A stretch of 64,000 bases of DNA, taken from the NCBI GenBank assembly GCA_024398125.1, contig JAKSJO010000001.1, positions 124,001 to 188,000 on the forward strand, written 5' to 3'. The stretch comes from Bacteroidales bacterium (GTDB lineage Bacteria > Bacteroidota > Bacteroidia > Bacteroidales > UBA932). The notes under the pieces were generated by a model. It searched no databases. It was not told where the DNA came from and saw only the letters and a list, made by a program, of their open reading frames with translations. Below are positions 1-64,000 of the stretch, in pieces. The position numbers were made by a program, and so were the translations under genes. How positions within the stretch are numbered: the stretch's first letter is position 1; each line of letters begins with the position of its first letter.

Positions 1-1336
1 TCTCTTCTGCGCTGTCCAGATTGCTCTTCGCCATTTCCAGACGCTTGCCTGCCTCGTCCATCTGCGAATGAAGCTGAGAAATCTCCAGATTGACCAGTTT
101 CACGCTGTCATCGAACTTGGACTTGTAGAGCTGGGCCTCGAGCTTCGCCTTCTGGGTCTTCCTGACTCCTTCGAGACCGTGGAAAAGCGGAACCTTGAGC
201 GATACTCCTGCCATGAAGAAACCGTTCATGTCTGTGCTGAAACCATTTGTCATGCTTGGGCTTGTAAGGAAGTAGTTGCCGGTCAGTGCAAGTTGCGGCA
301 GGAAGTCAGCCCTGGCGACAGTCACCTTCTTTTCATATATCTGTGTTGCGAGATCGAGGCTGCGGAGCTCCGGACGTAAAGTCATGACAGTGGTCATATC
401 CTCGGCCGGTCTCGCTGATGGTACATCAATCTGCTCACATCCTTCGTCGGCGAGCATGATCTCAGAGTCAAGTGGAAGGCCGATCATCTTGCACAGGAGC
501 ATCTTCGCTAGGCTGAGCCCATTGGTTGCCTTTGTGAGCATCATTTCGGCTTCGTTTGCCTTGACTTTGATTGTGAGGGCATCGGACTGGGTCGCGACAC
601 CTTCTTCTACGGATACCTCGACATCATGCTGCATTGTGCTGAGCAGGTTGGCGTAGTCCCTGGCCAGTTCCTTCTTTGCCGCGATAGATACAATCTGCCA
701 GTATGCCTGGTCGATATCCACGATTGCCTGGGCGTATTCTGTGTCATATTTACTCTTCGCGAGCTCTTCTGCGAGTGCGGCAATTCTGTTCGATGCGATT
801 ATCTTGCCTCCGACAAAGAGCGGCTGCTGGACTGAGATGCCCGCCATGAGGATGTTGTGTGTGTCAGGGTGCAGAAGCTCGTCGATCTGGCTGCCAAGTC
901 CATTGATCGTCTGGGAAACGTCCGTGGTTGACAGTGCTCCGAGGACCGTCTGCCACATCGGACTCTGCATGTATTCCATGGCAAGAGCCGGATTGGACAT
1001 GATTGTCTGGGTCAGTGTCTCGACCTTTGAGGCTAAAGACGACTGAACCATCGATCCGGAATTCTGGAGCATGGCAGACATGTCATCGCTTATGAGTGCG
1101 ATGTCCATTGTATTGTACAGGTATGTTCCGGACGCGGAAATCTTCGGGAAGTAGTTGGATCTGGCGATGGCTTTGTCGGCATGAGCCATGTCGATGTTGA
1201 TCCGCGCCTGTTCGAGGTTGCTGTTGTTGGATATCGCCATCCTTCGGCAGTCCTCGAGAGAAAGTCTCTCCTGTCCCTGAAGGCTGGCTGTCAGTGTCAG
1301 GGATAGAATGACAAGTGAGGTTTTTAACAGTTTCAT
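1..1336 (-). CDS. TolC-family outer membrane efflux protein (3' end beyond window)
   Basis: The reading frame is open from the ATG at 1336 down to the window edge, giving about 445 residues without a stop. It starts with a signal peptide (MKLLKTSLVILSLTL, then a Gln-Gly-Gln junction), followed by LSLEDCRRMAISNN, the usual opening of TolC-type proteins. Long heptad-rich helices follow, containing the repeated family phrases ARSNYFPKISASG and ARADFLPQLALTG. TolC proteins form the trimeric outer-membrane channel of RND or ABC tripartite exporters. The length suggests that only a few C-terminal residues are missing. The other pump subunits are presumably outside the window. It is divergent from an AraC-type regulator, the usual arrangement for a regulated efflux operon in Bacteroidales. 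Confidence 0.88.
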   Translation of the reverse strand, partial: MKLLKTSLVILSLTLTASLQGQERLSLEDCRRMAISNNSNLEQARINIDMAHADKAIARSNYFPKISASGTYLYNTMDIALISDDMSAMLQNSGSMVQSSLASKVETLTQTIMSNPALAMEYMQSPMWQTVLGALSTTDVSQTINGLGSQIDELLHPDTHNILMAGISVQQPLFVGGKIIASNRIAALAEELAKSKYDTEYAQAIVDIDQAYWQIVSIAAKKELARDYANLLSTMQHDVEVSVEEGVATQSDALTIKVKANEAEMMLTKATNGLSLAKMLLCKMIGLPLDSEIMLADEGCEQIDVPSARPAEDMTTVMTLRPELRSLDLATQIYEKKVTVARADFLPQLALTGNYFLTSPSMTNGFSTDMNGFFMAGVSLKVPLFHGLEGVRKTQKAKLEAQLYKSKFDDSVKLVNLEISQLHSQMDEAGKRLEMAKSNLDSAEE

Positions 1337-1401
1337 ATAGTTGCAATAAATATCGTGTGACATTATTGCAAATAAGAGTCCTGAAAATGTGTAATATGTA
1401 C

Positions 1402-1568
1402 TATATTTGCCTTGATTATTATCCAAAATGCTTCTTAGAGGTTATCTGGATAATACGAAATAGAGCCGGGATAGAACATTCCCGGTGATGGATTCTGTTG
1501 GAGATGTCAGCCAGTAACTGACATTGCCGACATGACAGGCCCCCAAACGTAAAAATGTCACATTTGCC
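1402..1568 (+). promoter_or_regulatory. Promoter and hairpin-rich leader of the AraC gene
   Basis: A TATATTTG box at 1402-1409 matches the Bacteroidota -7 consensus and would give a leader of about 150 nt. The leader carries two small inverted repeats: CCGGGA/TCCCGG at 1466-1471 and 1480-1485, and ATGTCAG/CTGACAT at 1504-1510 and 1518-1524. Whether they act as RNA hairpins or as binding sites for the AraC protein cannot be told from sequence. The 232-bp gap from 1337 to 1568 holds no other gene. Confidence 0.5.
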
Positions 1569-2477
1569 ATGGCTGAAAAACACGACTTCAGTATACCTGA
1601 TTTGCTGAGACAGTTGCCTCAGACATCATACAGGACCCTGGGCGATGATTTCTTCATTGCAGAGCTCGGATATGATGAGTCTCTTGAATTCATGAAATAC
1701 CCGGTCCGCTTCAATGGATTCATGGTCTTCTACTGTCTCGAGGGAAGCTTCACACTTGACATAAACCTGAATTCCTATGAGGTGTCCGAAGGCTCGCTGA
1801 TAGTATATACCCCTGGAAATATCGCAAGGGTTGCCGAGATGGACAGAAGTGAGCTGTCTAAACTTCGTTTCGTGCTGGTAGCGTCGACTGAAGCTTTCAT
1901 GACCGGAATCCGGATGGATTTCAATCAGCTCTATGAGGACAGTCTTCTGGCCTTGGAGAACCACTGCATAAGGCTTAGTGAGTCCGAGAAACTCTTGATG
2001 AAGAAGTACCGCGATCTTGCGCAGACACTTCTGGATCTGGATATGCCTAATAAGGTGGAGGCTGTCAAATCACTGGGAACCTCGATATTCTATCTTCTCG
2101 GTACAATGTGGAGCAATCGTATTGACGAGGCTCATAAGGAACTGCCGGCAAGGGCCAGAAGAGCAAATTCTCTATTTGCAAACTTCCTCAGGCTTGTTTC
2201 GGCACACCATAGGAAAGAACATAAGATAGATTTCTATGCGGACAATCTACTTCTGACCCCCAAGTATCTGTCAAAGTTCGTCAAGGAAGTCAGCGGCAGG
2301 ACTGCTTCAGAATGGATCGACTCATTCATAATTCTTGATGTTAAGAACCTCCTCAAGTATTCGGATCTCAGCATCAAGGAAATCGCTTACAGCATGCACT
2401 TCGCCAGCGTTCCATCCTTCTATAAATTCTTCCAGAAGATGACGGGCCTGACTCCGGCAGCATATCGCGAACAGTAA
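1569..2477 (+). CDS. AraC-family transcriptional regulator
   Basis: 302 residues. The N-terminal two thirds resemble a cupin-like ligand domain, with short beta segments such as SFTLDINLNSYEVSEGSL. The last 100 residues or so form the double helix-turn-helix of AraC proteins: the first helix pair is in YADNLLLTPKYLSKFVKEVSG, and the second has the family phrase IKEIAYSMHFASVPSFYKFFQKMTGLTP followed by a short tail. It probably controls the divergent TolC gene and its partner pump genes; this is inferred from position. The ligand cannot be predicted. Confidence 0.9.
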   Translation: MAEKHDFSIPDLLRQLPQTSYRTLGDDFFIAELGYDESLEFMKYPVRFNGFMVFYCLEGSFTLDINLNSYEVSEGSLIVYTPGNIARVAEMDRSELSKLRFVLVASTEAFMTGIRMDFNQLYEDSLLALENHCIRLSESEKLLMKKYRDLAQTLLDLDMPNKVEAVKSLGTSIFYLLGTMWSNRIDEAHKELPARARRANSLFANFLRLVSAHHRKEHKIDFYADNLLLTPKYLSKFVKEVSGRTASEWIDSFIILDVKNLLKYSDLSIKEIAYSMHFASVPSFYKFFQKMTGLTPAAYREQ

Positions 2478-2482
2478 CAGTA

Positions 2483-3517
2483 TTATCTTGCGTTCATGCA
2501 GGTCCTGGCGGCATCGGCATCAGGCAGGCAGCCCAGCTCGAAGCATGGGACTGTCATGGCTATTGATGATGCGTTTGCATTGATTGCGTCCATTATGCTG
2601 TGGTCCCAGCGTATGCTGGACGCGGATGAGATTATTCCGATATAGGACATGAGCCCCTTGGTTCTGGTGATGGAATTCTCCGGTGCCTGGTGGAGCTTGA
2701 CGATCTTTCCGACCTGGACTTTGACGTTTCTGTAGCAAGGGGTCTTGCCGCTCCAGGGACTTCCGTAGACATATACCGCGCCATCTTCGACGCGAAGAAC
2801 AGGGTTGTCATCATTAAGAAGGTCTGTCCCTTCGATATTCTCCAGCCAAAGCCGGCTGTGGGTGCTCTTTCCTGTTCCTGAGACCCCGAAGAATACATTC
2901 GCGAGTCCTTCGTGGCGTACGACTGACGCGTGCATGAGAAGGGCCCCGCTTGCCGAGCAGTTGTATGTGTACATCATCATGAGCGCGGTGGCCAGATGTG
3001 AAATGACTGAATAGCTCCTCAGCTTTGGGGAAGCGTGGAATTCGCCATTCCTGTAGTCCTTCGAGACCTTAAGGTACGCGCTTGCCTTCCCGATCTCGGC
3101 GTCAAAGGCGAAGATGGTCTCGCCATTCATGTCATAGATGTAAAAGGCAGGAAGGTTTTCGTCGACGCTGAGCATGTGGTGAATGCTGTCCGATCCCAGC
3201 CATGCCGGATCACCGGAACAGACCGACAGATGGAACAGCTCCTCGGAATCATCTTCGCAAAGGAAAGGCTCATACTGAGAGAAATCCAGAACGTTGGCGC
3301 TGAAATCCTGGGGCAGCTCCTCGCGGCAGCGGACGTATGTGCGGGCAGGCACTTCGTCTCCGGCTCTTGTAGGCAGGATATCGACGCTTGCACCTGATGC
3401 GGCAGCATTGATTCGCTCCTGCACTGCCGGAACATAGTTCATGAATGAGAACGGCTCCGCCAGGCTGACGCCGAAGCACAGTCCACCGACCTTGTATCTT
3501 CTCTCTGAAACAGACAT
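2483..3517 (-). CDS. HprK/PEPCK-like kinase, partner of the PqqD-like protein
   Basis: 344 residues. A P-loop reading FFGVSGTGKSTHSRLW lies near residue 215, preceded by LMHASVV and followed by LLNDDNPVLR and GSPWSGK. This is the pattern of HPr-kinase-like and PEP-carboxykinase-like domains. Related short kinases occur with PqqD-type proteins in lasso-peptide and other RiPP clusters, where some phosphorylate the peptide. The start codon overlaps the stop of the upstream PqqD-like gene by one base (TAATG), so the two are translationally coupled. No precursor peptide, cyclase, protease or radical-SAM gene lies nearby. The roughly 170 N-terminal residues before the P-loop belong to no family I recognise. 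Substrate unknown. Confidence 0.7.
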   Translation of the reverse strand: MSVSERRYKVGGLCFGVSLAEPFSFMNYVPAVQERINAAASGASVDILPTRAGDEVPARTYVRCREELPQDFSANVLDFSQYEPFLCEDDSEELFHLSVCSGDPAWLGSDSIHHMLSVDENLPAFYIYDMNGETIFAFDAEIGKASAYLKVSKDYRNGEFHASPKLRSYSVISHLATALMMMYTYNCSASGALLMHASVVRHEGLANVFFGVSGTGKSTHSRLWLENIEGTDLLNDDNPVLRVEDGAVYVYGSPWSGKTPCYRNVKVQVGKIVKLHQAPENSITRTKGLMSYIGIISSASSIRWDHSIMDAINANASSIAMTVPCFELGCLPDADAARTCMNAR

Positions 3518-3786
3518 TATTTCTCTACAACTTCAGCCTCTATAAGACTGTCAGCCAGTTTCTTTGAATCGGCGATGGCCAGCTCTCTGGTCACCTCATA
3601 CTGTTCACAGAGCAGGTCTGCCATCATCTCGGTGTCGAACTCCTTGCCCAGAAGTTCATTCCAAAGATATGCGGCGGTCTCGTTGAGATGGATCATCTTG
3701 CTGAAATTGATGGTCTTGAGACCTTCACCCATTACGACTTTCTCGCCGCAGACATCCCTAAGCACAAATCCTTCCTTGATTCTCAT
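3517..3786 (-). CDS. PqqD-family protein (RiPP recognition element)
   Basis: 89 residues. The pattern is that of PqqD-like domains: an N-terminal beta hairpin (FVLRDVCGEKVVMGEG), a central segment INFSKMIHLNETAAYLWNEL in which the N-E-T-A-A-Y-L-W core is diagnostic, and a helical C-terminus (LLCEQYEVTRELAIADSKKLADSLIEAEVVE). In characterised systems such domains bind the leader of a peptide and present it to a modifying enzyme. Here it is coupled by a one-base overlap to the kinase gene downstream, suggesting that the two act on the same substrate. Confidence 0.82.
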   Translation of the reverse strand: MRIKEGFVLRDVCGEKVVMGEGLKTINFSKMIHLNETAAYLWNELLGKEFDTEMMADLLCEQYEVTRELAIADSKKLADSLIEAEVVEK

Positions 3787-3937
3787 ATCGATAGTGTTCT
3801 TATCATTACAAATATATAAAAATAGAGGGATTTAGAAGCTGTGTTTTAGACAATCCAACTTCATTTCTCAAAAATCTGCTATAATTAATTTCGTGAATCA
3901 TTTGAAAACATCTTCTTAGTATTGATGACTCTTTTTG

Positions 3938-4342
3938 TCAGAGGGAAATGGAAATTAACTCACTGCCGAGACGGTGAAGTGCGTTCTCGATCTTCTTTCT
4001 CTGGGCTTCGCGTGGCTTGGAAAGCCCCTTGGCATAGTGCCAAAGCTGCTTTTGGTTGATGCCGGTAATCTTCTCAAGCCCCGATTTGGTGAAGATGCCC
4101 TGATATATTGTGAGCAGGCTCTGGATATCAAGCTCGAAGGTGATTTCATAGCCGCCTTCCAATGCTTCTGGAATATCGCAATTGAATTCCTTGCAGCTTG
4201 CCACGAACACGTCCAGGGCCTCGATTATCGAAGTCTTGATTTCGTCGATAGATGTTCCCGTTGCGGTTATTCCATCCACTTCACGGACGTACGCCGAAAA
4301 ATTACTGTCTGCCCGCTCGATGATTACTGTCACTGCTCCCAT
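3938..4342 (-). CDS. HicB-type antitoxin, apparently without HicA
   Basis: 134 residues. The N-terminal half has the partial RNase-H-like fold of HicB (VTVIIERADSNFSAYVREVDGI, then GTSIDEIKTSIIEALDVFV). The C-terminal half looks like a helix-turn-helix (LLTIYQGIFTKSGLEKITG, then INQKQLWHYAKGLSKP), as in the longer HicB proteins that repress their own promoter. A TACTTTTG box at 4366-4373 gives a short leader. The toxin gene hicA normally sits directly beside hicB. No frame resembling HicA (a small dsRBD-like protein with a catalytic His) is visible between this gene and either neighbour. Confidence 0.8.
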   Translation of the reverse strand: MGAVTVIIERADSNFSAYVREVDGITATGTSIDEIKTSIIEALDVFVASCKEFNCDIPEALEGGYEITFELDIQSLLTIYQGIFTKSGLEKITGINQKQLWHYAKGLSKPREAQRKKIENALHRLGSELISISL

Positions 4343-4365
4343 GTTTCATTATCAGTTATATGATG

Positions 4366-4373
4366 CAAAAGTA
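4366..4373 (-). promoter_or_regulatory. -7 box of the hicB-like gene
   Basis: The minus strand reads TACTTTTG followed by C, matching the Bacteroidota TAnnTTTG consensus. It lies about 24 bases ahead of the start codon at 4342. Confidence 0.5.
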
Positions 4374-4512
4374 ACTAAAATTCTATGATTTGTACATAAG
4401 TGATAGAACTTCAGATTCTATTGCCCTGTCGCATTTGTTCTTATTGTGGAAAAAGCGTATTTTGGGGTGGAATGAATCTGGCCAACATGGCTGGATGTAA
4501 ACATTTTTGATT

Positions 4513-4779
4513 ATGTGCACAAAGAAGACATTGTATTTGGCTGGTGGCGAGGGACGTGTAAGTCTTCGTGCCAGGGAGCGTGGAGGAAAGCTGAACTTCG
4601 CGCAGATTTGTTATACCACGGATTGCGTACGCGAGGTGGCCAATCGACTGAATATGCCTATGGCTTCGGCTATCGGTGTGCTTAGGGAGAGGGGAGCCTT
4701 TATCAAGATCTATCGTGAGGCTAGAAAGAGAGAGCAGAAATCTGCCCGTGCCATGGCCCGCGAACTGCTGACGACGTAA
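4513..4779 (+). CDS. DUF3791-like small protein
   Basis: 88 residues from the ATG at 4513; a TTG two codons earlier is less likely. The middle part (FAQICYTTDCVREVANRLNM, then ASAIGVLRERGAFIKIYREARK) fits the short all-helical DUF3791 family, which commonly precedes DUF3990 genes in Bacteroidota. The C-terminus is basic. Twelve bases separate it from the DUF3990 gene. I infer a role as antitoxin or partner of that gene from co-occurrence only. Confidence 0.55.
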   Translation: MCTKKTLYLAGGEGRVSLRARERGGKLNFAQICYTTDCVREVANRLNMPMASAIGVLRERGAFIKIYREARKREQKSARAMARELLTT

Positions 4780-4790
4780 TCCGCGAGACT

Positions 4791-5264
4791 ATGGCAAATA
4801 TTTATCTGTACCATGGTACAGGTTTACGCATCGAGTCTCCAAGGTGGGACTTGGGCGATTTCGGCCGTGATTTTGGTCGTTGCTTCTATACAACCTATGA
4901 TCGTAGGACTGCGATTGATTGGGCCAGAAAGAATCATAAGGATAATCCAACGGTGAATAAGTACTCTATAGACTTTGAACGTCTTACTGATGGAAGTCTG
5001 AATGTGAAGCGTTTCAGTGCCGATGCAGAATGGGCTGAGTTCGTATGGAGAAACCGCTATGACAGAAGGTTCAAGCGTCCTGATTATGATATCATCATTG
5101 GACCGATGGCCGACAGGGGATTGAAGGAACAGTTCATGAAGATGAGGACAGAAGGAAAGACATTTTCTGAGGTTGCACCTCTGATTCATTACGACAAATT
5201 CCAATCGATGCAGGTCTGTTTCTGTTCGGACTATGCAATTGACATGTTAAACCTAATTGACTGA
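4791..5264 (+). CDS. DUF3990 protein, probable ADP-ribosyltransferase-like toxin
   Basis: 157 residues. It opens with IYLYHGTGLRIESPRWDLGD, followed by DFGRCFYTTYDRRTAIDWA, the hallmark of DUF3990: a Y-H-G motif, an aromatic-rich F-Y-T-T strand and a WA helix. The later part has WAEFVWRNR and DIIIGPMADRG, also conserved in the family. The arrangement resembles ADP-ribosyltransferase folds, in which Y-H-G would be the NAD-binding first motif; the enzymatic activity is an inference. It sits between two small all-helical proteins in a tight trio (gaps of 11 and 6 bases), a toxin-antitoxin-like layout. Confidence 0.72.
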   Translation: MANIYLYHGTGLRIESPRWDLGDFGRDFGRCFYTTYDRRTAIDWARKNHKDNPTVNKYSIDFERLTDGSLNVKRFSADAEWAEFVWRNRYDRRFKRPDYDIIIGPMADRGLKEQFMKMRTEGKTFSEVAPLIHYDKFQSMQVCFCSDYAIDMLNLID

Positions 5265-5270
5265 TACAAT

Positions 5271-5471
5271 ATGGTTACTAAGTACAGTGTGCTTGACTAT
5301 ACGGTGAAGGTATTGGTCGAGTCTCTCATGAAGAAATATGACTGCAGTTATGATTCAGCCTTGGAAATGGTCTTGAACAGTCAACTGTATGCTCAACTGC
5401 TCGCAAATCCCCATTTACAGGAAGAGGGAGACATCTACCTCTTCAATCTTCTCGACAAAGAGGTCAGATGA
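5271..5471 (+). CDS. Small helical partner protein of the DUF3990 gene
   Basis: 66 residues, predicted helical and acidic at the end (EEGDIYLFNLLDKEV). The phrase VKVLVESLMKKYDCSYDSALEMVL followed by a Q-L-Y segment resembles the small protein that often follows DUF3990 genes. It starts six bases after the DUF3990 stop and is followed by a strong hairpin, so it closes the trio. No function is demonstrated in the sequence; an antitoxin role is possible. Confidence 0.55.
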   Translation: MVTKYSVLDYTVKVLVESLMKKYDCSYDSALEMVLNSQLYAQLLANPHLQEEGDIYLFNLLDKEVR

Positions 5472-5496
5472 CCCCTGCTCAGGGATAATAAACGAT

Positions 5497-5526
5497 AAGA
5501 GTCTGGCCAGAATTGACCAGACTCTT
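5497..5526. terminator. Perfect 10-bp hairpin between convergent transcripts
   Basis: AAGAGTCTGG at 5497-5506 pairs with CCAGACTCTT at 5517-5526 across a 10-base loop. It lies between the end of the DUF3990 trio (plus strand) and the end of hepT (minus strand), so it can serve as a bidirectional terminator. A degraded copy recurs at 6306-6338. Confidence 0.65.
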
Positions 5527-5565
5527 TACAAATTCCTGTTCCATCCGTTGAAATGTCCTTACATT

Positions 5566-5907
5566 CTATTCTTGGAAGAGGAGAGATTCAACCTCAGCTT
5601 TGAGTTTGGGAAGATGGTTGATAACGATGCTCCATATAATGTCCTCGGATACGCTGTCGTAACCGTGGCTGATATAATTGCGGGCATCAACAATTTTTCG
5701 AGCGTTGGTGATTCTGATTTCTGAATTCTCTTTCAGTATACGGTTTGTTGCTTCACCGATAATCTCGATATTGCGCTCAACACCGCGACGCAGAAGTATG
5801 TCAGAGCAGAAGTCATCGTATGTCTTCTTGCGACCCTCAAAGAACGATTCAATCTCCGCAATGGCAATTAGGATGTCCTGAAGGTTTTTCTTGGTGTTAG
5901 TAAGCAT
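5566..5907 (-). CDS. HepT-like HEPN toxin (DUF86)
   Basis: 113 residues, all helical. The C-terminal half carries RNYISHGY, which is the R-X4-H-X-Y RNase signature of HEPN toxins. The preceding phrases RRGVERNIEIIGEATNRI and the N-terminal LQDILIAIAEIESF are typical of HepT. In characterised pairs the HEPN protein is a toxin that the MNT partner inactivates by AMPylating the Tyr of this motif. Its start overlaps the end of the nucleotidyltransferase gene by 11 bases, so the two are co-translated. Confidence 0.85.
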   Translation of the reverse strand: MLTNTKKNLQDILIAIAEIESFFEGRKKTYDDFCSDILLRRGVERNIEIIGEATNRILKENSEIRITNARKIVDARNYISHGYDSVSEDIIWSIVINHLPKLKAEVESLLFQE

Positions 5908-6199
5908 AAATCATGCGTTTTGTTGAGTTGACCTCATCTATGAAATACTTGTTGCGTATGGCAGATGACTCCACAAGATCCACAGGGCGATGAAGTATAT
6001 CCTCTACGGCATACTTGAAGTCAAAGAAGTTCTCGAAATAATCGGATATTTTGTCCTTGTTGAAAGATACAAGAAAGTCCACATCAGATTCATCGTTGAA
6101 GAGCGGTGTCAGAACCGAGCCGAAAACATACAGTTCACTGACGTTGTACTTTTTGCACAACGTCTCGATATCTGGTATGTATTTGTCAACGTAACACAT
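5897..6199 (-). CDS. MntA-like nucleotidyltransferase antitoxin
   Basis: 100 residues. The minimal nucleotidyltransferase signature G-S-X10-D-X-D is present: LYVFGSVLTPLF, followed by ESDVDFLV near residues 26-43. A third acidic residue lies in the strand RPVDLVE. Together with the overlapping HepT gene this is a standard MNT/HEPN toxin-antitoxin module, antitoxin first. Both active-site signatures are intact, so the module may be functional. Confidence 0.85.
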   Translation of the reverse strand: MCYVDKYIPDIETLCKKYNVSELYVFGSVLTPLFNDESDVDFLVSFNKDKISDYFENFFDFKYAVEDILHRPVDLVESSAIRNKYFIDEVNSTKRMIYAY

Positions 6200-6305
6200 A
6201 GCATTGCAAATATAAGCAATTTTGTTTGCCGACAGCTATTATTGTTCATTGTATTTTCATGACTCTCTTCCTGCCCATGAACCAATACGAGATAGAAGAA
6301 ATCAA

Positions 6306-6338
6306 AAGAGCCTGGCCCGAAATGACCAGAATCTTTAC
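6306..6338. repeat. Degraded copy of the 5497 hairpin element
   Basis: The 33 bases from 6306 match 5497-5529 at 29 positions, including the loop CCNGAAWTGA and the trailing TTTAC. Several arm pairs are lost, so the hairpin is weaker. The two copies flank the MntA/HepT genes. The rest of the 6200-6484 gap shows no convincing gene. Confidence 0.45.
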
Positions 6339-6484
6339 TATTGGATGCGGGATATACGGCTTTTCTATGTTTGTGGTATTGCTGTTCTACTGCCCGAAAA
6401 TAAAACTGCCACATTTATTCCAGGACACAGCGCACTGAGTATCCGAACGCACTGATTAAGTGAATATGTCAAGAATAGCATTCC

Positions 6485-7588
6485 TTACCCGAGGACGGTG
6501 GCGACGAGGATGCCGAGGTAAGTGCCGATGGCGTAGCCCAGGATGCCGATGGTGAGACCGGCGGTAAGGGCAGCAGGATTCTTCATCGCAGAGGAAATGA
6601 CTGGCACAGTCGGAGGGGCGTTCACGAATGCGTTGGATGCAATCACTGCCGTGTCTGCGTCAATCTTGAGGATCCATGAAAAGATCATGTGGAGAGCCAG
6701 TGAAATGAAGATGACGCATGCGAAGAAGCCGAGAAGGGAGGCGTTCTCCGAAAGCGACATGTTCCTGAAATCGGCCATGGACGCCACTGTGAAGCTGAAT
6801 ACATAGACGAGATACATGCCCATGTCGTAAGAACCTAGTCTTGACTTGATCCTCTTGACGAACGACAGACCGATTCCAAGGGCTGTGATGACAAGGATGA
6901 ATACCAGCATGAACACGTCCTCGGAGAAAAGCAGCGTCACCAGATATGCTGCCGCGCAGCAGAGAGCCGCCCATCCAAGGAAGACGAGATAGTCGATCGG
7001 CTTTGCCTTCACAGTCTTCTCGGCAACGGTATCGCCCGTGGCGACAGGCATTGTTCTCACAGGAAGAATCTTCCTTGCCAGACGTATTCCGAACGCCAGC
7101 AGGCAAAGGATATACACGCTGGACACGGTCATGTCGTAGGTGTTCAGAATCACGAAGGTAGCATCATCCGCGCCGAGGGCAAGTTTCACGGATGCCATGT
7201 TCATGGTGCCACCGGTCGCGCATCCTGATACCATTCCGGCAACCTCTGGACCCGGATGGAATATAGAATAGCTTATTGCAACGGCGCTCATCGTGGCGAC
7301 AAGGCAGCTCACGAATGCAAGCACCATATCCCTTGTACTCTTCTTAGTCAGGTTGATCGGGTTGCCGAACAGGATGAGAGGGATGGCGACAGGAATGGTC
7401 GCGTTCGCGATAAGGTTCTGCATCCCGGACTTCAATCCCAGCAGTCCGGCAACTATACCGAGTCCATAGAGTATGATGACAGGACCGATCGCGTCAAGGC
7501 GAGGATACTTCCTGCATATATGAATCACCGCTGCCGGCATAGTGAATGCCAGCAGCAGTGTCAAAACTTCCATCAGGATGTTTCCCAT
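6485..7588 (-). CDS. DUF819 family membrane protein
   Basis: 367 residues when started at the ATG at 7588, which has an AGGAG Shine-Dalgarno sequence at a good distance, unusual for this genome. The open frame continues upstream to 7702 but would run into the preceding gene. The product is very hydrophobic with about ten membrane segments. It carries two glycine-rich half repeats, VSGCATGGTMNMASVKLALG and VNAPPTVPVISSAMKNP followed by ALTAG, as in DUF819 permease-like proteins. It lies 40 bases after the GH43 gene and may take up a product of the upstream enzymes or be an unrelated tail gene; the substrate is unknown. Confidence 0.82.
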   Translation of the reverse strand: MGNILMEVLTLLLAFTMPAAVIHICRKYPRLDAIGPVIILYGLGIVAGLLGLKSGMQNLIANATIPVAIPLILFGNPINLTKKSTRDMVLAFVSCLVATMSAVAISYSIFHPGPEVAGMVSGCATGGTMNMASVKLALGADDATFVILNTYDMTVSSVYILCLLAFGIRLARKILPVRTMPVATGDTVAEKTVKAKPIDYLVFLGWAALCCAAAYLVTLLFSEDVFMLVFILVITALGIGLSFVKRIKSRLGSYDMGMYLVYVFSFTVASMADFRNMSLSENASLLGFFACVIFISLALHMIFSWILKIDADTAVIASNAFVNAPPTVPVISSAMKNPAALTAGLTIGILGYAIGTYLGILVATVLG

Positions 7589-7628
7589 ATTAGTCACTCC
7601 TAAAAAATAAGTTGGTAATCTCAAAAGA

Positions 7629-9014
7629 TTACTTGCTGAACTGCCACCAGTCGAGGTCGAAGAGTTCCTCGTCACCTCCACGGAACAGGATCCAGACGTC
7701 ATGCTTGCCGCTTACCTCGCCACGAACAGGGGCGGTGATCACGCTGCTGCCAGGGGTGACGTTGATGGTCGCGATAGGGCGGACGCGCTTCTCCTGGATA
7801 TAGAGAGTGTCGAGATAGAACTCGGCGCGGCCTTCGTTCTTGACATTGAGTACCTCGGCGGTCAGGTTCTTAGGCTGGCCGTCGGTGCCGAAGTCGACCT
7901 CGCGGATGCGGATCCAGTCTCCGGTATGGATCGATGTAGCGTAGTGACGGTCGCCGGCCAGGCGGTCATTCTTGATGCCATAGCATTGAGCCATGGTCTC
8001 GCCCTCGACGCGCTTGTAAGGGTTGACGGTGCCGACCGGAGCAACGCCCTCATCGCTGAACGGAATGAAAGGAATGGAACCGTCAGCGTTGAACTTGAAT
8101 TCCTCTACGCAGGCTGAGCGGCGGTAGCTGTTTCCGTTAGGAAGCATTCCGCTGTGGTAGAACATATAGTCGTGACCCTTGTAGTTGACATTTCCGCCGT
8201 GGATGGTGAAGCTGTTAGGTGCAATATCCATGATCTTGCCACCATAAGTCCAAGGACCGTTGATGTTCTTTGCGGTAGAGTATGCCATGTGCTCAGGAAC
8301 GCCTCCGGCAGGGTAGCTCATGTAGTAGATGCCGTTGCGCTTCATGACCCAAGGGCCTTCCTCGTAGCCGACCATCATCTCCATCTCGCCCTTGTCCCAG
8401 TTCATCTTCATCACGGCAGGGCCGAAGCACTTAGGATCGTGGAAGCCGGGAACCTCCTTGAAACCGTTCTTGAACGAGATCATGTCAGGGTTGAGCTCGC
8501 CATACCAGCAGCCCTTGTTGCCCCAGAACAGGTATGCACGGCCGTCGTCGTCTACAAATACGGTAGGGTCGATGAATGAACCTTCGCCCTTTGCGAGAGG
8601 GCCTCCGATAGCGTCCTTCCATGGACCCATTGGGCTATCAGCCACGGCTACGGCGATTACCTGTGCCCTGGTGGCCTTCTCGATGATGCTGAGATACCAG
8701 TACCACTTGCCGTTGCGCTCGACAGCCTGGCTTGCCCATGCGTTGTCGCCCTGAATGGCCCAGTCGAAGGTCGCGGTTGTCACCTGTGCTCCGAGATGGG
8801 TCCAGTTGACCATGTCTTCGGTCTCGAAGATGTGCCAGTCCTTCATGTAGTAGAATGTAGCATCAGGTTCGTCGTGGTCGACGAAGAGGTAGACCTTGCC
8901 GTCATGAACGTATGGCGCAGGATCCGGCGCAAACATTGAGCTGATGATAGGGTTCTGGGCATTTGCGGCGAAAGCGGCTGCTGCCAGAGCGATGGTTGTG
9001 TAGAGCTTTTTCAT
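7629..9014 (-). CDS. Secreted glycoside hydrolase family 43 with C-terminal CBM6-like domain
   Basis: 461 residues. The signal peptide MKKLYTTIALAAAAFAANA is cleaved before Gln20. The five-bladed propeller of GH43 is recognisable: APDPAPYV with the base Asp31, SFIDPTVFVDDDG with the pKa-tuning Asp149, and GYEEGPWV with the acid Glu219. From about residue 330 a beta-rich module (RVEGETMAQCYGI, HTGDWIRIREVDFG, then ELFDLDWWQFS at the end) fits a CBM6 carbohydrate-binding domain. Family members remove arabinose or xylose from hemicellulose; the exact substrate cannot be read. It is the fifth gene of the secreted-enzyme operon. Confidence 0.9.
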   Translation of the reverse strand: MKKLYTTIALAAAAFAANAQNPIISSMFAPDPAPYVHDGKVYLFVDHDEPDATFYYMKDWHIFETEDMVNWTHLGAQVTTATFDWAIQGDNAWASQAVERNGKWYWYLSIIEKATRAQVIAVAVADSPMGPWKDAIGGPLAKGEGSFIDPTVFVDDDGRAYLFWGNKGCWYGELNPDMISFKNGFKEVPGFHDPKCFGPAVMKMNWDKGEMEMMVGYEEGPWVMKRNGIYYMSYPAGGVPEHMAYSTAKNINGPWTYGGKIMDIAPNSFTIHGGNVNYKGHDYMFYHSGMLPNGNSYRRSACVEEFKFNADGSIPFIPFSDEGVAPVGTVNPYKRVEGETMAQCYGIKNDRLAGDRHYATSIHTGDWIRIREVDFGTDGQPKNLTAEVLNVKNEGRAEFYLDTLYIQEKRVRPIATINVTPGSSVITAPVRGEVSGKHDVWILFRGGDEELFDLDWWQFSK

Positions 9015-9043
9015 TATTGGTTGGATTATTTCAATACAACTTC

Positions 9044-12145
<3,102 letters not shown>

Positions 12146-14986
12146 TTATTCAGTGAGCTCGAAGCCGAAGTACTGACCCTTGCGGGTCTGAGGAACTCCG
12201 GTGACCATCCATGCCGGAGCAGGCGCGTCCTTGAGGTAGTGGTCGAAGAACTGCTGCAGACGTCTGCTGAGGTCCATGCAGTTTCTGCGCTCGACAAGGT
12301 TGTGCGCCTCGTCGTTGTACTGGAGCAGCCATGCAGGATTGCCGAAGCGGCGCAGCGACATGAAGAACTCGATGCCCTGGTACCATGGAACGGCGCCGTC
12401 AGCGTCGTTGTGCATGATGAGCACAGGAGTCTTAACCTTGTCGGCATGGAAGATAGGAGAGTTCTCGATATAGAGGTCCAGTCCGCCATCAGCCCAGAGT
12501 GAGGTTCCGATGCGGCTCTGGCCATGCTCATACTGCATTGCACGGACCATTCCTGACTCCCAGCGGATACCGCCGTATGCACTTGTCATGTTGCCTACAG
12601 GAGCGCCCGCGCCTGCTGCCGCGAACATGTCGGTACGTGTCACGAGGTATGCTGTCTGGTAGCCGCCCCAGCTCTGGCCCTGGATAGCCATACGCTTGCG
12701 GTCGATGAACTTGAACTGGTCGCACATTGCCTCGGCACCCGAACAGATGCAGTTGTATGCGCTCTCGCCTGGATGTCCGTCAACGTAGACGATATCCGGG
12801 ATGAACACTACATAGCCGTTGCTTGCGTAGGTTGGGAAGTTTACGGTAGAACGGCTTGGCGATGGAGTTCTGTATGCGTTGAGTTCGTTGCTGTATTTCT
12901 CGTAGAAATAAACCATCATAGGATAGCTGCCGTTGACATCGAGGTTCTCCGGGGTATAGAGAAGTCCTTCGAGCTCGGTGCCGTCGTAGGCGGTCCACTT
13001 GACGAGCTGAACGTTCATCCAGTTGAAATCCTTCTGCTGCGGGTTGATTGCTGAATGGCGTGAGCTTGTCTTCCAGAGGTCGTTTGTTGTATAGATGTCA
13101 GGGGAGTCCTTGACGTTGGACTTTTTGAAGACGATGGTTTCGGAATTGCGGGCCTTGCGAGGTGATGCGTAGGTGTTTGCGTCCGCAAAGCAGCTCTTGA
13201 TGCCAGGCTTGGTGAGGCTGACGCTTGCAAATCCGTTGTCCTTGGTGTTCCTGTCGAATACGGTGAGCATGACGTCGCGCTTAGGATTCACGAGTCCGCT
13301 GGCGCCAAGGCTCATCATTGCGCGTGAAGCATCGTTTTCCTCGATACTGACGAATTTAAACTGGATGTTGCGCTTTGCACCCTCCTTCGCGGTGAGGCAG
13401 ACAGCCTTGCTGCCGTCAGCGGCAATCTTCCAGATGTCGAACTTGTCGGCAAGGATGAAGCTGTCCTCGCCCTCGATCCAATGTGGATTGTCGCTTGCCG
13501 GCTTGTCGTCAGGATGGTCGTCCTCGTCGTCATAGAAGATACCGTCGAGCTGAGATGTAAGGTCGCGGACGCTGCCGTCAGCCAGTTTCATGCTCTTCCA
13601 TGCGAGATCCTTGTATTCGAACCAGACGATGAAATTGCCGCTAGGGGAGAGTCGTGGAGTGCTTGACGATAGCTTTTCGAAGAGCATCCTGCGGCTGCCA
13701 TCGCGGAGATTCACGAGATATACGTCGTTCCATGAGTTGCTGTCCCATGTAGAGCTGATCATGTATGGAGCTCTGTCGGTAACGAGTGCGAAGTCGCTGT
13801 CTCCTAGACGGGCGAACTGGACATTCTCGAACTGGTTGCCGATGATGCGGATAATGCTGTTCGGATTGCTGTCAAGGTTGATGACGCTGCGGAAAGTCTG
13901 GCTTCTGAGCTGTGCAAGACGGACCTTCTGCATTGGAGGAGTCATGTAGATGTCATAGTTCCAGATATCCAGACTTGCGGTCTCGAAATCCACTATGGTG
14001 GTGTCTTTCTCAGGAGCGCACTCGCCGATTCCGAGAAGGATGCGGTTGCCGCTCTTGGTGAATGAAGGGGCTGCGTTTTCGTTTACGCAGAGACCGTCGG
14101 ATGACCATGTCTGTGGAATGAGTTCGCTGATTCGGAAATCCTTTACAGCCTTGCGGCCTTTGCCCTTCACAATCTCTTCGTAAAGGTTGACTGAACAGTG
14201 CTTGCCGCCAGTCTTAGCGCTGTCGATGGATGCGAGCCAGACGAGCTTGCTGCCATCCTCGGAGAATGATGGCATGGAGTAGAACTCCTTGCCGCTATCA
14301 AGCTTGCGGCTGGTCATTCCTGCGAGCTCGTAGAGATGGAGTGCATTCTCGGTGGTTGAATCCTTCTTGTCCTTTTCGAAACGTACGGCCATCTGCTTGC
14401 CTGCATTGTCAAAGGAGAACGCAGCAACGTGCTTGAGAGTGTCGCGGCGTCCATTGAACATGTTCATGACAACGGTAATGTCCTCTTTCTTCTCCTTGGT
14501 CTTTGCAACTGTGTCGGCAGGAATGGTAAGCTTTGACTTGTAAACCGCAACAGATCCTTCTTCACTTACGGTGAACTTCTGGGTATCGTCTATCCTTGAG
14601 ATCTCGAATGTCTTGAGGTCGACGTATGCGGCGGTGTCCTTCGGCATGTCGTCAGCCTTTTTCTTCTTGATCTTTGCCTGGCGGGTGGCCTGGAACGGAG
14701 CCTTGATGCTGAAGAATGCCCAGCGGCCGTCACGTGTTATGGTTGCGTTGGTTCCGCGCTCGATCCTGAGTTCCCTGCCATCCAGTCTGTTCTTGATGAC
14801 GAGTTCTCCGTCGCCCTCCTGGGGATTGATGGTGAATGCCACTATCGATCCGTCAGGGCTGAGGACCGGTGTGCCCGTGCTCTGCCATGAATTGTAGTCC
14901 TCGATGGCTATGGTCTTCTTCGCATTGTTCTGTGCTGCCGCAGTCAGGGCAAGCAGCATGGAAGCTATTGTTAAAATCCGTTTCAT
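12146..14986 (-). CDS. Large secreted S9 (prolyl oligopeptidase-type) peptidase
   Basis: 946 residues with the signal peptide MKRILTIASMLLALTAAA followed by Gln. A long beta-propeller region (to about residue 670) has repeated phrases such as DGRWAFFSI and PSFSEDGSKLVW. The alpha/beta hydrolase domain follows, with nucleophile Ser772 in GQSWGGYQT, Asp863 in NDADGAVPW and His895 in EAHNLV. It is longer than DPP IV because of an extended propeller, as in several Bacteroidota S9 peptidases of unsettled specificity. It sits in a run with a DPP IV homologue and three carbohydrate-active enzymes, so periplasmic processing of glycosylated peptides is plausible but inferred. Confidence 0.88.
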   Translation of the reverse strand: MKRILTIASMLLALTAAAQNNAKKTIAIEDYNSWQSTGTPVLSPDGSIVAFTINPQEGDGELVIKNRLDGRELRIERGTNATITRDGRWAFFSIKAPFQATRQAKIKKKKADDMPKDTAAYVDLKTFEISRIDDTQKFTVSEEGSVAVYKSKLTIPADTVAKTKEKKEDITVVMNMFNGRRDTLKHVAAFSFDNAGKQMAVRFEKDKKDSTTENALHLYELAGMTSRKLDSGKEFYSMPSFSEDGSKLVWLASIDSAKTGGKHCSVNLYEEIVKGKGRKAVKDFRISELIPQTWSSDGLCVNENAAPSFTKSGNRILLGIGECAPEKDTTIVDFETASLDIWNYDIYMTPPMQKVRLAQLRSQTFRSVINLDSNPNSIIRIIGNQFENVQFARLGDSDFALVTDRAPYMISSTWDSNSWNDVYLVNLRDGSRRMLFEKLSSSTPRLSPSGNFIVWFEYKDLAWKSMKLADGSVRDLTSQLDGIFYDDEDDHPDDKPASDNPHWIEGEDSFILADKFDIWKIAADGSKAVCLTAKEGAKRNIQFKFVSIEENDASRAMMSLGASGLVNPKRDVMLTVFDRNTKDNGFASVSLTKPGIKSCFADANTYASPRKARNSETIVFKKSNVKDSPDIYTTNDLWKTSSRHSAINPQQKDFNWMNVQLVKWTAYDGTELEGLLYTPENLDVNGSYPMMVYFYEKYSNELNAYRTPSPSRSTVNFPTYASNGYVVFIPDIVYVDGHPGESAYNCICSGAEAMCDQFKFIDRKRMAIQGQSWGGYQTAYLVTRTDMFAAAGAGAPVGNMTSAYGGIRWESGMVRAMQYEHGQSRIGTSLWADGGLDLYIENSPIFHADKVKTPVLIMHNDADGAVPWYQGIEFFMSLRRFGNPAWLLQYNDEAHNLVERRNCMDLSRRLQQFFDHYLKDAPAPAWMVTGVPQTRKGQYFGFELTE

Positions 14987-14995
14987 ATGCTTCTA

Positions 14996-17089
14996 CTAAA
15001 GGTGATCGGTGAAATAATCTGCAATTTTCTGGTTGAGGTGAACTCTCCATTCTCCTGCAACGTTGTGCTTGGTGCGAGGATATGGGAAATAGTCCAGCTG
15101 GATGTTTTCTTCGATGCACTTCTGGACGAAGCTGAGGCTGTGCTCCCATACCACGGTGTCGTCGATGGCACCCTGGCAGATGAGAAGCTTGCCCCTGAGG
15201 TTCTGGGCCTTGTTGATGAGGCTGACCTTGGCAAAGCCTTCAGGATTGGTCGCTTCTGTATCCATGTAGCGCTCTCCGTACATGATCTCGTACCATTTCC
15301 AGTCGATCACAGGACCGCCTGCGACGCCGACCTTGAATACGTCAGGGTAGGTTGTCATGAGCGATATGGTCATGAATCCGCCGTAGCTCCATCCATGGAC
15401 GCCCATGCGGTCCTTGTCTACGTATGGCAGGCTGCGGAGCATGTTGATGCCGACCATCTGGTCCTGCATCTCGGCGACTCCGAGCTGGCGGTTGATGGCC
15501 TTCTCGTATGCTGTTCCGTGATATGGGGTTCCGCGATTGTCCTGGACATAGACGATGTATCCCTTCTGGGCCATGAGCATCTCGAGCATGCGGACCTGAC
15601 CGAGCCAGCTGTCTGATACGAGCTGGGTGTGAGGACCGCCATATACGTAGACCATGACAGGATACTTCTTTCCTGGATCGAATCCGAATGGAAGTATCAT
15701 GCGGTAGTGGTTGTCATACAGTCCGTCAGCACTCTTGACGCTGCCGAAAATGGTCTCGCCGTATCGGTACTCGGCAATAGGGTCGGCTGCCATGAAGAGC
15801 TGCCTTACCAGTGCGCCGTTTGATACCTGACGGATTTCGGTAGCGGATGGAGTGTTGAAATTGCTGTAGCTGTCGATGATGTACTTGAAATCAGGGCTGA
15901 AGCTGACCCTATGCACTCCGCGTGCGCCGGTAAGACGTACTGGCTTTCCGAATCGAGCCTGGGCTGCGGTCTTCCTGTATCCCTGATGGATGTCGACACG
16001 GCATACATGTCTCTCGGCAGGAGAAACTTCCGAGCTGCTGTAGAATACCGATGTCCCGTTGTTGGTAAGGTATTCGATATCGGCGTTGACGTTTACGATG
16101 CGGCGGGCTGTGCCGAGTGTGTCGCAGAGATAGAGGCTCTTGTATCCGTGGCGGTTGTCGCTGCTGTAGATGAACTGGTAGGTCCCTTTGAGGAAGTGAA
16201 GCTGTGAGTATGGTTCTACCCATGCGTCGTTATCCTCGGTGAGCAGGGTGCGCACGAATGCTCCGTTGTCGGCGCGGTACATGTTGAGGTGCATGTGGTG
16301 CTGGGTTCGGTCGAGAACCTGGATGAAGACATATTTCTCGTCAGGCGACCAGCTTATGTTGGTAAGGAATCTCTCTTCGGTGAAATCATCTGCCTTTACC
16401 CAGACGGTCTTGCCGCTTGATAAGTCATAGATGCCGAGGGTGATGAGCTCCGAGTCCATGCCGTTCATTGGGTATGGAATGTTCATCAGCTCTCCGACAC
16501 GGGTATTGATGTCGAGGAGCGGAAAGAATGTCACCTTTGCCTCGTCCTTGCGGTAGAATGCTATCTTGTTGCCCATAGGTGACCAGTAGATGCCCTCGCC
16601 GATTCCGAACTCGTTGCGGGAAACGCTCTGGCCATAGGTGATACGGTCTCCTTCGCTGAGCGCTACACTGTGACTCTTGTCGAAAGCATCGATGTAGTAC
16701 AGGCTCTGGCCGAGGGTATATGCCGCCATGGTTCCGTCAGGAGATGCCGTGATGTCTGCTGCATTCTCAGGAATGCCGGTGTGTCTTGGTCTGACAGGCA
16801 TAGGTCCTCTGTATGAAACGTCATTCCCTTCTCGTGGAACAGGCAGTTCATTGCCTTTCACGTCGAAGCGGTACATGCGTCCGCCGATGGTTCCGGTAAT
16901 GAATCCGTCATTATCCCAGTAGAGAGATGCGCGGGTCGGGGCGGTCGGGCCCATGGTGACGATCTCGGTAGTGAACTCCTTGGTGCCGCTGGCGTTCGCT
17001 GGACGCCTGTCAATGATTCCTTGAAGTTCCTGCGCTCCTGCGATGCCGCATGCAAGCAGGAGGAATGCTGCTGATACTGCTTTTCTCAT
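14996..17089 (-). CDS. Dipeptidyl peptidase IV-type S9 peptidase
   Basis: 697 residues, normal for DPP IV. The signal peptide MRKAVSAAFLLLACGIAGA is followed by Gln. The N-terminal propeller contains NEFGIGEGIYWSPMGNKIAF, whose E-G substrate-anchoring segment is typical of the S9B group. The catalytic triad is Ser568 in GWSYGGFM, an Asp pair at 643-644 in GAIDDTVVW and His675 in TKHNV. Such enzymes release dipeptides with Pro or Ala in second place. Nine bases separate it from the next S9 gene and three from the CE2 gene, so all belong to one transcript. Confidence 0.9.
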   Translation of the reverse strand: MRKAVSAAFLLLACGIAGAQELQGIIDRRPANASGTKEFTTEIVTMGPTAPTRASLYWDNDGFITGTIGGRMYRFDVKGNELPVPREGNDVSYRGPMPVRPRHTGIPENAADITASPDGTMAAYTLGQSLYYIDAFDKSHSVALSEGDRITYGQSVSRNEFGIGEGIYWSPMGNKIAFYRKDEAKVTFFPLLDINTRVGELMNIPYPMNGMDSELITLGIYDLSSGKTVWVKADDFTEERFLTNISWSPDEKYVFIQVLDRTQHHMHLNMYRADNGAFVRTLLTEDNDAWVEPYSQLHFLKGTYQFIYSSDNRHGYKSLYLCDTLGTARRIVNVNADIEYLTNNGTSVFYSSSEVSPAERHVCRVDIHQGYRKTAAQARFGKPVRLTGARGVHRVSFSPDFKYIIDSYSNFNTPSATEIRQVSNGALVRQLFMAADPIAEYRYGETIFGSVKSADGLYDNHYRMILPFGFDPGKKYPVMVYVYGGPHTQLVSDSWLGQVRMLEMLMAQKGYIVYVQDNRGTPYHGTAYEKAINRQLGVAEMQDQMVGINMLRSLPYVDKDRMGVHGWSYGGFMTISLMTTYPDVFKVGVAGGPVIDWKWYEIMYGERYMDTEATNPEGFAKVSLINKAQNLRGKLLICQGAIDDTVVWEHSLSFVQKCIEENIQLDYFPYPRTKHNVAGEWRVHLNQKIADYFTDHL

Positions 17090-17092
17090 GGT

Positions 17093-18220
17093 CTAGAGTT
17101 CTTTAAGGTCCCAGCCTGTCATTGTTGCGATGTATGGAGCTATTGCGTGAGCCAGCTTGTTGTGTGCAATCTGGTTTGGATGATAGCTTGCTCCAAGTTC
17201 ATCATTGTTCTCATGATGCACTGCATCGAAGAAGCCGAGATATTCGACATTCTTCATTCCGCAGTCCTCGGCAACGCGGCGAACATAGTCGAACATGAGG
17301 TTACGCTTTGAGGCGACGCAGAGTATAGGATGATCCTCGCCGTAGTTTGCCTTGACCTCCTCGAGAAGTCTGAGGTATGCCTTCTCAAAGTTAGGGAAGT
17401 GAGGCATGAGTGAGGTCGAGAAATCGTTTGTTCCAAGATAGATGACGGTCATCGCCGGCTTGAACATGTTTGCGGATGCGTCCCATGCCGGTTCCTTGAT
17501 CTCATCAAAAACCTGGAGGTAGCGCTCAGGCATGGCATATCCCGGGAATTTGGAGTTGTAGTTGCGTACGATGCCCATTCCCGAGTGTGCGACTGTTACG
17601 TAGTCGGCCTGGAAGCAGCGTGCAACCAGGGCTGCGTATGTCTTGCCGCTGTTCTCAGTCTCCGGGGTGAACGGGTCGGTCGAGATGCTGTTCTCCGAGC
17701 CATAGCCACAGGTGTATGAGTCGCCGATGAATTCTATCATACGTTCGTTGAGGCCTGGTGCCTGAAGCATTGCTCCCATTGTGTAGAATGCATGGAAGGT
17801 TGTCTTGCCCTGCTCTCCCTCGGTACGTTTCTGGATGATTGCGGTATGGCTCTTCGGACCTTTCTTGCCGTATTTCTGCTTGAACCAGTCTGTGTCGGCG
17901 ATGGTAACGAAGGAATTCTCGCCCTCGGTCGCGATGACGAGGTCCGCCTCGGTAACCGGCATCTTGTCGATCCATACGTTCCAGTAATTCTTCTTGGTGT
18001 CGGAAACACTTACCGCCAGGAAGTTGCCCTCGAAAGAAATCTTTGCATAGGTGGCACTCCAGTCGCATGATACGTTCCCGCCTTCAATGAGGGTTCTGCC
18101 GACCCAGGTGATGCGGCTGTCTGATGCAGCGGTTGCGGTCTGACCGTCGTTTGCACTCAGCCTGATGCTGCCTGCCGCGAGGAGGACTGCGCAGGCGATG
18201 ATGGTGATGATTCTTTTCAT
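17093..18220 (-). CDS. CE2-family acetyl esterase (SGNH hydrolase)
   Basis: 375 residues with a signal peptide MKRIITIIACAVLLAAGS. The first 140 residues or so form a beta-sandwich (TWVGRTLIEGGNVSCDWSAT, then FLAVSVSDTKKNYWNVWID), the jelly-roll domain that characterises carbohydrate esterase family 2. The SGNH domain follows with Ser168 in IGDSYTCGYG, the Asn in YLGTNDFS and a C-terminal SYHPNQIAH block holding the catalytic His. CE2 enzymes deacetylate xylan or glucomannan chains, which would open the substrate to the GH2 and GH43 enzymes downstream. It is the first gene of the operon. Confidence 0.9.
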   Translation of the reverse strand: MKRIITIIACAVLLAAGSIRLSANDGQTATAASDSRITWVGRTLIEGGNVSCDWSATYAKISFEGNFLAVSVSDTKKNYWNVWIDKMPVTEADLVIATEGENSFVTIADTDWFKQKYGKKGPKSHTAIIQKRTEGEQGKTTFHAFYTMGAMLQAPGLNERMIEFIGDSYTCGYGSENSISTDPFTPETENSGKTYAALVARCFQADYVTVAHSGMGIVRNYNSKFPGYAMPERYLQVFDEIKEPAWDASANMFKPAMTVIYLGTNDFSTSLMPHFPNFEKAYLRLLEEVKANYGEDHPILCVASKRNLMFDYVRRVAEDCGMKNVEYLGFFDAVHHENNDELGASYHPNQIAHNKLAHAIAPYIATMTGWDLKEL

Positions 18221-18254
18221 ATGCTTTTTGTTTTCTTTTTTATTCCCAAAACCA

Positions 18255-18262
18255 CAAATTTA
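18255..18262 (-). promoter_or_regulatory. Promoter -7 box of the secreted-enzyme operon
   Basis: The minus strand reads TAAATTTG, matching TAnnTTTG, about 34 bases ahead of the CE2 start. A TTG about 20 bases further upstream may be the -33 element. Confidence 0.5.
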
Positions 18263-18296
18263 GCCAAAATGAAAGAATAAGACAATCGCGCGCGCG

Positions 18297-18327
18297 TTGA
18301 CATATCGCTGGATTCTTGCTATTTTTG
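18297..18327 (+). promoter_or_regulatory. Promoter of rlmN
   Basis: TTG at 18297-18299 is followed 20 bases later by TATTTTTG at 18320-18327, the normal Bacteroidota spacing. The start codon lies at 18347. The region is shared with the divergent enzyme operon. Confidence 0.6.
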
Positions 18328-18346
18328 CAAGATATACACTTGAATT

Positions 18347-19423
18347 ATGAAGATTAAGCTTTTAGGCAAGACACCTGCCGAACTGAAGACCATCGTGACC
18401 TCTCTGGGACTGCCGGCTTTCACAGCTAAGCAGATCGCTGACTGGATGTATTCCAAGAGGGTTCACAGCATAGATGAGATGACCAACATCTCAAAGGTTG
18501 GTCGTGAGAGACTGTCTGAAAAGTACGAAGTCGGCGCGGTGGAGCCTGCCGGCATGGCGTTGTCGTCTGACGGTACGAAGAAGTATCTTTTCCCTGTCAG
18601 CTGTGTCCGCAAGTCTGGCCTGAACGCTTACGAGAACGCGCGCCCGGAGGACTTCGAGGACGCGGCCATCGAGGCTGTGATGATTCCTGATGCCGACCGC
18701 AAGACACTGTGTGTGTCATCCCAGTCGGGATGCCGTATGGCCTGCAAGTTCTGTATGACAGGACGTCAGGGCTTCCATGGCCACCTTTCCGCTGCCGATA
18801 TCCTTTCTCAGTTCATTTCGATCGACGAGTCCCAGGAGCTGACCAATGCCGTGTTCATGGGCATGGGAGAACCTCTCGACAACTGGGAAAATGTATCCAG
18901 GGCGATTGAGGTGCTTACGGCGGACTGGGGTTTCGGATGGAGTCCGAAGCGTATTACCCTGTCTTCGATCGGAGTCCTTCCGAATCTCCGCAAGTATCTG
19001 GAAGAGAGCCGCTGCCATCTCGCAATCAGTCTTCATGATCCGTTCGCGGATGAGCGTGCATCGATGATGCCTGTCCAGAAAGCATATCCTCTTGACGAGG
19101 TTGTCGCGATGATCCGGCAGTACGATTTCACCGGCCAGCGTCGCGTCAGCTTCGAGTATACCATGTTTGCGGGCTTCAATGATACAAAGCGTCACGAAGA
19201 TGGTCTCATCCGACTGCTTCGCGGTCTTGAGTGCCGCGTGAACCTCATACGCTTCCACCAGATTCCGGACTTCCCTTACAAGACTTCTTCGGACTCGATC
19301 ATGGAGGCTTTCCGCGACAGGCTCAGTTCTCATGGACTGACCTGTACCATACGCTCGTCAAGGGGCGAAGACATACTTGCCGCCTGCGGAATGCTCGCAG
19401 GCCAGCACAAAGAGAATCAGTAG
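18347..19423 (+). CDS. rlmN: 23S rRNA (adenine-2503-C2) methyltransferase RlmN
   Basis: 358 residues, full length. It is a radical-SAM enzyme with the cluster motif C-x3-C-x2-C at Cys129, Cys133 and Cys136 (CRMACKFCMTGRQGF). AVFMGMGEPLDN and LSSIGVLPNLRK are characteristic of RlmN, as is the C-terminal RSSRGEDILAACGML, which carries the second catalytic Cys. It methylates A2503 of 23S rRNA and in some bacteria A37 of tRNAs. The next gene starts one base after its stop. Confidence 0.95.
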   Translation: MKIKLLGKTPAELKTIVTSLGLPAFTAKQIADWMYSKRVHSIDEMTNISKVGRERLSEKYEVGAVEPAGMALSSDGTKKYLFPVSCVRKSGLNAYENARPEDFEDAAIEAVMIPDADRKTLCVSSQSGCRMACKFCMTGRQGFHGHLSAADILSQFISIDESQELTNAVFMGMGEPLDNWENVSRAIEVLTADWGFGWSPKRITLSSIGVLPNLRKYLEESRCHLAISLHDPFADERASMMPVQKAYPLDEVVAMIRQYDFTGQRRVSFEYTMFAGFNDTKRHEDGLIRLLRGLECRVNLIRFHQIPDFPYKTSSDSIMEAFRDRLSSHGLTCTIRSSRGEDILAACGMLAGQHKENQ

Positions 19424-19424
19424 C

Positions 19425-21845
19425 ATGAGAAAGATTATCGTTTTTTTGTCTGCGGTCGTCTTGATGCTGGCCGCACATAATGCCGATGCACAGGTCGTAA
19501 GGCAGGGCCAGACAGTGGGTCTCTCTTCTGTAACTCCAGACGAGGACCATGCCGCCATGCTTGACATGCGCACCAGAATGGATGTCATAAGGCAGACCGA
19601 GAACCGGCCTACCGTGGCTCTGGTGCTCAGTGGAGGAGGTGCCAAGGGTGGCGCCCATATCGGTGTGATGAAGTATCTCGAAGAACAGGGGATACCTGTC
19701 GACATGGTTCTTGGAACCAGCATCGGAGGCCTCATGGGAGGTCTCTGCGCAATGGGCTACAACCCTGTCTGGATGGACTCGCTTATGCGCTCCCTTGACT
19801 GGGGAGTCATAATGAGTGACAAGATACCTGTCACATATCTGTCGTACAATGAACGAAAGTACAAGGAAAAATATATCTTCAACGTACCTTTCTACTATCG
19901 TCAGAAGGATTCGGACGGCTCAGAGGGCATCTTCCTTGGCGCGGATTCGGACGCAGGAGCCTCTACCATCAAAGAGAACCTGATGGGCAGTCTCCCTTCT
20001 GCGTATATTACCGGACATAACGTAAGCAATCTTATCAACAAGGTAACCGTGGGATATCATGATGACATGAGTTTCCTTGACTTTCCGATTCCTTTCGTCT
20101 GTGTCGCAACTGATATGCTGTCGTATCGCGCCAAGATCTGGCACAGCGGAGACATTACCAAGGCCCTGCGCTCGACAATGTCGATCCCGGGCGTGTTCGC
20201 TCCTGTCAAGACGGACGGCATGGTGCTGGTCGACGGCGGAATGCGAAACAATTTTCCTACGGACATAGCACGCGAGGCGGGTGCGGACATCATCATCGGT
20301 GTGGATCTCTCTGACCGTGCACTTGGCTATGATGAGGTCAACAATCTTGGAGACCTGCTCAACCAGACCATAGACATGCTTGGCCGTGATGCATTTGAAA
20401 CCAATGTCGGCATTCCTGATGTGTTCATCAAGCCAGACCTTACAGGCTACGGCATGATGAGTTTCGATAAGCAGAGTGTGGCCGATATCATTGACAGAGG
20501 CTACCAGGCGGCCGTAAACAACGCCGACGCAATCCGAAGGGTCAAGAGAATGGTAGGTCCTGCAACGAAGACTCTCCGCAACAAACCGGCGATAGATCTC
20601 GGCAGCAATTCAATCGCGATTGACAGGATCTGTTTCGAAGGCCTTTCTGTCAAGGATGAGAAGTATATCCTCAAGAATATGCCTTTCGATGTAGGCCCGT
20701 CCATCAGCTACGATGATATCGAGAGTGCCGTTGCTATGGTATATGCCACGGGTGCATTCCGTTCGGTGACGTATGAGCTCCGTGGAATGGACGAGCCTTT
20801 CGAACTCGTGATCAAGTGCGAGAAGGGTCCGATCAACCGTCTGGGCGGTGGCCTTCGCTTCGATTCGGAAACGACTGTTTCGACCATCTTCAACCTTGGC
20901 TTCAATACAAACACTGTAAGTGGATCGGCTTTTGACCTGACTGCCAAGCTTGGCTCCAACCCTTACGCCGACCTTCACTACAGGCTTAACAGCACCGGGG
21001 GAGCGACTGTCAATGCGGATGCGCTTTTCGGCTTCACTGATGCCAAGATGTTCAACTATGGCAGCGTCCGTCCCGACTTCAATGTCGACTTCTGGCGCTT
21101 CCGTCAGAGACTGTACTTCTCGAACGTTCATTGGTCCCGCTTCGATGTAAAGTTCGGCGCTACCAATGAGTTTGTAAAAGTGATGTCGCTGATCGGCGAT
21201 GCCTCTACGCTGGATGCCTATAAGGAGGATTACCCATCAGTCTTCATCGATGCGCGTTTCGATACGACACATGATTCTTATTTTCCTGAGTCCGGCCATG
21301 AATTCGGGCTCAAGGCAGATTGGATGTTCAAGAATCTCTACGGCGACGATGTCAGGGTAGGTGTCGTCCAGATAGATTGGAAGAAGATACATAAGATGGG
21401 CAGCAGATTAAGCCTCATTCCGTATCTTAATGCCAGGGGTGTCCTCTCGTATAACGAGGAGGGCTTGGACAATGAAGTTCCTCAGTTCTATACAAACCTT
21501 GTCGGAGGAAGCATGGCCGGAAGATATCTTGACCAGCAGATGCCATTCATCGGAATAAACTATGCCATGCCGGTGGGACGTTATGCTGCGGTTGCCCGTG
21601 AAGAGATGAGACTCAAGCTTGGAGCATCTCATTACGTTTCTCTCATGGCTAACTGCGTCGCAGCTACCGATGGCTTTGAGAATCGCGAGGGTATGGATTC
21701 CTTATTCAAGAATGGATTGTTCCACTATGGCGCCGGCATTGAATATGCCTATGACTCGATCATAGGTCCAATGAAACTGGATGTCCATTGGTCTGATGTG
21801 ACAAATAGTCTCGGAGCATATTTCAGCATGGGATTTGATTTTTAG
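19425..21845 (+). CDS. Patatin-like phospholipase fused to an Omp85-type barrel
   Basis: 806 residues from the ATG at 19425; the open frame upstream overlaps rlmN. A signal peptide MRKIIVFLSAVVLMLAAHNADA precedes Gln. The patatin domain covers about residues 60-330, with the oxyanion loop LVLSGGGAKGGAHIGV, nucleophile Ser99 in GTSIGGLMGG and Asp270 in VDGGMRNNFP. A POTRA-like segment (ISYDDIESAVAMVYATGAFR) leads into a beta barrel that ends in Phe (YFSMGFDF), as in PlpD-type autosecreted lipases. It probably displays a phospholipase on the cell surface or releases it. Translation is likely coupled to rlmN. Confidence 0.88.
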   Translation: MRKIIVFLSAVVLMLAAHNADAQVVRQGQTVGLSSVTPDEDHAAMLDMRTRMDVIRQTENRPTVALVLSGGGAKGGAHIGVMKYLEEQGIPVDMVLGTSIGGLMGGLCAMGYNPVWMDSLMRSLDWGVIMSDKIPVTYLSYNERKYKEKYIFNVPFYYRQKDSDGSEGIFLGADSDAGASTIKENLMGSLPSAYITGHNVSNLINKVTVGYHDDMSFLDFPIPFVCVATDMLSYRAKIWHSGDITKALRSTMSIPGVFAPVKTDGMVLVDGGMRNNFPTDIAREAGADIIIGVDLSDRALGYDEVNNLGDLLNQTIDMLGRDAFETNVGIPDVFIKPDLTGYGMMSFDKQSVADIIDRGYQAAVNNADAIRRVKRMVGPATKTLRNKPAIDLGSNSIAIDRICFEGLSVKDEKYILKNMPFDVGPSISYDDIESAVAMVYATGAFRSVTYELRGMDEPFELVIKCEKGPINRLGGGLRFDSETTVSTIFNLGFNTNTVSGSAFDLTAKLGSNPYADLHYRLNSTGGATVNADALFGFTDAKMFNYGSVRPDFNVDFWRFRQRLYFSNVHWSRFDVKFGATNEFVKVMSLIGDASTLDAYKEDYPSVFIDARFDTTHDSYFPESGHEFGLKADWMFKNLYGDDVRVGVVQIDWKKIHKMGSRLSLIPYLNARGVLSYNEEGLDNEVPQFYTNLVGGSMAGRYLDQQMPFIGINYAMPVGRYAAVAREEMRLKLGASHYVSLMANCVAATDGFENREGMDSLFKNGLFHYGAGIEYAYDSIIGPMKLDVHWSDVTNSLGAYFSMGFDF

Positions 21846-21847
21846 AC

Positions 21848-22327
21848 ATGGAGGAAGGCCGCAGCGAATCATACAGGAATGCCCTTTCGGCTCTGCAGAC
21901 TCTCTGTTCCCGCAGGGAGTGCTGCTCGTACGATATCCATAAGAAAGCGATCAAGCTGATGGAGGGCGATTCCGATGCTGCAGAGTCGCTTGTCGAAGAC
22001 CTGAAGAAGGATTCCTTTCTCGATGATTCCAGATATGCTTCTGCCTATGCCCGTGAGAAATCCGCGATCAGCGGATGGGGACCGGCAAAGATCGCGACTT
22101 TCCTTCGGGCAAAATTCATAGATCGTAATGTGATCAATGCGGCATTGGAAGAACTTGACTGTGAGGTCGCCGATACCAAGATGGTCAAGGTCATGGAGGC
22201 AAAGTGGAAGCTGCTCGAAGGAGATCCGTATGCCAAGTTCAAACTGATCCGCTTTGCGTTGTCGCGTGGATACGACTATGACAAGGTTGCGCCGGTTGCG
22301 GAGCGCCTGTCAAAGGTTCATGATTGA
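21848..22327 (+). CDS. recX: RecX-family regulatory protein
   Basis: 159 residues, all helical three-helix repeats typical of RecX: ALQTLCSRRECCSYDIHKKA, LVEDLKKDSFLDDSRYASAY and WGPAKIATFLRAKFID followed by a third repeat. RecX proteins bind the RecA filament and limit its activity. recA is not adjacent. It starts two bases after the patatin gene, so it is cotranscribed. Confidence 0.85.
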   Translation: MEEGRSESYRNALSALQTLCSRRECCSYDIHKKAIKLMEGDSDAAESLVEDLKKDSFLDDSRYASAYAREKSAISGWGPAKIATFLRAKFIDRNVINAALEELDCEVADTKMVKVMEAKWKLLEGDPYAKFKLIRFALSRGYDYDKVAPVAERLSKVHD

Positions 22328-22338
22328 AGCTTTTTGAC

Positions 22339-22346
22339 TATATTTG
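22339..22346 (+). promoter_or_regulatory. Promoter -7 box of rnhA
   Basis: TATATTTG followed by CAC sits 14 bases ahead of the ATG at 22353. A TTG start at 22344 would lie inside this box, so the ATG at 22353 is preferred. Confidence 0.55.
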
Positions 22347-22352
22347 CACGAT

Positions 22353-22841
22353 ATGCAGGACAAACCGACCATATATCTTTATACTGACGGGGCCTCTAGT
22401 GGCAATCCCGGTCCGGGTGGATATGGTGTTGTCCTCAAGTGCGGTGAATATCGCAGGGAACTGTCCGGTGGCTTTATAAAGACCACTAACAACAGGATGG
22501 AACTGCTTGCGGTGATCGTCGGGCTGGAGACGATAAGATGGCCACATGCTCATGTGGAGGTTTGGAGTGATTCGTCATACGTCGTGAAGGCGATCAACGA
22601 GGGCTGGCTGAAGAATTGGGAATTGAAAGGATGGAAAAAGGTGAAGAACGTTGATCTTTGGATACGTTTCAACAGGATATACAAGCTTCACGATGTGCAT
22701 TTCAACTGGCTCAAGGGACATGCCGGACATCCGGAGAACGAACGCTGCGATGCTCTGGCCGTCAATGCGGGAGCAGGGGCATACGCAAGGGGAGAACAGC
22801 TTCCCGAAGATAATGGATACGAAGACAATACATTGATTTAG
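22353..22841 (+). CDS. rnhA: Ribonuclease HI
   Basis: 162 residues. All four acidic positions are seen: Asp in YTDGASSGNPGPGGYG, Glu in NNRMELLAVIVG, Asp in WSDSSYVV and Asp in NERCDALA. The basic handle (WLKNWELKGWKKVKN) that grips the hybrid is present as well. It degrades RNA in RNA-DNA hybrids, including Okazaki primers and R-loops. It lies 4 bases ahead of pdxA. Confidence 0.95.
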   Translation: MQDKPTIYLYTDGASSGNPGPGGYGVVLKCGEYRRELSGGFIKTTNNRMELLAVIVGLETIRWPHAHVEVWSDSSYVVKAINEGWLKNWELKGWKKVKNVDLWIRFNRIYKLHDVHFNWLKGHAGHPENERCDALAVNAGAGAYARGEQLPEDNGYEDNTLI

Positions 22842-22845
22842 ATAT

Positions 22846-23931
22846 ATGCAGAACGGAAAAATAGTTGTAGGCATCACCCAGGGTGATGGAAACGGAATCG
22901 GATATGAGGTGATCATCAAGGCTCTTGCGGACGCCAGGATTCTTGACGCATTCACTCCTGTTGTCTATGGTTCGTCAAAGATCATGGGCTTCTACAAGAA
23001 GACTATACACAATATCGAGAACTTCGATACAAATGTCATCAGTTCTGCAAAGGATGCGTTTCCAAAGCGAATCAATGTTGTGAACTGTCTTCCTGACAAT
23101 GTATATGTCGAGCCGGGACAGCCTTCTGCGGATTCAGCAAAGGCTGCAATCACTTCTCTTGAGTGCGCTGTAAAGGAACTTAAGGAGGGCCTTATCGACG
23201 TTATCGTTACAGCTCCTATCAACAAGAAGAGCATGTCCAACCAGGGCTTCGAGCATACCGGTCACACTGAATACTTCCAGAAGGAGTTCGGCGTCAAGGA
23301 TGTCACAATGTTCATGGTCAGCGAAAACCTCAAGATCGGTGTGGTTACAGGTCATATTCCTCTCAAGGATGTTCCTTCAAGCATCAGCGAGGAAAAGATT
23401 CTTACCAAGCTTCGTCTCATGAACGAGTCGCTGAAGAAGGACTTCTGTGTAGACAAGCCAAAGATTGCGGTTCTCAGCCTCAATCCTCACAGCGGTGACG
23501 GCGGACTTCTCGGTGATGAGGAGCAGACCATCATCTCTCCTGCAATCAAGAAGGCTGTAGAAGAGGGCATCGATGCATTCGGACCATTCTCACCCGACGG
23601 ATATTTCGGTCTGCACCATTATGACCGTTTCGATGCAACACTGGCCATGTACCACGACCAGGGTCTTGCCCCATTCAAGGCTCTTGCATTCGAGGATGGT
23701 GTCAATTTCACCGCTGGCCTTCCTGTAATCCGTACTTCTCCTGACCATGGAACAGCTTTCGAGATGGCCGGACGCGACGAGGCGGATCCACGTTCAATGA
23801 TTTCAGCAATCTATACTGCTGTGGATATCTTCAAGCGCCGTAAGCGCTATGAGGAACTCCTTGCCGGCAAGATGCCTGAGCGTGAGAAGCCAGCCCGTCC
23901 TGAGCGTAACGGACGTCCGCAGATAGCATAA
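22846..23931 (+). CDS. pdxA: 4-hydroxythreonine-4-phosphate dehydrogenase PdxA
   Basis: 361 residues. The start IVVGITQGDGNGIGYEVI matches PdxA, as do VTAPINKKSM, HTGHTEYFQ and MYHDQGLAPFKAL, which carry the substrate and divalent-metal ligands (three His). DHGTAFEMAG is also typical. It oxidises 4-phosphohydroxy-L-threonine in the DXP-independent branch leading to pyridoxal phosphate. The last 25 residues or so are basic and Pro-rich (EREKPARPERN), a lineage-specific tail. A clear terminator follows. Confidence 0.95.
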   Translation: MQNGKIVVGITQGDGNGIGYEVIIKALADARILDAFTPVVYGSSKIMGFYKKTIHNIENFDTNVISSAKDAFPKRINVVNCLPDNVYVEPGQPSADSAKAAITSLECAVKELKEGLIDVIVTAPINKKSMSNQGFEHTGHTEYFQKEFGVKDVTMFMVSENLKIGVVTGHIPLKDVPSSISEEKILTKLRLMNESLKKDFCVDKPKIAVLSLNPHSGDGGLLGDEEQTIISPAIKKAVEEGIDAFGPFSPDGYFGLHHYDRFDATLAMYHDQGLAPFKALAFEDGVNFTAGLPVIRTSPDHGTAFEMAGRDEADPRSMISAIYTAVDIFKRRKRYEELLAGKMPEREKPARPERNGRPQIA

Positions 23932-23937
23932 TCCATC

Positions 23938-23966
23938 GACCGGTCCTTCTGAACCGGTCTTTTTTT
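23938..23966 (+). terminator. Rho-independent terminator after pdxA
   Basis: GACCGGT at 23938-23944 pairs with ACCGGTC at 23953-23959, followed by seven T. Confidence 0.85.
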
Positions 23967-23987
23967 CGGGTTTGGTCCCAAGACGGT

Positions 23988-24098
23988 CGGCTGTCTCCTC
24001 CGGGACCTGTGGCCGCCCATGGCCACATGAATGGGTGGATCGAGCGAAGCGAGAGACGGGATGGAGCGAAGCGGAAGGTCTCCGGAGGAGAGCAGCCG
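23988..24098. repeat. Long imperfect inverted repeat with inner hairpin
   Basis: The arm at 23988-24008 (CGGCTGTCTCCTCCGG, then GACCT) is complementary to 24076-24098 (AGGTCTCCGGAGGAG, then AGCAGCCG) apart from two single-base bulges. Inside lie GTGGCC/GGCCAC and two copies of GAGCGAAGCG. Transcribed either way it would fold into a strong stem of about 20 bp. It sits between the pdxA terminator and the 3' end of the convergent gene. Confidence 0.6.
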
Positions 24099-24114
24099 AT
24101 TCAATATGATAAGT

Positions 24115-25395
24115 CTATTTGCAGACCATGATGTCGAGGATGACGCGGTCAGTTTCCTGCATTCCGAGGGAACCGATTCGTCCGAGGTTTGCGATTGTCT
24201 TCTCGATATCGTCCTCGATGATGCCGTCATTGGATGACACGCAGCGATTCTCCATCGCCAGCATAGCCGACTGAATCGCCACGCTGACTCCTGAAGCGAC
24301 TTTCATCGCACAACCAACCTTCGCTCCGTCGCAGACCATGCCTGTGATGTTTCCGATCATATTCTTGATCGTCGCACAGACTTGCTCATAGCTGGCACCC
24401 TTGAGCCAGGCGATGCCGCTGGCCGCGCCAGTCGATGCCACCACGCAGCCACAGAGAGCTGACAGGCGGCCGAGATATGCCTTGATGTGGATAGCGACGA
24501 GGTTTGCCATGATCAGAGCGCGGGCTAGTCTTTCGTCATCTATGCCATAGCGCTCAGCGTATGCGATTACAGGCATGCTGACAGTGATGCCCTGGTTGCC
24601 GCTGCCGGAGTTGCTCATTGCCGGGAGGGTGCATCCAGCCATGCGGGCGTCGGATGCCGCTGCGGTGAGGAACATGGCGTAGGTCATGAAGCTGTTGCCG
24701 AATAGTGCCTCCTTGTCGTCCGATATGGTCTGTCCGACGCACAGTCCATAGCTGCCCTTCATTCCCTCGCGGGCGAGAGCCATGTTGAGGGTCCTGTCTT
24801 CAAGAATGAACTTGATGTCGTTGTATTCAGCTGTCCCGGCGAAGTCGTATATTTCCTTCACGGTTATGCCGTAATCGCCGCAGGCGTCGCTGCCGCCATC
24901 CTTTTCGTCATCCTCGGTCCTGAAGATCACCTTGCCGTCAACGTCACATTCGATTATGTTGTCATGGCTGTCGCGGATTATGGCGTCTGCTTCATGCTCA
25001 TCGGAAAAGGCGCATGCCTTGACATACAGGATATGCGGGTCTTCGGAAACAAGAATCTCTACGTTTCCGCAGTCAACCATTGCCTTGGCAGTCTCGACTG
25101 CTACGCCATCTACATCTTTCAGTACCTCAAGGCCATATTCGGACTTGCCGCATACGGCTCCGAGGGCAGCTGCGATGTGCAGACCTATCATGCCGGTGCC
25201 GGGGATGCCGACGCCCATTCCGTTCTTGAGGATGTTCGGGCTGACGTATACCTTGAGCCTTTCAGCCTTGCCTGCAGGCAGGTTCTCTGCCGCCTTTGCG
25301 CATGCAAGTGCCACAGCTATCGGCTCGGTGCATCCGAGCGCCGGTTTAACTTCGCGTTTGATCAGTGAGATGATCTGTGCGCTTCTGTTGTTCAT
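24115..25395 (-). CDS. L-cysteine desulfidase / UPF0597 family protein
   Basis: 426 residues. The family pattern is clear: REVKPALGCTEPIAVALA near the start, NGMGVGIPGTGMIG, MSNSGSGNQGITVSMPV in the middle, and the Cys-rich segments LSALCGCVVASTGAA and MVCDGAKVGCAMKVASG near the end. These Cys ligate an iron-sulfur cluster in the archaeal L-cysteine desulfidase and in serine-dehydratase-like relatives. The enzyme would release sulfide, pyruvate and ammonia from cysteine, though bacterial members are mostly untested. It is convergent with pdxA. Confidence 0.85.
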   Translation of the reverse strand: MNNRSAQIISLIKREVKPALGCTEPIAVALACAKAAENLPAGKAERLKVYVSPNILKNGMGVGIPGTGMIGLHIAAALGAVCGKSEYGLEVLKDVDGVAVETAKAMVDCGNVEILVSEDPHILYVKACAFSDEHEADAIIRDSHDNIIECDVDGKVIFRTEDDEKDGGSDACGDYGITVKEIYDFAGTAEYNDIKFILEDRTLNMALAREGMKGSYGLCVGQTISDDKEALFGNSFMTYAMFLTAAASDARMAGCTLPAMSNSGSGNQGITVSMPVIAYAERYGIDDERLARALIMANLVAIHIKAYLGRLSALCGCVVASTGAASGIAWLKGASYEQVCATIKNMIGNITGMVCDGAKVGCAMKVASGVSVAIQSAMLAMENRCVSSNDGIIEDDIEKTIANLGRIGSLGMQETDRVILDIMVCK

Positions 25396-25420
25396 GTGTT
25401 CGTGGATTTGTTAAACTGTA

Positions 25421-28400
25421 TCAATCTGCCAGCGTCTTGAGCGCTGATTTGATAAGTTCGTCTCGCATCGATTCATCCTTTACGGTTTCAAGGGGGAATC
25501 CGTAACTGATGACCTTGTACTTCTTCATTTCAGCGCATACCGCTGCGCTGATGCCGTTCCCTGTGTAGCGGAGGATCGTGCTGGCGTTCTTGCCTGCAGG
25601 AATGATTCCGTCAGGGCTTTCCACGGAGTAGATACCGGCATTGATGTCCTGCCAGAACTGGATAGGAGTCCGGGTCTGGATCTGGCTTCTGCTGTTACGG
25701 ACTCTTTCGAATGATCCGGTGTAGCAGGCGTGGTTGGTCAGCCAGTTGTATCCGAGGACATCCTGGATGAATTTTCTGGTGTTTTCCACATGGACGGCGT
25801 CCTTCTTGATAGGATATATCTCGTCCCAGGCGTCGGTTCCTATGTAAGCTCCTGAGATGATTATGCTGCCGCCCTTGGAAGTATAGCTCCTGATGGCGCT
25901 CTGGAGGGCATCGGGGAATACCTCGTGACGGGCTGGGACCGCGTCACGTCCGAGAGCTGTGGATATCTGTTTTCCACAGATGATGTCGGCTGCAAACGAA
26001 CCGTCGGCTATGGCCGGGTTGCTTGCGAAAGCGGCAGAGCTTGACGATGCAAAGCTGTATCCGGCGTTCATGATTGAACGTCCATGCATGATGGCGAAAT
26101 CGAAGGTGTTGCCAGGAATGAGCAAACCGGCATGAGTTGAATGTGATGAGCCGAATCCAGGATTGTCATCGTCCGTCCATTCCATCTTTCTGCGGTTCTC
26201 GTAGTTCTCACCGATGTAGTTGATCTCGTATCCGTATGCGACACCCTTGTCGATGTTGCCGTCAAAACCTGCGTACTCAGGTGTATCGAACCAGGATGGC
26301 GCACCGACCCTGGTGAAATTGTTCACGACGAGTACCTTCTTTGCGTTCTTTGAAGCGATTCCGGCACATAGAGTCTCTGATGGGAAGCTCTTTCCTCCGT
26401 CGTTGAATGCTACGATACGGAATGAATAGATGTGGCCTGCATCCATGGCAACTTCGGTGCTGAATCTGTCCCCGTCTCTGCGTACATTCTCGAGTATCCT
26501 GCCCTGGTCGAACGCACCGTCGTCAATCCTGGTATAAAGGATATATCCCTTTGCGTCAGCGGTAGGCTCCTTGGGGTCATCCGTGTTCTTCCAGCTGATT
26601 CTTGCCTTGCTGCCATCAAGGAGAACACTCATTGAATTGACAGGGAGCGGCTGGACAATGTAAGGTGTGCGGTAAAGGTCGCTCAGGTATTTGAGCATTC
26701 CCTTGTAGATTGCACGGCATACCGCGAAACGGAATGAAGGATCCAGTCCGTACTTCATGTCAGCGAAATTCTGGTGCGAAAGGAGCTCGAGCAGCATCGC
26801 CGGGACAGTCGTGGTGCGTGATTCGCTGTAGTTGCGGTCCCAGAGCTGACGTCTGTTCCACGCAGGTTCGTAGTCAGCCCGGATGTCGTCGACAATCTGC
26901 TGCTGAACAAGGTCGGTGAGGTGTCGGGCTGTAATTCGGTCGCGTCCGTCAGGAAGCTTTGAACTTCCGTCAGCCATCAGTGTATAGATTGCAAGAGTTC
27001 CGACAATCTCATCATCAGGAGTCATTCCCGCGTCGGTGTGGAATGCGAATGACAGGTCGAAAGGAATACCCTTGTCTTTCATGTATTCGGTCCAGGCACC
27101 ACGGCTGGCGTAGTCTGTTGTATAGTCGTTGTAGTCCCACCTGTTCACGACCGTGGTATCAACACCTGACCACTGCATGTTGTATACGGCTCCTTCGACA
27201 AACGCCGGCATTCCGGAAAGCTCCCAGTCCTCTACGGGGTCGGTCTCGACACCGCGGGCAACCTTGCCCATGCCACCTCCGAACCTCACGGCATCAGCTG
27301 TGACTACACTGCCGACTACTGCGCTGCGTCCTTCCGGAAGGATGTTGTCCAATGTGACGAAGGCATCGCTGCCCGGAGCAAACTCGAAGTTGCCGAGGCA
27401 GATCCATGTACCGCCGCCGATCTTCTGATTGACCAGGAATTCGGTCGTTCCTCCCATATGGTGTACAGTGTAATGGGCATCCTCGCTGCTGTTTGGCATG
27501 GACTTGTATGCTACATATACGGCATAGTTGCCACGCTCGGGAATCTCTGCTGTCCAGCGCGCTTCTGCTCTGTTCCAGTTTTCACGGGAACTGATGCAGT
27601 CTGCCATACGGACGGTTCCCATCTCGAAAGGATTGTCCAGTCTGGTGTAGACTTCCTTCATGTCCGCGAATCCTACACCGGCACTCTTCCAGACGCCTGT
27701 TTCCCTGTAGCTTCCCTGCAGACGTACCCCCTGGCCGCGGGTGCCTGTGAAAGCCTTGTCGTTGTCACATACGACCTCGTTCCTCTGGGTATCGGTCTCG
27801 CGTGGAGACATTGTGTATGCGCCTGCGTTCTGGAGCATAGGGATGAGGAAAGGAATCACGTAGCTCTGGGTGTACATGTCCTCCACGGTTCTCTGGACGG
27901 TGGCTCTCTGCCATTCCCAACGTCCCGTCTTCGCTTCGAAATAACGGCCGTGGCTCTGCCAAAGTGCGATGTATCTTCCGCTCAGTCCGCTGTGGAAGGT
28001 CTGTTCGCCGACCCTGCGGATGAAAGGAGGGTTGACAGGAGCGGTACAGGACTGGTCATATTCTTTCGGACGTCCGTCATTGCCAAGCCCTGGAGTGACC
28101 ATGGACTCGAGCGTATGGTTCTTGTATCTTATCTCGCCGACACGGCAGTTTGCGTACTTGGCAGGGAAGAGATCCTTCAGGGTCTTCTTGAACCATGCGA
28201 CATCCTCCTTTCTCCACGAGAAGTCGCTGAGCTCCTGGGTGAAGTAGAAGTCGAGGTTGTCTCCACGGCGAAGCACCCTGTCGATTGACAGTGTCGATTT
28301 CACGGTCGTGCGTTCCTTCATGAGGACACGCAGCGAATCGCTAGCCTGCTTGAATTCGTCCTTGATTCTCTGGGCGTCTGCACTGAATGCCGAGAGGCAT

Positions 28401-28438
28401 ACGAGCGTGCCTGCTATGATGAGTCTTCTAAGGTTCAT
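25421..28438 (-). CDS. Secreted amidase-like protein with golvesin/xanthan-lyase-type domain and FN3
   Basis: 1005 residues from the ATG at 28438, followed by the signal peptide LRRLIIAGTLVCLSAFSADA and Gln. The upstream part of the open frame lies within vanZ and is discarded. Around residues 300-400 is a beta-sandwich (YAVYVAYKSMPNSSEDAHYTVH, then GGTWICLGNFEFAPG), as in golvesin-type domains annotated as xanthan lyase. An N-acetylmuramoyl-L-alanine amidase-like zinc region follows (LSFAFHTDAGM, then LLELLSHQNFADM). Next comes a fibronectin III module, and last a flavodoxin- or GATase-like segment with GGSIIISGAYIGTD. It probably acts on cell-wall or glycan material in the envelope. Its ATG overlaps the vanZ stop by four bases. 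Confidence 0.75.
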   Translation of the reverse strand: MNLRRLIIAGTLVCLSAFSADAQRIKDEFKQASDSLRVLMKERTTVKSTLSIDRVLRRGDNLDFYFTQELSDFSWRKEDVAWFKKTLKDLFPAKYANCRVGEIRYKNHTLESMVTPGLGNDGRPKEYDQSCTAPVNPPFIRRVGEQTFHSGLSGRYIALWQSHGRYFEAKTGRWEWQRATVQRTVEDMYTQSYVIPFLIPMLQNAGAYTMSPRETDTQRNEVVCDNDKAFTGTRGQGVRLQGSYRETGVWKSAGVGFADMKEVYTRLDNPFEMGTVRMADCISSRENWNRAEARWTAEIPERGNYAVYVAYKSMPNSSEDAHYTVHHMGGTTEFLVNQKIGGGTWICLGNFEFAPGSDAFVTLDNILPEGRSAVVGSVVTADAVRFGGGMGKVARGVETDPVEDWELSGMPAFVEGAVYNMQWSGVDTTVVNRWDYNDYTTDYASRGAWTEYMKDKGIPFDLSFAFHTDAGMTPDDEIVGTLAIYTLMADGSSKLPDGRDRITARHLTDLVQQQIVDDIRADYEPAWNRRQLWDRNYSESRTTTVPAMLLELLSHQNFADMKYGLDPSFRFAVCRAIYKGMLKYLSDLYRTPYIVQPLPVNSMSVLLDGSKARISWKNTDDPKEPTADAKGYILYTRIDDGAFDQGRILENVRRDGDRFSTEVAMDAGHIYSFRIVAFNDGGKSFPSETLCAGIASKNAKKVLVVNNFTRVGAPSWFDTPEYAGFDGNIDKGVAYGYEINYIGENYENRRKMEWTDDDNPGFGSSHSTHAGLLIPGNTFDFAIMHGRSIMNAGYSFASSSSAAFASNPAIADGSFAADIICGKQISTALGRDAVPARHEVFPDALQSAIRSYTSKGGSIIISGAYIGTDAWDEIYPIKKDAVHVENTRKFIQDVLGYNWLTNHACYTGSFERVRNSRSQIQTRTPIQFWQDINAGIYSVESPDGIIPAGKNASTILRYTGNGISAAVCAEMKKYKVISYGFPLETVKDESMRDELIKSALKTLAD

Positions 28439-28839
28439 TTTCTTAAGGATCTGTATATGTTGAGGAAGATTACCAGTATCGTAGAGATGATGACTGCAAG
28501 GCAGTCGGCCCTGTAGTCTGCAATATCGCCGACACGCCAGTCGGTAAGCATGTTCTGGCCGATTTCGGTCAGGGCAGCGCTTGCCATGCCTATCGCGCCA
28601 AGAATCAATCCGATGCCGATACCGCTCTGCCATTTGTCAGGTCGCCGTCCTATTGCCCAGTTGCAGAGAATCGCAAACGGAAAGAACATGCAGAAATGGA
28701 CGATCTTGTCGGTAGGGATGCCGAAATACGACCACTTCACACCCTGGACGTTGTCGAAATGTCCGAAGCACAGATATATCACTGCTGCGATATACAGCAG
28801 GAATACGATTCTGAAGAATATGACGGTTCTGCGCTTCAT
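28435..28839 (-). CDS. VanZ-like membrane protein
   Basis: 134 residues with four hydrophobic segments and the VanZ-type motifs DKIVHFCMFFPFAIL and TEIGQNMLTDWRVGDIADYRAD. VanZ-like proteins are common in Bacteroidota; the glycopeptide role of the namesake should not be assumed here. It lies two bases after the ABC exporter gene and overlaps the amidase-like gene by four bases, so the three are translated from one message. Confidence 0.85.
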   Translation of the reverse strand: MKRRTVIFFRIVFLLYIAAVIYLCFGHFDNVQGVKWSYFGIPTDKIVHFCMFFPFAILCNWAIGRRPDKWQSGIGIGLILGAIGMASAALTEIGQNMLTDWRVGDIADYRADCLAVIISTILVIFLNIYRSLRK

Positions 28840-28841
28840 TG

Positions 28842-30695
28842 CTACAGGCTCTGCATGTCGTTGAGTTTCTTGTATATTCCACCAAGATTGATGAGATCGT
28901 CATGCCTTCCGCGCTCCACTATGCGTCCTTCGTCCATCACGATGATTTCGTCGGCGTTTCGTACTGTCGAGAGCCTGTGGGCTATGGCGATGGTCGTCCT
29001 GGTGCTCATGAGTCTGTCCAGAGCTTCCTGTACACTGCGTTCGGACTCGGTATCCAGAGCTGCGGTCGCCTCGTCAAGGATAAGGATAGGAGGGTTCTTG
29101 AGAATTGCGCGGGCTATGCTTATCCTCTGGCGCTGTCCACCCGAGAGTTTTACTCCGCGGTCGCCGACGTTGGTGTCGTATCCAAGCTCCTTCTCCATGA
29201 TGAAGTCATGGGCATTGGCGATCTTTGCCGCTTCAACGACCTGTTCCATCGTGGCGTTCTCCACGCCGAAGGCTATGTTGTTGAATATCGTGTCGTTGAA
29301 CAGGATAGGGTCCTGGTTGACGTTGCCCATGATGCCGCGCAGGGACTTGAGGCTTATGTCGCGTATGTCGGTTCCGTCTATGGTGATTCTGCCATCAGCC
29401 ACGTCGTAGAAACGCGGAATCAGGTCGACAAGAGTGGATTTTCCAGCCCCGGAGGCTCCGACGATTGCTACGGTCTTGCCTTTGTGTATCTCGAGATTGA
29501 TGTTGTCCAGAACCTTGCGGCTTCCGTCCCGGTAGAGGAATTCGACGTTCTCGAAACGGATGCAGTCCTCGAGACCGCTGATGCTCTTTGGCTCGGCAGG
29601 CTCGGTGATTGTGTTGACACTGTCCAGGATCTTGTCGATTCTCTCCATCGATGCCATTCCCTTCGGGATGCCGTAGGCAGCCTTGGAGAGGTCCTTGATA
29701 GGCTGGATCACGCTATAGAGAATGACCATGTAGAAAATGAAGGTCGGAGCGTCGAACGGTGCATGCTCGCGGAGGATGAGGCTGCCGCCGAACCACATGA
29801 CGATAGCGATCATGACGGTTCCCATGAACTCGCTGACCGGATGGGCCAGAGCCTGACGTGTCGCGACCTGGGAATTCTTTATCCTCATGGCATCAGTGAC
29901 ATTCTCGAACCTGCTGCTCATCTTCTTCTCGGCAAGGAACGCCTTGATGACGCGGAGACCTCCGAGAGTCTCTTCAACCTGACTCATCGTGTCGCTCCAG
30001 AGAGTCTGTGCAGCAAGAGATTTCTCTTTCAGCTTGCGCCCGACTGCGCCCATTATCCAGAGCATCACAGGGGCAAACAGAACTGTGAAGAGGGTAAGTT
30101 CCCACGAAATGAAAATGAGGGCTCCGAAATATCCGACAATGAGTATCGGATTCTTGATGAGCATGTCAAGTGCTCCTGTTATCGATGTCTCAACCTCTTG
30201 GACGTCACCGCTCATGCGGGCTATGATGTCGCCTTTCTTCTCCTGGGAAAAGAATCCGAGAGGAAGAGAGAGAATCTTGTCGTAGATTTCCATGCGGATG
30301 TCCTTGACGATTCCGGTCCTGAGCGGAATCATGATTGCGGACGCTCCAAAGTAGCAGGCGGTCTTTATCGCTGTAAGGACGCAGAGGACTGCGCAGAGGA
30401 TGAGGAGGGTGTTTCCGGCTCCGTGCTGGATCATGAACTGTGACACATAGAAATACATGTTGTTGACTATGATGTCCTTTGTGTCGATCCTCTCGCCGGC
30501 GAGCTCGACTGTTCCCCACGGGATGAACTCATATACCTTGTCGTTGAGGCTGAACAGCATGTTCAGGATCGGTACCAGTAATGAGAATGAGAAGAGGTTG
30601 AACACAACCGAAAGGAGGTTCAGAATGACCGAGCCCCCGAGATATCTGTCATACGGCTTCACGTATCGCCGCAGGATTTTCGCAAAATCTTTCAT
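28842..30695 (-). CDS. MsbA-type ABC exporter (fused membrane and ATPase domains)
   Basis: 617 residues from the ATG at 30695; an upstream in-frame start would fall inside the promoter box. Six membrane helices occupy residues 1-330. The ATPase domain has Walker A AIVGASGAGKST, signature VKLSGGQRQRISIARA, Walker B PILILDEATAALD and the switch His in IAIAHRLSTV. MsbA-type exporters flip lipid A-core or other hydrophobic molecules across the inner membrane. The substrate cannot be read from sequence, but the downstream vanZ and amidase-like genes point to an envelope role. Confidence 0.9.
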   Translation of the reverse strand: MKDFAKILRRYVKPYDRYLGGSVILNLLSVVFNLFSFSLLVPILNMLFSLNDKVYEFIPWGTVELAGERIDTKDIIVNNMYFYVSQFMIQHGAGNTLLILCAVLCVLTAIKTACYFGASAIMIPLRTGIVKDIRMEIYDKILSLPLGFFSQEKKGDIIARMSGDVQEVETSITGALDMLIKNPILIVGYFGALIFISWELTLFTVLFAPVMLWIMGAVGRKLKEKSLAAQTLWSDTMSQVEETLGGLRVIKAFLAEKKMSSRFENVTDAMRIKNSQVATRQALAHPVSEFMGTVMIAIVMWFGGSLILREHAPFDAPTFIFYMVILYSVIQPIKDLSKAAYGIPKGMASMERIDKILDSVNTITEPAEPKSISGLEDCIRFENVEFLYRDGSRKVLDNINLEIHKGKTVAIVGASGAGKSTLVDLIPRFYDVADGRITIDGTDIRDISLKSLRGIMGNVNQDPILFNDTIFNNIAFGVENATMEQVVEAAKIANAHDFIMEKELGYDTNVGDRGVKLSGGQRQRISIARAILKNPPILILDEATAALDTESERSVQEALDRLMSTRTTIAIAHRLSTVRNADEIIVMDEGRIVERGRHDDLINLGGIYKKLNDMQSL

Positions 30696-30712
30696 CTGTG
30701 TGGATAAACACA

Positions 30713-30720
30713 CAAATATA
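30713..30720 (-). promoter_or_regulatory. Promoter -7 box of the ABC exporter operon
   Basis: The minus strand reads TATATTTG, 17 bases ahead of the chosen start codon. It supports the shorter start at 30695. Confidence 0.6.
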
Positions 30721-30731
30721 GCAAAAAAACT

Positions 30732-31727
30732 TTATTGAAGGGAGTGCTCCAGCCAGTGGAAGATGAGACGGACGCGTCTTAGAAGCACTTTGTAGTCAAG
30801 AGAATCTGGATTGTCGTCAACGCGGTTGGTCTTCATGGTGATTCCGGAGGTGAACATCACGGATGGCACCTTGTTCTGGAGGAATATGCGCTGATCGCAT
30901 ATGCGGCGGTAGAACAGGTCGGTAAAATCCTCGCTGCCATAATAGTCGAATCCAAGTTCCATCCTTGTCAGGCCGGACATGTTGATGGTTCTCATTCTGT
31001 CGCGTTGGACATTGTCTCCGCCGAGCATGATGAGGAAATCGTCGCGTCCGTTCGTGAGAGGAGCCAGTGTGGATCCAAGGATGTCAAGATTCACGAACAT
31101 GTCTATCTGCGACGGAGTGATGACGGTCTTGCTTACAGGATCACGGAATTGTCCGCTGGCTATCTTCGTGTACAGAGCTTTCGACCCTGCCATGCTGAAC
31201 TGCTTTCCGTCAAGCGCGACGAAGATGATGTTCGTGTCGTAGCTGCAGCCCATGGACCTTGCTGCCTGGAACATCTTTGCGATGCTGAGCAGCGCGCTGA
31301 CTCCGCTGGCGTTGCTGTCTGCTCCCGGGTAGAGTATTCCGTTCAATGTCCCGACATGATCATAATGAGAGGCCACGATGATGTATCTGCGGGTCATCTG
31401 GGTAATTCTGCCGGGATAGAATGCCACGATGTTGTGGCCGATGTGACCTTCCTCGGAGAAGCTTGAGACATATCTGCCGTCGAAAGGCATCAGGCCAAGA
31501 TGGCGGAACTGTCTTGTCAGCCAGAAACCTGCCTCTGAAGACCCGGAAGTGCCCATTGCGCGGCCGGCACAGAGGCTGTCGCAGAGGAACTCGACATTGT
31601 CGCGGATGCTTTTTTCGCTGATGACATTGTCAACGGCTATGTCGGAATACTGTGCGGCCGCCTGAAAAAGAGGACAGAGCACAAGAATGATTGACAAAAG
31701 CGATATTTTTAGCTTCCTGTTCGGCAT
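30732..31727 (-). CDS. M28-family peptidase homologue lacking key catalytic residues
   Basis: 331 residues with a signal peptide (LKISLLSIILVLCPLFQAAA, then Gln). The M28 fold is evident: SHYDHVG at 120-126 with the first metal ligands, GADSNASGV with Asp137, and VNLDILGS with Asp215. However, the position of the catalytic Glu-Glu pair (usually G-E-E in a FxxxxGEExGLxGS context) reads ALDGKQFSMAGS, with Lys175-Gln176. The C-terminal zinc-binding His region reads SGITMKTNRVDDNPD, without His. At least one ligand and the general base are therefore missing, which suggests a non-catalytic, perhaps binding, protein. The frame is intact and the fold conserved, arguing against a decayed gene. Confidence 0.75.
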   Translation of the reverse strand: MPNRKLKISLLSIILVLCPLFQAAAQYSDIAVDNVISEKSIRDNVEFLCDSLCAGRAMGTSGSSEAGFWLTRQFRHLGLMPFDGRYVSSFSEEGHIGHNIVAFYPGRITQMTRRYIIVASHYDHVGTLNGILYPGADSNASGVSALLSIAKMFQAARSMGCSYDTNIIFVALDGKQFSMAGSKALYTKIASGQFRDPVSKTVITPSQIDMFVNLDILGSTLAPLTNGRDDFLIMLGGDNVQRDRMRTINMSGLTRMELGFDYYGSEDFTDLFYRRICDQRIFLQNKVPSVMFTSGITMKTNRVDDNPDSLDYKVLLRRVRLIFHWLEHSLQ

Positions 31728-31745
31728 TCGGGCACGATTAATGAT

Positions 31746-31753
31746 TATATTTG
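31746..31753 (+). promoter_or_regulatory. Promoter -7 box of the TPR gene
   Basis: TATATTTG followed by C lies about 75 bases ahead of the start at 31828. Confidence 0.55.
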
Positions 31754-31827
31754 CAAAATATGGCTATGTGTGCCTCGATTGCAAAATCCTGTCAAAAATA
31801 GTCATTTCAGCCCGTATATAGAAATTT

Positions 31828-33819
31828 ATGAAAAGGTTTTTACTTGCAGTTCTGCTCGTTATGGCGACTATCATGCCTGTGCGGGCACAGTACGACAGGG
31901 ACGTCTTCTACTTCAGGGGACGTACAGCCCTCGCGGACGGCAAGTATGCCGCAGCCATCGAGCAGTTCAACATCCTTGCGAGGCTGGACACGACAGACTA
32001 CTGGAGCTTCTTTTTCCGCGGTATCGCCAAATACAATCTGGGAGATATCCGCGGAGCCCAGACCGATTTCGACAATTCCGTAAGGCTCAATCCTGTGTTT
32101 ACCAACGGATACCACTATCGCGCAATCACTTTGAGCCGTGCCGGACACTATGAAGAGGCGTTCAAGGATTTTGACAGGGCGATCGAGCTTCGGCCGGGCT
32201 ATGACGGAGTATATTTCAGCCGAGGAGTGACATTCTTCCTCGCCCAGCAGTTCGACAAGGCCATCGCTGATTTCGACCATTATATCAGGAAGGAACCGAG
32301 AGATCCGTCCGCATATCTCAACCGAGGAGCTTCCTATCTGTTCCTCGGCGATACGCTAAAGGCGATAAACGACTATAACAGAGCGATAAAGATTGACAGA
32401 TTCGAGCCGGAAAGCTATATCCGCCGAGGCCGTCTGTATGCTGAACAGAAAAAGTATGACGAGGCCATTGCCGACATGGACATGGCCATTGACATCGACA
32501 GATACAACACTCTGGCATATTTCAACAGGGCGCTCATGTACTACGAGAAACATGACTACAATGCCGCCATGGCGGATCTGAACAGGGTGCTCGAAGACGA
32601 ACCTGGAAACGCGCTTACGCTATACAACCGAAGTCTCATAAATGCCCAGGTCGGCAACTACGAAGAGGCTCTGGCCGATATGGACCGAGTCATAAACATC
32701 AATCCAAACAATGTCCTGGCATATTTCAACAGAGCGTCTTTCTTCATTGAAATGGAGAAGTGGCAGGATGCTCTCGAGGACTATGACCGTGCCATCGAGC
32801 TCTATCCTGACTTCGCAAAGGCTTACATGAACCGTTCATACGTGAACAACATGCTTGGCCGTACCCGTGCATCCAAGGCTGACTATGATACTGCCCAGGC
32901 AAAGGTCCGCGAGTACAGGGCACGCAACGCCAGCGGAGCCTCCTTCGCTGACACCACCCAGAAATACAGCTCTCTGATTGCTCTCGATGCTGAATTCGCA
33001 AAGAAGGATTTCGACAATGAACTGCTTCAGCACAGAGATATAGATATCCGTCTGCGCCCGCTGTACAGGTTCGCGCTCAAGTCTGAGAAAGACAATGTCT
33101 ATGCCCTTCAGAACCGTTATGAGCATTCGCTCGTCGACCGTTTTATCGGCGACAGCCCTGTTCCTGTGACCGTGTCTAATTCTGACAGCCTTCTCCGCAG
33201 ACCTCTGCTCGTAGATGTCGCGGCGTCTTCTGAGTCCGTCTCCGAGGCTCGCAGACGCTTCCTGATGGGAATGGAGAACGTTCATAACCGTCAGTTCAGT
33301 GCTGCTTTGACTGACTTTGACGCGGCCGTGAAAGAAGCTGAAGCCGACGGAGACCGCTACGGAAAGTATTATAAGGCTTTCTACCTGATGAACAGGGGAG
33401 TCCTTCGTGCGGAGATGATCGACTTCATTGCATCCATCAGCAGCAATGTACAGACATTGACCATGGATGACGCCGGAACCACCCGTGCCAGGGTAAGTGA
33501 CCAGGTAGACCGTACATATGACTATTCCGAGGCTATCGCAGACCTCGAGTCGGCAATTCAGGAAGTTCCGGATGTGCCATATCTTTATTTCAACCTGGGA
33601 AATCTCAACTGCCTCTCGTCACAGCTTGTGAATTCGATCGAAAACTATACCCGTGCCATTGAGCTCTATCCGATGATGGGTGACGCATACTTCAACCGCG
33701 GCCTTGTCCAGATATACCTCAAGGACAAGGAGAAGGGATGTATCGATCTGTCCCGTGCAGGAGAACTCGGAGTAGGGGACGCGTACAGTGTGATTTCTAA
33801 ATACTGCGAGGATGACTGA
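31828..33819 (+). CDS. Periplasmic TPR-repeat protein
   Basis: 663 residues. Signal peptide MKRFLLAVLLVMATIMPVRA, then Gln. From residue 25 to 370 there are about ten consecutive tetratricopeptide repeats (for example YEEAFKDFDRAIELRPGYDG, YDEAIADMDMAIDIDRYNT and YEEALADMDRVININPNNV). A non-repetitive linker of about 130 residues follows, then further TPRs up to the C-terminus (SIENYTRAIELYPMMGDAYF). TPR arrays bind other proteins. The gene overlaps the next one by eight bases. A scaffold role in the envelope is likely, but the partner is unknown. Confidence 0.85.
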   Translation: MKRFLLAVLLVMATIMPVRAQYDRDVFYFRGRTALADGKYAAAIEQFNILARLDTTDYWSFFFRGIAKYNLGDIRGAQTDFDNSVRLNPVFTNGYHYRAITLSRAGHYEEAFKDFDRAIELRPGYDGVYFSRGVTFFLAQQFDKAIADFDHYIRKEPRDPSAYLNRGASYLFLGDTLKAINDYNRAIKIDRFEPESYIRRGRLYAEQKKYDEAIADMDMAIDIDRYNTLAYFNRALMYYEKHDYNAAMADLNRVLEDEPGNALTLYNRSLINAQVGNYEEALADMDRVININPNNVLAYFNRASFFIEMEKWQDALEDYDRAIELYPDFAKAYMNRSYVNNMLGRTRASKADYDTAQAKVREYRARNASGASFADTTQKYSSLIALDAEFAKKDFDNELLQHRDIDIRLRPLYRFALKSEKDNVYALQNRYEHSLVDRFIGDSPVPVTVSNSDSLLRRPLLVDVAASSESVSEARRRFLMGMENVHNRQFSAALTDFDAAVKEAEADGDRYGKYYKAFYLMNRGVLRAEMIDFIASISSNVQTLTMDDAGTTRARVSDQVDRTYDYSEAIADLESAIQEVPDVPYLYFNLGNLNCLSSQLVNSIENYTRAIELYPMMGDAYFNRGLVQIYLKDKEKGCIDLSRAGELGVGDAYSVISKYCEDD

Positions 33820-34684
33820 TTCTGAAAAACAGATCAGGTTCTTCAGCCTCAGCAGCGGAAGCTGTGGAAACTGTTATTTCATTGCATTGGAGGAAAATGG
33901 TGAGGTCACGGCATCGGTGCTGATCGATGCTGGCGTCAGCATACGCCGTCTCAAGAAGGAACTTGAGGCAAAAGGATATGCCATGGACAGTTTTTCCGCT
34001 ATCCTCATCACTCATGACCATATGGATCATATACGCAGCCTGGGCTCATACTGCAAGAAGCTTCCGGTTCCTGTCTATGCGACGAATACCCTCCACAATG
34101 CTCTTGCCCATCATACATTTACACGAGACTGGATTGCTGACCATCGTAAGGATCTCAAGGATGATGACTGGACGGAAATCATCGCCGGCAAGATCATGGC
34201 CAGGTACTTTGTCGTGCCTCACGATGCGACACAGACGGTTGGCTACGCACTGTGGATCGATGGATACAAATTCACGATCATGACGGACCTTGGCGCAGTG
34301 ACCCCGGAGGCCCTGTCATATGCGTCTCATTCCGATACCGTGGTGGTCGAATCGAATTATGACGTCGATATGCTGCTTGGCGGAACCTATACCTATGAGC
34401 TGAAGATGAGAATATGCAAGGGCAACGGTCATCTGAGCAATGAAAACTGTGCCGATGCAATTCGCAAGTTCTGGCATCCGGGACTCAGGCATATCTTCCT
34501 TTGCCATCTCAGCGAGAACAACAATACTCCGCAGCTTGCTCTCGAGGCTAATAATGCGGCTCTTGAGTCTCTGGGATTCAAACCGTCATATCCCAAGGCT
34601 CCGCTCTTCCTCAAAGGCGATGAGGAACTGACCCTGTATGCCCTTCCGCGCAGGACTGCCTCATCCTTATTCACTCTTTTGTAG
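33812..34684 (+). CDS. MBL-fold metallohydrolase (YycJ/WalJ-like)
   Basis: 290 residues, cytoplasmic. The opening RFFSLSSGSCGNCYFI and the metal motif ILITHDHMDHIRSLG (His68, Asp69, His70, Asp72, His73) are typical of YycJ-type enzymes. So are VPHDATQTVGYALW, MTDLGAVTPE, GHLSNENCADAI and HIFLCHLSENNNTP. Related proteins are thought to act as 5'-exonucleases or phosphodiesterases. Its start overlaps the TPR gene, so translation is coupled although the two proteins lie in different compartments. Confidence 0.88.
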   Translation: MTDSEKQIRFFSLSSGSCGNCYFIALEENGEVTASVLIDAGVSIRRLKKELEAKGYAMDSFSAILITHDHMDHIRSLGSYCKKLPVPVYATNTLHNALAHHTFTRDWIADHRKDLKDDDWTEIIAGKIMARYFVVPHDATQTVGYALWIDGYKFTIMTDLGAVTPEALSYASHSDTVVVESNYDVDMLLGGTYTYELKMRICKGNGHLSNENCADAIRKFWHPGLRHIFLCHLSENNNTPQLALEANNAALESLGFKPSYPKAPLFLKGDEELTLYALPRRTASSLFTLL

Positions 34685-34777
34685 CTGCTTCGTGCTTTTT
34701 TTATCGATCGTTGGTTTTTCTTTGTAACATTCGGGTAATTCTTCAGTATATTTATACAGATAAACATTACCGAATTG

Positions 34778-37732
34778 ATGAGACCATTCCTCAGGCAGGT
34801 CGTGGACCACTATTACGAGTCTGCCTCTATCGAGAAAACCGTATTCATCTTCCCGAACAGGCGTTCTCTCGCTTTCTTCAGGAAGTACCTTGCCGATGCA
34901 GTCCGGGAGTCATCCACGGACAGACCGCTGCTTGAACCGCGGCTGCTGACGATCAGTGATTTCTTCGGCCGTCTCAGCGGCCGGACATCGTCGGACCGTA
35001 TCACCCTCCTTTTGAAATTGTATGACTGTTATGCCGTTTTGAATCCCAAGGCGGAGAGTCTTGACGATTTCATCTACTGGGGCGATGTCCTGCTCGGTGA
35101 CTTCGACGATGTGGACAAGTATCTTGTCGATGCCCGCCAGCTTTTCCGCAACATATCCGACATCAAGGCGATCCAGGATGACTACTCGCATCTGAGCGAA
35201 GAACAGACCAGGGCAATCGAGAGACTCGGAGCCGTGAAGACTCTGGCTGAACACTTTACACCGGCCAGAAGGAAGACTGTCGAGGCCGGCAGGCCTGACG
35301 TCAAGGAGAACTTCCTGATGATTTGGAACATACTGTTTCAACTGTATGAGTCGTTCCGCAAGTCGCTCGACGATGCCGGCCTGGCTTATGAGGGTATGGT
35401 GTTCCGCAGCATTGTGGACAGGCTTGTAAATATGAGTATCGTAGACCTGCTCAGTCCCGTCTTCGGCCAGGCAGACCGATTTGTCTTCGTCGGGCTCAAT
35501 GCGCTTAACGAGTGTGAGAAGACAGTCATGAAAAAGATGCGTGACGCCGGTGTTGCCGAGTTCTGCTGGGATTTCCCTGGCGAGATGATCCGGGACAAGG
35601 CAAATGCCGCCTCGCATTTCATGCAGACCATGACCGGGTCAAATCTGGAGCTGTTTCCTAACGCTTTCGAGCCGGAAGATGGCGGTGGCAAGCCAAGGGT
35701 CAATGTGGTTGCAGTGCCTTCCGCTACCGGTCAGGCCAAGCTTATCCCTGGACTGATAGAAAGTGTACCGGAGAATCAGCGCGCGCTCGATTTCGCTGTG
35801 GTACTCCCTGATGAGACCATGCTCATGCCTGTGCTGAACAGCATCCCCGACGGAATCGAAAAGATCAACATAACCATGGGCTGCCCTCTGGCGACAAGCG
35901 AGTTCTCCACCCTCATGCGCGAGGTCCTCGCGATGCAGCTTCACCTGCGCAAACAGGGTGACAGTGTCTATTTCAACCATAAGCAGGTCTGGGCAATCCT
36001 TTCCACCGGTATCATGAAGTCGGTGATGAACAATGATGAGCGCAGGCAGTTCACTGCAATCAGAAAGGCTGCGAAATTCCATATCCCCCAGGAGGATTTC
36101 GGAGACAGCGAGTTGTTCAGGATTCTGTTCCGCCCGGTTGTGACTGACCAGAATGCCGTGGATGCATCCCAGATAGCGTCGCTTGCTGAATACCTTCTCG
36201 AGGTCGTGAAGAAGATAGCCGCTTATCTTCGCGGCCGCGACAGCGACGATTCGGGAGACGAGAAAATCGCCCGCCAGCCGCTGCAGCTGGAGTTCGCCCG
36301 GCAGTATTATTGCTGCATCAATGCGTTGAAAGACAAGAGTCTGGCTATCCGGCCGCAGACATGGGCACATCTGGTTTCGCAGATGATTGCCGGCCAGTCC
36401 GTGCCGTTCATTGGAGAGCCGCTCCAGGGCCTCCAGGTAATGGGCCCACTCGAGACCCGCGCATTGGACTTCCGTCATATCGTGATTCTCAATTGCAGTG
36501 AAGGTGTGTTCCCACGTCGCAGCGTAAGCTCCTCATTCATTCCGCCAGAGTTGCGTACTGCCTTCGGACTGCCGACATATGCATATCAGGATGCTGTCTG
36601 GGCTTATTATTTCTATCGGATGATAGCCCGTGCCGAGAACGTATGGATGATATATGATTCCCGCACGGAAGGCTTGAAGAGCGGCGAAGAGAGCCGGTAT
36701 ATAAAGCAGCTCAGATCACTTTACGGAGACAAGGTCGATTTTTCCGAGAGCATCGCAAAGGCTCCGTCTGGGAGCCCGGTCAGGGAAGACGGGATTGCAA
36801 AGACGGATGAAGATATCGAGAAACTCAGGACCATGACATATTCCGCAAGTACAATAGAAAAGTATCTTGCGTGCCAAGCACAGTTCTATTATTATGCGGT
36901 AAAGGGACTTAGGGCCGAGAATGAGGTGTCTGACACCCTTGATCCGGGAGCGGTCGGAAGCATCTGCCATACGATTCTCGAGAAAATATATGGTTCTTCG
37001 TTTGCGGATGGCGGTGTTGGAAAGGTCGATGAAGCGTTCCTCGAGTCCTGGATGGGTCGCGAGGACGAAATCAAGGCTATGGTCCATGACGAAATCAGAT
37101 CGAAGCTGAACTGTATCGATGTCTCAGGCAAGAACCTCATAGACGCAGAGATAGCTCTTCGTTTCATCCTAAAGGTGATGGAACGTGATATTGAAATCAT
37201 CCGGGAAAGGAAGTCTCCGCTCTCCATTGTCGGCGTCGAACTCAAGTATGGAGGCAAAGATGCCGCCAAGGATACTGTTGAGATATGTGGCCATAAATTC
37301 AAGGGTACCATTGACCGCCTGGATAGTTTCCAGGACGGAACAGTCCGTGTCGTAGACTACAAGTCCGGCAAGGACAGTCCGGATTGCCTGGGAAAGCCTG
37401 ATGTAGACCATCTGTTCAAAGGAAATACGGAGACCAAGGCGGCTTTCCAGTTCTATGTCTATAACTGTTTCGTGAAGTCGGACAAAGATATTGAAAGCGT
37501 AATCCTCTTTGATTCCATGTACGCGATGTCGGACATCTTCTCGCATAAGGTCAAGTCTGAACTTGCCAATCCCGATCTTCTGCCCGGAGGCAAGATGGAA
37601 CAGAGTCTGACGACGATGTTTGCTGAGATGGAGAGCAAGGAGTTCCCTTTCAAGATGGCCGACGAAGACAGCAACCACTGTAAATATTGTGATTATAAGG
37701 TCCTTTGCGGCCGCTACCCAAAGAAGAAATGA
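34778..37732 (+). CDS. AddB-like helicase/nuclease subunit
   Basis: 984 residues from the ATG at 34778. The N-terminal region (TVFIFPNRRSLAFFRKYL) replaces the Walker A motif, as in inactive AddB-type helicases. The C-terminal PD-(D/E)XK nuclease shows GTIDRLDSFQDGTVRVVDYKSGK. Iron-sulfur Cys flank it: one in YLACQAQFYY and three in HCKYCDYKVLCG. With the overlapping addA-like gene this forms the two-subunit enzyme that resects double-strand ends for recombination and degrades foreign linear DNA. The gene ends in ATGA shared with the next gene. Confidence 0.85.
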   Translation: MRPFLRQVVDHYYESASIEKTVFIFPNRRSLAFFRKYLADAVRESSTDRPLLEPRLLTISDFFGRLSGRTSSDRITLLLKLYDCYAVLNPKAESLDDFIYWGDVLLGDFDDVDKYLVDARQLFRNISDIKAIQDDYSHLSEEQTRAIERLGAVKTLAEHFTPARRKTVEAGRPDVKENFLMIWNILFQLYESFRKSLDDAGLAYEGMVFRSIVDRLVNMSIVDLLSPVFGQADRFVFVGLNALNECEKTVMKKMRDAGVAEFCWDFPGEMIRDKANAASHFMQTMTGSNLELFPNAFEPEDGGGKPRVNVVAVPSATGQAKLIPGLIESVPENQRALDFAVVLPDETMLMPVLNSIPDGIEKINITMGCPLATSEFSTLMREVLAMQLHLRKQGDSVYFNHKQVWAILSTGIMKSVMNNDERRQFTAIRKAAKFHIPQEDFGDSELFRILFRPVVTDQNAVDASQIASLAEYLLEVVKKIAAYLRGRDSDDSGDEKIARQPLQLEFARQYYCCINALKDKSLAIRPQTWAHLVSQMIAGQSVPFIGEPLQGLQVMGPLETRALDFRHIVILNCSEGVFPRRSVSSSFIPPELRTAFGLPTYAYQDAVWAYYFYRMIARAENVWMIYDSRTEGLKSGEESRYIKQLRSLYGDKVDFSESIAKAPSGSPVREDGIAKTDEDIEKLRTMTYSASTIEKYLACQAQFYYYAVKGLRAENEVSDTLDPGAVGSICHTILEKIYGSSFADGGVGKVDEAFLESWMGREDEIKAMVHDEIRSKLNCIDVSGKNLIDAEIALRFILKVMERDIEIIRERKSPLSIVGVELKYGGKDAAKDTVEICGHKFKGTIDRLDSFQDGTVRVVDYKSGKDSPDCLGKPDVDHLFKGNTETKAAFQFYVYNCFVKSDKDIESVILFDSMYAMSDIFSHKVKSELANPDLLPGGKMEQSLTTMFAEMESKEFPFKMADEDSNHCKYCDYKVLCGRYPKKK

Positions 37733-40700
37733 CGCAGGAAGAAATAAAGGCTAGAGAAGAAGCAATCAGGAAAGTTCAGCAGAATGGTGGAGTCGAAGTC
37801 ATGATGGCCTCGGCAGGATCAGGAAAGACATTCTCCCTCGCTCGCGAGTATATTCGTCTGCTCATGACTCCGGATAAGGACGGAAGACGAAATGAGAGAG
37901 CGTACAGGCATATTCTGGCGGTGACCTTCACGAACAAGGCGACCGGCGAGATGAAGGCCCGTATCATCAGTGAACTCGGGAAATTGAATGCCGACCCGGA
38001 AAAATCAGATTACAGGGATTACCTGATGGAGCGCTGTGCCTTCGGAAGCGTGGAAGAGATGCAGAAGTGCGCAGGAAAACTTCTGTCGGCCATCCTGAAT
38101 GACTATGGTTCGTTCTCGGTCAGTACTATCGACAAGTTCTTCCAGACCACACTCAGGGCGTTTTCCCGCGAGATAGGCCAGTTTTCTGAATACCAGATCG
38201 AACTGGACAGGGATTCGCTGGTCAGCGAGTCGGCTGCCCGCCTGCTCGAGAGCTTGTCGGAGAATGACGGTCCTATGCTGAAATGGCTGTCGGACAGCGT
38301 GATCGGTTCATTGAAAAATGGAGGTGAATACAAGATTGACAAAGCGCTGGACGAGTTCGCTTCCGGCTACCTTTCCGAGTCCTATGCTGACTCGGTGAAG
38401 TCTTTGGGCATCAACGAGGATATGGCCTTCTCTGAAGAGAATATCAAGAACCTGAATGATATATGCAAGACGGTGATGGAGGGTTGTCAGCAGGATTTTG
38501 TTACAGCGGCTTTGGATGCCGTATGTCTGGCTGACAGTCTTCCTGGATTCAATGGCAGGTTCAAGTCTACGCTGAAAGATCTTCCTGGCAAGGACCTAGG
38601 AGACAAGAAGGAAGCCCTTACGGATTCATTCATGAAGAAGATAAAGTCTCCGGAGGACTGTTTCAATTCGGGTAAGGGCACTTCCGAGGCGATTTCGCAG
38701 ATACATTCTGCTCTTGTCCGTATCCTGGACATAGTGAGGAAATACAACACCGCCAAGGCGCTCTCCCGTCAGTCATACATCTTTGTCGTTGCCAAGCAGC
38801 TGAAGGAAAGATTCGCGGAGCTTCTTAAAGAGAAGAATGTACTCAGCATCGACGACACCAACTCCATACTTCGTGACATCATCGCCGGTTCGGATGCTCC
38901 GTTCATCTACGAGAAGACTGGCCTTCGCTACAGTCATTTCCTTCTGGATGAGTTCCAGGATACAGCCCGGGTTCAGTGGGATAACTTTCTGCCGCTGCTC
39001 CAGAACAGTATCTCGGAGGGCTGCTACAACCTGATCGTAGGCGATGTGAAGCAAAGCATCTACCGCTGGCGAAACAGCGACTGGAAGATTCTTGCCGAGG
39101 AAGTCAAGGAAAACCTTGACCGTATTGCGGAGAATCCGCTTGACAACAATTTCCGCAGCGCCGAGAATATTGTCGAGTTCAACAACGCCTTCTACAAGGA
39201 CCTGGCGGCCCGCATGGACTCCCAGCTTGGCCGCGGGGACAACAAGATAAAGACCATCTATAATGAAGTCCACCAGAATGTCAGGAAGCCTTTCAAGGGA
39301 TGGGTCGAGACAACCTGGTGCGATAAAGACAAAATCGTGGACAATGTCGTCCTGGCTGTCAAGGATGCGCTTGACCGGGGATTCTCGAAGAAGGATATTG
39401 CTGTCATCGTCCGTACCAACAAGCAGGGTGGGGAGATGGCGAAGGCCTTGCTGGCAGCAGGCATAGATGTCGTTACCAATGACTCGCTGCTGATCGGTTA
39501 TGGCGAAACTGTCCGCAGACTGGTGTCGCAGCTGTACTCTTTCAATGATTCGGAGGATAAGATCCATTCGCTGTATGCAGATACGTTTGACAGGGAGAAA
39601 CTGGTGGACGCCGATTCCTTGACCGATATGGCAGAAGAACTGCTGCGACAGGGCGGAACCGACGGTGACGATCTGTATGTGCTTGCGTTCATGGACCTTC
39701 TCCGAGAGTTCGTCGAACGTAACGGCAATGCTCTGGATGCTTTCCTGAAATACTGGGAAGAAGAGGGAGCCCGCCGCAGCGTGTCCGCGCCCGAGGGCAG
39801 TGATGCCGTCACCATCATTACCATACACAAGGTGAAGGGACTGGACTATCCATATGTCGTTCTTCCTTTCCAGAAAAGAGGATTATTCATGAAGGGTGAT
39901 TCCAGGTACTGGGAGATGCCTGATGTGAAGGGGACCGAGTTCGCTAAAGCCGAGAAGGCGCTGTATCATGTCGGTCTGTCTGAACAGTCGGAGAAGACCC
40001 TGTTCAGTGAGAACTATCGCCGTGAACTGCAGATGGCATATATCGATGATGCAAATATGTGGTACGTTGCAATGACACGCGCTTCGCAGGCAATGCATAT
40101 CATTGGCCCTAAGCCTGCTGACAAATCCGACAAGTCCAAAAAGGACACGAAAGACTCGAAGTTTTCCAATACAGGAGAAGCGCTTCGCATGTTCATCAAA
40201 GATCGGCTGGACATCTTCAAGACCATTGATCCAATGGCAGAAGGCAGTGGAGACGAGCATTTCGTTTATGGAGACAAGGGTGTCAAATACGTGTCGGACA
40301 AGGAAGAGAAGAAAGGACCGGAAACCATTGAGCTCCGATGGACCAGCGGAAGCGGCAACACAAGTGGAACCAGACTCAAGATCAGTTCGGACTCGAAGGA
40401 TTTCTTTTCACCGGACGGAGAAACCGGAATAGCTGCGTCAAACCGTCTTCGCGGAACGGCTCTGCACAAGATAATGGAAGGAGTGCGGACTCCGAAAGAT
40501 CTGCATAGAGAAGTCCTCAAGGCAGTGGCTTCCGGCGACCTTGATGCGGTCCAGGGCAATGAGTCCGAGATTCTGCTTTCAAAGGCGATTGCCGACGTGA
40601 CAGAGTATGGCTGGTTCGATGGTGATGCACGGGTGGAATGCGAGCGTGGAATCATCGACACTGATGGTGAGAGCTACAGACCTGACCGCGTTGTCATCTT

Positions 40701-40869
40701 TGGCGACCATATCGACATCATCGACTACAAGTTCGGCAAGGAGGAGAAATCCTACACAAAGCAGATAAGAAACTATATGAATCTCTACGGACGAATGTAC
40801 AATGGAATGGCAATCAATGCCTATCTTTGGTACATCGGTGACAATCCAAGAGTTGAACCAGTAAAATAG
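37729..40869 (+). CDS. AddA-like UvrD/Rep helicase-nuclease subunit
   Basis: 1046 residues starting at the ATGA overlap. Superfamily 1 motifs are in order: Walker A MMASAGSGKTFSLA (Lys33), motif Ia VTFTNKATGEMK, Walker B FLLDEFQDTARVQW, motif III VGDVKQSIYRWR, motif V TIHKVKGLDYPYVVLP and motif VI YVAMTRASQAM. The end carries a second PD-(D/E)XK nuclease (ERGIIDTDGESYRPDRVVI, then IDIIDYKFGKEEKSY). It is the motor subunit of the AddAB-type end-processing enzyme. Confidence 0.9.
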   Translation: MTQEEIKAREEAIRKVQQNGGVEVMMASAGSGKTFSLAREYIRLLMTPDKDGRRNERAYRHILAVTFTNKATGEMKARIISELGKLNADPEKSDYRDYLMERCAFGSVEEMQKCAGKLLSAILNDYGSFSVSTIDKFFQTTLRAFSREIGQFSEYQIELDRDSLVSESAARLLESLSENDGPMLKWLSDSVIGSLKNGGEYKIDKALDEFASGYLSESYADSVKSLGINEDMAFSEENIKNLNDICKTVMEGCQQDFVTAALDAVCLADSLPGFNGRFKSTLKDLPGKDLGDKKEALTDSFMKKIKSPEDCFNSGKGTSEAISQIHSALVRILDIVRKYNTAKALSRQSYIFVVAKQLKERFAELLKEKNVLSIDDTNSILRDIIAGSDAPFIYEKTGLRYSHFLLDEFQDTARVQWDNFLPLLQNSISEGCYNLIVGDVKQSIYRWRNSDWKILAEEVKENLDRIAENPLDNNFRSAENIVEFNNAFYKDLAARMDSQLGRGDNKIKTIYNEVHQNVRKPFKGWVETTWCDKDKIVDNVVLAVKDALDRGFSKKDIAVIVRTNKQGGEMAKALLAAGIDVVTNDSLLIGYGETVRRLVSQLYSFNDSEDKIHSLYADTFDREKLVDADSLTDMAEELLRQGGTDGDDLYVLAFMDLLREFVERNGNALDAFLKYWEEEGARRSVSAPEGSDAVTIITIHKVKGLDYPYVVLPFQKRGLFMKGDSRYWEMPDVKGTEFAKAEKALYHVGLSEQSEKTLFSENYRRELQMAYIDDANMWYVAMTRASQAMHIIGPKPADKSDKSKKDTKDSKFSNTGEALRMFIKDRLDIFKTIDPMAEGSGDEHFVYGDKGVKYVSDKEEKKGPETIELRWTSGSGNTSGTRLKISSDSKDFFSPDGETGIAASNRLRGTALHKIMEGVRTPKDLHREVLKAVASGDLDAVQGNESEILLSKAIADVTEYGWFDGDARVECERGIIDTDGESYRPDRVVIFGDHIDIIDYKFGKEEKSYTKQIRNYMNLYGRMYNGMAINAYLWYIGDNPRVEPVK

Positions 40870-40875
40870 ACAGAT

Positions 40876-41214
40876 ATGAAACTCGATTATTCAATGATTG
40901 AAGAGCAGTCGCTCCCTAATTTCAAAGGTGGTGAGAAAAGCATGGAGGCAAAGATGTTCTTTGACGGTAAGTGCCGTATTCTCAAGGCACGCCTCCAGCC
41001 GGGAGCATCCATCGGCATGCACAAGCATGAGACCAATCTTGAGGTCATCTATGTCCTCAAGGGAAACGGAACGTTCATCTATGATGGAGAGAGCTGCCCG
41101 ATTGAGGCCGGGAATGCCCATTACTGCGCTCAGGGTCACACCCACTCATTGATCAACACGGGAACCGAGGACCTGGAGTTCATCGGTGTCGTTCCTGAAG
41201 TTCAAGCTCAGTAG
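40876..41214 (+). CDS. Single-domain cupin protein
   Basis: 112 residues forming one small beta barrel. The first cupin motif reads GMHKHETNLEVIYVLKGNG, with two His and a Glu as metal ligands, and the second reads AGNAHYCAQGHTHSLINTG, with the further His. Such proteins range from sugar isomerases to oxygenases to sensors; nothing here narrows that. It begins six bases after the addA-like gene. Its 3' end overlaps the convergent GNAT-like gene by seven bases. Confidence 0.85.
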   Translation: MKLDYSMIEEQSLPNFKGGEKSMEAKMFFDGKCRILKARLQPGASIGMHKHETNLEVIYVLKGNGTFIYDGESCPIEAGNAHYCAQGHTHSLINTGTEDLEFIGVVPEVQAQ

Positions 41215-41669
41215 GTAAGTTTCAGCCTGTACTTGAGATTGCCTTCGACAGGACAGTCTTCCTGGACAAATCCAAGTTTTTCATATACGCCTCCGTCAGA
41301 TCCGGCGGGGGCGTAACTCATGATGTCATCAGGGGAAACTTCATCGATGAAGGCCTGGAGAATCTTGCCCATGCCGCCGGCCACGCGTACGTCAGGCAAT
41401 GACGCTGCGCGCACCCATTCGTATGAACGCACGGTTCTGTCGCCCTTCACCCATTTACGCGCGCCTGAGAAGCATCCGACCGCTACCATGGTGCCGACAG
41501 GATAATCATCGGAGCCGCAACGTTTTATGAACAGGCCATAGCGGTAACGGCTGCCGGTGTCTCCAAGCCAGTGGCAACGGTCCAGGAATGGCCCTGCCGT
41601 AGCCTTGTCTATGCGTCTGACCTCGCAGTTCCGGGCATATATCTGCCAGTATGGACCTGTCCTTTTCAC
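41208..41669 (-). CDS. GNAT-fold protein resembling Mom-like acyltransferases
   Basis: 153 residues. LDRCHWLGDTGSRYRYGLFI, GTMVAVGCFSGARKW, RSYEWVRAASLPDVR followed by GMGKILQAFI, and IMSYAPAGSDGGVYEKLGF together fit the divergent GNAT-like group that includes phage Mu Mom and proteins found in phages and plasmids. The final S-Y-A...G-x-x-Y-x-x-L-G-F segment is the most telling. It is the last gene of a coupled trio with the membrane protein and CYTH genes (ATGA overlaps). The activity is uncertain: DNA-base modification, as for Mom, is possible, but ordinary acetyl transfer is equally open. Confidence 0.5.
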   Translation of the reverse strand: MKRTGPYWQIYARNCEVRRIDKATAGPFLDRCHWLGDTGSRYRYGLFIKRCGSDDYPVGTMVAVGCFSGARKWVKGDRTVRSYEWVRAASLPDVRVAGGMGKILQAFIDEVSPDDIMSYAPAGSDGGVYEKLGFVQEDCPVEGNLKYRLKLTY

Positions 41670-43111
41670 GCCTTGATCTCTTCGATGGAATAGATTCCGT
41701 TGCGCGACATGATGACCCTTACGCGTCTGTATTCTATCCTGTCGCCTTCGCGCAGTTGCTGGACGATGTTGATCGGGTAGTATTTGAGTCCTTTTGTCGA
41801 ACTGTAGTTCCCGTTCTCGTCCAGGATAGGTATCATCTGCTCGGGGTTGTCCATCTTCTGGGTGAATCTGGACAGGTGTATGCGGAAGATGTCGTTGATT
41901 CCTTCGATAGGGTAGGAACCTATCTCGTCAAGCATGTCGGGATATATGCTGACATGCTTGCGGTAGAGGATGATGTGCTCGTCGAAGAAATCATCTCCCT
42001 TGCGCAGCACTGAATTCCTGTTGCGCAGCTCCATGACCACGCCGGGCGTGCGGCTGCTGCTGATGAAGTCCAGACCTTCTTTCATCATTCCGACGACCTT
42101 GCCTTTGACGAAGATCTTTGACTTGTTGTCAAAATAGTGCGCGCTGAGCTTGTGGACGAACCAGTAACGGCTGAGCTCCTTGATTCTGTCCTTGATCATA
42201 TATGAGAAGATCAGGGCGAAGAACAGGGGAATCGACAGGGAACCGTAGGCGCGTTGGACTGAGAACGAAACAACTGTCGCGAAGATCATCGCAAGGCCGG
42301 CCGCAATGGCATAAAGGGTCTGCTCGAACGCTACGCCGTCCTTTTTCTTGTCCAGACTGACGAACAGTCCGCTCTCGAAGAATTTCTTGAGGACGCTGTG
42401 CCTGTGCACGAGATTGTTGTTCTCGACCTGGTTGCCTTCTTCTGCGACAGGGAATCCTTTAGCTTTCCTGTCGCTGTCGACCTGATTGACAAAGCTTCGA
42501 CAGAGATCTCTTACTCCGGACTCCGGATCTGTTCTCTCTATGTGGGATAACAACTTGAGTGAATGGTACTTTGCCAATGCTCCAAGATACTCGTCGCCGA
42601 AGTCGTATACTGTCTTGATCTCTTGACTGGCAAGCTTTGTGACATCTTCTTCGAGCCCCCAATAGGCAACCATGCAATTCTTCAGGTCTTCGATGAACGC
42701 CTTTGATGCGTCCTCGTATGAAGCGGCTTTCTTCACCTTCGCATGCCCTTCCCTCATGGAACTCTTTGATATCGAACAGAACATCTTCATGTAGTATTCG
42801 AAATCGTCGGTCTCGGTCTTGCTGATGCCGTTTTCCATGCGTCCTATGGACTCTTTAAGATAGGAAAGTGGCGTGCCGGTCACATCGCGCAGCTCAACCT
42901 CCGGCGTAATCAACCTGAGATTGCTCTTGATGTCACGCCAGAACTGTGTCTTGCCGTAGGTCGCAGAGTTGATGTCCAGCGAGTTTGGCACGAAGATCCA
43001 TGTGTTGACGACAAAGTCCTTCTTCTTCTCGCCGGTATTGTAGCCCGACACGAAGCTCTGCTTGAACTCAACGGAAAAGTTGTCGTGAATCTTTGTCTTG
43101 ACTTCTATCAT
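41666..43111 (-). CDS. Unrecognised membrane protein coupled to a CYTH phosphatase
   Basis: 481 residues from the ATG at 43111, which overlaps the CYTH stop as ATGA. The longer open frame upstream is not used. The soluble N-terminal half is charged and mostly helical. Two adjacent membrane helices lie near residue 290 (TLYAIAAGLAMIFATVVSFS and IPLFFALIFSYMIKD), followed by a second soluble part (HIILYRKHVSIYPDMLDEI, then GLKYYPINIVQQLREGDRI). I do not recognise the family. Its position right behind a CYTH (tripolyphosphate-processing) gene suggests a linked function. Confidence 0.6.
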   Translation of the reverse strand: MIEVKTKIHDNFSVEFKQSFVSGYNTGEKKKDFVVNTWIFVPNSLDINSATYGKTQFWRDIKSNLRLITPEVELRDVTGTPLSYLKESIGRMENGISKTETDDFEYYMKMFCSISKSSMREGHAKVKKAASYEDASKAFIEDLKNCMVAYWGLEEDVTKLASQEIKTVYDFGDEYLGALAKYHSLKLLSHIERTDPESGVRDLCRSFVNQVDSDRKAKGFPVAEEGNQVENNNLVHRHSVLKKFFESGLFVSLDKKKDGVAFEQTLYAIAAGLAMIFATVVSFSVQRAYGSLSIPLFFALIFSYMIKDRIKELSRYWFVHKLSAHYFDNKSKIFVKGKVVGMMKEGLDFISSSRTPGVVMELRNRNSVLRKGDDFFDEHIILYRKHVSIYPDMLDEIGSYPIEGINDIFRIHLSRFTQKMDNPEQMIPILDENGNYSSTKGLKYYPINIVQQLREGDRIEYRRVRVIMSRNGIYSIEEIKA

Positions 43112-43581
43112 ATCCCCCAGTTCTTGAAAGGATTCTTTGTCAGATATGAATTGTAGAAATGCCTGTCTCCGGTCACTTCGTCTCCGAGCCACTCAGGTCT
43201 CTCGAAATCCTCGTTCTCACTGTTCAACTCTATCTCGGCCATGACCAGTCCCTCGTTGTCTCCATGGAATACGTCGACTTCATATGTATGCTTTCCTGCA
43301 GGAATGAGGTGCCTTGTCTTGTCGATGGCACCCGGTTCACAGAGCTTGAACAGGTCATTGGCGTCCTCAAGGCTGATTTCCTTTTCCCATTCGAATCGGC
43401 TGAGTCCGTTGTCCGTGCTCGCCCCTTTGATTGTAAGGTAGCCCTTGTCATCCTTGATACGTACACGAACGCTGCGCCCTGGTAGGGTACAGATATATCC
43501 CTGGGATATACGCATGGATTTCACTACTTTGTCCATGAACTCGCCATTGACGAGAAATTTTCTTTCAATTTCCTGTGCCAT
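43108..43581 (-). CDS. CYTH-domain triphosphate tunnel metalloenzyme
   Basis: 157 residues. The diagnostic EIERKFLV opens the protein. SVRVRIKDDKGYLTIKG and RFEWEKEI continue the eight-stranded tunnel of alternating basic and acidic residues, and YEVDVFHGDNEGLVMAEIEL ends it. CYTH enzymes hydrolyse or cyclise substrates with a triphosphate, often inorganic tripolyphosphate; which one cannot be told here. First gene of the coupled trio. Confidence 0.92.
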   Translation of the reverse strand: MAQEIERKFLVNGEFMDKVVKSMRISQGYICTLPGRSVRVRIKDDKGYLTIKGASTDNGLSRFEWEKEISLEDANDLFKLCEPGAIDKTRHLIPAGKHTYEVDVFHGDNEGLVMAEIELNSENEDFERPEWLGDEVTGDRHFYNSYLTKNPFKNWGI

Positions 43582-43659
43582 AAGTCATTCCTAAAGAAAA
43601 ATACTCCGTGTTCTACGGACCTGGAGATCGGCCATTTCCCAAAAATAACGGATTTTCCT

Positions 43660-43667
43660 TATATTTG
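43660..43667 (+). promoter_or_regulatory. Promoter -7 box of the DUF418 gene
   Basis: TATATTTG sits 29 bases ahead of the start codon at 43697, in the gap shared with the divergent CYTH gene. Confidence 0.55.
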
Positions 43668-43696
43668 GAAACTGATGCCTGCTAATTCTATTCAAT

Positions 43697-44821
43697 ATGA
43701 AATACCAGTCACGTATGCTGCCCAACACCAGAATCGATGTAGCTGACGCACTTCGAGGATTGGCTGTTGCGGGAATCATTCTCTATCACTCAGTCGAGCA
43801 CTTCAACATCTTCGGTGGAAAACCGGTTCACGCTCTTGCCAGCGACAGAACGGTGTTTGACGCTCTTACATGGCTCCTGTCTGGAAAGATGTACGGCATC
43901 TTCGCCCTCCTTTTCGGTCTCAGCTTCTTCATCATGAACGACAACCGTCAGCAGAAGGGCAAACCATTTGCAGGCCGTTTCGCATGGCGTATGCTTCTGC
44001 TTTTCGGATTCGGCGTCATCAACATGTCTTTCTACGATGGAGACATCCTTACTTTCTATGCCATCTTCGGCTTGTTCCTGATTCCTTGCAGTTTCTTACC
44101 GAATGCAGCCGTATGGGCAATCATAGCATTCCTTGCAATACAGCCTGTCGAGCTTTTCTCGCTGATCAGCGGCCACCATATCAGCACTGCGGCCATGGGC
44201 AAGTTCTATGGCGCGATGGGTCAGGCACATACCAGCGGTACCATCTTCGACGTTGCTGCGGCAAACCTCAAGTACGGATTCCTGGCCTCTGGACTGTGGT
44301 TCGTGGCAAAGGGGCGCATAACCCAGACCATCATGCTCTTCCTCCTCGGTATGCAGCTTGGACGTCACAGATTGTTCTACAACGAGGGCAACAACCTCAA
44401 AATCTGGAGAGGCATCTGCGCCGCTTCAGTCGCACTCGTGATTGGCGGCAGCCTTTTCGAGTTCGGCAAGCTTAACGCATGGCTCCATCCTATCTACAAC
44501 CTCTTCATTCTGTTGATGATTGTGTCTGGCGTAGTCCTTCTCTGGTACAGATTCGGAGGATTCCGCAAGGCCATGGGACATCTCGGAGTGTTCGGCCGCA
44601 TGAGCCTTACGAACTATCTCCTCTCATCAATCATCGGCGGCTTCATCTTCAACTACTATGGACTTGATGGATGCCACCAGATAGGAGAAACCTGGTGCGC
44701 GCTTGTCGGCGTCGGAATCATTCTCGTCCAGTACACATTCTGCCGTCTCTGGGCGCTCAAGCATGACCGCGGTCCGGCCGAGACTCTCTGGCGCAAGCTT
44801 ACATGGATCAACAACAAATAA
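43697..44821 (+). CDS. DUF418 family membrane protein
   Basis: 374 residues with about ten membrane helices. The opening RIDVADALRGLAVAGIILYHSVEHFN matches the acyltransferase-like DUF418/YeiB family. LLFGLSFFIM, the central GVINMSFYDGDILTFYAIFG and the late GRMSLTNYLLSSIIGG are its conserved blocks. The function is unknown in general. Six bases separate it from the nitroreductase gene. Confidence 0.88.
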   Translation: MKYQSRMLPNTRIDVADALRGLAVAGIILYHSVEHFNIFGGKPVHALASDRTVFDALTWLLSGKMYGIFALLFGLSFFIMNDNRQQKGKPFAGRFAWRMLLLFGFGVINMSFYDGDILTFYAIFGLFLIPCSFLPNAAVWAIIAFLAIQPVELFSLISGHHISTAAMGKFYGAMGQAHTSGTIFDVAAANLKYGFLASGLWFVAKGRITQTIMLFLLGMQLGRHRLFYNEGNNLKIWRGICAASVALVIGGSLFEFGKLNAWLHPIYNLFILLMIVSGVVLLWYRFGGFRKAMGHLGVFGRMSLTNYLLSSIIGGFIFNYYGLDGCHQIGETWCALVGVGIILVQYTFCRLWALKHDRGPAETLWRKLTWINNK

Positions 44822-44827
44822 CCGTAT

Positions 44828-45466
44828 ATGAAACGAATCTTTACTCTTTTTGCTGCTGCGCTCGTTGCAGCTGCAGCAGCTTGTTCATGCAGCAATGCCC
44901 CTGTGGCTGCTGACGGCGGCAACGCGGCTGTCGAGAATATGATGAGCCGCAAGAGCGTCCGCAGCTTCACCGACCAGAAACTCACTCCAGAGCAGATCGA
45001 GACCCTTCTCCGCTGCGCCATGGCCGCCCCTTCAGGATCTAATATCCAGCCTTGGAGTTTCGTTGTCCTTCAGGACAAGTCCCGCTATGAGAAGATCTTC
45101 GAGGGCAATTTCAACCTCAGGGTATTCAATCAGGCAGCCGCTGTATTCGTCCTCTGCGCTGATACCACTGTAACCCGCCAGCCTCGTGACGGCCAGGGTG
45201 CTCCTGTAACCATGCCTAACGGTACATGGCGAGACGACATGGGTGCTGTTACCGAGAACCTCCTTCTCGCTGCTGAGTCAATGGGTCTTGGTGCCGTATG
45301 GACTGCAGGCTATCCTTACAAGGATCGCTATATGACAGTAAAGAAGGAACTTGGACTTCCGGATAACGTTCTTCCATACTGTATGGTACCTGTAGGATAT
45401 CCGGCAGGCGACGACCAGCCTAAGGACAAGTGGAAACCTGAAAGGATCCACTACGAAAACTGGTAG
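44828..45466 (+). CDS. Nitroreductase-family lipoprotein
   Basis: 212 residues. A lipoprotein signal (MKRIFTLFAAALVAAAAACS) places a lipidated Cys19 after AAAA. The mature part is a compact nitroreductase: SRKSVRSFTDQKLTPEQIE, MAAPSGSNIQPWSFVVL and ENLLLAAESMGLGAVWT are the flavin-binding landmarks. Export of an FMN-dependent reductase is notable, though seen in other Bacteroidales. Substrate unknown. A weak inverted repeat (TTTTGGG/CCCAAAA at 45490-45496 and 45543-45549) follows and may help terminate transcription. Confidence 0.85.
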   Translation: MKRIFTLFAAALVAAAAACSCSNAPVAADGGNAAVENMMSRKSVRSFTDQKLTPEQIETLLRCAMAAPSGSNIQPWSFVVLQDKSRYEKIFEGNFNLRVFNQAAAVFVLCADTTVTRQPRDGQGAPVTMPNGTWRDDMGAVTENLLLAAESMGLGAVWTAGYPYKDRYMTVKKELGLPDNVLPYCMVPVGYPAGDDQPKDKWKPERIHYENW

Positions 45467-45598
45467 CATATTATTGATCTTTTTCAGCATTTTGGGCCTG
45501 TCACTTGGTCATGTAGAGAAAACTACACTCCCGCGTTCCAGACCCAAAACTCTTGAAAAATCTCTAATAATAAAGATCGAAGCTATTTGAAGGAGGCT

Positions 45599-46945
45599 CT
45601 ACCTCCTCTGTGCGTTCATCCAATCGAAGAGGTTGGCATGACCCTGAGGAGCGATGGAGCCTCCTCCGTTGTTGCTTGGAGCCCATGCACCGGCCTTCTG
45701 CTCCTGGGATGCGGTGACTTCGTCGTTGAAGACGTATACCCATGAGAAATGTCCCATGTACTTCGCGCCAGGAATGTCGCTGCCGGTCACGTCCTCGAAC
45801 ATGCTGTACCAGACATTCTTTGCGCCCTTCTCCATCAGTCTGTCGTATGTAGCCATTCCGAAATCCTGCGGCTTGACTGTGGTGTCGTTGAATGCCTGTA
45901 CGAACCAGATGTTCTCGTTTGCGAGATAGCCGATCTCCGCGTCGCTGATGTTGCTGTCGCTGTATGCTTCGCAGACAGGATAAGCTGCAGCGAAGAACTT
46001 TGGATGACGGAGGAGAAGGTTCATGGTCATGTAGCCTCCGTTTGAGCAGCCGCCGACATAGATTCTTGATGGGTCAACGTCAGGGTTCTTCGCAGTCACA
46101 TAGTCGAGGATGGCATTGAAGAGTACGTCGCTGTAGCGGGAAGGAACATCGCCCATCGACATGCCCTTCATTGAATCCATCCACATGGTAGGACTCTGGA
46201 GAACGAGCACGTATGCACCGTCAGCGCCGCCGTCGGTGGTGAAATGAGACTGGATGCCGTCGCGGATGAGGGAGATCGTCTCGTTGCCCATAAGAACGAT
46301 TCTAGGGTCTGTTCCGCCTTCTCCCATGCCGTGGAGCCAGATGATGAGCGGGTTTTTCCTGCCATCGCTGAGAAGCTCCCATGGCTCGTATGCAGCGGTT
46401 GCGATTGTCTCGTCCTGTGGAAGGCCTGTCGAAGGCCCTGTGTATGTCCCGCGGGTCATGATGTCTGACTCGGAGATGAATCCTGGGATCATATTGTCAG
46501 ATGCACAGTCGATAGCGCTGAACTTTACGCCACCGACCTTGATGGACTTGCCCTTGGCAAGGCTGATGCTGACAGGGAATGCCTTGACCCAGTTGTTGAA
46601 TCCGGTCTTGCCGTCATAGACCATAGGGGAGCCTCTGCGGCTGAATTCCAGTCCGAAGGCGAGATACTGTCCTGCAGCATTGAACTCTCCGCGCTCGTCG
46701 CAGCGATATATGCCGGTGACCTTGCGCTCTGTACCGTTTGCCTCGACGGTGTATGCTGAAGGGTCCAGCACATCCGGCATCGCCTCTGGCTGTACGATGA
46801 TAAGGTTTGCAGAAACCGAAGCCTCGTAGGTGTCGATCCTGATGCGCTTCGGGGTCATCTTGAGCGGCTCGCTGCTGGTGTTCGCCGCAACGGCGATCAG
46901 CGTCGCCGACATGATTGCAATGATGCTTGCGATGATTCTTTTCAT
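45599..46945 (-). CDS. Secreted alpha/beta-hydrolase esterase (CE1-like)
   Basis: 448 residues with the signal peptide MKRIIASIIAIMSATLIAVA. A beta-rich N-terminal domain (about 170 residues) precedes an alpha/beta hydrolase with PLIIWLHGMGEGGTDP, nucleophile Ser301 in YVGGCSNGGYMTM and a late GHFSWVYVFND holding the catalytic His. The layout resembles esterases related to feruloyl or acetyl-xylan esterases and PHB-depolymerase-like proteins. It is a single gene, convergent with the nitroreductase. Confidence 0.8.
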   Translation of the reverse strand: MKRIIASIIAIMSATLIAVAANTSSEPLKMTPKRIRIDTYEASVSANLIIVQPEAMPDVLDPSAYTVEANGTERKVTGIYRCDERGEFNAAGQYLAFGLEFSRRGSPMVYDGKTGFNNWVKAFPVSISLAKGKSIKVGGVKFSAIDCASDNMIPGFISESDIMTRGTYTGPSTGLPQDETIATAAYEPWELLSDGRKNPLIIWLHGMGEGGTDPRIVLMGNETISLIRDGIQSHFTTDGGADGAYVLVLQSPTMWMDSMKGMSMGDVPSRYSDVLFNAILDYVTAKNPDVDPSRIYVGGCSNGGYMTMNLLLRHPKFFAAAYPVCEAYSDSNISDAEIGYLANENIWFVQAFNDTTVKPQDFGMATYDRLMEKGAKNVWYSMFEDVTGSDIPGAKYMGHFSWVYVFNDEVTASQEQKAGAWAPSNNGGGSIAPQGHANLFDWMNAQRR

Positions 46946-46988
46946 GGTTATCGGTGTTATTATATCTGTTTTTTTTGCTCTTAATTGC

Positions 46989-47234
46989 TCAGTGCCGAGT
47001 GGCTATTTCCATTTTGGAAACAACCACATCTTTCCTCAATTCACCCTCATCAAAAATATGAGTCAAATGCTTGCTGATAGCAGGTGTGCCTACGCAAAAA
47101 AGTTGAGCCATCGCCTTTTGCGTTGCCCATATGTCTTCGTCTCGGATAACCACCTGTACCGACCCATCGGCATCAGGAAGCTGATAGAGAAGAAACTGTA
47201 TTTCGTTCATGTCAGGCATGTCGTTATTTGCCAT
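46989..47234 (-). pseudogene. RhuM-family fragment (N-terminal part only)
   Basis: The frame MANNDMPDMNEIQFLLYQLP, followed by VQVVIRDEDIWATQKAMAQL and ISKHLTHIFDEGELRKDVV, is the start of RhuM/virulence-type proteins, which are normally over 300 residues. It stops after VSKMEIATRH, so only the first 81 residues remain. A TAAATTTG-type box on the minus strand near 47404-47411 could still transcribe it. The gap up to 47518 holds no other gene. It marks the left edge of the accessory region. Confidence 0.65.
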
Positions 47235-47518
47235 AGCTTCAAAACATATTATTTCACTTGTAAATGTAAGCTTATTCCATGAACCACCCAAATTGTTGCA
47301 AGGAAACTGAAACTTTATGCATTTGCATGCAAGACTATGCTGCCCTGTTTGCTGTATCGGTCAAAATATCATTCACATCCAAAACATCCTAATAGATGGG
47401 ATTTGATGCAAATTTAGATGCTGAGAGTCAGACCAAATGCACTGAAAAAAGAAGACAAGGTGTGAACGGTTGTAAGAATAACATGGTTTGAGTTTGAAGT
47501 ATTCATCTTGTTTGTTGA

Positions 47519-48208
47519 CTATTGTTGATCTGTTGTTTTGTTGTGTTTGCGTGTTTTGAGAACGTTGTCAATCAGTCCGTATTCGCGGGCCTCCTGGGCT
47601 GTGAGCCAGAAGTCGCGATCTCAGTCTGCAAGGACCTTTTCGATGGTGTTCCCGGAATGTTCAGCGATGATGCGGAACAGTTCTTCCCGAGTCTTTTCGA
47701 TCTCTCTTGCGGCTATCATGATGTCTGATGCCTGGCCATGTACTCCGCCAAGTGGCTGATGTATCATCACTCTCGAGTGGGAAAGGACAGTTCGTTTTCC
47801 TCTTGCTCCGGCGCAGAGAAGGACTGAGCCTATGCTGGCTGCCATACCGGTACAGATGGTTGACACTTCCGGTTCAATCAACTGCATGGTGTCGTAGATT
47901 CCAAGACCCGAACTGACATGACCACCTGGCGTGTTGATGTAGAGCGAGATGTCTTCTTTGGGGTTCTGGCTCTCAAGGAAGAGAAGTTGTGCCTGAATGA
48001 TGTTGGCAACATCATCATCGATAGGGACGCCGAGGAAAATGATGCGATCCATCATCAGACGGCTGAATACGTCCATTGCTGCAATGTTCTGTCTTCGCTC
48101 TTCGATTACGGTAGGGTTGATGAATGAGTCAACGGCAGACTCATATCTGTGAAGGGTCATGGGGTTGATACCCATGGAATGGTTTGCGAATTTCTGGAAC
48201 TCTGTCAT
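47519..48208 (-). pseudogene. ClpP paralogue interrupted by an in-frame TGA
   Basis: The frame is a clear Clp[21 protein letters not shown], nucleophile Ser125 in GMAASIGS, His150 in MIHQPLGG. It reads into TGA at 47621-47623 (codon 196) and then continues in the same frame with DRDFWLTAQEAREYGLID followed by NVLKTRKHN to a TAG at 47519, exactly the usual ClpP C-terminus. The codon after Asp195 is normally a sense codon (D-S/T-D/E-R-D), and the second D of D-R-D is the catalytic Asp. The stop therefore removes the third triad residue (codon 199). No trigger factor or clpX lies nearby, so this is an extra, element-borne copy. It could be a point mutation, a sequencing error or programmed readthrough. 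Confidence 0.75.
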
Positions 48209-48209
48209 G

Positions 48210-48920
48210 TTAGTATCCGATTCTTCTGTTGTTTGACATCTTGGCTGATTCTTTGCCGGTATCTGAGGCCGACTGTTCTGAAGGCCGGTTCACTTCCTGT
48301 ATGAAGCCTATCTTCCGCCTTGGCGTTTTGGCTTCTTCGCTCTCTAACGGCATCTGTTCAAGGAGACTGCAGTAAGCGTCTTTCTGGAAGTTGACGCAAT
48401 GGTTGATAGCACCCATGTAGTAGCTGAACTGGCTTGAGAAGTCGGAGTAGTTCCTGCAGATTGACTCGGCACAGAACCTGAGACAGCAGGTATTCTCTTC
48501 TTTGCCGAGCATTGCTTTGACTCCGTAAACCTCTCCGGTAACCTTGCGGCAAGCAGCAGACATGACTCTCATGGACAGGCCTTCTTCCGGCAACGAGTAG
48601 GTCTTCACGAAACAGAGGCGTACTCCGTCATAGTGGATCTCGTACATTTCCCCTTGAACCTTGAATGCCACTCCGTCATCACCATTCGGGAAAGGGACGA
48701 ATCCTTCGGTTCTGATGAAATGCTTGATCTGGTCAAGTGTGAGTTTCTGTTTGGAGGGGAATACTCGTCTTACGGCCTCACAGATGTACATCAATGGTTT
48801 GATGTTCATGCCCTTTTTCTCGCTTTCGGGCTGGTTCTCCGTGGCAACCGGTACGAGTGCAGTTGAATGTGCTTCTGGTTCCTGATTTGTCGGTGTCTGT
48901 GTTTTCTGTTCTTCTGTCAT
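48210..48920 (-). CDS. Unrecognised accessory protein
   Basis: 236 residues. Both ends are low-complexity and polar (start [20 protein letters not shown]; end [20 protein letters not shown]). The middle, from about residue 35 to 180, is a compact alpha/beta region with two Cys ([11 protein letters not shown]) and [20 protein letters not shown]. The core ([20 protein letters not shown]) recalls YbjN/secretion-chaperone-like folds, but this is a weak impression. It lies one base ahead of the ClpP-like gene and 66 bases after the helicase gene, in the same operon. Confidence 0.6.
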
Positions 48921-48986
48921 GGGCAGTTTTGTGTTTGTTCTTGTCTTGTTTGTTGTCGGTTTGAGGAGAGGAGGGGGCTGAAAAAC

Positions 48987-51059
48987 CTAGGCTTCTTCCG
49001 GTGCGGAATCTTGACCAAACGACATCTTCCTGATGCGGTTTACAAGGTCCGTAACGCTCTTTGTGGCTTCCTTGCGGGCGGTTTTCAGCTTCTGTGCGAA
49101 ATCTTCATCAGACATGTCTGAATTGAAGGCATCCACAAGTTCGTTTTCCTTGTCCAGGTCTGTTTCAACTCTGATGTCCGCATGACTGAGCAGTTTTCTC
49201 ATTGATAGAATACCCCTGTCATATTTTGGGCGAATGTCGACAAGACTTTTCATGTATTCCAGGCATGGATCGCCGATTCTGTCATTGAGCATGGCAATCT
49301 CGTAGAGCACTTTGGCATCAGGAGTCGACATGTCAAAGAAGTCGGCCAGTGTGACGTTGACCTCGTCAGCCTCATGGTCACGTCCAAGCATCGCGAGGGC
49401 TCTAGCCTTGATGAAGAGGACCTCTGTACATGGCTGACGGAGGAGCAGGTCGTTGCAGCAGTCGACGGCGAGTTCGTAGTCACCACTGTAGAGTGCAAGG
49501 AGAGCCACAAGAAACTCTTCGTCCCAGCTGCGGGACGCTGCGAGTGTTTCAGGGATACCGTCGATTGCTCCGTAAAGAGCCTCGTCTGAGATCATCGTGC
49601 TCATCATGCGCTTAGCCTGATGCATTGCCTCTGCGATGTCTCCTTCTTTGGCTTTCTTCTGAATCAGGCGAAGGTATTGTACGGCTGCAGTGTCGTAGTC
49701 GTTTTCCTTGAAGGCCGCATACACAGCTTTGCCGCTCTCGATCTCGTTTGTCACGCTCTGGAGGTTGTTGTAGTCTCCAGCGAAGTTGAGAACCTCCTGA
49801 CTTGTGCGTGCATACTGAGGGATGATGCTTCTTGTGAGGAAGAGTCCATCAAGAGACTTCACACGGCTGAGGGCAACGTAGAGTTGGCCCGGAGCGAAAA
49901 TGCCTTTGCTGAGGTCGAGGACCATCTTGTCGAAGGTTGTGCCCTGACTTTTGTGGATGGTGATTGCCCAGGCCAGTTTCAGCGGATATTGAGTGAAAGT
50001 TCCCTGAATTTCTTTCTTGAGCTTCTTGGCTTCGCTGTCATACTCATAGGCGTAGGACTCCCATGAGCAACAATCTACCTGGTAGGTTTCTCCGGTTGTG
50101 AGTGAGACCTTGATTTCGTTCTCACTGAGTTCACTGACTGTCGCAAGGGTACCGTTAGCCCAACGGCGGTGAGAGTCATTGCGAGTGAACATGACCTGGG
50201 CACCAACCTTCAGACGGAGTGTTTTCTCTACAGGGAATCGTTTTTCGTCGAAGTTGCCTTCTACTGTACCTTCGAAGGTGAACTCAGGTGCGTCTATGGC
50301 ATCAAGGCGGCTCTGGTTGATCTGGTCGGCGGTCTCATTGCGCGAAGCAAGAGTGATGACGGCACCATCGGCTTTGGACGGAGTACGAAGCCTTGTGTTG
50401 AGCCTCATCAGATCGAACGGGGTGACCCTGTGAAGGCGGACATCGTCCAGCAGTTTGAGGAAATCAGCGTCTTCCTGACGGTACACCTTTTCGAATTCGA
50501 TCTTCACAAGGCGGAGGCGCTTGATGGCGTTTGCCTGGTAGAAGAAGAAACTGTCGGTGCGGTAGATGTCCTGGAGAACCTCTCTGTCGGCTGCTCTGTT
50601 TACCGGCGGGAGCTGGAACATGTCACCGACGAATACCATCTGCTTTCCACCGAAGGGGAGGTTGTTGCGCATGTAGTAGCGCATTGTGAAGTCTATGGCG
50701 TCGATGAGGTCACAGCGAGCCATGGACACCTCGTCTATGATGATCGTGTCAGCATGGAGGAGTGTGAGAATCTTTGCCTGGCTCATCTTTCCTACAGTGC
50801 CCGGGGTGCAGACCTGCATCGGGAGGCCGAAGAAGGAGTGAATGGTGTCTCCGCCTGCAAGGATAGCGGCTACACCGGTAGGGGCAAGGGTGAGGAACTG
50901 CTTGTCCTTGACCATCTTCTGAACGTTGTTCAGGAAGGTTGTCTTACCTGAGCCGGCGCGTCCAGTGAGGAAGAAGCTTGAGTTTGTGTTGGCTATGAGC
51001 TCGTATGCGAGCATCTGCTGTCTGTTGGATGTGTCGAGTGTCACTGTGTTGTTTCCCAT
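48987..51059 (-). CDS. Pif1/RecD-like superfamily 1B helicase with C-terminal helical extension
   Basis: 690 residues. Motifs: Walker A FLTGRAGSGKTT (Lys39), LTLAPTGVAAILAGG, Walker B ADTIIIDEVSMARCDLID, FVGDMFQLPPV and the C-terminal ITIHKSQGTTFDKMVLDL with YVALSRVKSLDGL. These are diagnostic of Pif1-type 5'-3' helicases common on mobile elements. After about residue 420 a helical region of some 270 residues (for example DYELAVDCCNDLLLRQPCTE, then MLGRDHEADE) looks like TPR-type repeats and is not part of the usual Pif1 core. Four bases separate it from the preceding gene. Confidence 0.85.
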   Translation of the reverse strand: MGNNTVTLDTSNRQQMLAYELIANTNSSFFLTGRAGSGKTTFLNNVQKMVKDKQFLTLAPTGVAAILAGGDTIHSFFGLPMQVCTPGTVGKMSQAKILTLLHADTIIIDEVSMARCDLIDAIDFTMRYYMRNNLPFGGKQMVFVGDMFQLPPVNRAADREVLQDIYRTDSFFFYQANAIKRLRLVKIEFEKVYRQEDADFLKLLDDVRLHRVTPFDLMRLNTRLRTPSKADGAVITLASRNETADQINQSRLDAIDAPEFTFEGTVEGNFDEKRFPVEKTLRLKVGAQVMFTRNDSHRRWANGTLATVSELSENEIKVSLTTGETYQVDCCSWESYAYEYDSEAKKLKKEIQGTFTQYPLKLAWAITIHKSQGTTFDKMVLDLSKGIFAPGQLYVALSRVKSLDGLFLTRSIIPQYARTSQEVLNFAGDYNNLQSVTNEIESGKAVYAAFKENDYDTAAVQYLRLIQKKAKEGDIAEAMHQAKRMMSTMISDEALYGAIDGIPETLAASRSWDEEFLVALLALYSGDYELAVDCCNDLLLRQPCTEVLFIKARALAMLGRDHEADEVNVTLADFFDMSTPDAKVLYEIAMLNDRIGDPCLEYMKSLVDIRPKYDRGILSMRKLLSHADIRVETDLDKENELVDAFNSDMSDEDFAQKLKTARKEATKSVTDLVNRIRKMSFGQDSAPEEA

Positions 51060-51062
51060 GTT

Positions 51063-51602
51063 CTAGAGGAGTTTGAGGGTTTCGGTTTTGTTGCTTGTGC
51101 ATTCCAGGGCAGGAAGGATGTTGGTGAGACGTGTCTCGAAATCCTTGTCGAGGAAACTGGTGTAGCTGCCTTCTACAATCTGGTGCACATGCTGCTTCAG
51201 TTGTTCGTCAGCTATGATCGTTCCGGTCATCTTTGCCTGACCGCTGAGGTAGTCGCGAAGCATTGCCTCGCTGTCGGCTTTTATGGATGCCTCGTTGCGG
51301 AAAACCTTGTCGTAGTCTTTTTTCTGAACCAAGACCAGCTTGTCTCCGTTGAAGGCGTAGAGCTCAAGGCTGTCGATGTAGGTCCAGTTGTGGTACATTC
51401 CCACTGTTTCCGCGAAGACCACTCTGTCACAGAAGCGTACGCCTCTGTAGTAACGGTGGCCGGAAGCACTTTCGTACTCGTCGATGATGAACATCTTCTG
51501 TGAGTTGTCGTAGCCGTTGATCTTGACTTTGCGTGCGTTTCCGTATGTTGGAAGGACGCTGTCTAGGAAGTTCTGGTTGATTGCTTTCTGCAAGTTTGCC
51601 AT
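51063..51602 (-). CDS. Unrecognised protein, paralogue of the preceding 156-residue protein
   Basis: 179 residues. It shares an alpha/beta core with the gene just upstream: YDNSQKMFIIDEYESASGHR, followed by YYRGVRFCDRVV, WTYIDSLELYAFNGDKLVL, and the best-matching block DYLSGQAKMTGTIIADEQL (upstream copy: DYLASQAKLSGSSIPDSQL). The C-terminus is longer than in the paralogue. No known motif or catalytic residue is visible. It sits directly ahead of the helicase gene with a 3-base gap. Confidence 0.6.
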   Translation of the reverse strand: MANLQKAINQNFLDSVLPTYGNARKVKINGYDNSQKMFIIDEYESASGHRYYRGVRFCDRVVFAETVGMYHNWTYIDSLELYAFNGDKLVLVQKKDYDKVFRNEASIKADSEAMLRDYLSGQAKMTGTIIADEQLKQHVHQIVEGSYTSFLDKDFETRLTNILPALECTSNKTETLKLL

Positions 51603-51621
51603 GTTCGTGTCGGTTTGAGGG

Positions 51622-52092
51622 TTAGGCGATTCTTTTTTTTTCGGTTTCTTCGATGAGTCCCTTTGAGAACTCGAGAAGCTGAGAGTCAGGTATGCTGGAG
51701 CCTGAGAGCTTGGCCTGACTTGCGAGGTAGTCCTTGACGAGGCTGAGCGCTATGTCTTTGACTTTGCTGTCGCTGAAGAAGGTGGTGCAAGGGCTTGTCC
51801 AGTTGCCGAGAAGGCGTGACTGATGTCCATCCCATCCGTAGATGGAGAGGCCATTGAGGAAGAGGTACGCGTAGCCTTGGCCAAGACTGCAACTGATGCA
51901 GAGCCTATCCGAGAGACGGTACGTCTTGTAGTAGGTGTTGCCTGCAGTGCTGGTATAGCCTGAGGTGAGGAAGATGTTCTTGTCAGCGTTGTAGCTGACT
52001 GAGTCGCCAGAAAGGCATGGGAGGGCTCTTTCTGCGAGGGTTGCGAGCTGCTTGTTGTTGACTGCACTCAGTGTTGTGTTCTTCTTTTCCAT
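51622..52092 (-). CDS. Unrecognised protein, first gene of the helicase operon
   Basis: 156 residues. The N-terminus MEKKNTTLSAVNNKQ is shared in pattern with two other genes that have the same promoter cassette. The rest, with SYNADKNIFLTSGYTSTAGN, YYKTYRLSDRLCIS, LFLNGLSIYGWDGHQSRLLG and DYLASQAKLSGSSIPDSQL, matches the next gene as a tandem paralogue. No known family is recognised. A lysine-arginine tail (EETEKKRIA) ends it. It is transcribed from the promoter at 52264-52271. Confidence 0.6.
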   Translation of the reverse strand: MEKKNTTLSAVNNKQLATLAERALPCLSGDSVSYNADKNIFLTSGYTSTAGNTYYKTYRLSDRLCISCSLGQGYAYLFLNGLSIYGWDGHQSRLLGNWTSPCTTFFSDSKVKDIALSLVKDYLASQAKLSGSSIPDSQLLEFSKGLIEETEKKRIA

Positions 52093-52338
52093 TTTCGATG
52101 GGATTGGAAGTTCGACTTTTTGAACCGACTTCGCTTGAGTTGATTCTCAAGCCCCGTTGCCCCGGTTCGTTAGGCATTCGGCAGAAATAATAAATAGGTA
52201 TAGTCGAGTGCAGTATTTCAACGAGCTTTTTGCATATCAGCCTGTTGCGGCTTGATTGCGGATGCAAATATAGATAGAGTTTTGCATCTTGCAAGTGGTT
52301 TGGGGGAGAGGATTGGTTCCAAGCGCCAGGAACCAATC
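52093..52338 (-). promoter_or_regulatory. Promoter cassette 1: palindrome, promoter and structured leader
   Basis: Reading on the minus strand: the palindrome GATTGGTTCC-N8-GGAACCAATC (52311-52320 and 52329-52338), a TTG -33 element, TATATTTG at 52264-52271, then a leader of about 165 nt. The leader has a closing stem TCGACT/AGTCGA (52202-52207 with 52112-52117), an inner stem GAACCG/CGGTTC (52163-52168 with 52122-52127) and an apical hairpin GCTTGAG/CTCAAGC (52133-52139 with 52146-52152). Two further copies lie upstream of the next two genes. Confidence 0.65.
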
Positions 52339-52353
52339 TGCTGCTTTTTTCGA

Positions 52354-52752
52354 TTAGTAAGTGCCGTACTTACTTGGGCGGGAAAGATCGTGCCTGAGCT
52401 TGTCAAGGCTGATGATAGCCGTTGTGAATTCTCCGCCGTGCTGCTGGAGCCAGACCCAGCAGGGAATCTTAGTCTTTTCGGTTTCGCTGAAAATCCACCA
52501 GTCACAGTTGGCTATCTTGGTGCCCCAATGGTTGGAGCGTCGGATGATGCATCGTCCTAACTTCCAGTAGGTGGATGTTATGTTGCCGTTGCGGTCTGTG
52601 CTGTTGCGGATGAACTCTGCGCCTTCAGGCACTTCATCAATTTTACACCAGCATCCAACAGTTCCGTCGAAGTAGTTCTCGAAGGTGGTGGCAAGGAAGC
52701 CGGTTGTTGTGTTGTTGGTTGCTGCACTCTGTGTTCTGTTTGCTCTTTCCAT
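52354..52752 (-). CDS. Unrecognised small protein with cassette-type N-terminus
   Basis: 132 residues. The start MERANRTQSAATNNTTTGFL recalls the MEKKNT-type start of the two genes with the same promoter cassette. The remainder is rich in Trp and Cys (GTVGCWCKIDEVPEGAEFI, YWKLGRCIIRRSNHW, ANCDWWIFSETEKTKIPCWV, then WLQQHGGEF) and looks like a small beta protein, perhaps metal-binding through Cys. No family is recognised. It is a single gene with its own promoter. Confidence 0.55.
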   Translation of the reverse strand: MERANRTQSAATNNTTTGFLATTFENYFDGTVGCWCKIDEVPEGAEFIRNSTDRNGNITSTYWKLGRCIIRRSNHWGTKIANCDWWIFSETEKTKIPCWVWLQQHGGEFTTAIISLDKLRHDLSRPSKYGTY

Positions 52753-52966
52753 GTTATGTAGGGTTTGAGAGTTGACCTTTTCGAGCCGGCTTGCTCTTGG
52801 GTTAGTTTTCCCGGAGTGATGCCCGCGACTCGTTCGGGCGATCTGAAATAATAATAGATAAAGGTCGAGTGCAGTATGTCAACGAACTGGGTGCAAATCT
52901 ATCGCATTTTCAGAGACTTGCAAAGGACTTGGATTGGAGGATTGGTTCCTTGAGATTGGAACCAAT
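52753..52966 (-). promoter_or_regulatory. Promoter cassette 2: palindrome, promoter and structured leader
   Basis: The palindrome ATTGGTTCC-N8-GGAACCAAT lies at 52941-52949 and 52958-52966. The promoter is TTTG, 19 bases, then TAGATTTG (52894-52901), a near-ideal Bacteroidota promoter. The leader closing stem is GACCTTT/AAAGGTC (52860-52866 with 52774-52780), one C-G pair longer than in copies 1 and 3. The inner stem is CGAGTCG/CGGCTCG (52826-52832 with 52782-52788). The remaining bases to 53087 show nothing else. Confidence 0.65.
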
Positions 52967-53087
52967 ACATGGGTCAAAAGAGTTACGCTGAACAAATTAT
53001 TTCTCGAAAAGACTTCACCGTTTCTTTCTTCTGTTTTGCAAGTGTACTTTGACTGCTCTTTTCCGGACTGTGCCCACCAAGAGACCT

Positions 53088-53657
53088 TCAAGATACTAAA
53101 CACCTATATTTCTCCCAGGAAGATATGTGCCAACCATGACAGCTTTCGCAGTAGTAGGCAAAGAGACGGCCTGACTCTGCACGATTGAGGACGTTTTCGT
53201 ATGTAATGTAGCGTTCGGCCGCTTCGTATGTTTCAAAAAGGACCTTGGGACGACCGTACTTCGAACAGTAGGTCTTGCACCTGATACGGCAGGAATTGTC
53301 GTCACCATCCTTCTTGCGCATCTTGACCTTTTCGTTGCGGGATGCTGTGGCGCGTACCTTTTCGCGTTTGCGATCCGTACGGACACGTCTGATGGCAAGG
53401 TGGGAATTGACGGTCATCCTCTTGGCTTCATCTGAGTTGCGGAGGAGGCATTCTAGGTCTACAACGTCAGCGAGTTCAGGTGTGCGGGCAATCGACCATA
53501 CGTGTTCCTCACCGGCAACGGGGGAGAGACGGCCCTTTGTTACGCGGCTGATGCTCCTGCTGTTGCGGGCTATCATCCTGCGCAGTGCGGTTTCACCGGA
53601 GAAGGTGGGTGTGTTGAAGAATTTGACAGTTGCACTCATTGTGTTCTTCTTTTCCAT
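53088..53657 (-). CDS. Small basic zinc-ribbon protein with cassette-type N-terminus
   Basis: 189 residues from the ATG at 53657; the open frame continues upstream into the leader and is not used. The start MEKKNTMSATVKFF resembles the other cassette genes. The middle is strongly basic (RRVRTDRKREKVRATASRNE). The end has paired Cys and His: SCRIRCKTYCSKYG and YYCESCHGWHISSWEK, a zinc-ribbon pattern often found in small proteins of phages and plasmids. Nucleic-acid binding is likely; the target is unknown. Confidence 0.6.
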   Translation of the reverse strand: MEKKNTMSATVKFFNTPTFSGETALRRMIARNSRSISRVTKGRLSPVAGEEHVWSIARTPELADVVDLECLLRNSDEAKRMTVNSHLAIRRVRTDRKREKVRATASRNEKVKMRKKDGDDNSCRIRCKTYCSKYGRPKVLFETYEAAERYITYENVLNRAESGRLFAYYCESCHGWHISSWEKYRCLVS

Positions 53658-53906
53658 TTTTGTCTGTGGTTGGAAGTTCGACTTTTGAACCAATTGGGCG
53701 GGAGAGAATTCTCTCGACGTCTCGATGTCCTGGCTCGTGGGCAATCGATTCAAATAAATAATAATGAAAGTCGAGTGCTGCGTATCTAAGAACTATGTCG
53801 CTGACCTGTGTCGTTTGTTTCAGGTCAACGGATGCAAAGGTAGACAAGTTTTTTAGACATGCACAAGGTTGTCTGTTGAAGATTGGTTCCTGAGGGCAGG
53901 AACCAA
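53658..53906 (-). promoter_or_regulatory. Promoter cassette 3: palindrome, promoter and structured leader
   Basis: The palindrome TTGGTTCC-N8-GGAACCAA lies at 53883-53890 and 53899-53906, and the -7 box TACCTTTG at 53835-53842. The leader closing stem is TCGACTTT/AAAGTCGA (53767-53774 with 53678-53685), the inner stem GAGCC/GGTTC (53732-53736 with 53687-53691), with an apical GAGAG/CTCTC hairpin near 53702-53715. The palindrome-to-promoter distance matches the other two copies to within one base. Confidence 0.65.
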
Positions 53907-53925
53907 GATAATTTGGATGTAGATG

Positions 53926-55026
53926 TTATTTTTTAGTTCTTATTCCATATCGCCAAGCGAGATGCTCAACCTTTATTTGAATTTCTTCGCGTAAAGAGGA
54001 TGGCGAAATGACTTCAAGATCCGGTCCGAAAGTGAGGACCTTACCGATAAATTCTCTATTGGGTTCCAAATCATACGAAATCAAGCCATAAGGGTATTTA
54101 TCATCCTCATGTGACGAATAGGTGCTGAGTTCAGAGAATGATTTATGGAATGGTTTCGTAACCATCAAACCATGTACGTATGATGATCTAGTTTTGATGA
54201 CTATATGCTGAATATTTCCGTCAGGTTCGTGTGTTACCCCAACAATGTTATTGAAATAAGACTTAAAGAACCCCGAAGTAGCGGGAATATATTTGACTTC
54301 TGATGGCTCAATCTGACTGACAATCCGGTCCAAAGCATAAACGTCTACAGCACGTTCACTGCCTTCCTTGATGCCAAGAACAAACCATCTTCCGTTGTAC
54401 TCTTTAAGATATTGGGGATGGAGTATTATATGCTCTTGATGTTTACCAAACTGACAGTAATCAAATGAAATGGACATTTCCTCATCAATGTAGTCATATA
54501 ATTGAGGAAGAAGGTCTATGTTCTTTAGAATCTGTTCATTGGAAGCGCCAATAAATAATTTACCCTCACGTTCTTCTTTGAGAGTCTCCCCGAGAATCTG
54601 AGTGCCATCAAAGAATGTCGAGAACCATCCTGGGGGCAAAAGTCCAATGGTACCTTTGCAGAAACGAATGTAATCAGTAATAGTCTGTTTGCGAGACATT
54701 GAACGTTCATCAGCAAATGGGTCTTCAATTGCTCCAACGTATCGATATGCAATACCTTTCTTTTTCCCATTATCCTCAATGCTGCCTGGTACTTTGTCTC
54801 TTAGAGCTTTGAGAACGATAGCAAAGGCTTTTTTCAGTTCGCTATAATGTTCTACTTTTGAAAGTGTGTTTCTGACAAAGTATGATTCATCAACACAGAG
54901 ATGCTTCGCCATTTCCCCAGCATATGTAATCCAATTGCGAGATATGAAACTCTCGTATATTTGGACGCATAGCTGGGCAACACAACTGCCATTCTCAAAA
55001 AAGGAATAATATCCGGAATTCATCAA
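53926..55026 (-). CDS. WYL-domain protein, third gene of the ATPase operon
   Basis: 366 residues. The N-terminal half is helical and may contain a helix-turn-helix (MAKHLCVDESYFVRNTLSKV). A WYL domain follows with HPQYLKEYNGRWFVLGIKEG at 203-222 and ALDRIVSQIE after it. The C-terminal extension (FGPDLEVISPSSLREEIQ, then KVEHLAWRYGI) is also typical of WYL regulators. WYL domains bind nucleic acids or nucleotides and control several phage-defence systems. The ATG overlaps the stop of the ATPase gene by four bases. It may repress the operon, or sense the trigger and signal to the ATPases; which one is open. Confidence 0.82.
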   Translation of the reverse strand: MMNSGYYSFFENGSCVAQLCVQIYESFISRNWITYAGEMAKHLCVDESYFVRNTLSKVEHYSELKKAFAIVLKALRDKVPGSIEDNGKKKGIAYRYVGAIEDPFADERSMSRKQTITDYIRFCKGTIGLLPPGWFSTFFDGTQILGETLKEEREGKLFIGASNEQILKNIDLLPQLYDYIDEEMSISFDYCQFGKHQEHIILHPQYLKEYNGRWFVLGIKEGSERAVDVYALDRIVSQIEPSEVKYIPATSGFFKSYFNNIVGVTHEPDGNIQHIVIKTRSSYVHGLMVTKPFHKSFSELSTYSSHEDDKYPYGLISYDLEPNREFIGKVLTFGPDLEVISPSSLREEIQIKVEHLAWRYGIRTKK

Positions 55027-56924
55027 ATGGACTCAATTTCTATGTTTACAGCATAGTAGAACTTTCTTCCAGAACCATCGGGATGAGGTCTGTCCCTTTT
55101 ATCAAAGACAACACGATCGCCATCCCTAAGACCATCCGAAATACAATGCTCGGCCTTATAATAGAAGGTTCTTCCGTTTTCTGAGTACTCAACGCTATCA
55201 TTTCTGCCATCACGTCCAGACTTAAATACTCCATGACTCATTATAGCCTGTCTGCTGCCTGGTGAGTATACAGGAGGAAGTTGACGACCTCCGTTTTCCC
55301 AATGTTTTATTTTGTTTAGAATGAGAGCGCAGTAATCCTTTGCCTGATTCTTATCCTCTTCACTCAAGATGTAATTGTTCGTATGGGCATATGGTCGTCG
55401 AACCTTCATTAGATAGTCGAATACTGTTTCCCACTGCGCGGCTGCAGAGCCAATATTTATGTGAGATTGAGGCAGATCATTCTCAGTAATATCAGTAAAA
55501 ATTGTGGCAAACCAACAGTTCCAATAACGCTTGATAAACTGGTAGTATATTTCACCGGTCTCCGCAAAAGAGACAGGAGATGAGATGTTGGCATTATAAT
55601 AGACTCTCTGATTTGTGGCATAGATGCTTTTCATCTTTCTCCACCTTGCAAGCCAATCAGAGTCGTTCTGGTTCTCAACTTCTATAATGGATTGCCAGTT
55701 TATTCCATACCTGTTTTTGGCAAAGAACTCTACAATATCTCTAAGTTTATTCTCAGTATTAGTCCACTCTGCCCAGTAATCTATCTGTAAATAGAACTTT
55801 GCATAGAATAATTGAGTGAAGTAATCAGAGAAAAGAATGTAGGTGACATCGTTTTCTCTAATACTTGGATATGAACGATTAAGAAGATCAGACTTGTATG
55901 CGACAGTGACTTCTCGTAAAAATCCATAGTCAATCAGTCTATCTACGCTAATCTTATTTATTGATTTTGCAGGGCCAATAACTACTTGAGTGACATCATC
56001 AAGTAATTCCTTGTCTTGAAGGATATCCAAGAGCTGTTCAAACTCGTCATACAACCTTTCAAGTAAATCTCTGTTATCTAGTAAGTTTGCATCGGGATGT
56101 TCCAGATAGCTTTGACAGCACAGATCCAAAAACATCGGGTGGTTGCCTGCAATATAAGAGATGCTTTGCTTTATTTTGGAATCTATTTCAAGTCCATTTT
56201 GGGATAGCCTGCTCCAGAAGCATGAAAGGTCTTCTTCGCCAAAGGGTTTCAAATGAATCTGTGTATTAAATGTCCCGTAGAAATTTGAGAGAGAAGAATC
56301 TTTTGCTTCAATCTCTTTAATGGCCTTCCTGGACACCACTACATATGAAAGATTAGTCTCAGGTACGTAGGCAGTTTCTCTCAAGAGCAGAAGATCTCCT
56401 TTGTCGAGGATTGATTCACTCTTGTCAAACTCGTCAAGAATATAGATAATGCCATATCCGGCATTCAGATTCAGTTCTTCAAAGAAATCCTGGAATGAGT
56501 ACTTAAGATCCTTTATGCTGCAAGACGAGATTTCTTCAGCGATTGAAAAGATATTTGACGATGCCGACCTCAATTCGGAGGTGCTGTCTGATTCAACTCG
56601 AAGTACAGCACGTATCTCCTTAACTGCTTTCTGGATAAGAGTTTGGAAGAAGTCAAGATTTGATGAACATGAACCGACATCAACATATACTGGGAACAGC
56701 TTGCGTGTAGAAATAATCTCTGCCTTCTTTGATATGAGCGCTTCCCATGCGAGACTGGATTTTCCTATTCGTGGCAAACCGGTAATTGCAATGTCACCAC
56801 GATTATTAATCGCGGTTTGAAGGATTGTACGTATTTCATTCTGCCTTCCAACAAATCGAGCCCCTGTAACGATTTTGCCAGTTTTTTCGAATAAGGCAAG
56901 GAATTGGTCCTGCGTGTTGTACAT
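55023..56924 (-). CDS. STAND-like P-loop ATPase with C-terminal OB/cold-shock-like domain
   Basis: 633 residues. The start GARFVGRQNEIRTILQ is the preamble of AAA/STAND-type ATPases. Walker A is AITGLPRIGKSSLAWE (Lys55) and Walker B IIYILDEFDKSE (Asp164, Glu165). YVVVSRKAIKEIE is a sensor-like segment, and a helical lid with GNHPMFLDLCCQSYLEHP follows. After a long helical region, the last 65 residues or so (GVFKSGRDGRNDSVEYSENG, then TFYYKAEHCISDGLRDGDRV and VFDKRD) look like a cold-shock-type OB fold, which would bind single-stranded nucleic acid. The gene lies 11 bases after the 1399-residue ATPase gene. Codon use is A/T-rich compared with the chromosome. Confidence 0.75.
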   Translation of the reverse strand: MYNTQDQFLALFEKTGKIVTGARFVGRQNEIRTILQTAINNRGDIAITGLPRIGKSSLAWEALISKKAEIISTRKLFPVYVDVGSCSSNLDFFQTLIQKAVKEIRAVLRVESDSTSELRSASSNIFSIAEEISSCSIKDLKYSFQDFFEELNLNAGYGIIYILDEFDKSESILDKGDLLLLRETAYVPETNLSYVVVSRKAIKEIEAKDSSLSNFYGTFNTQIHLKPFGEEDLSCFWSRLSQNGLEIDSKIKQSISYIAGNHPMFLDLCCQSYLEHPDANLLDNRDLLERLYDEFEQLLDILQDKELLDDVTQVVIGPAKSINKISVDRLIDYGFLREVTVAYKSDLLNRSYPSIRENDVTYILFSDYFTQLFYAKFYLQIDYWAEWTNTENKLRDIVEFFAKNRYGINWQSIIEVENQNDSDWLARWRKMKSIYATNQRVYYNANISSPVSFAETGEIYYQFIKRYWNCWFATIFTDITENDLPQSHINIGSAAAQWETVFDYLMKVRRPYAHTNNYILSEEDKNQAKDYCALILNKIKHWENGGRQLPPVYSPGSRQAIMSHGVFKSGRDGRNDSVEYSENGRTFYYKAEHCISDGLRDGDRVVFDKRDRPHPDGSGRKFYYAVNIEIESI

Positions 56925-56935
56925 GTTATTGGATA

Positions 56936-59900
56936 TTACAATGAATGTTCTTTAATTGAAGCTAACTCTGGAGACTGATTTTGAAGCCATTGTTGGAACA
57001 GTTTGACTTTAATCCTATAAAGTCCGGCTTTCTCCTCGATGACTTCACGTGCTTTAAGGTTGTCAAGCACTTTCCTGACGAGTTCAAGTTCATTCTCAAG
57101 CAGCTCATCCTTGAAGAAATGAGCGATACTTGTTTCTGAGCAGAATTCATCACTCTTTGTCAGTATGGCAATCCTGTACAGTACAGCCACAAGAGTCTTT
57201 TCGGTAATTCCCTCAATTTCAATAGCATCTCCCGGGCTGATAAGATTGTCAAAATCTGGCATATCCATAGAAGCAATTATTTTATTTGCAGTTACGGCAA
57301 CATCTGCCTTTGTTGCAACCATTGCATGCTTCTTATTCATATCTCCTACAAGGTTGCTGCATATCAGCTGAATGTAGTAAGGGTTGCACGCTGAATAATC
57401 AAGAATATGCTCAACTGCTCCAGATGCATACCTGTCTTTGCCAATAGGGGATTCCACCAATGCGCGAGCATCTACTTCATCAAGATAGTTTAGGCGGAAT
57501 GCTTCCATCATCTGGAATACATTCTTGGCATATACTTCATTCTTGAAGTACGGAATAACGTCTTGACCAACAAGAACAGATGCAAATGACGAATCTGGAT
57601 CTTGAATCACACTCTTCCACTGCTGAAGGATGGTTGGATTTACGGTCCCTTGCTTAATTCCAGTATATAGGTATGTGAACTCATCAATCATAATGACAAC
57701 AAGTTTATTCTCCCATCCTGGAGTTTCCTTGCAGGCATCCTTAAATGCAATCATATATGAAGCAAATGATAGACCTGGATTGGTAGGGTTCTCTGCCTCA
57801 AAATCAGTAGGGGTAGGAATGTTGAAGTCAGGTTTTTCTCCTTGAATCCTTCTCAATGCACGATGGATGTTCTTCAAAATAAGATAGAAGAAAGATGCGC
57901 TGCTTATGTCACCACCTGAACGAAGAATACCAAGAGAAAAACGCACGCAGAATGCACCGGAATTCTTGAGCTCATTTTCAAGCCAGTACAGAACCGATGA
58001 TTTACCACTTCGTTTTTGTCCGTAGAATACAAGTTGTTTTGATTTGGATGAATTCATGACGTTTACCAGATTACTGATGAAAGCGTCACGGCCAAAGAAC
58101 ATATCTCTATTCTCTACAGTGTCACCAGCGTTGTATGGATTGTCGAACGGTTCATACTCAGATTCTGAATAGAAGCGTACTGACAAAGCCTTTTCGCAAT
58201 TCTCAATTGTGTTATTTGTGCTTTCATACGAACAGATAACAGAGATGGAAATAGCTTTTGCTTCAACGTACTGCTTGTTTATGTCAAGCTCAATATGGAA
58301 GATAATAGGATCGTCTCCACCTTTAAGCATCTCGAGATATTCTCCTTCAACACATCTCCAAGAGTCTATTTCAGGACTCTCTGCTATAGATATGCTTAGA
58401 CGGCTTACAGGAGACGAGTCTTTATCATTGGCAACTTCAATCTGGAGAGCAACAGTATTGTTCTCATCTTTGTATGCGTATTCAGTAAGAAGGGCAATAT
58501 TTAGATTAGGCTCACTACTGATAACAATATTTTCCCAAGCTTCCGTAAGAAGAATCTGGAAACGAAGGAGAAGAGGCAGGACTGCTTCATACGAGAATTT
58601 AGTTGGATATTCACGGATTGTGTGAATCAATCCTTGGAGAATTCGGCTTGAGTCTTGATAATTGTTTTCCTTGTTAATGAAGCCTGGAGTAATGTTAAAC
58701 GCTTCAATCTTTGGGATGAGTACTTTGAATGTCTCTCTAACAACATCGCTGTCTTGTGCAGATAACCAGGAGACTCTGCATTCCTGTTGAAGGGAATCCA
58801 TACTAGCGGTTAATTTCTGCAATGAGGAGTGCTCAAGTCTTGCAAGGAATGAATTGCAAAGTGCCCTCTCGGAGGCAAAGCGTTCTTCAATCAATTCATA
58901 CCATACGGTCTCGAACTTCTCTTTTGCATCGTTTGAAGATAAAGATTTTCCTGTCGAACTTGACTCTTCGGCAAAAGACTTTCTAAGTTGTTCGTCATCA
59001 TATATGGCCGAGATTACCCTATTGGCAATCTGCTCATTGTACAATGATGGATGAAGCAGACTGTTAAGCCAATCGAATTCAGGTGCACAATTCAAGACAA
59101 GATCATGGATGTCTTGTTTCATACGGTTCTCCTGTTCGCCTTGTGGCAACTTGCCAAATATTGCATCTTTCTTATCCGGAATCAGGGTTTCCAAATATTG
59201 AATGAACTGTCTTCGATTTGATGACCAGTCGGTTGTGAGAGAGAAAGATTCGTTGAAGTAGAAACGAACCACATCCCATTTGATTGAGTTAGGGTCTTTC
59301 AGCATAGATACACGAGCCATATCATTACAGTAAAGTGCAACGTCTCGTTTATCGTATGCTCCGTTATTCATCCTCATGTCAAGTTTTATCTTGGTCAACA
59401 AAAGAGGAGATCTTCGGGCACTATCTGATTGGACATCGGATTCATCAAGCAAATCCACAAGGGCATCGTATGTAGGCTTACTATACAACCTAGCCTCGTC
59501 TAATCGCACATAGTTAACCACGCCGACAAAATCAGTGTATCTTTCAATAGTATCGCTCAGATAAGCTCCGATAGGATTATCAGAAAGCTCTGCTCCATCC
59601 AACAGATCGGAAATATTTAAATCTTCATTGCTTCCTAAGATTTGATCTTTTAATCGTCTAGCCGTGTTATTGGACGAATCAAGTCGCAAAACCTGGTTAA
59701 TCACATCTTCTGCCTCATGTTTTCTCTTAAGAGCTAAGAGTACCACGGCCTTCTTATTAAGGAATATTACGCGTTGAGATGGACCCTTTGTCTCAATAAG
59801 ACGGTCTACTACTGCAAGATATTTATCGTATTCATGCAATACATAGTATGTCGACTCCAAAAAATGATAGGTCGATTGACCTTTCGGTAGCCTGTCAACA

Positions 59901-61135
59901 TTGTTTTTAAGGAATTCTGCACCTTCTCTTCTGTATGTGTATACGTTAGGCTTATCCTCAGGGTGACTCTCTATGTATTTCTTACTGCAGAGAGTGCAAT
60001 ACTGCATTCCAATATCTTTGATATAAGCTACGCTTTTTTGCGCTTCATATGCCTTCAGATAGTGTTGCAAAGCTTCTTTATGGCGCTTGTTGTTGACGCA
60101 CTGCTTTGCTTTTGTGTATTCCTCGGTTGCTTTCTTATTCTTCTCGATAGACTTGTCGTGACTCTTTGGGTCGTATGTTTTGGCTTCTTTCAAAGCATCT
60201 AAATCAAGAGGTATGGAAAGGGAGTGGATCTGGCGTTTTTTGAATGCTCCTTTCAATTCTTGGATCAGATATTTTGCGTCCTCATTCTCAGGGTTGTGAG
60301 CCAATACGTCCTGAAGAAGATCATAAGCATTTTGCTTCGTTGTAGGTTCATCGGAAAGATCATCGGCCAAGGCTAGAATTTCATAAACTGGACGTGGTAA
60401 TGTTATACCAACAGCCTTGACACCCCTGTTGTCATTTATTTTAATGTAAGACACACGCTTACCAACCCAAGACTCACAATCATAAAGGACGTCATCACAA
60501 ATGTCTTCAGCAATGAATCCAATTTCAGATTCAAGTCCCTGGTCCCAGATATATCCTTTGTCTTTATTATCAGCTACGATATAGCCGCAAGCCTCAATCA
60601 TCTGATCATTCTCGTCTTCAGACTTGTAGGATGACACAAGGGAACTAAGTCTATTGTCAAGAGTCGCTTCCGGTTGATCCAGAAGGGCTAACTCCCTAGG
60701 ATCGTGCTTGATGTTAGGCCTCTTTCCCTTCTGGGGATCAACTTTGTCAAGGTCTATCCAGCCAAGAATATGTCCTGGCTGTCCAGGTTTACTTTCTATG
60801 ATAGGGGAAGCCGGTTGTTGCTCAACATGTTTCGTGTCTTGTTCTTCCTTGCCTTCAGAAATTTCGTTCAAAGGAACCTTAGTCGCTTCTGTTGCGGCTA
60901 CATCTGAAGTTTCAGTTATAGGGGTAGATGCTGCTTCTGGTTTTGAGCTAACATGTTTCTTGAACGAAACAATTTCGGAGCCTGGAATATATTCTTCGTC
61001 ACCATCTGCATTTTGTATGATAACTGTGTCCTCGTCTATTTCAAGAACTGTTCCTGAGAATGAATCGCCAGACTTTGTCTTGAAAGAGACAACGTCATTA
61101 ACAACACATCTTTTTTTGATAATGTCAAAAGTCAT
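56936..61135 (-). CDS. Very large multidomain ATPase: SH3-like, OB-like, TPR and AAA modules
   Basis: 1399 residues. Order: an SH3/Sm-like barrel at 8-62 (VVSFKTKSGDSFSGTVLEID, then TVIIQNADG); a polar linker; an OB/cold-shock-like stretch near 180-255 (YIVADNKDKGYIWDQGLESE, then IGFIAEDICDD); TPR helices at about 330-500 (ALQHYLKAYEAQKSV, AEDVINQVLRLDSSNN); a long unrecognised helical region; a beta-sandwich; and an AAA domain introduced by FDNPYNAGDTVENRDMFFGR, with Walker A YGQKRSGKSS (Lys1045) and Walker B VVIMIDEFTYLY (Asp1151). A winged-helix-like end follows. This is the architecture of conflict-system NTPases, with sensor repeats ahead of a switch ATPase. No nuclease, TIR or membrane effector is apparent. 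Confidence 0.75.
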   Translation of the reverse strand: MTFDIIKKRCVVNDVVSFKTKSGDSFSGTVLEIDEDTVIIQNADGDEEYIPGSEIVSFKKHVSSKPEAASTPITETSDVAATEATKVPLNEISEGKEEQDTKHVEQQPASPIIESKPGQPGHILGWIDLDKVDPQKGKRPNIKHDPRELALLDQPEATLDNRLSSLVSSYKSEDENDQMIEACGYIVADNKDKGYIWDQGLESEIGFIAEDICDDVLYDCESWVGKRVSYIKINDNRGVKAVGITLPRPVYEILALADDLSDEPTTKQNAYDLLQDVLAHNPENEDAKYLIQELKGAFKKRQIHSLSIPLDLDALKEAKTYDPKSHDKSIEKNKKATEEYTKAKQCVNNKRHKEALQHYLKAYEAQKSVAYIKDIGMQYCTLCSKKYIESHPEDKPNVYTYRREGAEFLKNNVDRLPKGQSTYHFLESTYYVLHEYDKYLAVVDRLIETKGPSQRVIFLNKKAVVLLALKRKHEAEDVINQVLRLDSSNNTARRLKDQILGSNEDLNISDLLDGAELSDNPIGAYLSDTIERYTDFVGVVNYVRLDEARLYSKPTYDALVDLLDESDVQSDSARRSPLLLTKIKLDMRMNNGAYDKRDVALYCNDMARVSMLKDPNSIKWDVVRFYFNESFSLTTDWSSNRRQFIQYLETLIPDKKDAIFGKLPQGEQENRMKQDIHDLVLNCAPEFDWLNSLLHPSLYNEQIANRVISAIYDDEQLRKSFAEESSSTGKSLSSNDAKEKFETVWYELIEERFASERALCNSFLARLEHSSLQKLTASMDSLQQECRVSWLSAQDSDVVRETFKVLIPKIEAFNITPGFINKENNYQDSSRILQGLIHTIREYPTKFSYEAVLPLLLRFQILLTEAWENIVISSEPNLNIALLTEYAYKDENNTVALQIEVANDKDSSPVSRLSISIAESPEIDSWRCVEGEYLEMLKGGDDPIIFHIELDINKQYVEAKAISISVICSYESTNNTIENCEKALSVRFYSESEYEPFDNPYNAGDTVENRDMFFGRDAFISNLVNVMNSSKSKQLVFYGQKRSGKSSVLYWLENELKNSGAFCVRFSLGILRSGGDISSASFFYLILKNIHRALRRIQGEKPDFNIPTPTDFEAENPTNPGLSFASYMIAFKDACKETPGWENKLVVIMIDEFTYLYTGIKQGTVNPTILQQWKSVIQDPDSSFASVLVGQDVIPYFKNEVYAKNVFQMMEAFRLNYLDEVDARALVESPIGKDRYASGAVEHILDYSACNPYYIQLICSNLVGDMNKKHAMVATKADVAVTANKIIASMDMPDFDNLISPGDAIEIEGITEKTLVAVLYRIAILTKSDEFCSETSIAHFFKDELLENELELVRKVLDNLKAREVIEEKAGLYRIKVKLFQQWLQNQSPELASIKEHSL

Positions 61136-61408
61136 ATTCGGCCTATTTTGATGAGAGCAACAAACTTTGGGGACTGTGCGACAAGGGTTGATATAATTAC
61201 TTGACCACTAATCTGCAACAACCTTCACAAATATCAAATTTAGCAATTATTTCCTAACTATGTATTAAAGTACATCTCAAACACAAGAAATAAGTCCCAA
61301 AATATACTTTCAACAGTTACCAAACCATTACAACTCACTACAAATAATCTCCGCAAAATGAAAACTAAGGTTTCGTGGAGATGGAGTCAAGATTGTTTGA
61401 ATGTCGGA
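61136..61408. other. A/T-rich intergenic region with likely operon promoter
   Basis: No gene is seen in these 273 bases. On the minus strand TAAATTTG (61235-61242) is a possible -7 box, about 100 bases ahead of the 1399-residue ATPase gene. Neither the palindrome nor the leader of the cassettes at 52-54 kb is present, so the operon is probably controlled differently. Confidence 0.4.
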
Positions 61409-61828
61409 TTACTCCAGGAGGTCAGTCATTTCGCGTACCATATCGTCATCGATGTCGCGGTAGCGGGTGAATGCTCTCGAGTGCTCAGAGTGGCCAGAGA
61501 TCTTGCCGACGAGGCATGGATCTTTGACCTTTTTGTAGAGGTTGACGACGAAGGTTCTACGGGCCATGTGCGATGATGCTACCTCGTAGATAGGGTGCTG
61601 CTCGCTTTCTCCGGTGGACGGATTGATGACGGTGACCATGCGGTCTATGCCGGCTAGCTCTAAGACTCTGCGGATTCCTCGATTGAGTTTGTTCTTGTCA
61701 TAGTATGGTATCAGATAGTTCATGCGACGGCCTTTGTGGCGTTCCAGGATCTCGAGTGCTGTCTTGGTGAGGTAAACCTTGACTACGCGTGGCTTCTTGT
61801 CTTTCGTTTTGCCAGGGATGTATAGGAT
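61409..61828 (-). pseudogene. 5'-truncated tyrosine recombinase (integrase)
   Basis: The frame keeps the catalytic C-terminal part: SSHMARRTFVVNLYKKV (the H-x-x-R box), GKISGHSEHSRAFTRYRDID (the G-H and the nucleophile Tyr). Upstream it reads on through ILYIPGKTKDKKPRVVKVYL followed by TKTALEILERHKGRR, to a stop at 61829-61831, just before the tandem repeats begin. The N-terminal domains and the first catalytic Arg are gone, so it cannot be active. It belongs to the family of Bacteroidales transposon integrases and shows that the region arrived by site-specific integration. Confidence 0.8.
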
Positions 61829-61842
61829 CTATATAGTATAAG

Positions 61843-61960
61843 GGATAAAATGACAAAATTGGCACGATATTTTGTCATTATTTCGAAATTATGTAGGATA
61901 TAATGACGAAAAACATGCTGAAATTTGTCATTATCTCGGTATTTTGTGGGATATAATGAC
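61843..61960. repeat. 53-bp tandem repeat, a little over two units
   Basis: GGATAWAATGAC recurs at 61843, 61896 and 61949, exactly 53 bases apart. Each unit contains TTTGTCATTAT, which is complementary to ATAATGACAAA, so every unit carries its own inverted repeat. Between them lie variable 16-17-base stretches. The array abuts the truncated integrase. Confidence 0.75.
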
Positions 61961-62019
61961 AAGACTGAGAGGCTAAAGAACTATTTAGGAGGCTTTTTAA
62001 GTTTTGTTAGGTTGCAAAA

Positions 62020-62066
62020 ACAGAGCACCTATCCAATTAAGAATAAATGCTCTGTATAGTTTTTTT
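62020..62066 (+). terminator. Hairpin followed by T-run
   Basis: ACAGAGCA at 62020-62027 pairs with TGCTCTGT at 62048-62055, followed by seven T at 62060-62066. No plus-strand gene ends here, so it may be a relic. Confidence 0.5.
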
Positions 62067-62181
62067 ATCGAACGTATGTGAGGTGCTTATCTCTCACTGT
62101 CGATGCATATCACAGGTCCAAATATACAACATTGTTTTGAAATGGCAAATTTATATATCTGCATGTAGTAGATCTATTGCT

Positions 62182-62545
62182 GAGTCATACATCTCATCTG
62201 ATTGCCAGACTCTCTCTTATCTGGACAAGTATTTTGGACAATTCGCCCTTGCAGTCAGGCGAAATAAATAAAAAATCAGGAGGAAAACGAAAGCTTTCCT
62301 CCTGATTGATTTTTCTCGCGAAGCGAATCCGCATCAGCGGATCGGCCGTGCCGTGTATTTGTGAGTTTACGAACAAATACGGAAAGGCGAAAAGGCCGTA
62401 GGGGTTGCAGGGGGAGTGTCTCCCCCTTATATAATTCTGTCTCCCCCTTATTTTACAAACTGTCGCCGAAGTCTGCCTTGAGCTTCTCGACGAGTTTCTC
62501 CTGCCAGTTGCCGATCTCCTTCATGCGGACGAAGAAGAAGCGGAG
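62182..62545. repeat. Direct repeat, copy A (364 bp)
   Basis: It matches 63561-63903 over its whole length, with a 21-base insertion at 62431-62451. The 117 bases from 62314 to 62430 are identical in both copies, while the rest differs at scattered positions. It includes a terminator-like hairpin (AATCAGGAGGAAA/TTTCCTCCTGATT at 62274-62307), several smaller inverted repeats, and the last 31 codons of a gene. Confidence 0.85.
62453..62545 (-). pseudogene. Duplicated 3' end of the gene at the right window edge
   Basis: It reads LRFFFVRMKEIGNWQEKLVE followed by KLKADFGDSL and a stop. The intact copy at 63811 differs in two residues. Homology stops sharply at 62545 and no upstream part exists, so this is a remnant. 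Confidence 0.8.
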
Positions 62546-62625
62546 CACAGCGGGCTTCGCACTAGTTTGCACTAGACTTTGAAAGAATAAACATCACAAA
62601 GGGGTGACATGTGACAGAAAAGTCG

Positions 62626-62633
62626 TAATTTTG
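62626..62633 (+). promoter_or_regulatory. Promoter -7 box of the GNAT module
   Basis: TAATTTTG followed by C matches TAnnTTTG. It gives a leader of about 130 nt ahead of the small gene at 62769. The surrounding 62546-62768 holds no other gene. Confidence 0.5.
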
Positions 62634-62768
62634 CAAAAGGGTTGCGACTCTCGGCTACACCTCTTGATAAGAATTCATTCTTCTGGGTTCGGTTTGCAGA
62701 GAGTTGCGGTCATGATGATCGCTTTGTCGGTCTATCGTATATAACTGATTATTTAAGAAAGTTTGAAT

Positions 62769-62927
62769 ATGGCAAAACCTATTAAAGAGACTCCGGTCCT
62801 GACGGGAAAGGATGCTGAACGCTTTGCGTATGCAGTGGAGCATCCCCGTACGGTGACCAAGGAGGAGGTCGCTCGTGCGCAGGAAGTGTATGAGCGACTT
62901 TCGAAGGTTGCGGCCATCCCTTTCTGA
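62769..62927 (+). CDS. Small probable antitoxin of the GNAT pair
   Basis: 52 residues from the ATG at 62769. The sequence MAKPIKETPVLTGKDAERFA then runs YAVEHPRTVTKEEVARAQEV and is helical after a short tail, a typical layout for a small protein that wraps its toxin. It lies 21 bases ahead of a GNAT toxin-like gene and is too short for a DNA-binding domain plus a neutralising tail of the RHH type. The antitoxin role is inferred from the pairing alone. Confidence 0.6.
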   Translation: MAKPIKETPVLTGKDAERFAYAVEHPRTVTKEEVARAQEVYERLSKVAAIPF

Positions 62928-62948
62928 TTCTGATGGATGTGCTGAGGG

Positions 62949-63494
62949 ATGGTGGCGTATGAACTTAAAAGGCTCGAGGCTGGAAGTGTGATTGAAGGCT
63001 TCGACTGTGGCAATGAGGATATAAATGGTTTTCTGGCTGAGGATGCCAGAGACTATCAGGATGGACTCATGGCTGTGACTTATCTGGCTGTCGGCGGCGA
63101 GGATAAGGATCTTGTGGCTTATTTCTGTTTGCTAAACGATAAATTGGCTTATCTTCCTGGTGATGATAAGAAGGCCTGGAATCGTCTGAACAGAAAAGTG
63201 AATAACAGGAAGCGGATGAAGAGCTATCCTGCCGTGAAAATCGGTCGTCTGGGGACTTCTATTAAGTATGCAAGACAAGGTGTTGCTCGCGAATTGATTG
63301 ATCTTGTGAAATTGCGCTTTGCCGTGAATAACCGTACGGGATGTCGATTCCTGACGGTTGATGCTCATCGGGATGCAATCGGGCTGTATGAGAAGTGTGG
63401 CTTTTCTTTTTTCACAGAAAGTGATAGGGATGAGGAAACTCGACTGATGTATTTTGACCTGAAGCTTTTCAGTGATGCTTTGAAAAATGGATGA
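62949..63494 (+). CDS. TacT-like GNAT acetyltransferase, probable toxin
   Basis: 181 residues. It shows the pattern of GNAT toxins: GFDCGNEDINGFLAEDA near the start, VAYFCLLNDKLAYL in the middle, and VKIGRLGTSIKYARQGVARE, whose Gln/Arg-x-Gly-x-Gly/Ala segment binds acetyl-CoA. TVDAHRDAIGLYEKCGFSFF closes the fold with the catalytic Tyr. Relatives acetylate the amino group of aminoacyl-tRNAs and stop translation. The gene and its small partner are bracketed by the 350-bp direct repeats. Confidence 0.8.
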   Translation: MVAYELKRLEAGSVIEGFDCGNEDINGFLAEDARDYQDGLMAVTYLAVGGEDKDLVAYFCLLNDKLAYLPGDDKKAWNRLNRKVNNRKRMKSYPAVKIGRLGTSIKYARQGVARELIDLVKLRFAVNNRTGCRFLTVDAHRDAIGLYEKCGFSFFTESDRDEETRLMYFDLKLFSDALKNG

Positions 63495-63560
63495 TATAGG
63501 TCACACTCATCTTACGCTGACGGTGATTCCCTCAGCTGAAGTACGTGCGATCTTTTTTCG

Positions 63561-63903
63561 GAGTCATACATCTCATCTGATTGCCAGACTCTCTCTTGCC
63601 TGGACAAGTATTTTGGACAATTCGCTCTTGCAGTCAGACGCAATAAATAAAAAATCAGGAGGAAAGTTTTCGTTTCCTCCTGATTGATTTTATCTCGCGA
63701 AGCGAATCCGCATCAGCGGATCGGCCGTGCCGTGTATTTGTGAGTTTACGAACAAATACGGAAAGGCGAAAAGGCCGTAGGGGTTGCAGGGGGAGTGTCT
63801 CCCCCTTATTTTACAAACTGTCGCCGAAGTCTGCCTTGAACTTCTCGACGAGCTTCTCCTGCCAGTTGCCGATCTCCTTCATGCGGCCGAAGAAGAAGCG
63901 GAG
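63561..63903. repeat. Direct repeat, copy B (343 bp)
   Basis: This copy runs into the intact gene at the right edge and so is probably the original. The identical core is 63693-63809. It contains TCCGC/GCGGA, TATTTGT/ACAAATA and GGGGGAG/CTCCCCC inverted repeats, and a hairpin AATCAGGAGGAAA/TTTCCTCCTGATT at 63653-63685. Confidence 0.85.
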
Positions 63904-64000
63904 AACCTCAGGCTCCTCAACCCACTCGAGACCACCGATGAGGTTTCTGTTGTCCCAGAGCCACTTAACGCGGTCAGCACAGTACTTGATCTGTGAGAGT
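63811..64000 (-). CDS. C-terminal end of an unidentified gene (5' part beyond window)
   Basis: Sixty-two codons are visible and read LSQIKYCADRVKWLWDNRNL, then IGGLEWVEEPEVLRFFFGRM and KEIGNWQEKLVEKF before the stop at 63811-63813. Codon use matches the chromosome, and the reading is uninterrupted. I could not assign the family from this fragment. Its last 31 codons are duplicated at 62453-62545, so the element recombined within or next to its 3' end. Confidence 0.65.
   Translation of the reverse strand, partial: LSQIKYCADRVKWLWDNRNLIGGLEWVEEPEVLRFFFGRMKEIGNWQEKLVEKFKADFGDSL

What the first reader, a model, noticed from the sequence alone, without database searches (positions are those of the whole stretch)
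53926..61135. Candidate new conflict system: two large ATPases plus a WYL protein
Three tightly packed minus-strand genes (11-base gap, then 4-base overlap) encode a 1399-residue SH3/OB/TPR/AAA protein, a 633-residue STAND-like ATPase with an OB-type end, and a WYL-domain protein. They lie in a clearly acquired region next to an integrase relic. Both ATPases keep Walker A and B residues. WYL proteins accompany many phage-defence systems, and TPR plus AAA designs are common in conflict NTPases. I do not recognise this combination and see no classical effector domain, so the killing or blocking step would be new or hidden in the unrecognised middle of the large protein.
Basis: partly seen in the sequence, partly recalled or inferred. 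Interest (0 to 1): 0.85.

Follow-up and report, generated by a model that had tools for sequence, protein, structure and literature searches.

The report
Paired ATPase system gating RNA-cutting enzyme
This bacterium carries an apparently acquired two-gene module, seen patchily across many bacterial groups and a few archaea, in which a large sensor-like ATPase sits beside a second ATPase that ends in a predicted RNA-cutting domain, so it is probably an uncatalogued phage-defence or self-shutdown system.

Summary
The three genes exist as described. The core is the pair A (1399 aa) and B (633 aa); the WYL gene is an accessory (directly after B in 4 of 63 loci). In 5 of the 8 lacking it another candidate effector is seen (kinase, second HEPN-like motif, overlapping membrane-protein gene). 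A is SH3-like, cold-shock-type OB, TPR, Ig-like and STAND/ORC-type ATPase. B follows A in 58 of 61 loci from 12 phylum-level groups; two others are contig ends, one has a kinase-ended protein. A and B diverge together (r = 0.91). One protein joins A's sensor half to B's HEPN half. The module is patchy (1 of 199 genomes of its family). Four B genes stand alone. No PADLOC model covers either protein; in print I found one table line on HEPN fused to STAND/TPR/S1. Best reading: A senses infection or RNA stress and, using ATP, licenses B's RNase. Defence is inferred: neighbour enrichment over a control is modest, and no phage or plasmid copy was found.

The parts
56936..61135 (-). Gene A, 1399 aa: sensor-like STAND/ORC-type ATPase protein
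   Evidence: ORF; family profile hits AAA_22 31/33, nSTAND1 29/33, TPR_2 24/33, CSD 11/33 members
60956..61135 (-). A residues 1-60, SH3/Sm-like beta-barrel
   Evidence: weak MS_channel_2nd beta-domain match; the pattern recurs at the N-terminus of most of the 33 A proteins printed (by eye)
60386..60598 (-). A residues 180-250, cold-shock-type OB domain
   Evidence: PF00313 in 11 of 33 members; aligned stretch; profile built from 26 members also finds it in the window's A (partly circular)
59636..60088 (-). A residues about 350-500, TPR
   Evidence: TPR profiles in up to 24 of 33 members; PDB TPR proteins matched at profile positions about 440-590; window's A alone weak, residues 459-489
58160..58534 (-). 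A residues 868-992, Ig-like beta sandwich
   Evidence: by eye on the aligned family; no profile match
57236..58114 (-). A ATPase domain, residues about 1008-1300; Walker A 1039-1046, Walker B 1151-1152
   Evidence: AAA_22/nSTAND1/ATPase_2; G1039, K1045, D1151, E1152 in 33 of 33
55023..56924 (-). Gene B, 633 aa: STAND/ORC-type ATPase plus HEPN
   Evidence: ORF; next gene after A in 58 of 61 loci
56115..56858 (-). B ATPase, residues about 23-270; Walker A 49-56, Walker B 164-165
   Evidence: AAA_16 E 3.3e-6 and ATPase_2; B profile matches 2fna, plant NRC NLRs, Cdc6/ORC4
55281..55799 (-). B HEPN (Swt1-like) domain, residues 376-548; R509 at 55398-55400, H514 at 55383-55385
   Evidence: HEPN_Swt1 in 36 of 49 members at E up to 0.1; R and H in 52 of 60; region aligned
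55026..55247 (-). B tail, residues 560-633, OB-like
   Evidence: by eye; also in the closest relative L011, absent from most others; cold-shock profile did not confirm it
53926..55026 (-). Gene C, 366 aa, WYL plus WCX protein, probable regulator (accessory)
   Evidence: WYL 31.2 bits and WCX 25.9 bits, both above cut-off; relatives directly after B in L013, L048, L049
53883..53906 (-). hairpin after C, perfect 10-bp stem, 4-nt loop
   Evidence: sequence
61409..61723 (-). integrase relic upstream of the operon
   Evidence: Phage_integrase, 25.1 bits, below cut-off

Best explanation
A and B form one unit. A is the sensor: an SH3-like barrel, a cold-shock-type OB domain, TPRs and an Ig-like sandwich in front of a STAND/ORC-type ATPase. 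B is the effector: a second STAND/ORC-type ATPase that ends in a Swt1-like HEPN domain. Inferred mechanism: in the resting cell B's HEPN is held inactive. When A's OB/TPR part meets an infection- or stress-derived RNA, ribonucleoprotein or phage protein, A changes nucleotide state and engages B's ATPase; B assembles and pairs its HEPN domains, making an active R-x4-H endoRNase that cuts RNA (cellular, viral or both) and stops growth or phage multiplication. C (WYL) most likely sets expression of the operon, as the WYL regulators BrxR and CapW do for other defence operons. Shown here: the genes, the domains at family level, conserved ATPase and HEPN motifs, A-B linkage and parallel divergence, occasional effector change, one sensor-HEPN fusion. 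Inferred: RNase activity, the trigger, the direction of signalling, defence, regulation by C.
For: B follows A in 58 of 61 loci (56 by blastp; L045 by tblastn; L063 by its ATPase_2 and HEPN_Swt1 profiles); L058 and L071 end inside A, and L061 has a 644-aa protein kinase-ended protein there. In 52 of 56 measured pairs B starts within -100 to +20 nt of A's end. A and B distances correlate at r = 0.91 over 52 loci, against at most 0.26 in 2000 permutations. HEPN_Swt1 in 36 of 49 B proteins; R and H of R-x4-H both present in 52 of 60 B rows in a family of 26% mean column identity. Of the 8 without it: L061 kinase (Pfam), L057 kinase-like tail (by eye), L064 a second HEPN-like motif (by eye), L007 and L052 a short B overlapped by a gene with hydrophobic segments. 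One natural 650-aa protein (L117) joins A residues 1-507 (41% to L014 A) to B residues 381-528 (68% to L018 B) without either ATPase. Other effector-type genes sit 13-17 nt upstream of A: NYN-EAD11 in L021 and SIR2_2 in L043. Patchy distribution: 1 of 199 family genomes, low G+C, Campylobacterota inside a Bacteroidota set in the tree. Some neighbours are clear defence genes: GajB beside L050, NERD+UvrD beside L034, the PADLOC candidate helicase PDC-M16A 5-10 nt before A in L006, L015, L022, L023.
Against: Defence neighbourhood is weak: 59 PADLOC families among 121 near neighbours against 41 among 114 control proteins. No copy on plasmids, phages or viral contigs. In Poribacteria and Latescibacterota the module looks largely vertically kept, with ordinary neighbours such as a histone-deacetylase-family gene in 5 loci. 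Four intact B genes stand without A, so B does not need A. Among divergent pairs only (A distance above 0.6), the A-B correlation falls to 0.60. Of the 8 B rows without R-x4-H, L046 shows no replacement, L039 an unassigned tail, L026 is a broken gene.
Confidence: 0.6

Rival explanations
1. A-B is a stress or RNA quality-control device of the host, not a defence system: A's cold-shock-type/TPR part reads RNA or ribosome state and B's HEPN trims RNA during stress.
For: Cold-shock-type and TPR domains; a free-standing SH3-like/cold-shock/TPR protein in an ordinary gene context in L008, with relatives in 8 of 12 genomes of that genus; largely vertical pattern in Poribacteria and Latescibacterota; modest defence neighbourhood; no phage or plasmid copies.
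Against: Rare and patchy (complete A in 3 of 393 order genomes; 1 of 199 in the family), with exchange of the effector end in some members and occasional effector-type genes upstream; low G+C island by an integrase relic.
Confidence: 0.2
2. A and B are a toxin-antitoxin-like pair: B is the toxin and A restrains it.
For: Short gaps or overlaps and near-constant pairing from A's side; HEPN is a common toxin domain (PMC3710099, passages).
Against: Intact B genes with complete motifs stand alone in G016 (3 copies) and G036 (1 copy), with no A found in either genome by one A query; A is a large multidomain ATPase, unlike usual antitoxins (recalled).
Confidence: 0.1
3. An ORC/TniB-like function of a mobile element: the two ATPases handle DNA replication or target choice, and HEPN is a structural helical domain.
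For: Both ATPases resemble Cdc6/ORC in profile searches; 9 of 49 B proteins touch the TniB profile; an integrase relic lies upstream.
Against: R-x4-H is kept in 52 of 60 B rows, not expected of a purely structural helical bundle; no transposase or replication gene recurs among the clustered immediate neighbours; no copies on plasmids or phages.
Confidence: 0.05

Closest known systems
Swt1-like HEPN fused to STAND-ATPase, TPR, S1 (Npun_F6454, MED222_16016, Desac_1927) in Table 1 of Anantharaman et al. 2013 (PMC3710099; passages seen)
   Same: HEPN of the same Pfam-named family joined to a STAND ATPase, with TPR and an S1-type OB named in the same entry; called mostly active there
   Different: One table entry of fusions in the passages seen; the two-gene pair, the SH3-like/cold-shock/TPR/Ig-like/STAND partner, effector exchange and the WYL companion were not described there. 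Whether those three proteins are relatives of B was not tested (sequences not at hand).
STAND NTPase conflict systems with HEPN or GT4 effectors (Kaur et al. 2021, PMC8195603; passages seen)
   Same: A STAND module carries a HEPN effector at one end
   Different: That STAND module is stated to be inactive; here both ATPases keep Walker A and B, and two STAND proteins are paired
PADLOC candidates PDC-M34B and PDC-M16A
   Same: PDC-M34B models match the HEPN region of B proteins (best 1.6e-9 for L034); PDC-M16A matches the helicase 5-10 nt before A in four loci
   Different: PDC-M34B is about 150-190 positions long and covers only the HEPN part; no PADLOC model covered A or B over most of its length in the 3 window and 7 relative proteins (A or B) scanned
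WYL regulators BrxR and CapW of defence operons (PMC9122589, PMC9122588, PMC9122601; listing and start of abstract only)
   Same: WYL plus WCX protein in a probable defence operon
   Different: The N-terminal part of C gave no helix-turn-helix hit in Pfam and the four-member profile matched no solved structure
Type-1 BREX-related (DUF499) systems with N-terminal HEPN on the ATPase (PMC12839542; passages seen)
   Same: HEPN fused to a P-loop ATPase
   Different: No DUF499 family among the Pfam hits of A or B (lists capped at 25); HEPN is C-terminal here; no methyltransferase recurs among the clustered immediate neighbours

Membership tests
HEPN superfamily, Swt1-like | R-x4-6-H motif | tested here: met
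   RRPYAH at 509-514 of B; R and H in 52 of 60 B rows
HEPN superfamily, Swt1-like | matches the HEPN_Swt1 profile | tested here: met
   36 of 49 B proteins at E up to 0.1, best 8.4e-10; the window's B alone does not match
HEPN superfamily, Swt1-like | HEPN fold | not testable with these tools
   structure prediction switched off; no sequence match to solved structures
HEPN superfamily, Swt1-like | RNase activity | not testable with these tools
   needs the bench
STAND/ORC-type P-loop ATPases | Walker A and Walker B | tested here: met
   A 33 of 33; B K55 59 of 60, D164 56 of 60
STAND/ORC-type P-loop ATPases | profile similarity to STAND or ORC/Cdc6 | tested here: met
   nSTAND1 in 29 of 33 A and 22 of 49 B; B profile to 2fna, NRC NLRs, Cdc6, ORC4; A's own C-terminal profile matched no solved structure
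STAND/ORC-type P-loop ATPases | winged helix after the ATPase core | tested here: inconclusive
   conserved C-terminal block in A by eye; no profile hit
Catalogued defence systems in PADLOC 2.0 | A and B match the proteins of one listed system | tested here: not met
   window A and B: no hit at E up to 0.1; relatives: partial or weak hits only
BrxR/CapW-type WYL regulators | WYL and WCX domains | tested here: met
   both above Pfam cut-off
BrxR/CapW-type WYL regulators | N-terminal DNA-binding winged helix | tested here: inconclusive
   no Pfam hit in the first 170 residues of C
DUF499 / BREX-related ATPase-HEPN | DUF499-type ATPase | tested here: not met
   no DUF499 among the Pfam families shown (lists capped)

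The most novel reading that the evidence does not exclude
A bacterial sensor-helper pair of NLR-like ATPases: A is a dedicated sensor STAND protein that reads RNA or ribonucleoprotein through its cold-shock-type/TPR part, and B is a helper STAND protein that carries the killing domain (usually a HEPN RNase, sometimes exchanged). B can also work alone or serve other sensors (three solo B genes in one genome), echoing the sensor and helper NLR arrangement of plants.
Probability: 0.25. Interest if true: 0.85.

Novelty: new variant of a known kind. Interest (0 to 1): 0.66.

Why it matters
STAND ATPases with effector ends are a common ground of bacterial and eukaryotic immunity, usually studied as single proteins. 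A module in which a sensor ATPase is nearly always followed by a second ATPase with an RNase end, while the second also occurs alone, would make the question of how paired NLR-like proteins divide sensing and killing testable in bacteria. It also gives a predicted effector (HEPN) with two named residues to mutate, for a family that the PADLOC 2023 models do not cover.

Tried and rejected
The stretch of about 500-860 stays unassigned.

Known system: no PADLOC hit for window A or B. PADLOC on ten proteins of relatives gave partial hits only.

B's tail as a second cold-shock domain: a profile from A's domain did not confirm it.

Defence-island test: 121 of 343 neighbour proteins (150 aa or more, within 6 kb; nearest first) against 114 of 143 control proteins from 16 of 18 fetched stretches (two dropped because they adjoin STAND hits). 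59 against 41 families at E up to 1e-15. Only 25 families are listed per call, the control is from Bacteroidales-order kin only while the test set spans phyla, and many control hits look like housekeeping helicases and the like. I call it modest. In a follow-up of ten neighbours, 4 of 10 had hits.

Prevalence by profile in the phylum: A profile 2 of 395 and B profile 2 of 395 genomes, but the second hit of each was another kind of ATPase protein, so the module itself was seen only in the window's genome. Few candidates per genome are scored and TPR decoys compete, so these are lower bounds. The family count (1 of 199) also missed G550, whose A-type half is found by a closer query.

Direct repeats or inverted repeats as a WYL operator before A: weak pairs only; promoter scan at or below its shuffled mean.

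Empty-site search with the left flank: gave scattered partial matches and no clean empty site; not pursued.

Open-access library only.
Full report
What is there. The window has three packed minus-strand genes at the stated coordinates: A (1399 aa), B (633 aa) and C (366 aa). The block has 40-42% G+C against 45-55% for the 54 kb to its left. An integrase C-terminal relic lies upstream and a perfect 10-bp hairpin follows C.

Domains. In the window proteins alone Pfam sees only weak AAA/STAND matches in A and B, and WYL plus WCX in C. Relatives make it clearer. One scan of GTDB genome contigs with a three-row A profile gave 61 loci (two peptide patterns, so a lower bound). Of 33 aligned A proteins, 31 match AAA_22, 29 nSTAND1, 24 TPR_2 and 11 the cold-shock domain. 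The N-terminus is SH3/Sm-like and an Ig-like sandwich precedes the ATPase, both by eye. The stretch of about 500-860 stays unassigned. Of 49 B proteins chosen because they carry the C-terminal region, 36 match HEPN_Swt1 at E up to 0.1 (best 8.4e-10), 5 HEPN_SAV2148 and 2 Abi_2. The window's B is not among the matches on its own; it aligns with those that are. R509 and H514 are invariant in those 49 and present in 52 of all 60 aligned B rows. A profile of B's ATPase finds a Sulfolobus-type STAND protein (2fna), plant NRC NLRs, Cdc6 and ORC4 among solved structures (that 2fna is from Sulfolobus is recalled). Profiles of A's C-terminal part, of C, and of the HEPN region find no solved structure.

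The pair. B lies after A on the same strand in 58 of 61 loci: 56 by blastp (in L026 and L029 in pieces), L045 by tblastn, L063 by Pfam. L058 and L071 end inside A. L061 has at that place a 644-aa protein that ends in a protein kinase after a degenerate STAND-like part (by eye). One of the 61, L032, is the same contig as G052 found before. In 52 of 56 measured pairs the distance is -100 to +20 nt; the exceptions are L065, L067, L070 and the split L029. Pairwise distances of A and B correlate at 0.91 over 52 loci (permuted maximum 0.26 of 2000), falling to 0.60 for the 917 most divergent pairs. The rows span 12 phylum-level groups, many of them metagenome bins.

The effector end changes. Eight of 60 B rows lack R-x4-H. 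L061 ends in a kinase and L057 in a kinase-like tail (by eye). L064 has a second HEPN-like motif (by eye). L007 and L052 are short B proteins overlapped by a gene with predicted hydrophobic segments. L039 has an unassigned tail, L046 no visible replacement, and L026 is a broken gene. So 5 of 8 show another candidate effector. Directly before A sit a RecD-like helicase in four loci (5-10 nt), a NYN-EAD11 protein in L021 (17 nt) and a SIR2-like protein in L043 (13 nt).

A natural fusion. In G550, of the window's own family, a 650-aa protein joins A residues 1-507 (41% to L014 A) to B residues 381-528 (68% to L018 B), dropping both ATPases. It was seen in 1 of 13 genomes of that genus and no second one appeared in 228 order genomes, so an assembly error or a one-off deletion is not excluded. 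If real, it ties A's sensor half to the HEPN.

B without A. A search from the fusion protein found full-length B relatives with intact RNPLAHN motifs in G016 (three) and G036 (one) with no A beside them, and no A in those genomes by one A query. So A nearly always has B, but B can stand alone. This speaks against a simple toxin-antitoxin pair and for a helper-like or self-sufficient B.

Distribution. With the window's A as query, 5 of 393 order genomes match, of which three carry a complete A (own, G158, G052), one a free-standing N-terminal half (G277) and one an ATPase part only (G057). In the family it is 1 of 199, the window itself (this query missed G550). None on plasmids or phages with A, none on plasmids with B (B was not searched in phages), none on viral contigs. 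In a quick tree two Campylobacterota bins lie within a Bacteroidota set, and Saprospiraceae and Cytophagales bins carry near-identical A proteins, which suggests transfer; Poribacteria and Latescibacterota look largely vertical.

Neighbourhood. Among the 121 nearest of 343 neighbour proteins, 59 PADLOC families were hit at E up to 1e-15, against 41 families among 114 control proteins. Strong single hits near the module include GajB (9e-198, L050), NERD+UvrD (3e-133, L034), a partial MkoA (2e-59, L013) and PDC-M16A (3e-131, L006); the control's best was a dGTPase at 4e-68. This is suggestive, not strong.

The WYL gene. Relatives of C directly follow B in the window, L013, L048 and L049, 4 of 63 distinct loci. 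These sit at three separate places of the A tree. A WYL protein also lies on the other strand beside L068. The role is inferred from BrxR and CapW (listing and abstract starts).

Literature. Anantharaman et al. 2013 (passages) list under Swt1-like HEPN the fusions 'STAND-ATPase, TPR, S1 (Npun_F6454, MED222_16016, Desac_1927), mostly active'. They also mention bacterial proteins that combine N-terminal HEPN with STAND modules and sometimes cold-shock-like OB domains. Npun_F6454 occurs in no other paper of the library. Kaur et al. 2021 (passages) describe inactive STAND modules with HEPN or GT4. No paper in the listings describes the pair; the library is open access only.

Verdict. A conserved, patchily distributed two-ATPase module with a probable HEPN RNase end and exchangeable effectors. 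It works like a STAND-gated abortive-infection or RNA-cutting defence system; membership in a catalogued system was tested against PADLOC and not met. Confidence: functional unit A-B very high, HEPN identity high, defence role moderate.

Noticed in passing
L117 (G550:C85) 3354-5306: 650-aa fusion of A's SH3-like/cold-shock/TPR half with B's HEPN half, 13 nt before a 901-aa protein that looks like a SNF2-type helicase (by eye).
   Followed up: partly
L126, L127, L128 (G016) and L129 (G036): Four full-length STAND-HEPN B relatives with no A beside them; three in one genome.
   Followed up: partly
L008 10828-12297 (G277): Free-standing 489-aa SH3-like/cold-shock/TPR protein among ordinary genes; relatives in 8 of 12 genomes of its genus and 12 of 38 of its family. 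A may have borrowed its sensor half from such a protein.
   Followed up: partly
L006 11068-12507, L015 6547-7989, L022 726-2168, L023 351-1790: RecD-like helicase of about 480 aa, 5-10 nt before A; the L006 copy matches PADLOC candidate PDC-M16A at 3.2e-131.
   Followed up: partly
L116 5500-8682 (G701): 1060-aa protein with an A-like Ig/ATPase part and a phosphoribosyltransferase-like tail (by eye), in a locus that looks like a type I restriction system.
   Followed up: no
window 62177-62561 and 63556-63919: Two imperfect copies (93-99% in blocks) that include the 3' end of a tryptophanase-like gene, flanking a short ORF and a GNAT protein (62949-63494) that look like a toxin-antitoxin pair (names by eye except GNAT).
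   Followed up: partly
window 51063-53753: Four small minus-strand ORFs without Pfam hits, at least two starting MEKKNT (two of them more alike), between a PIF1-like helicase gene and gene C.
   Followed up: no
L062 3550-5034 and 11044-12354: Two related proteins flank the A-B pair; the upstream one carries an RNA polymerase alpha C-terminal-type domain.
   Followed up: no
L070 4818-8279: 1153-aa protein with an RNA-dependent RNA polymerase-type domain (RdRP, 3.8e-17) 9 nt after B.
   Followed up: no
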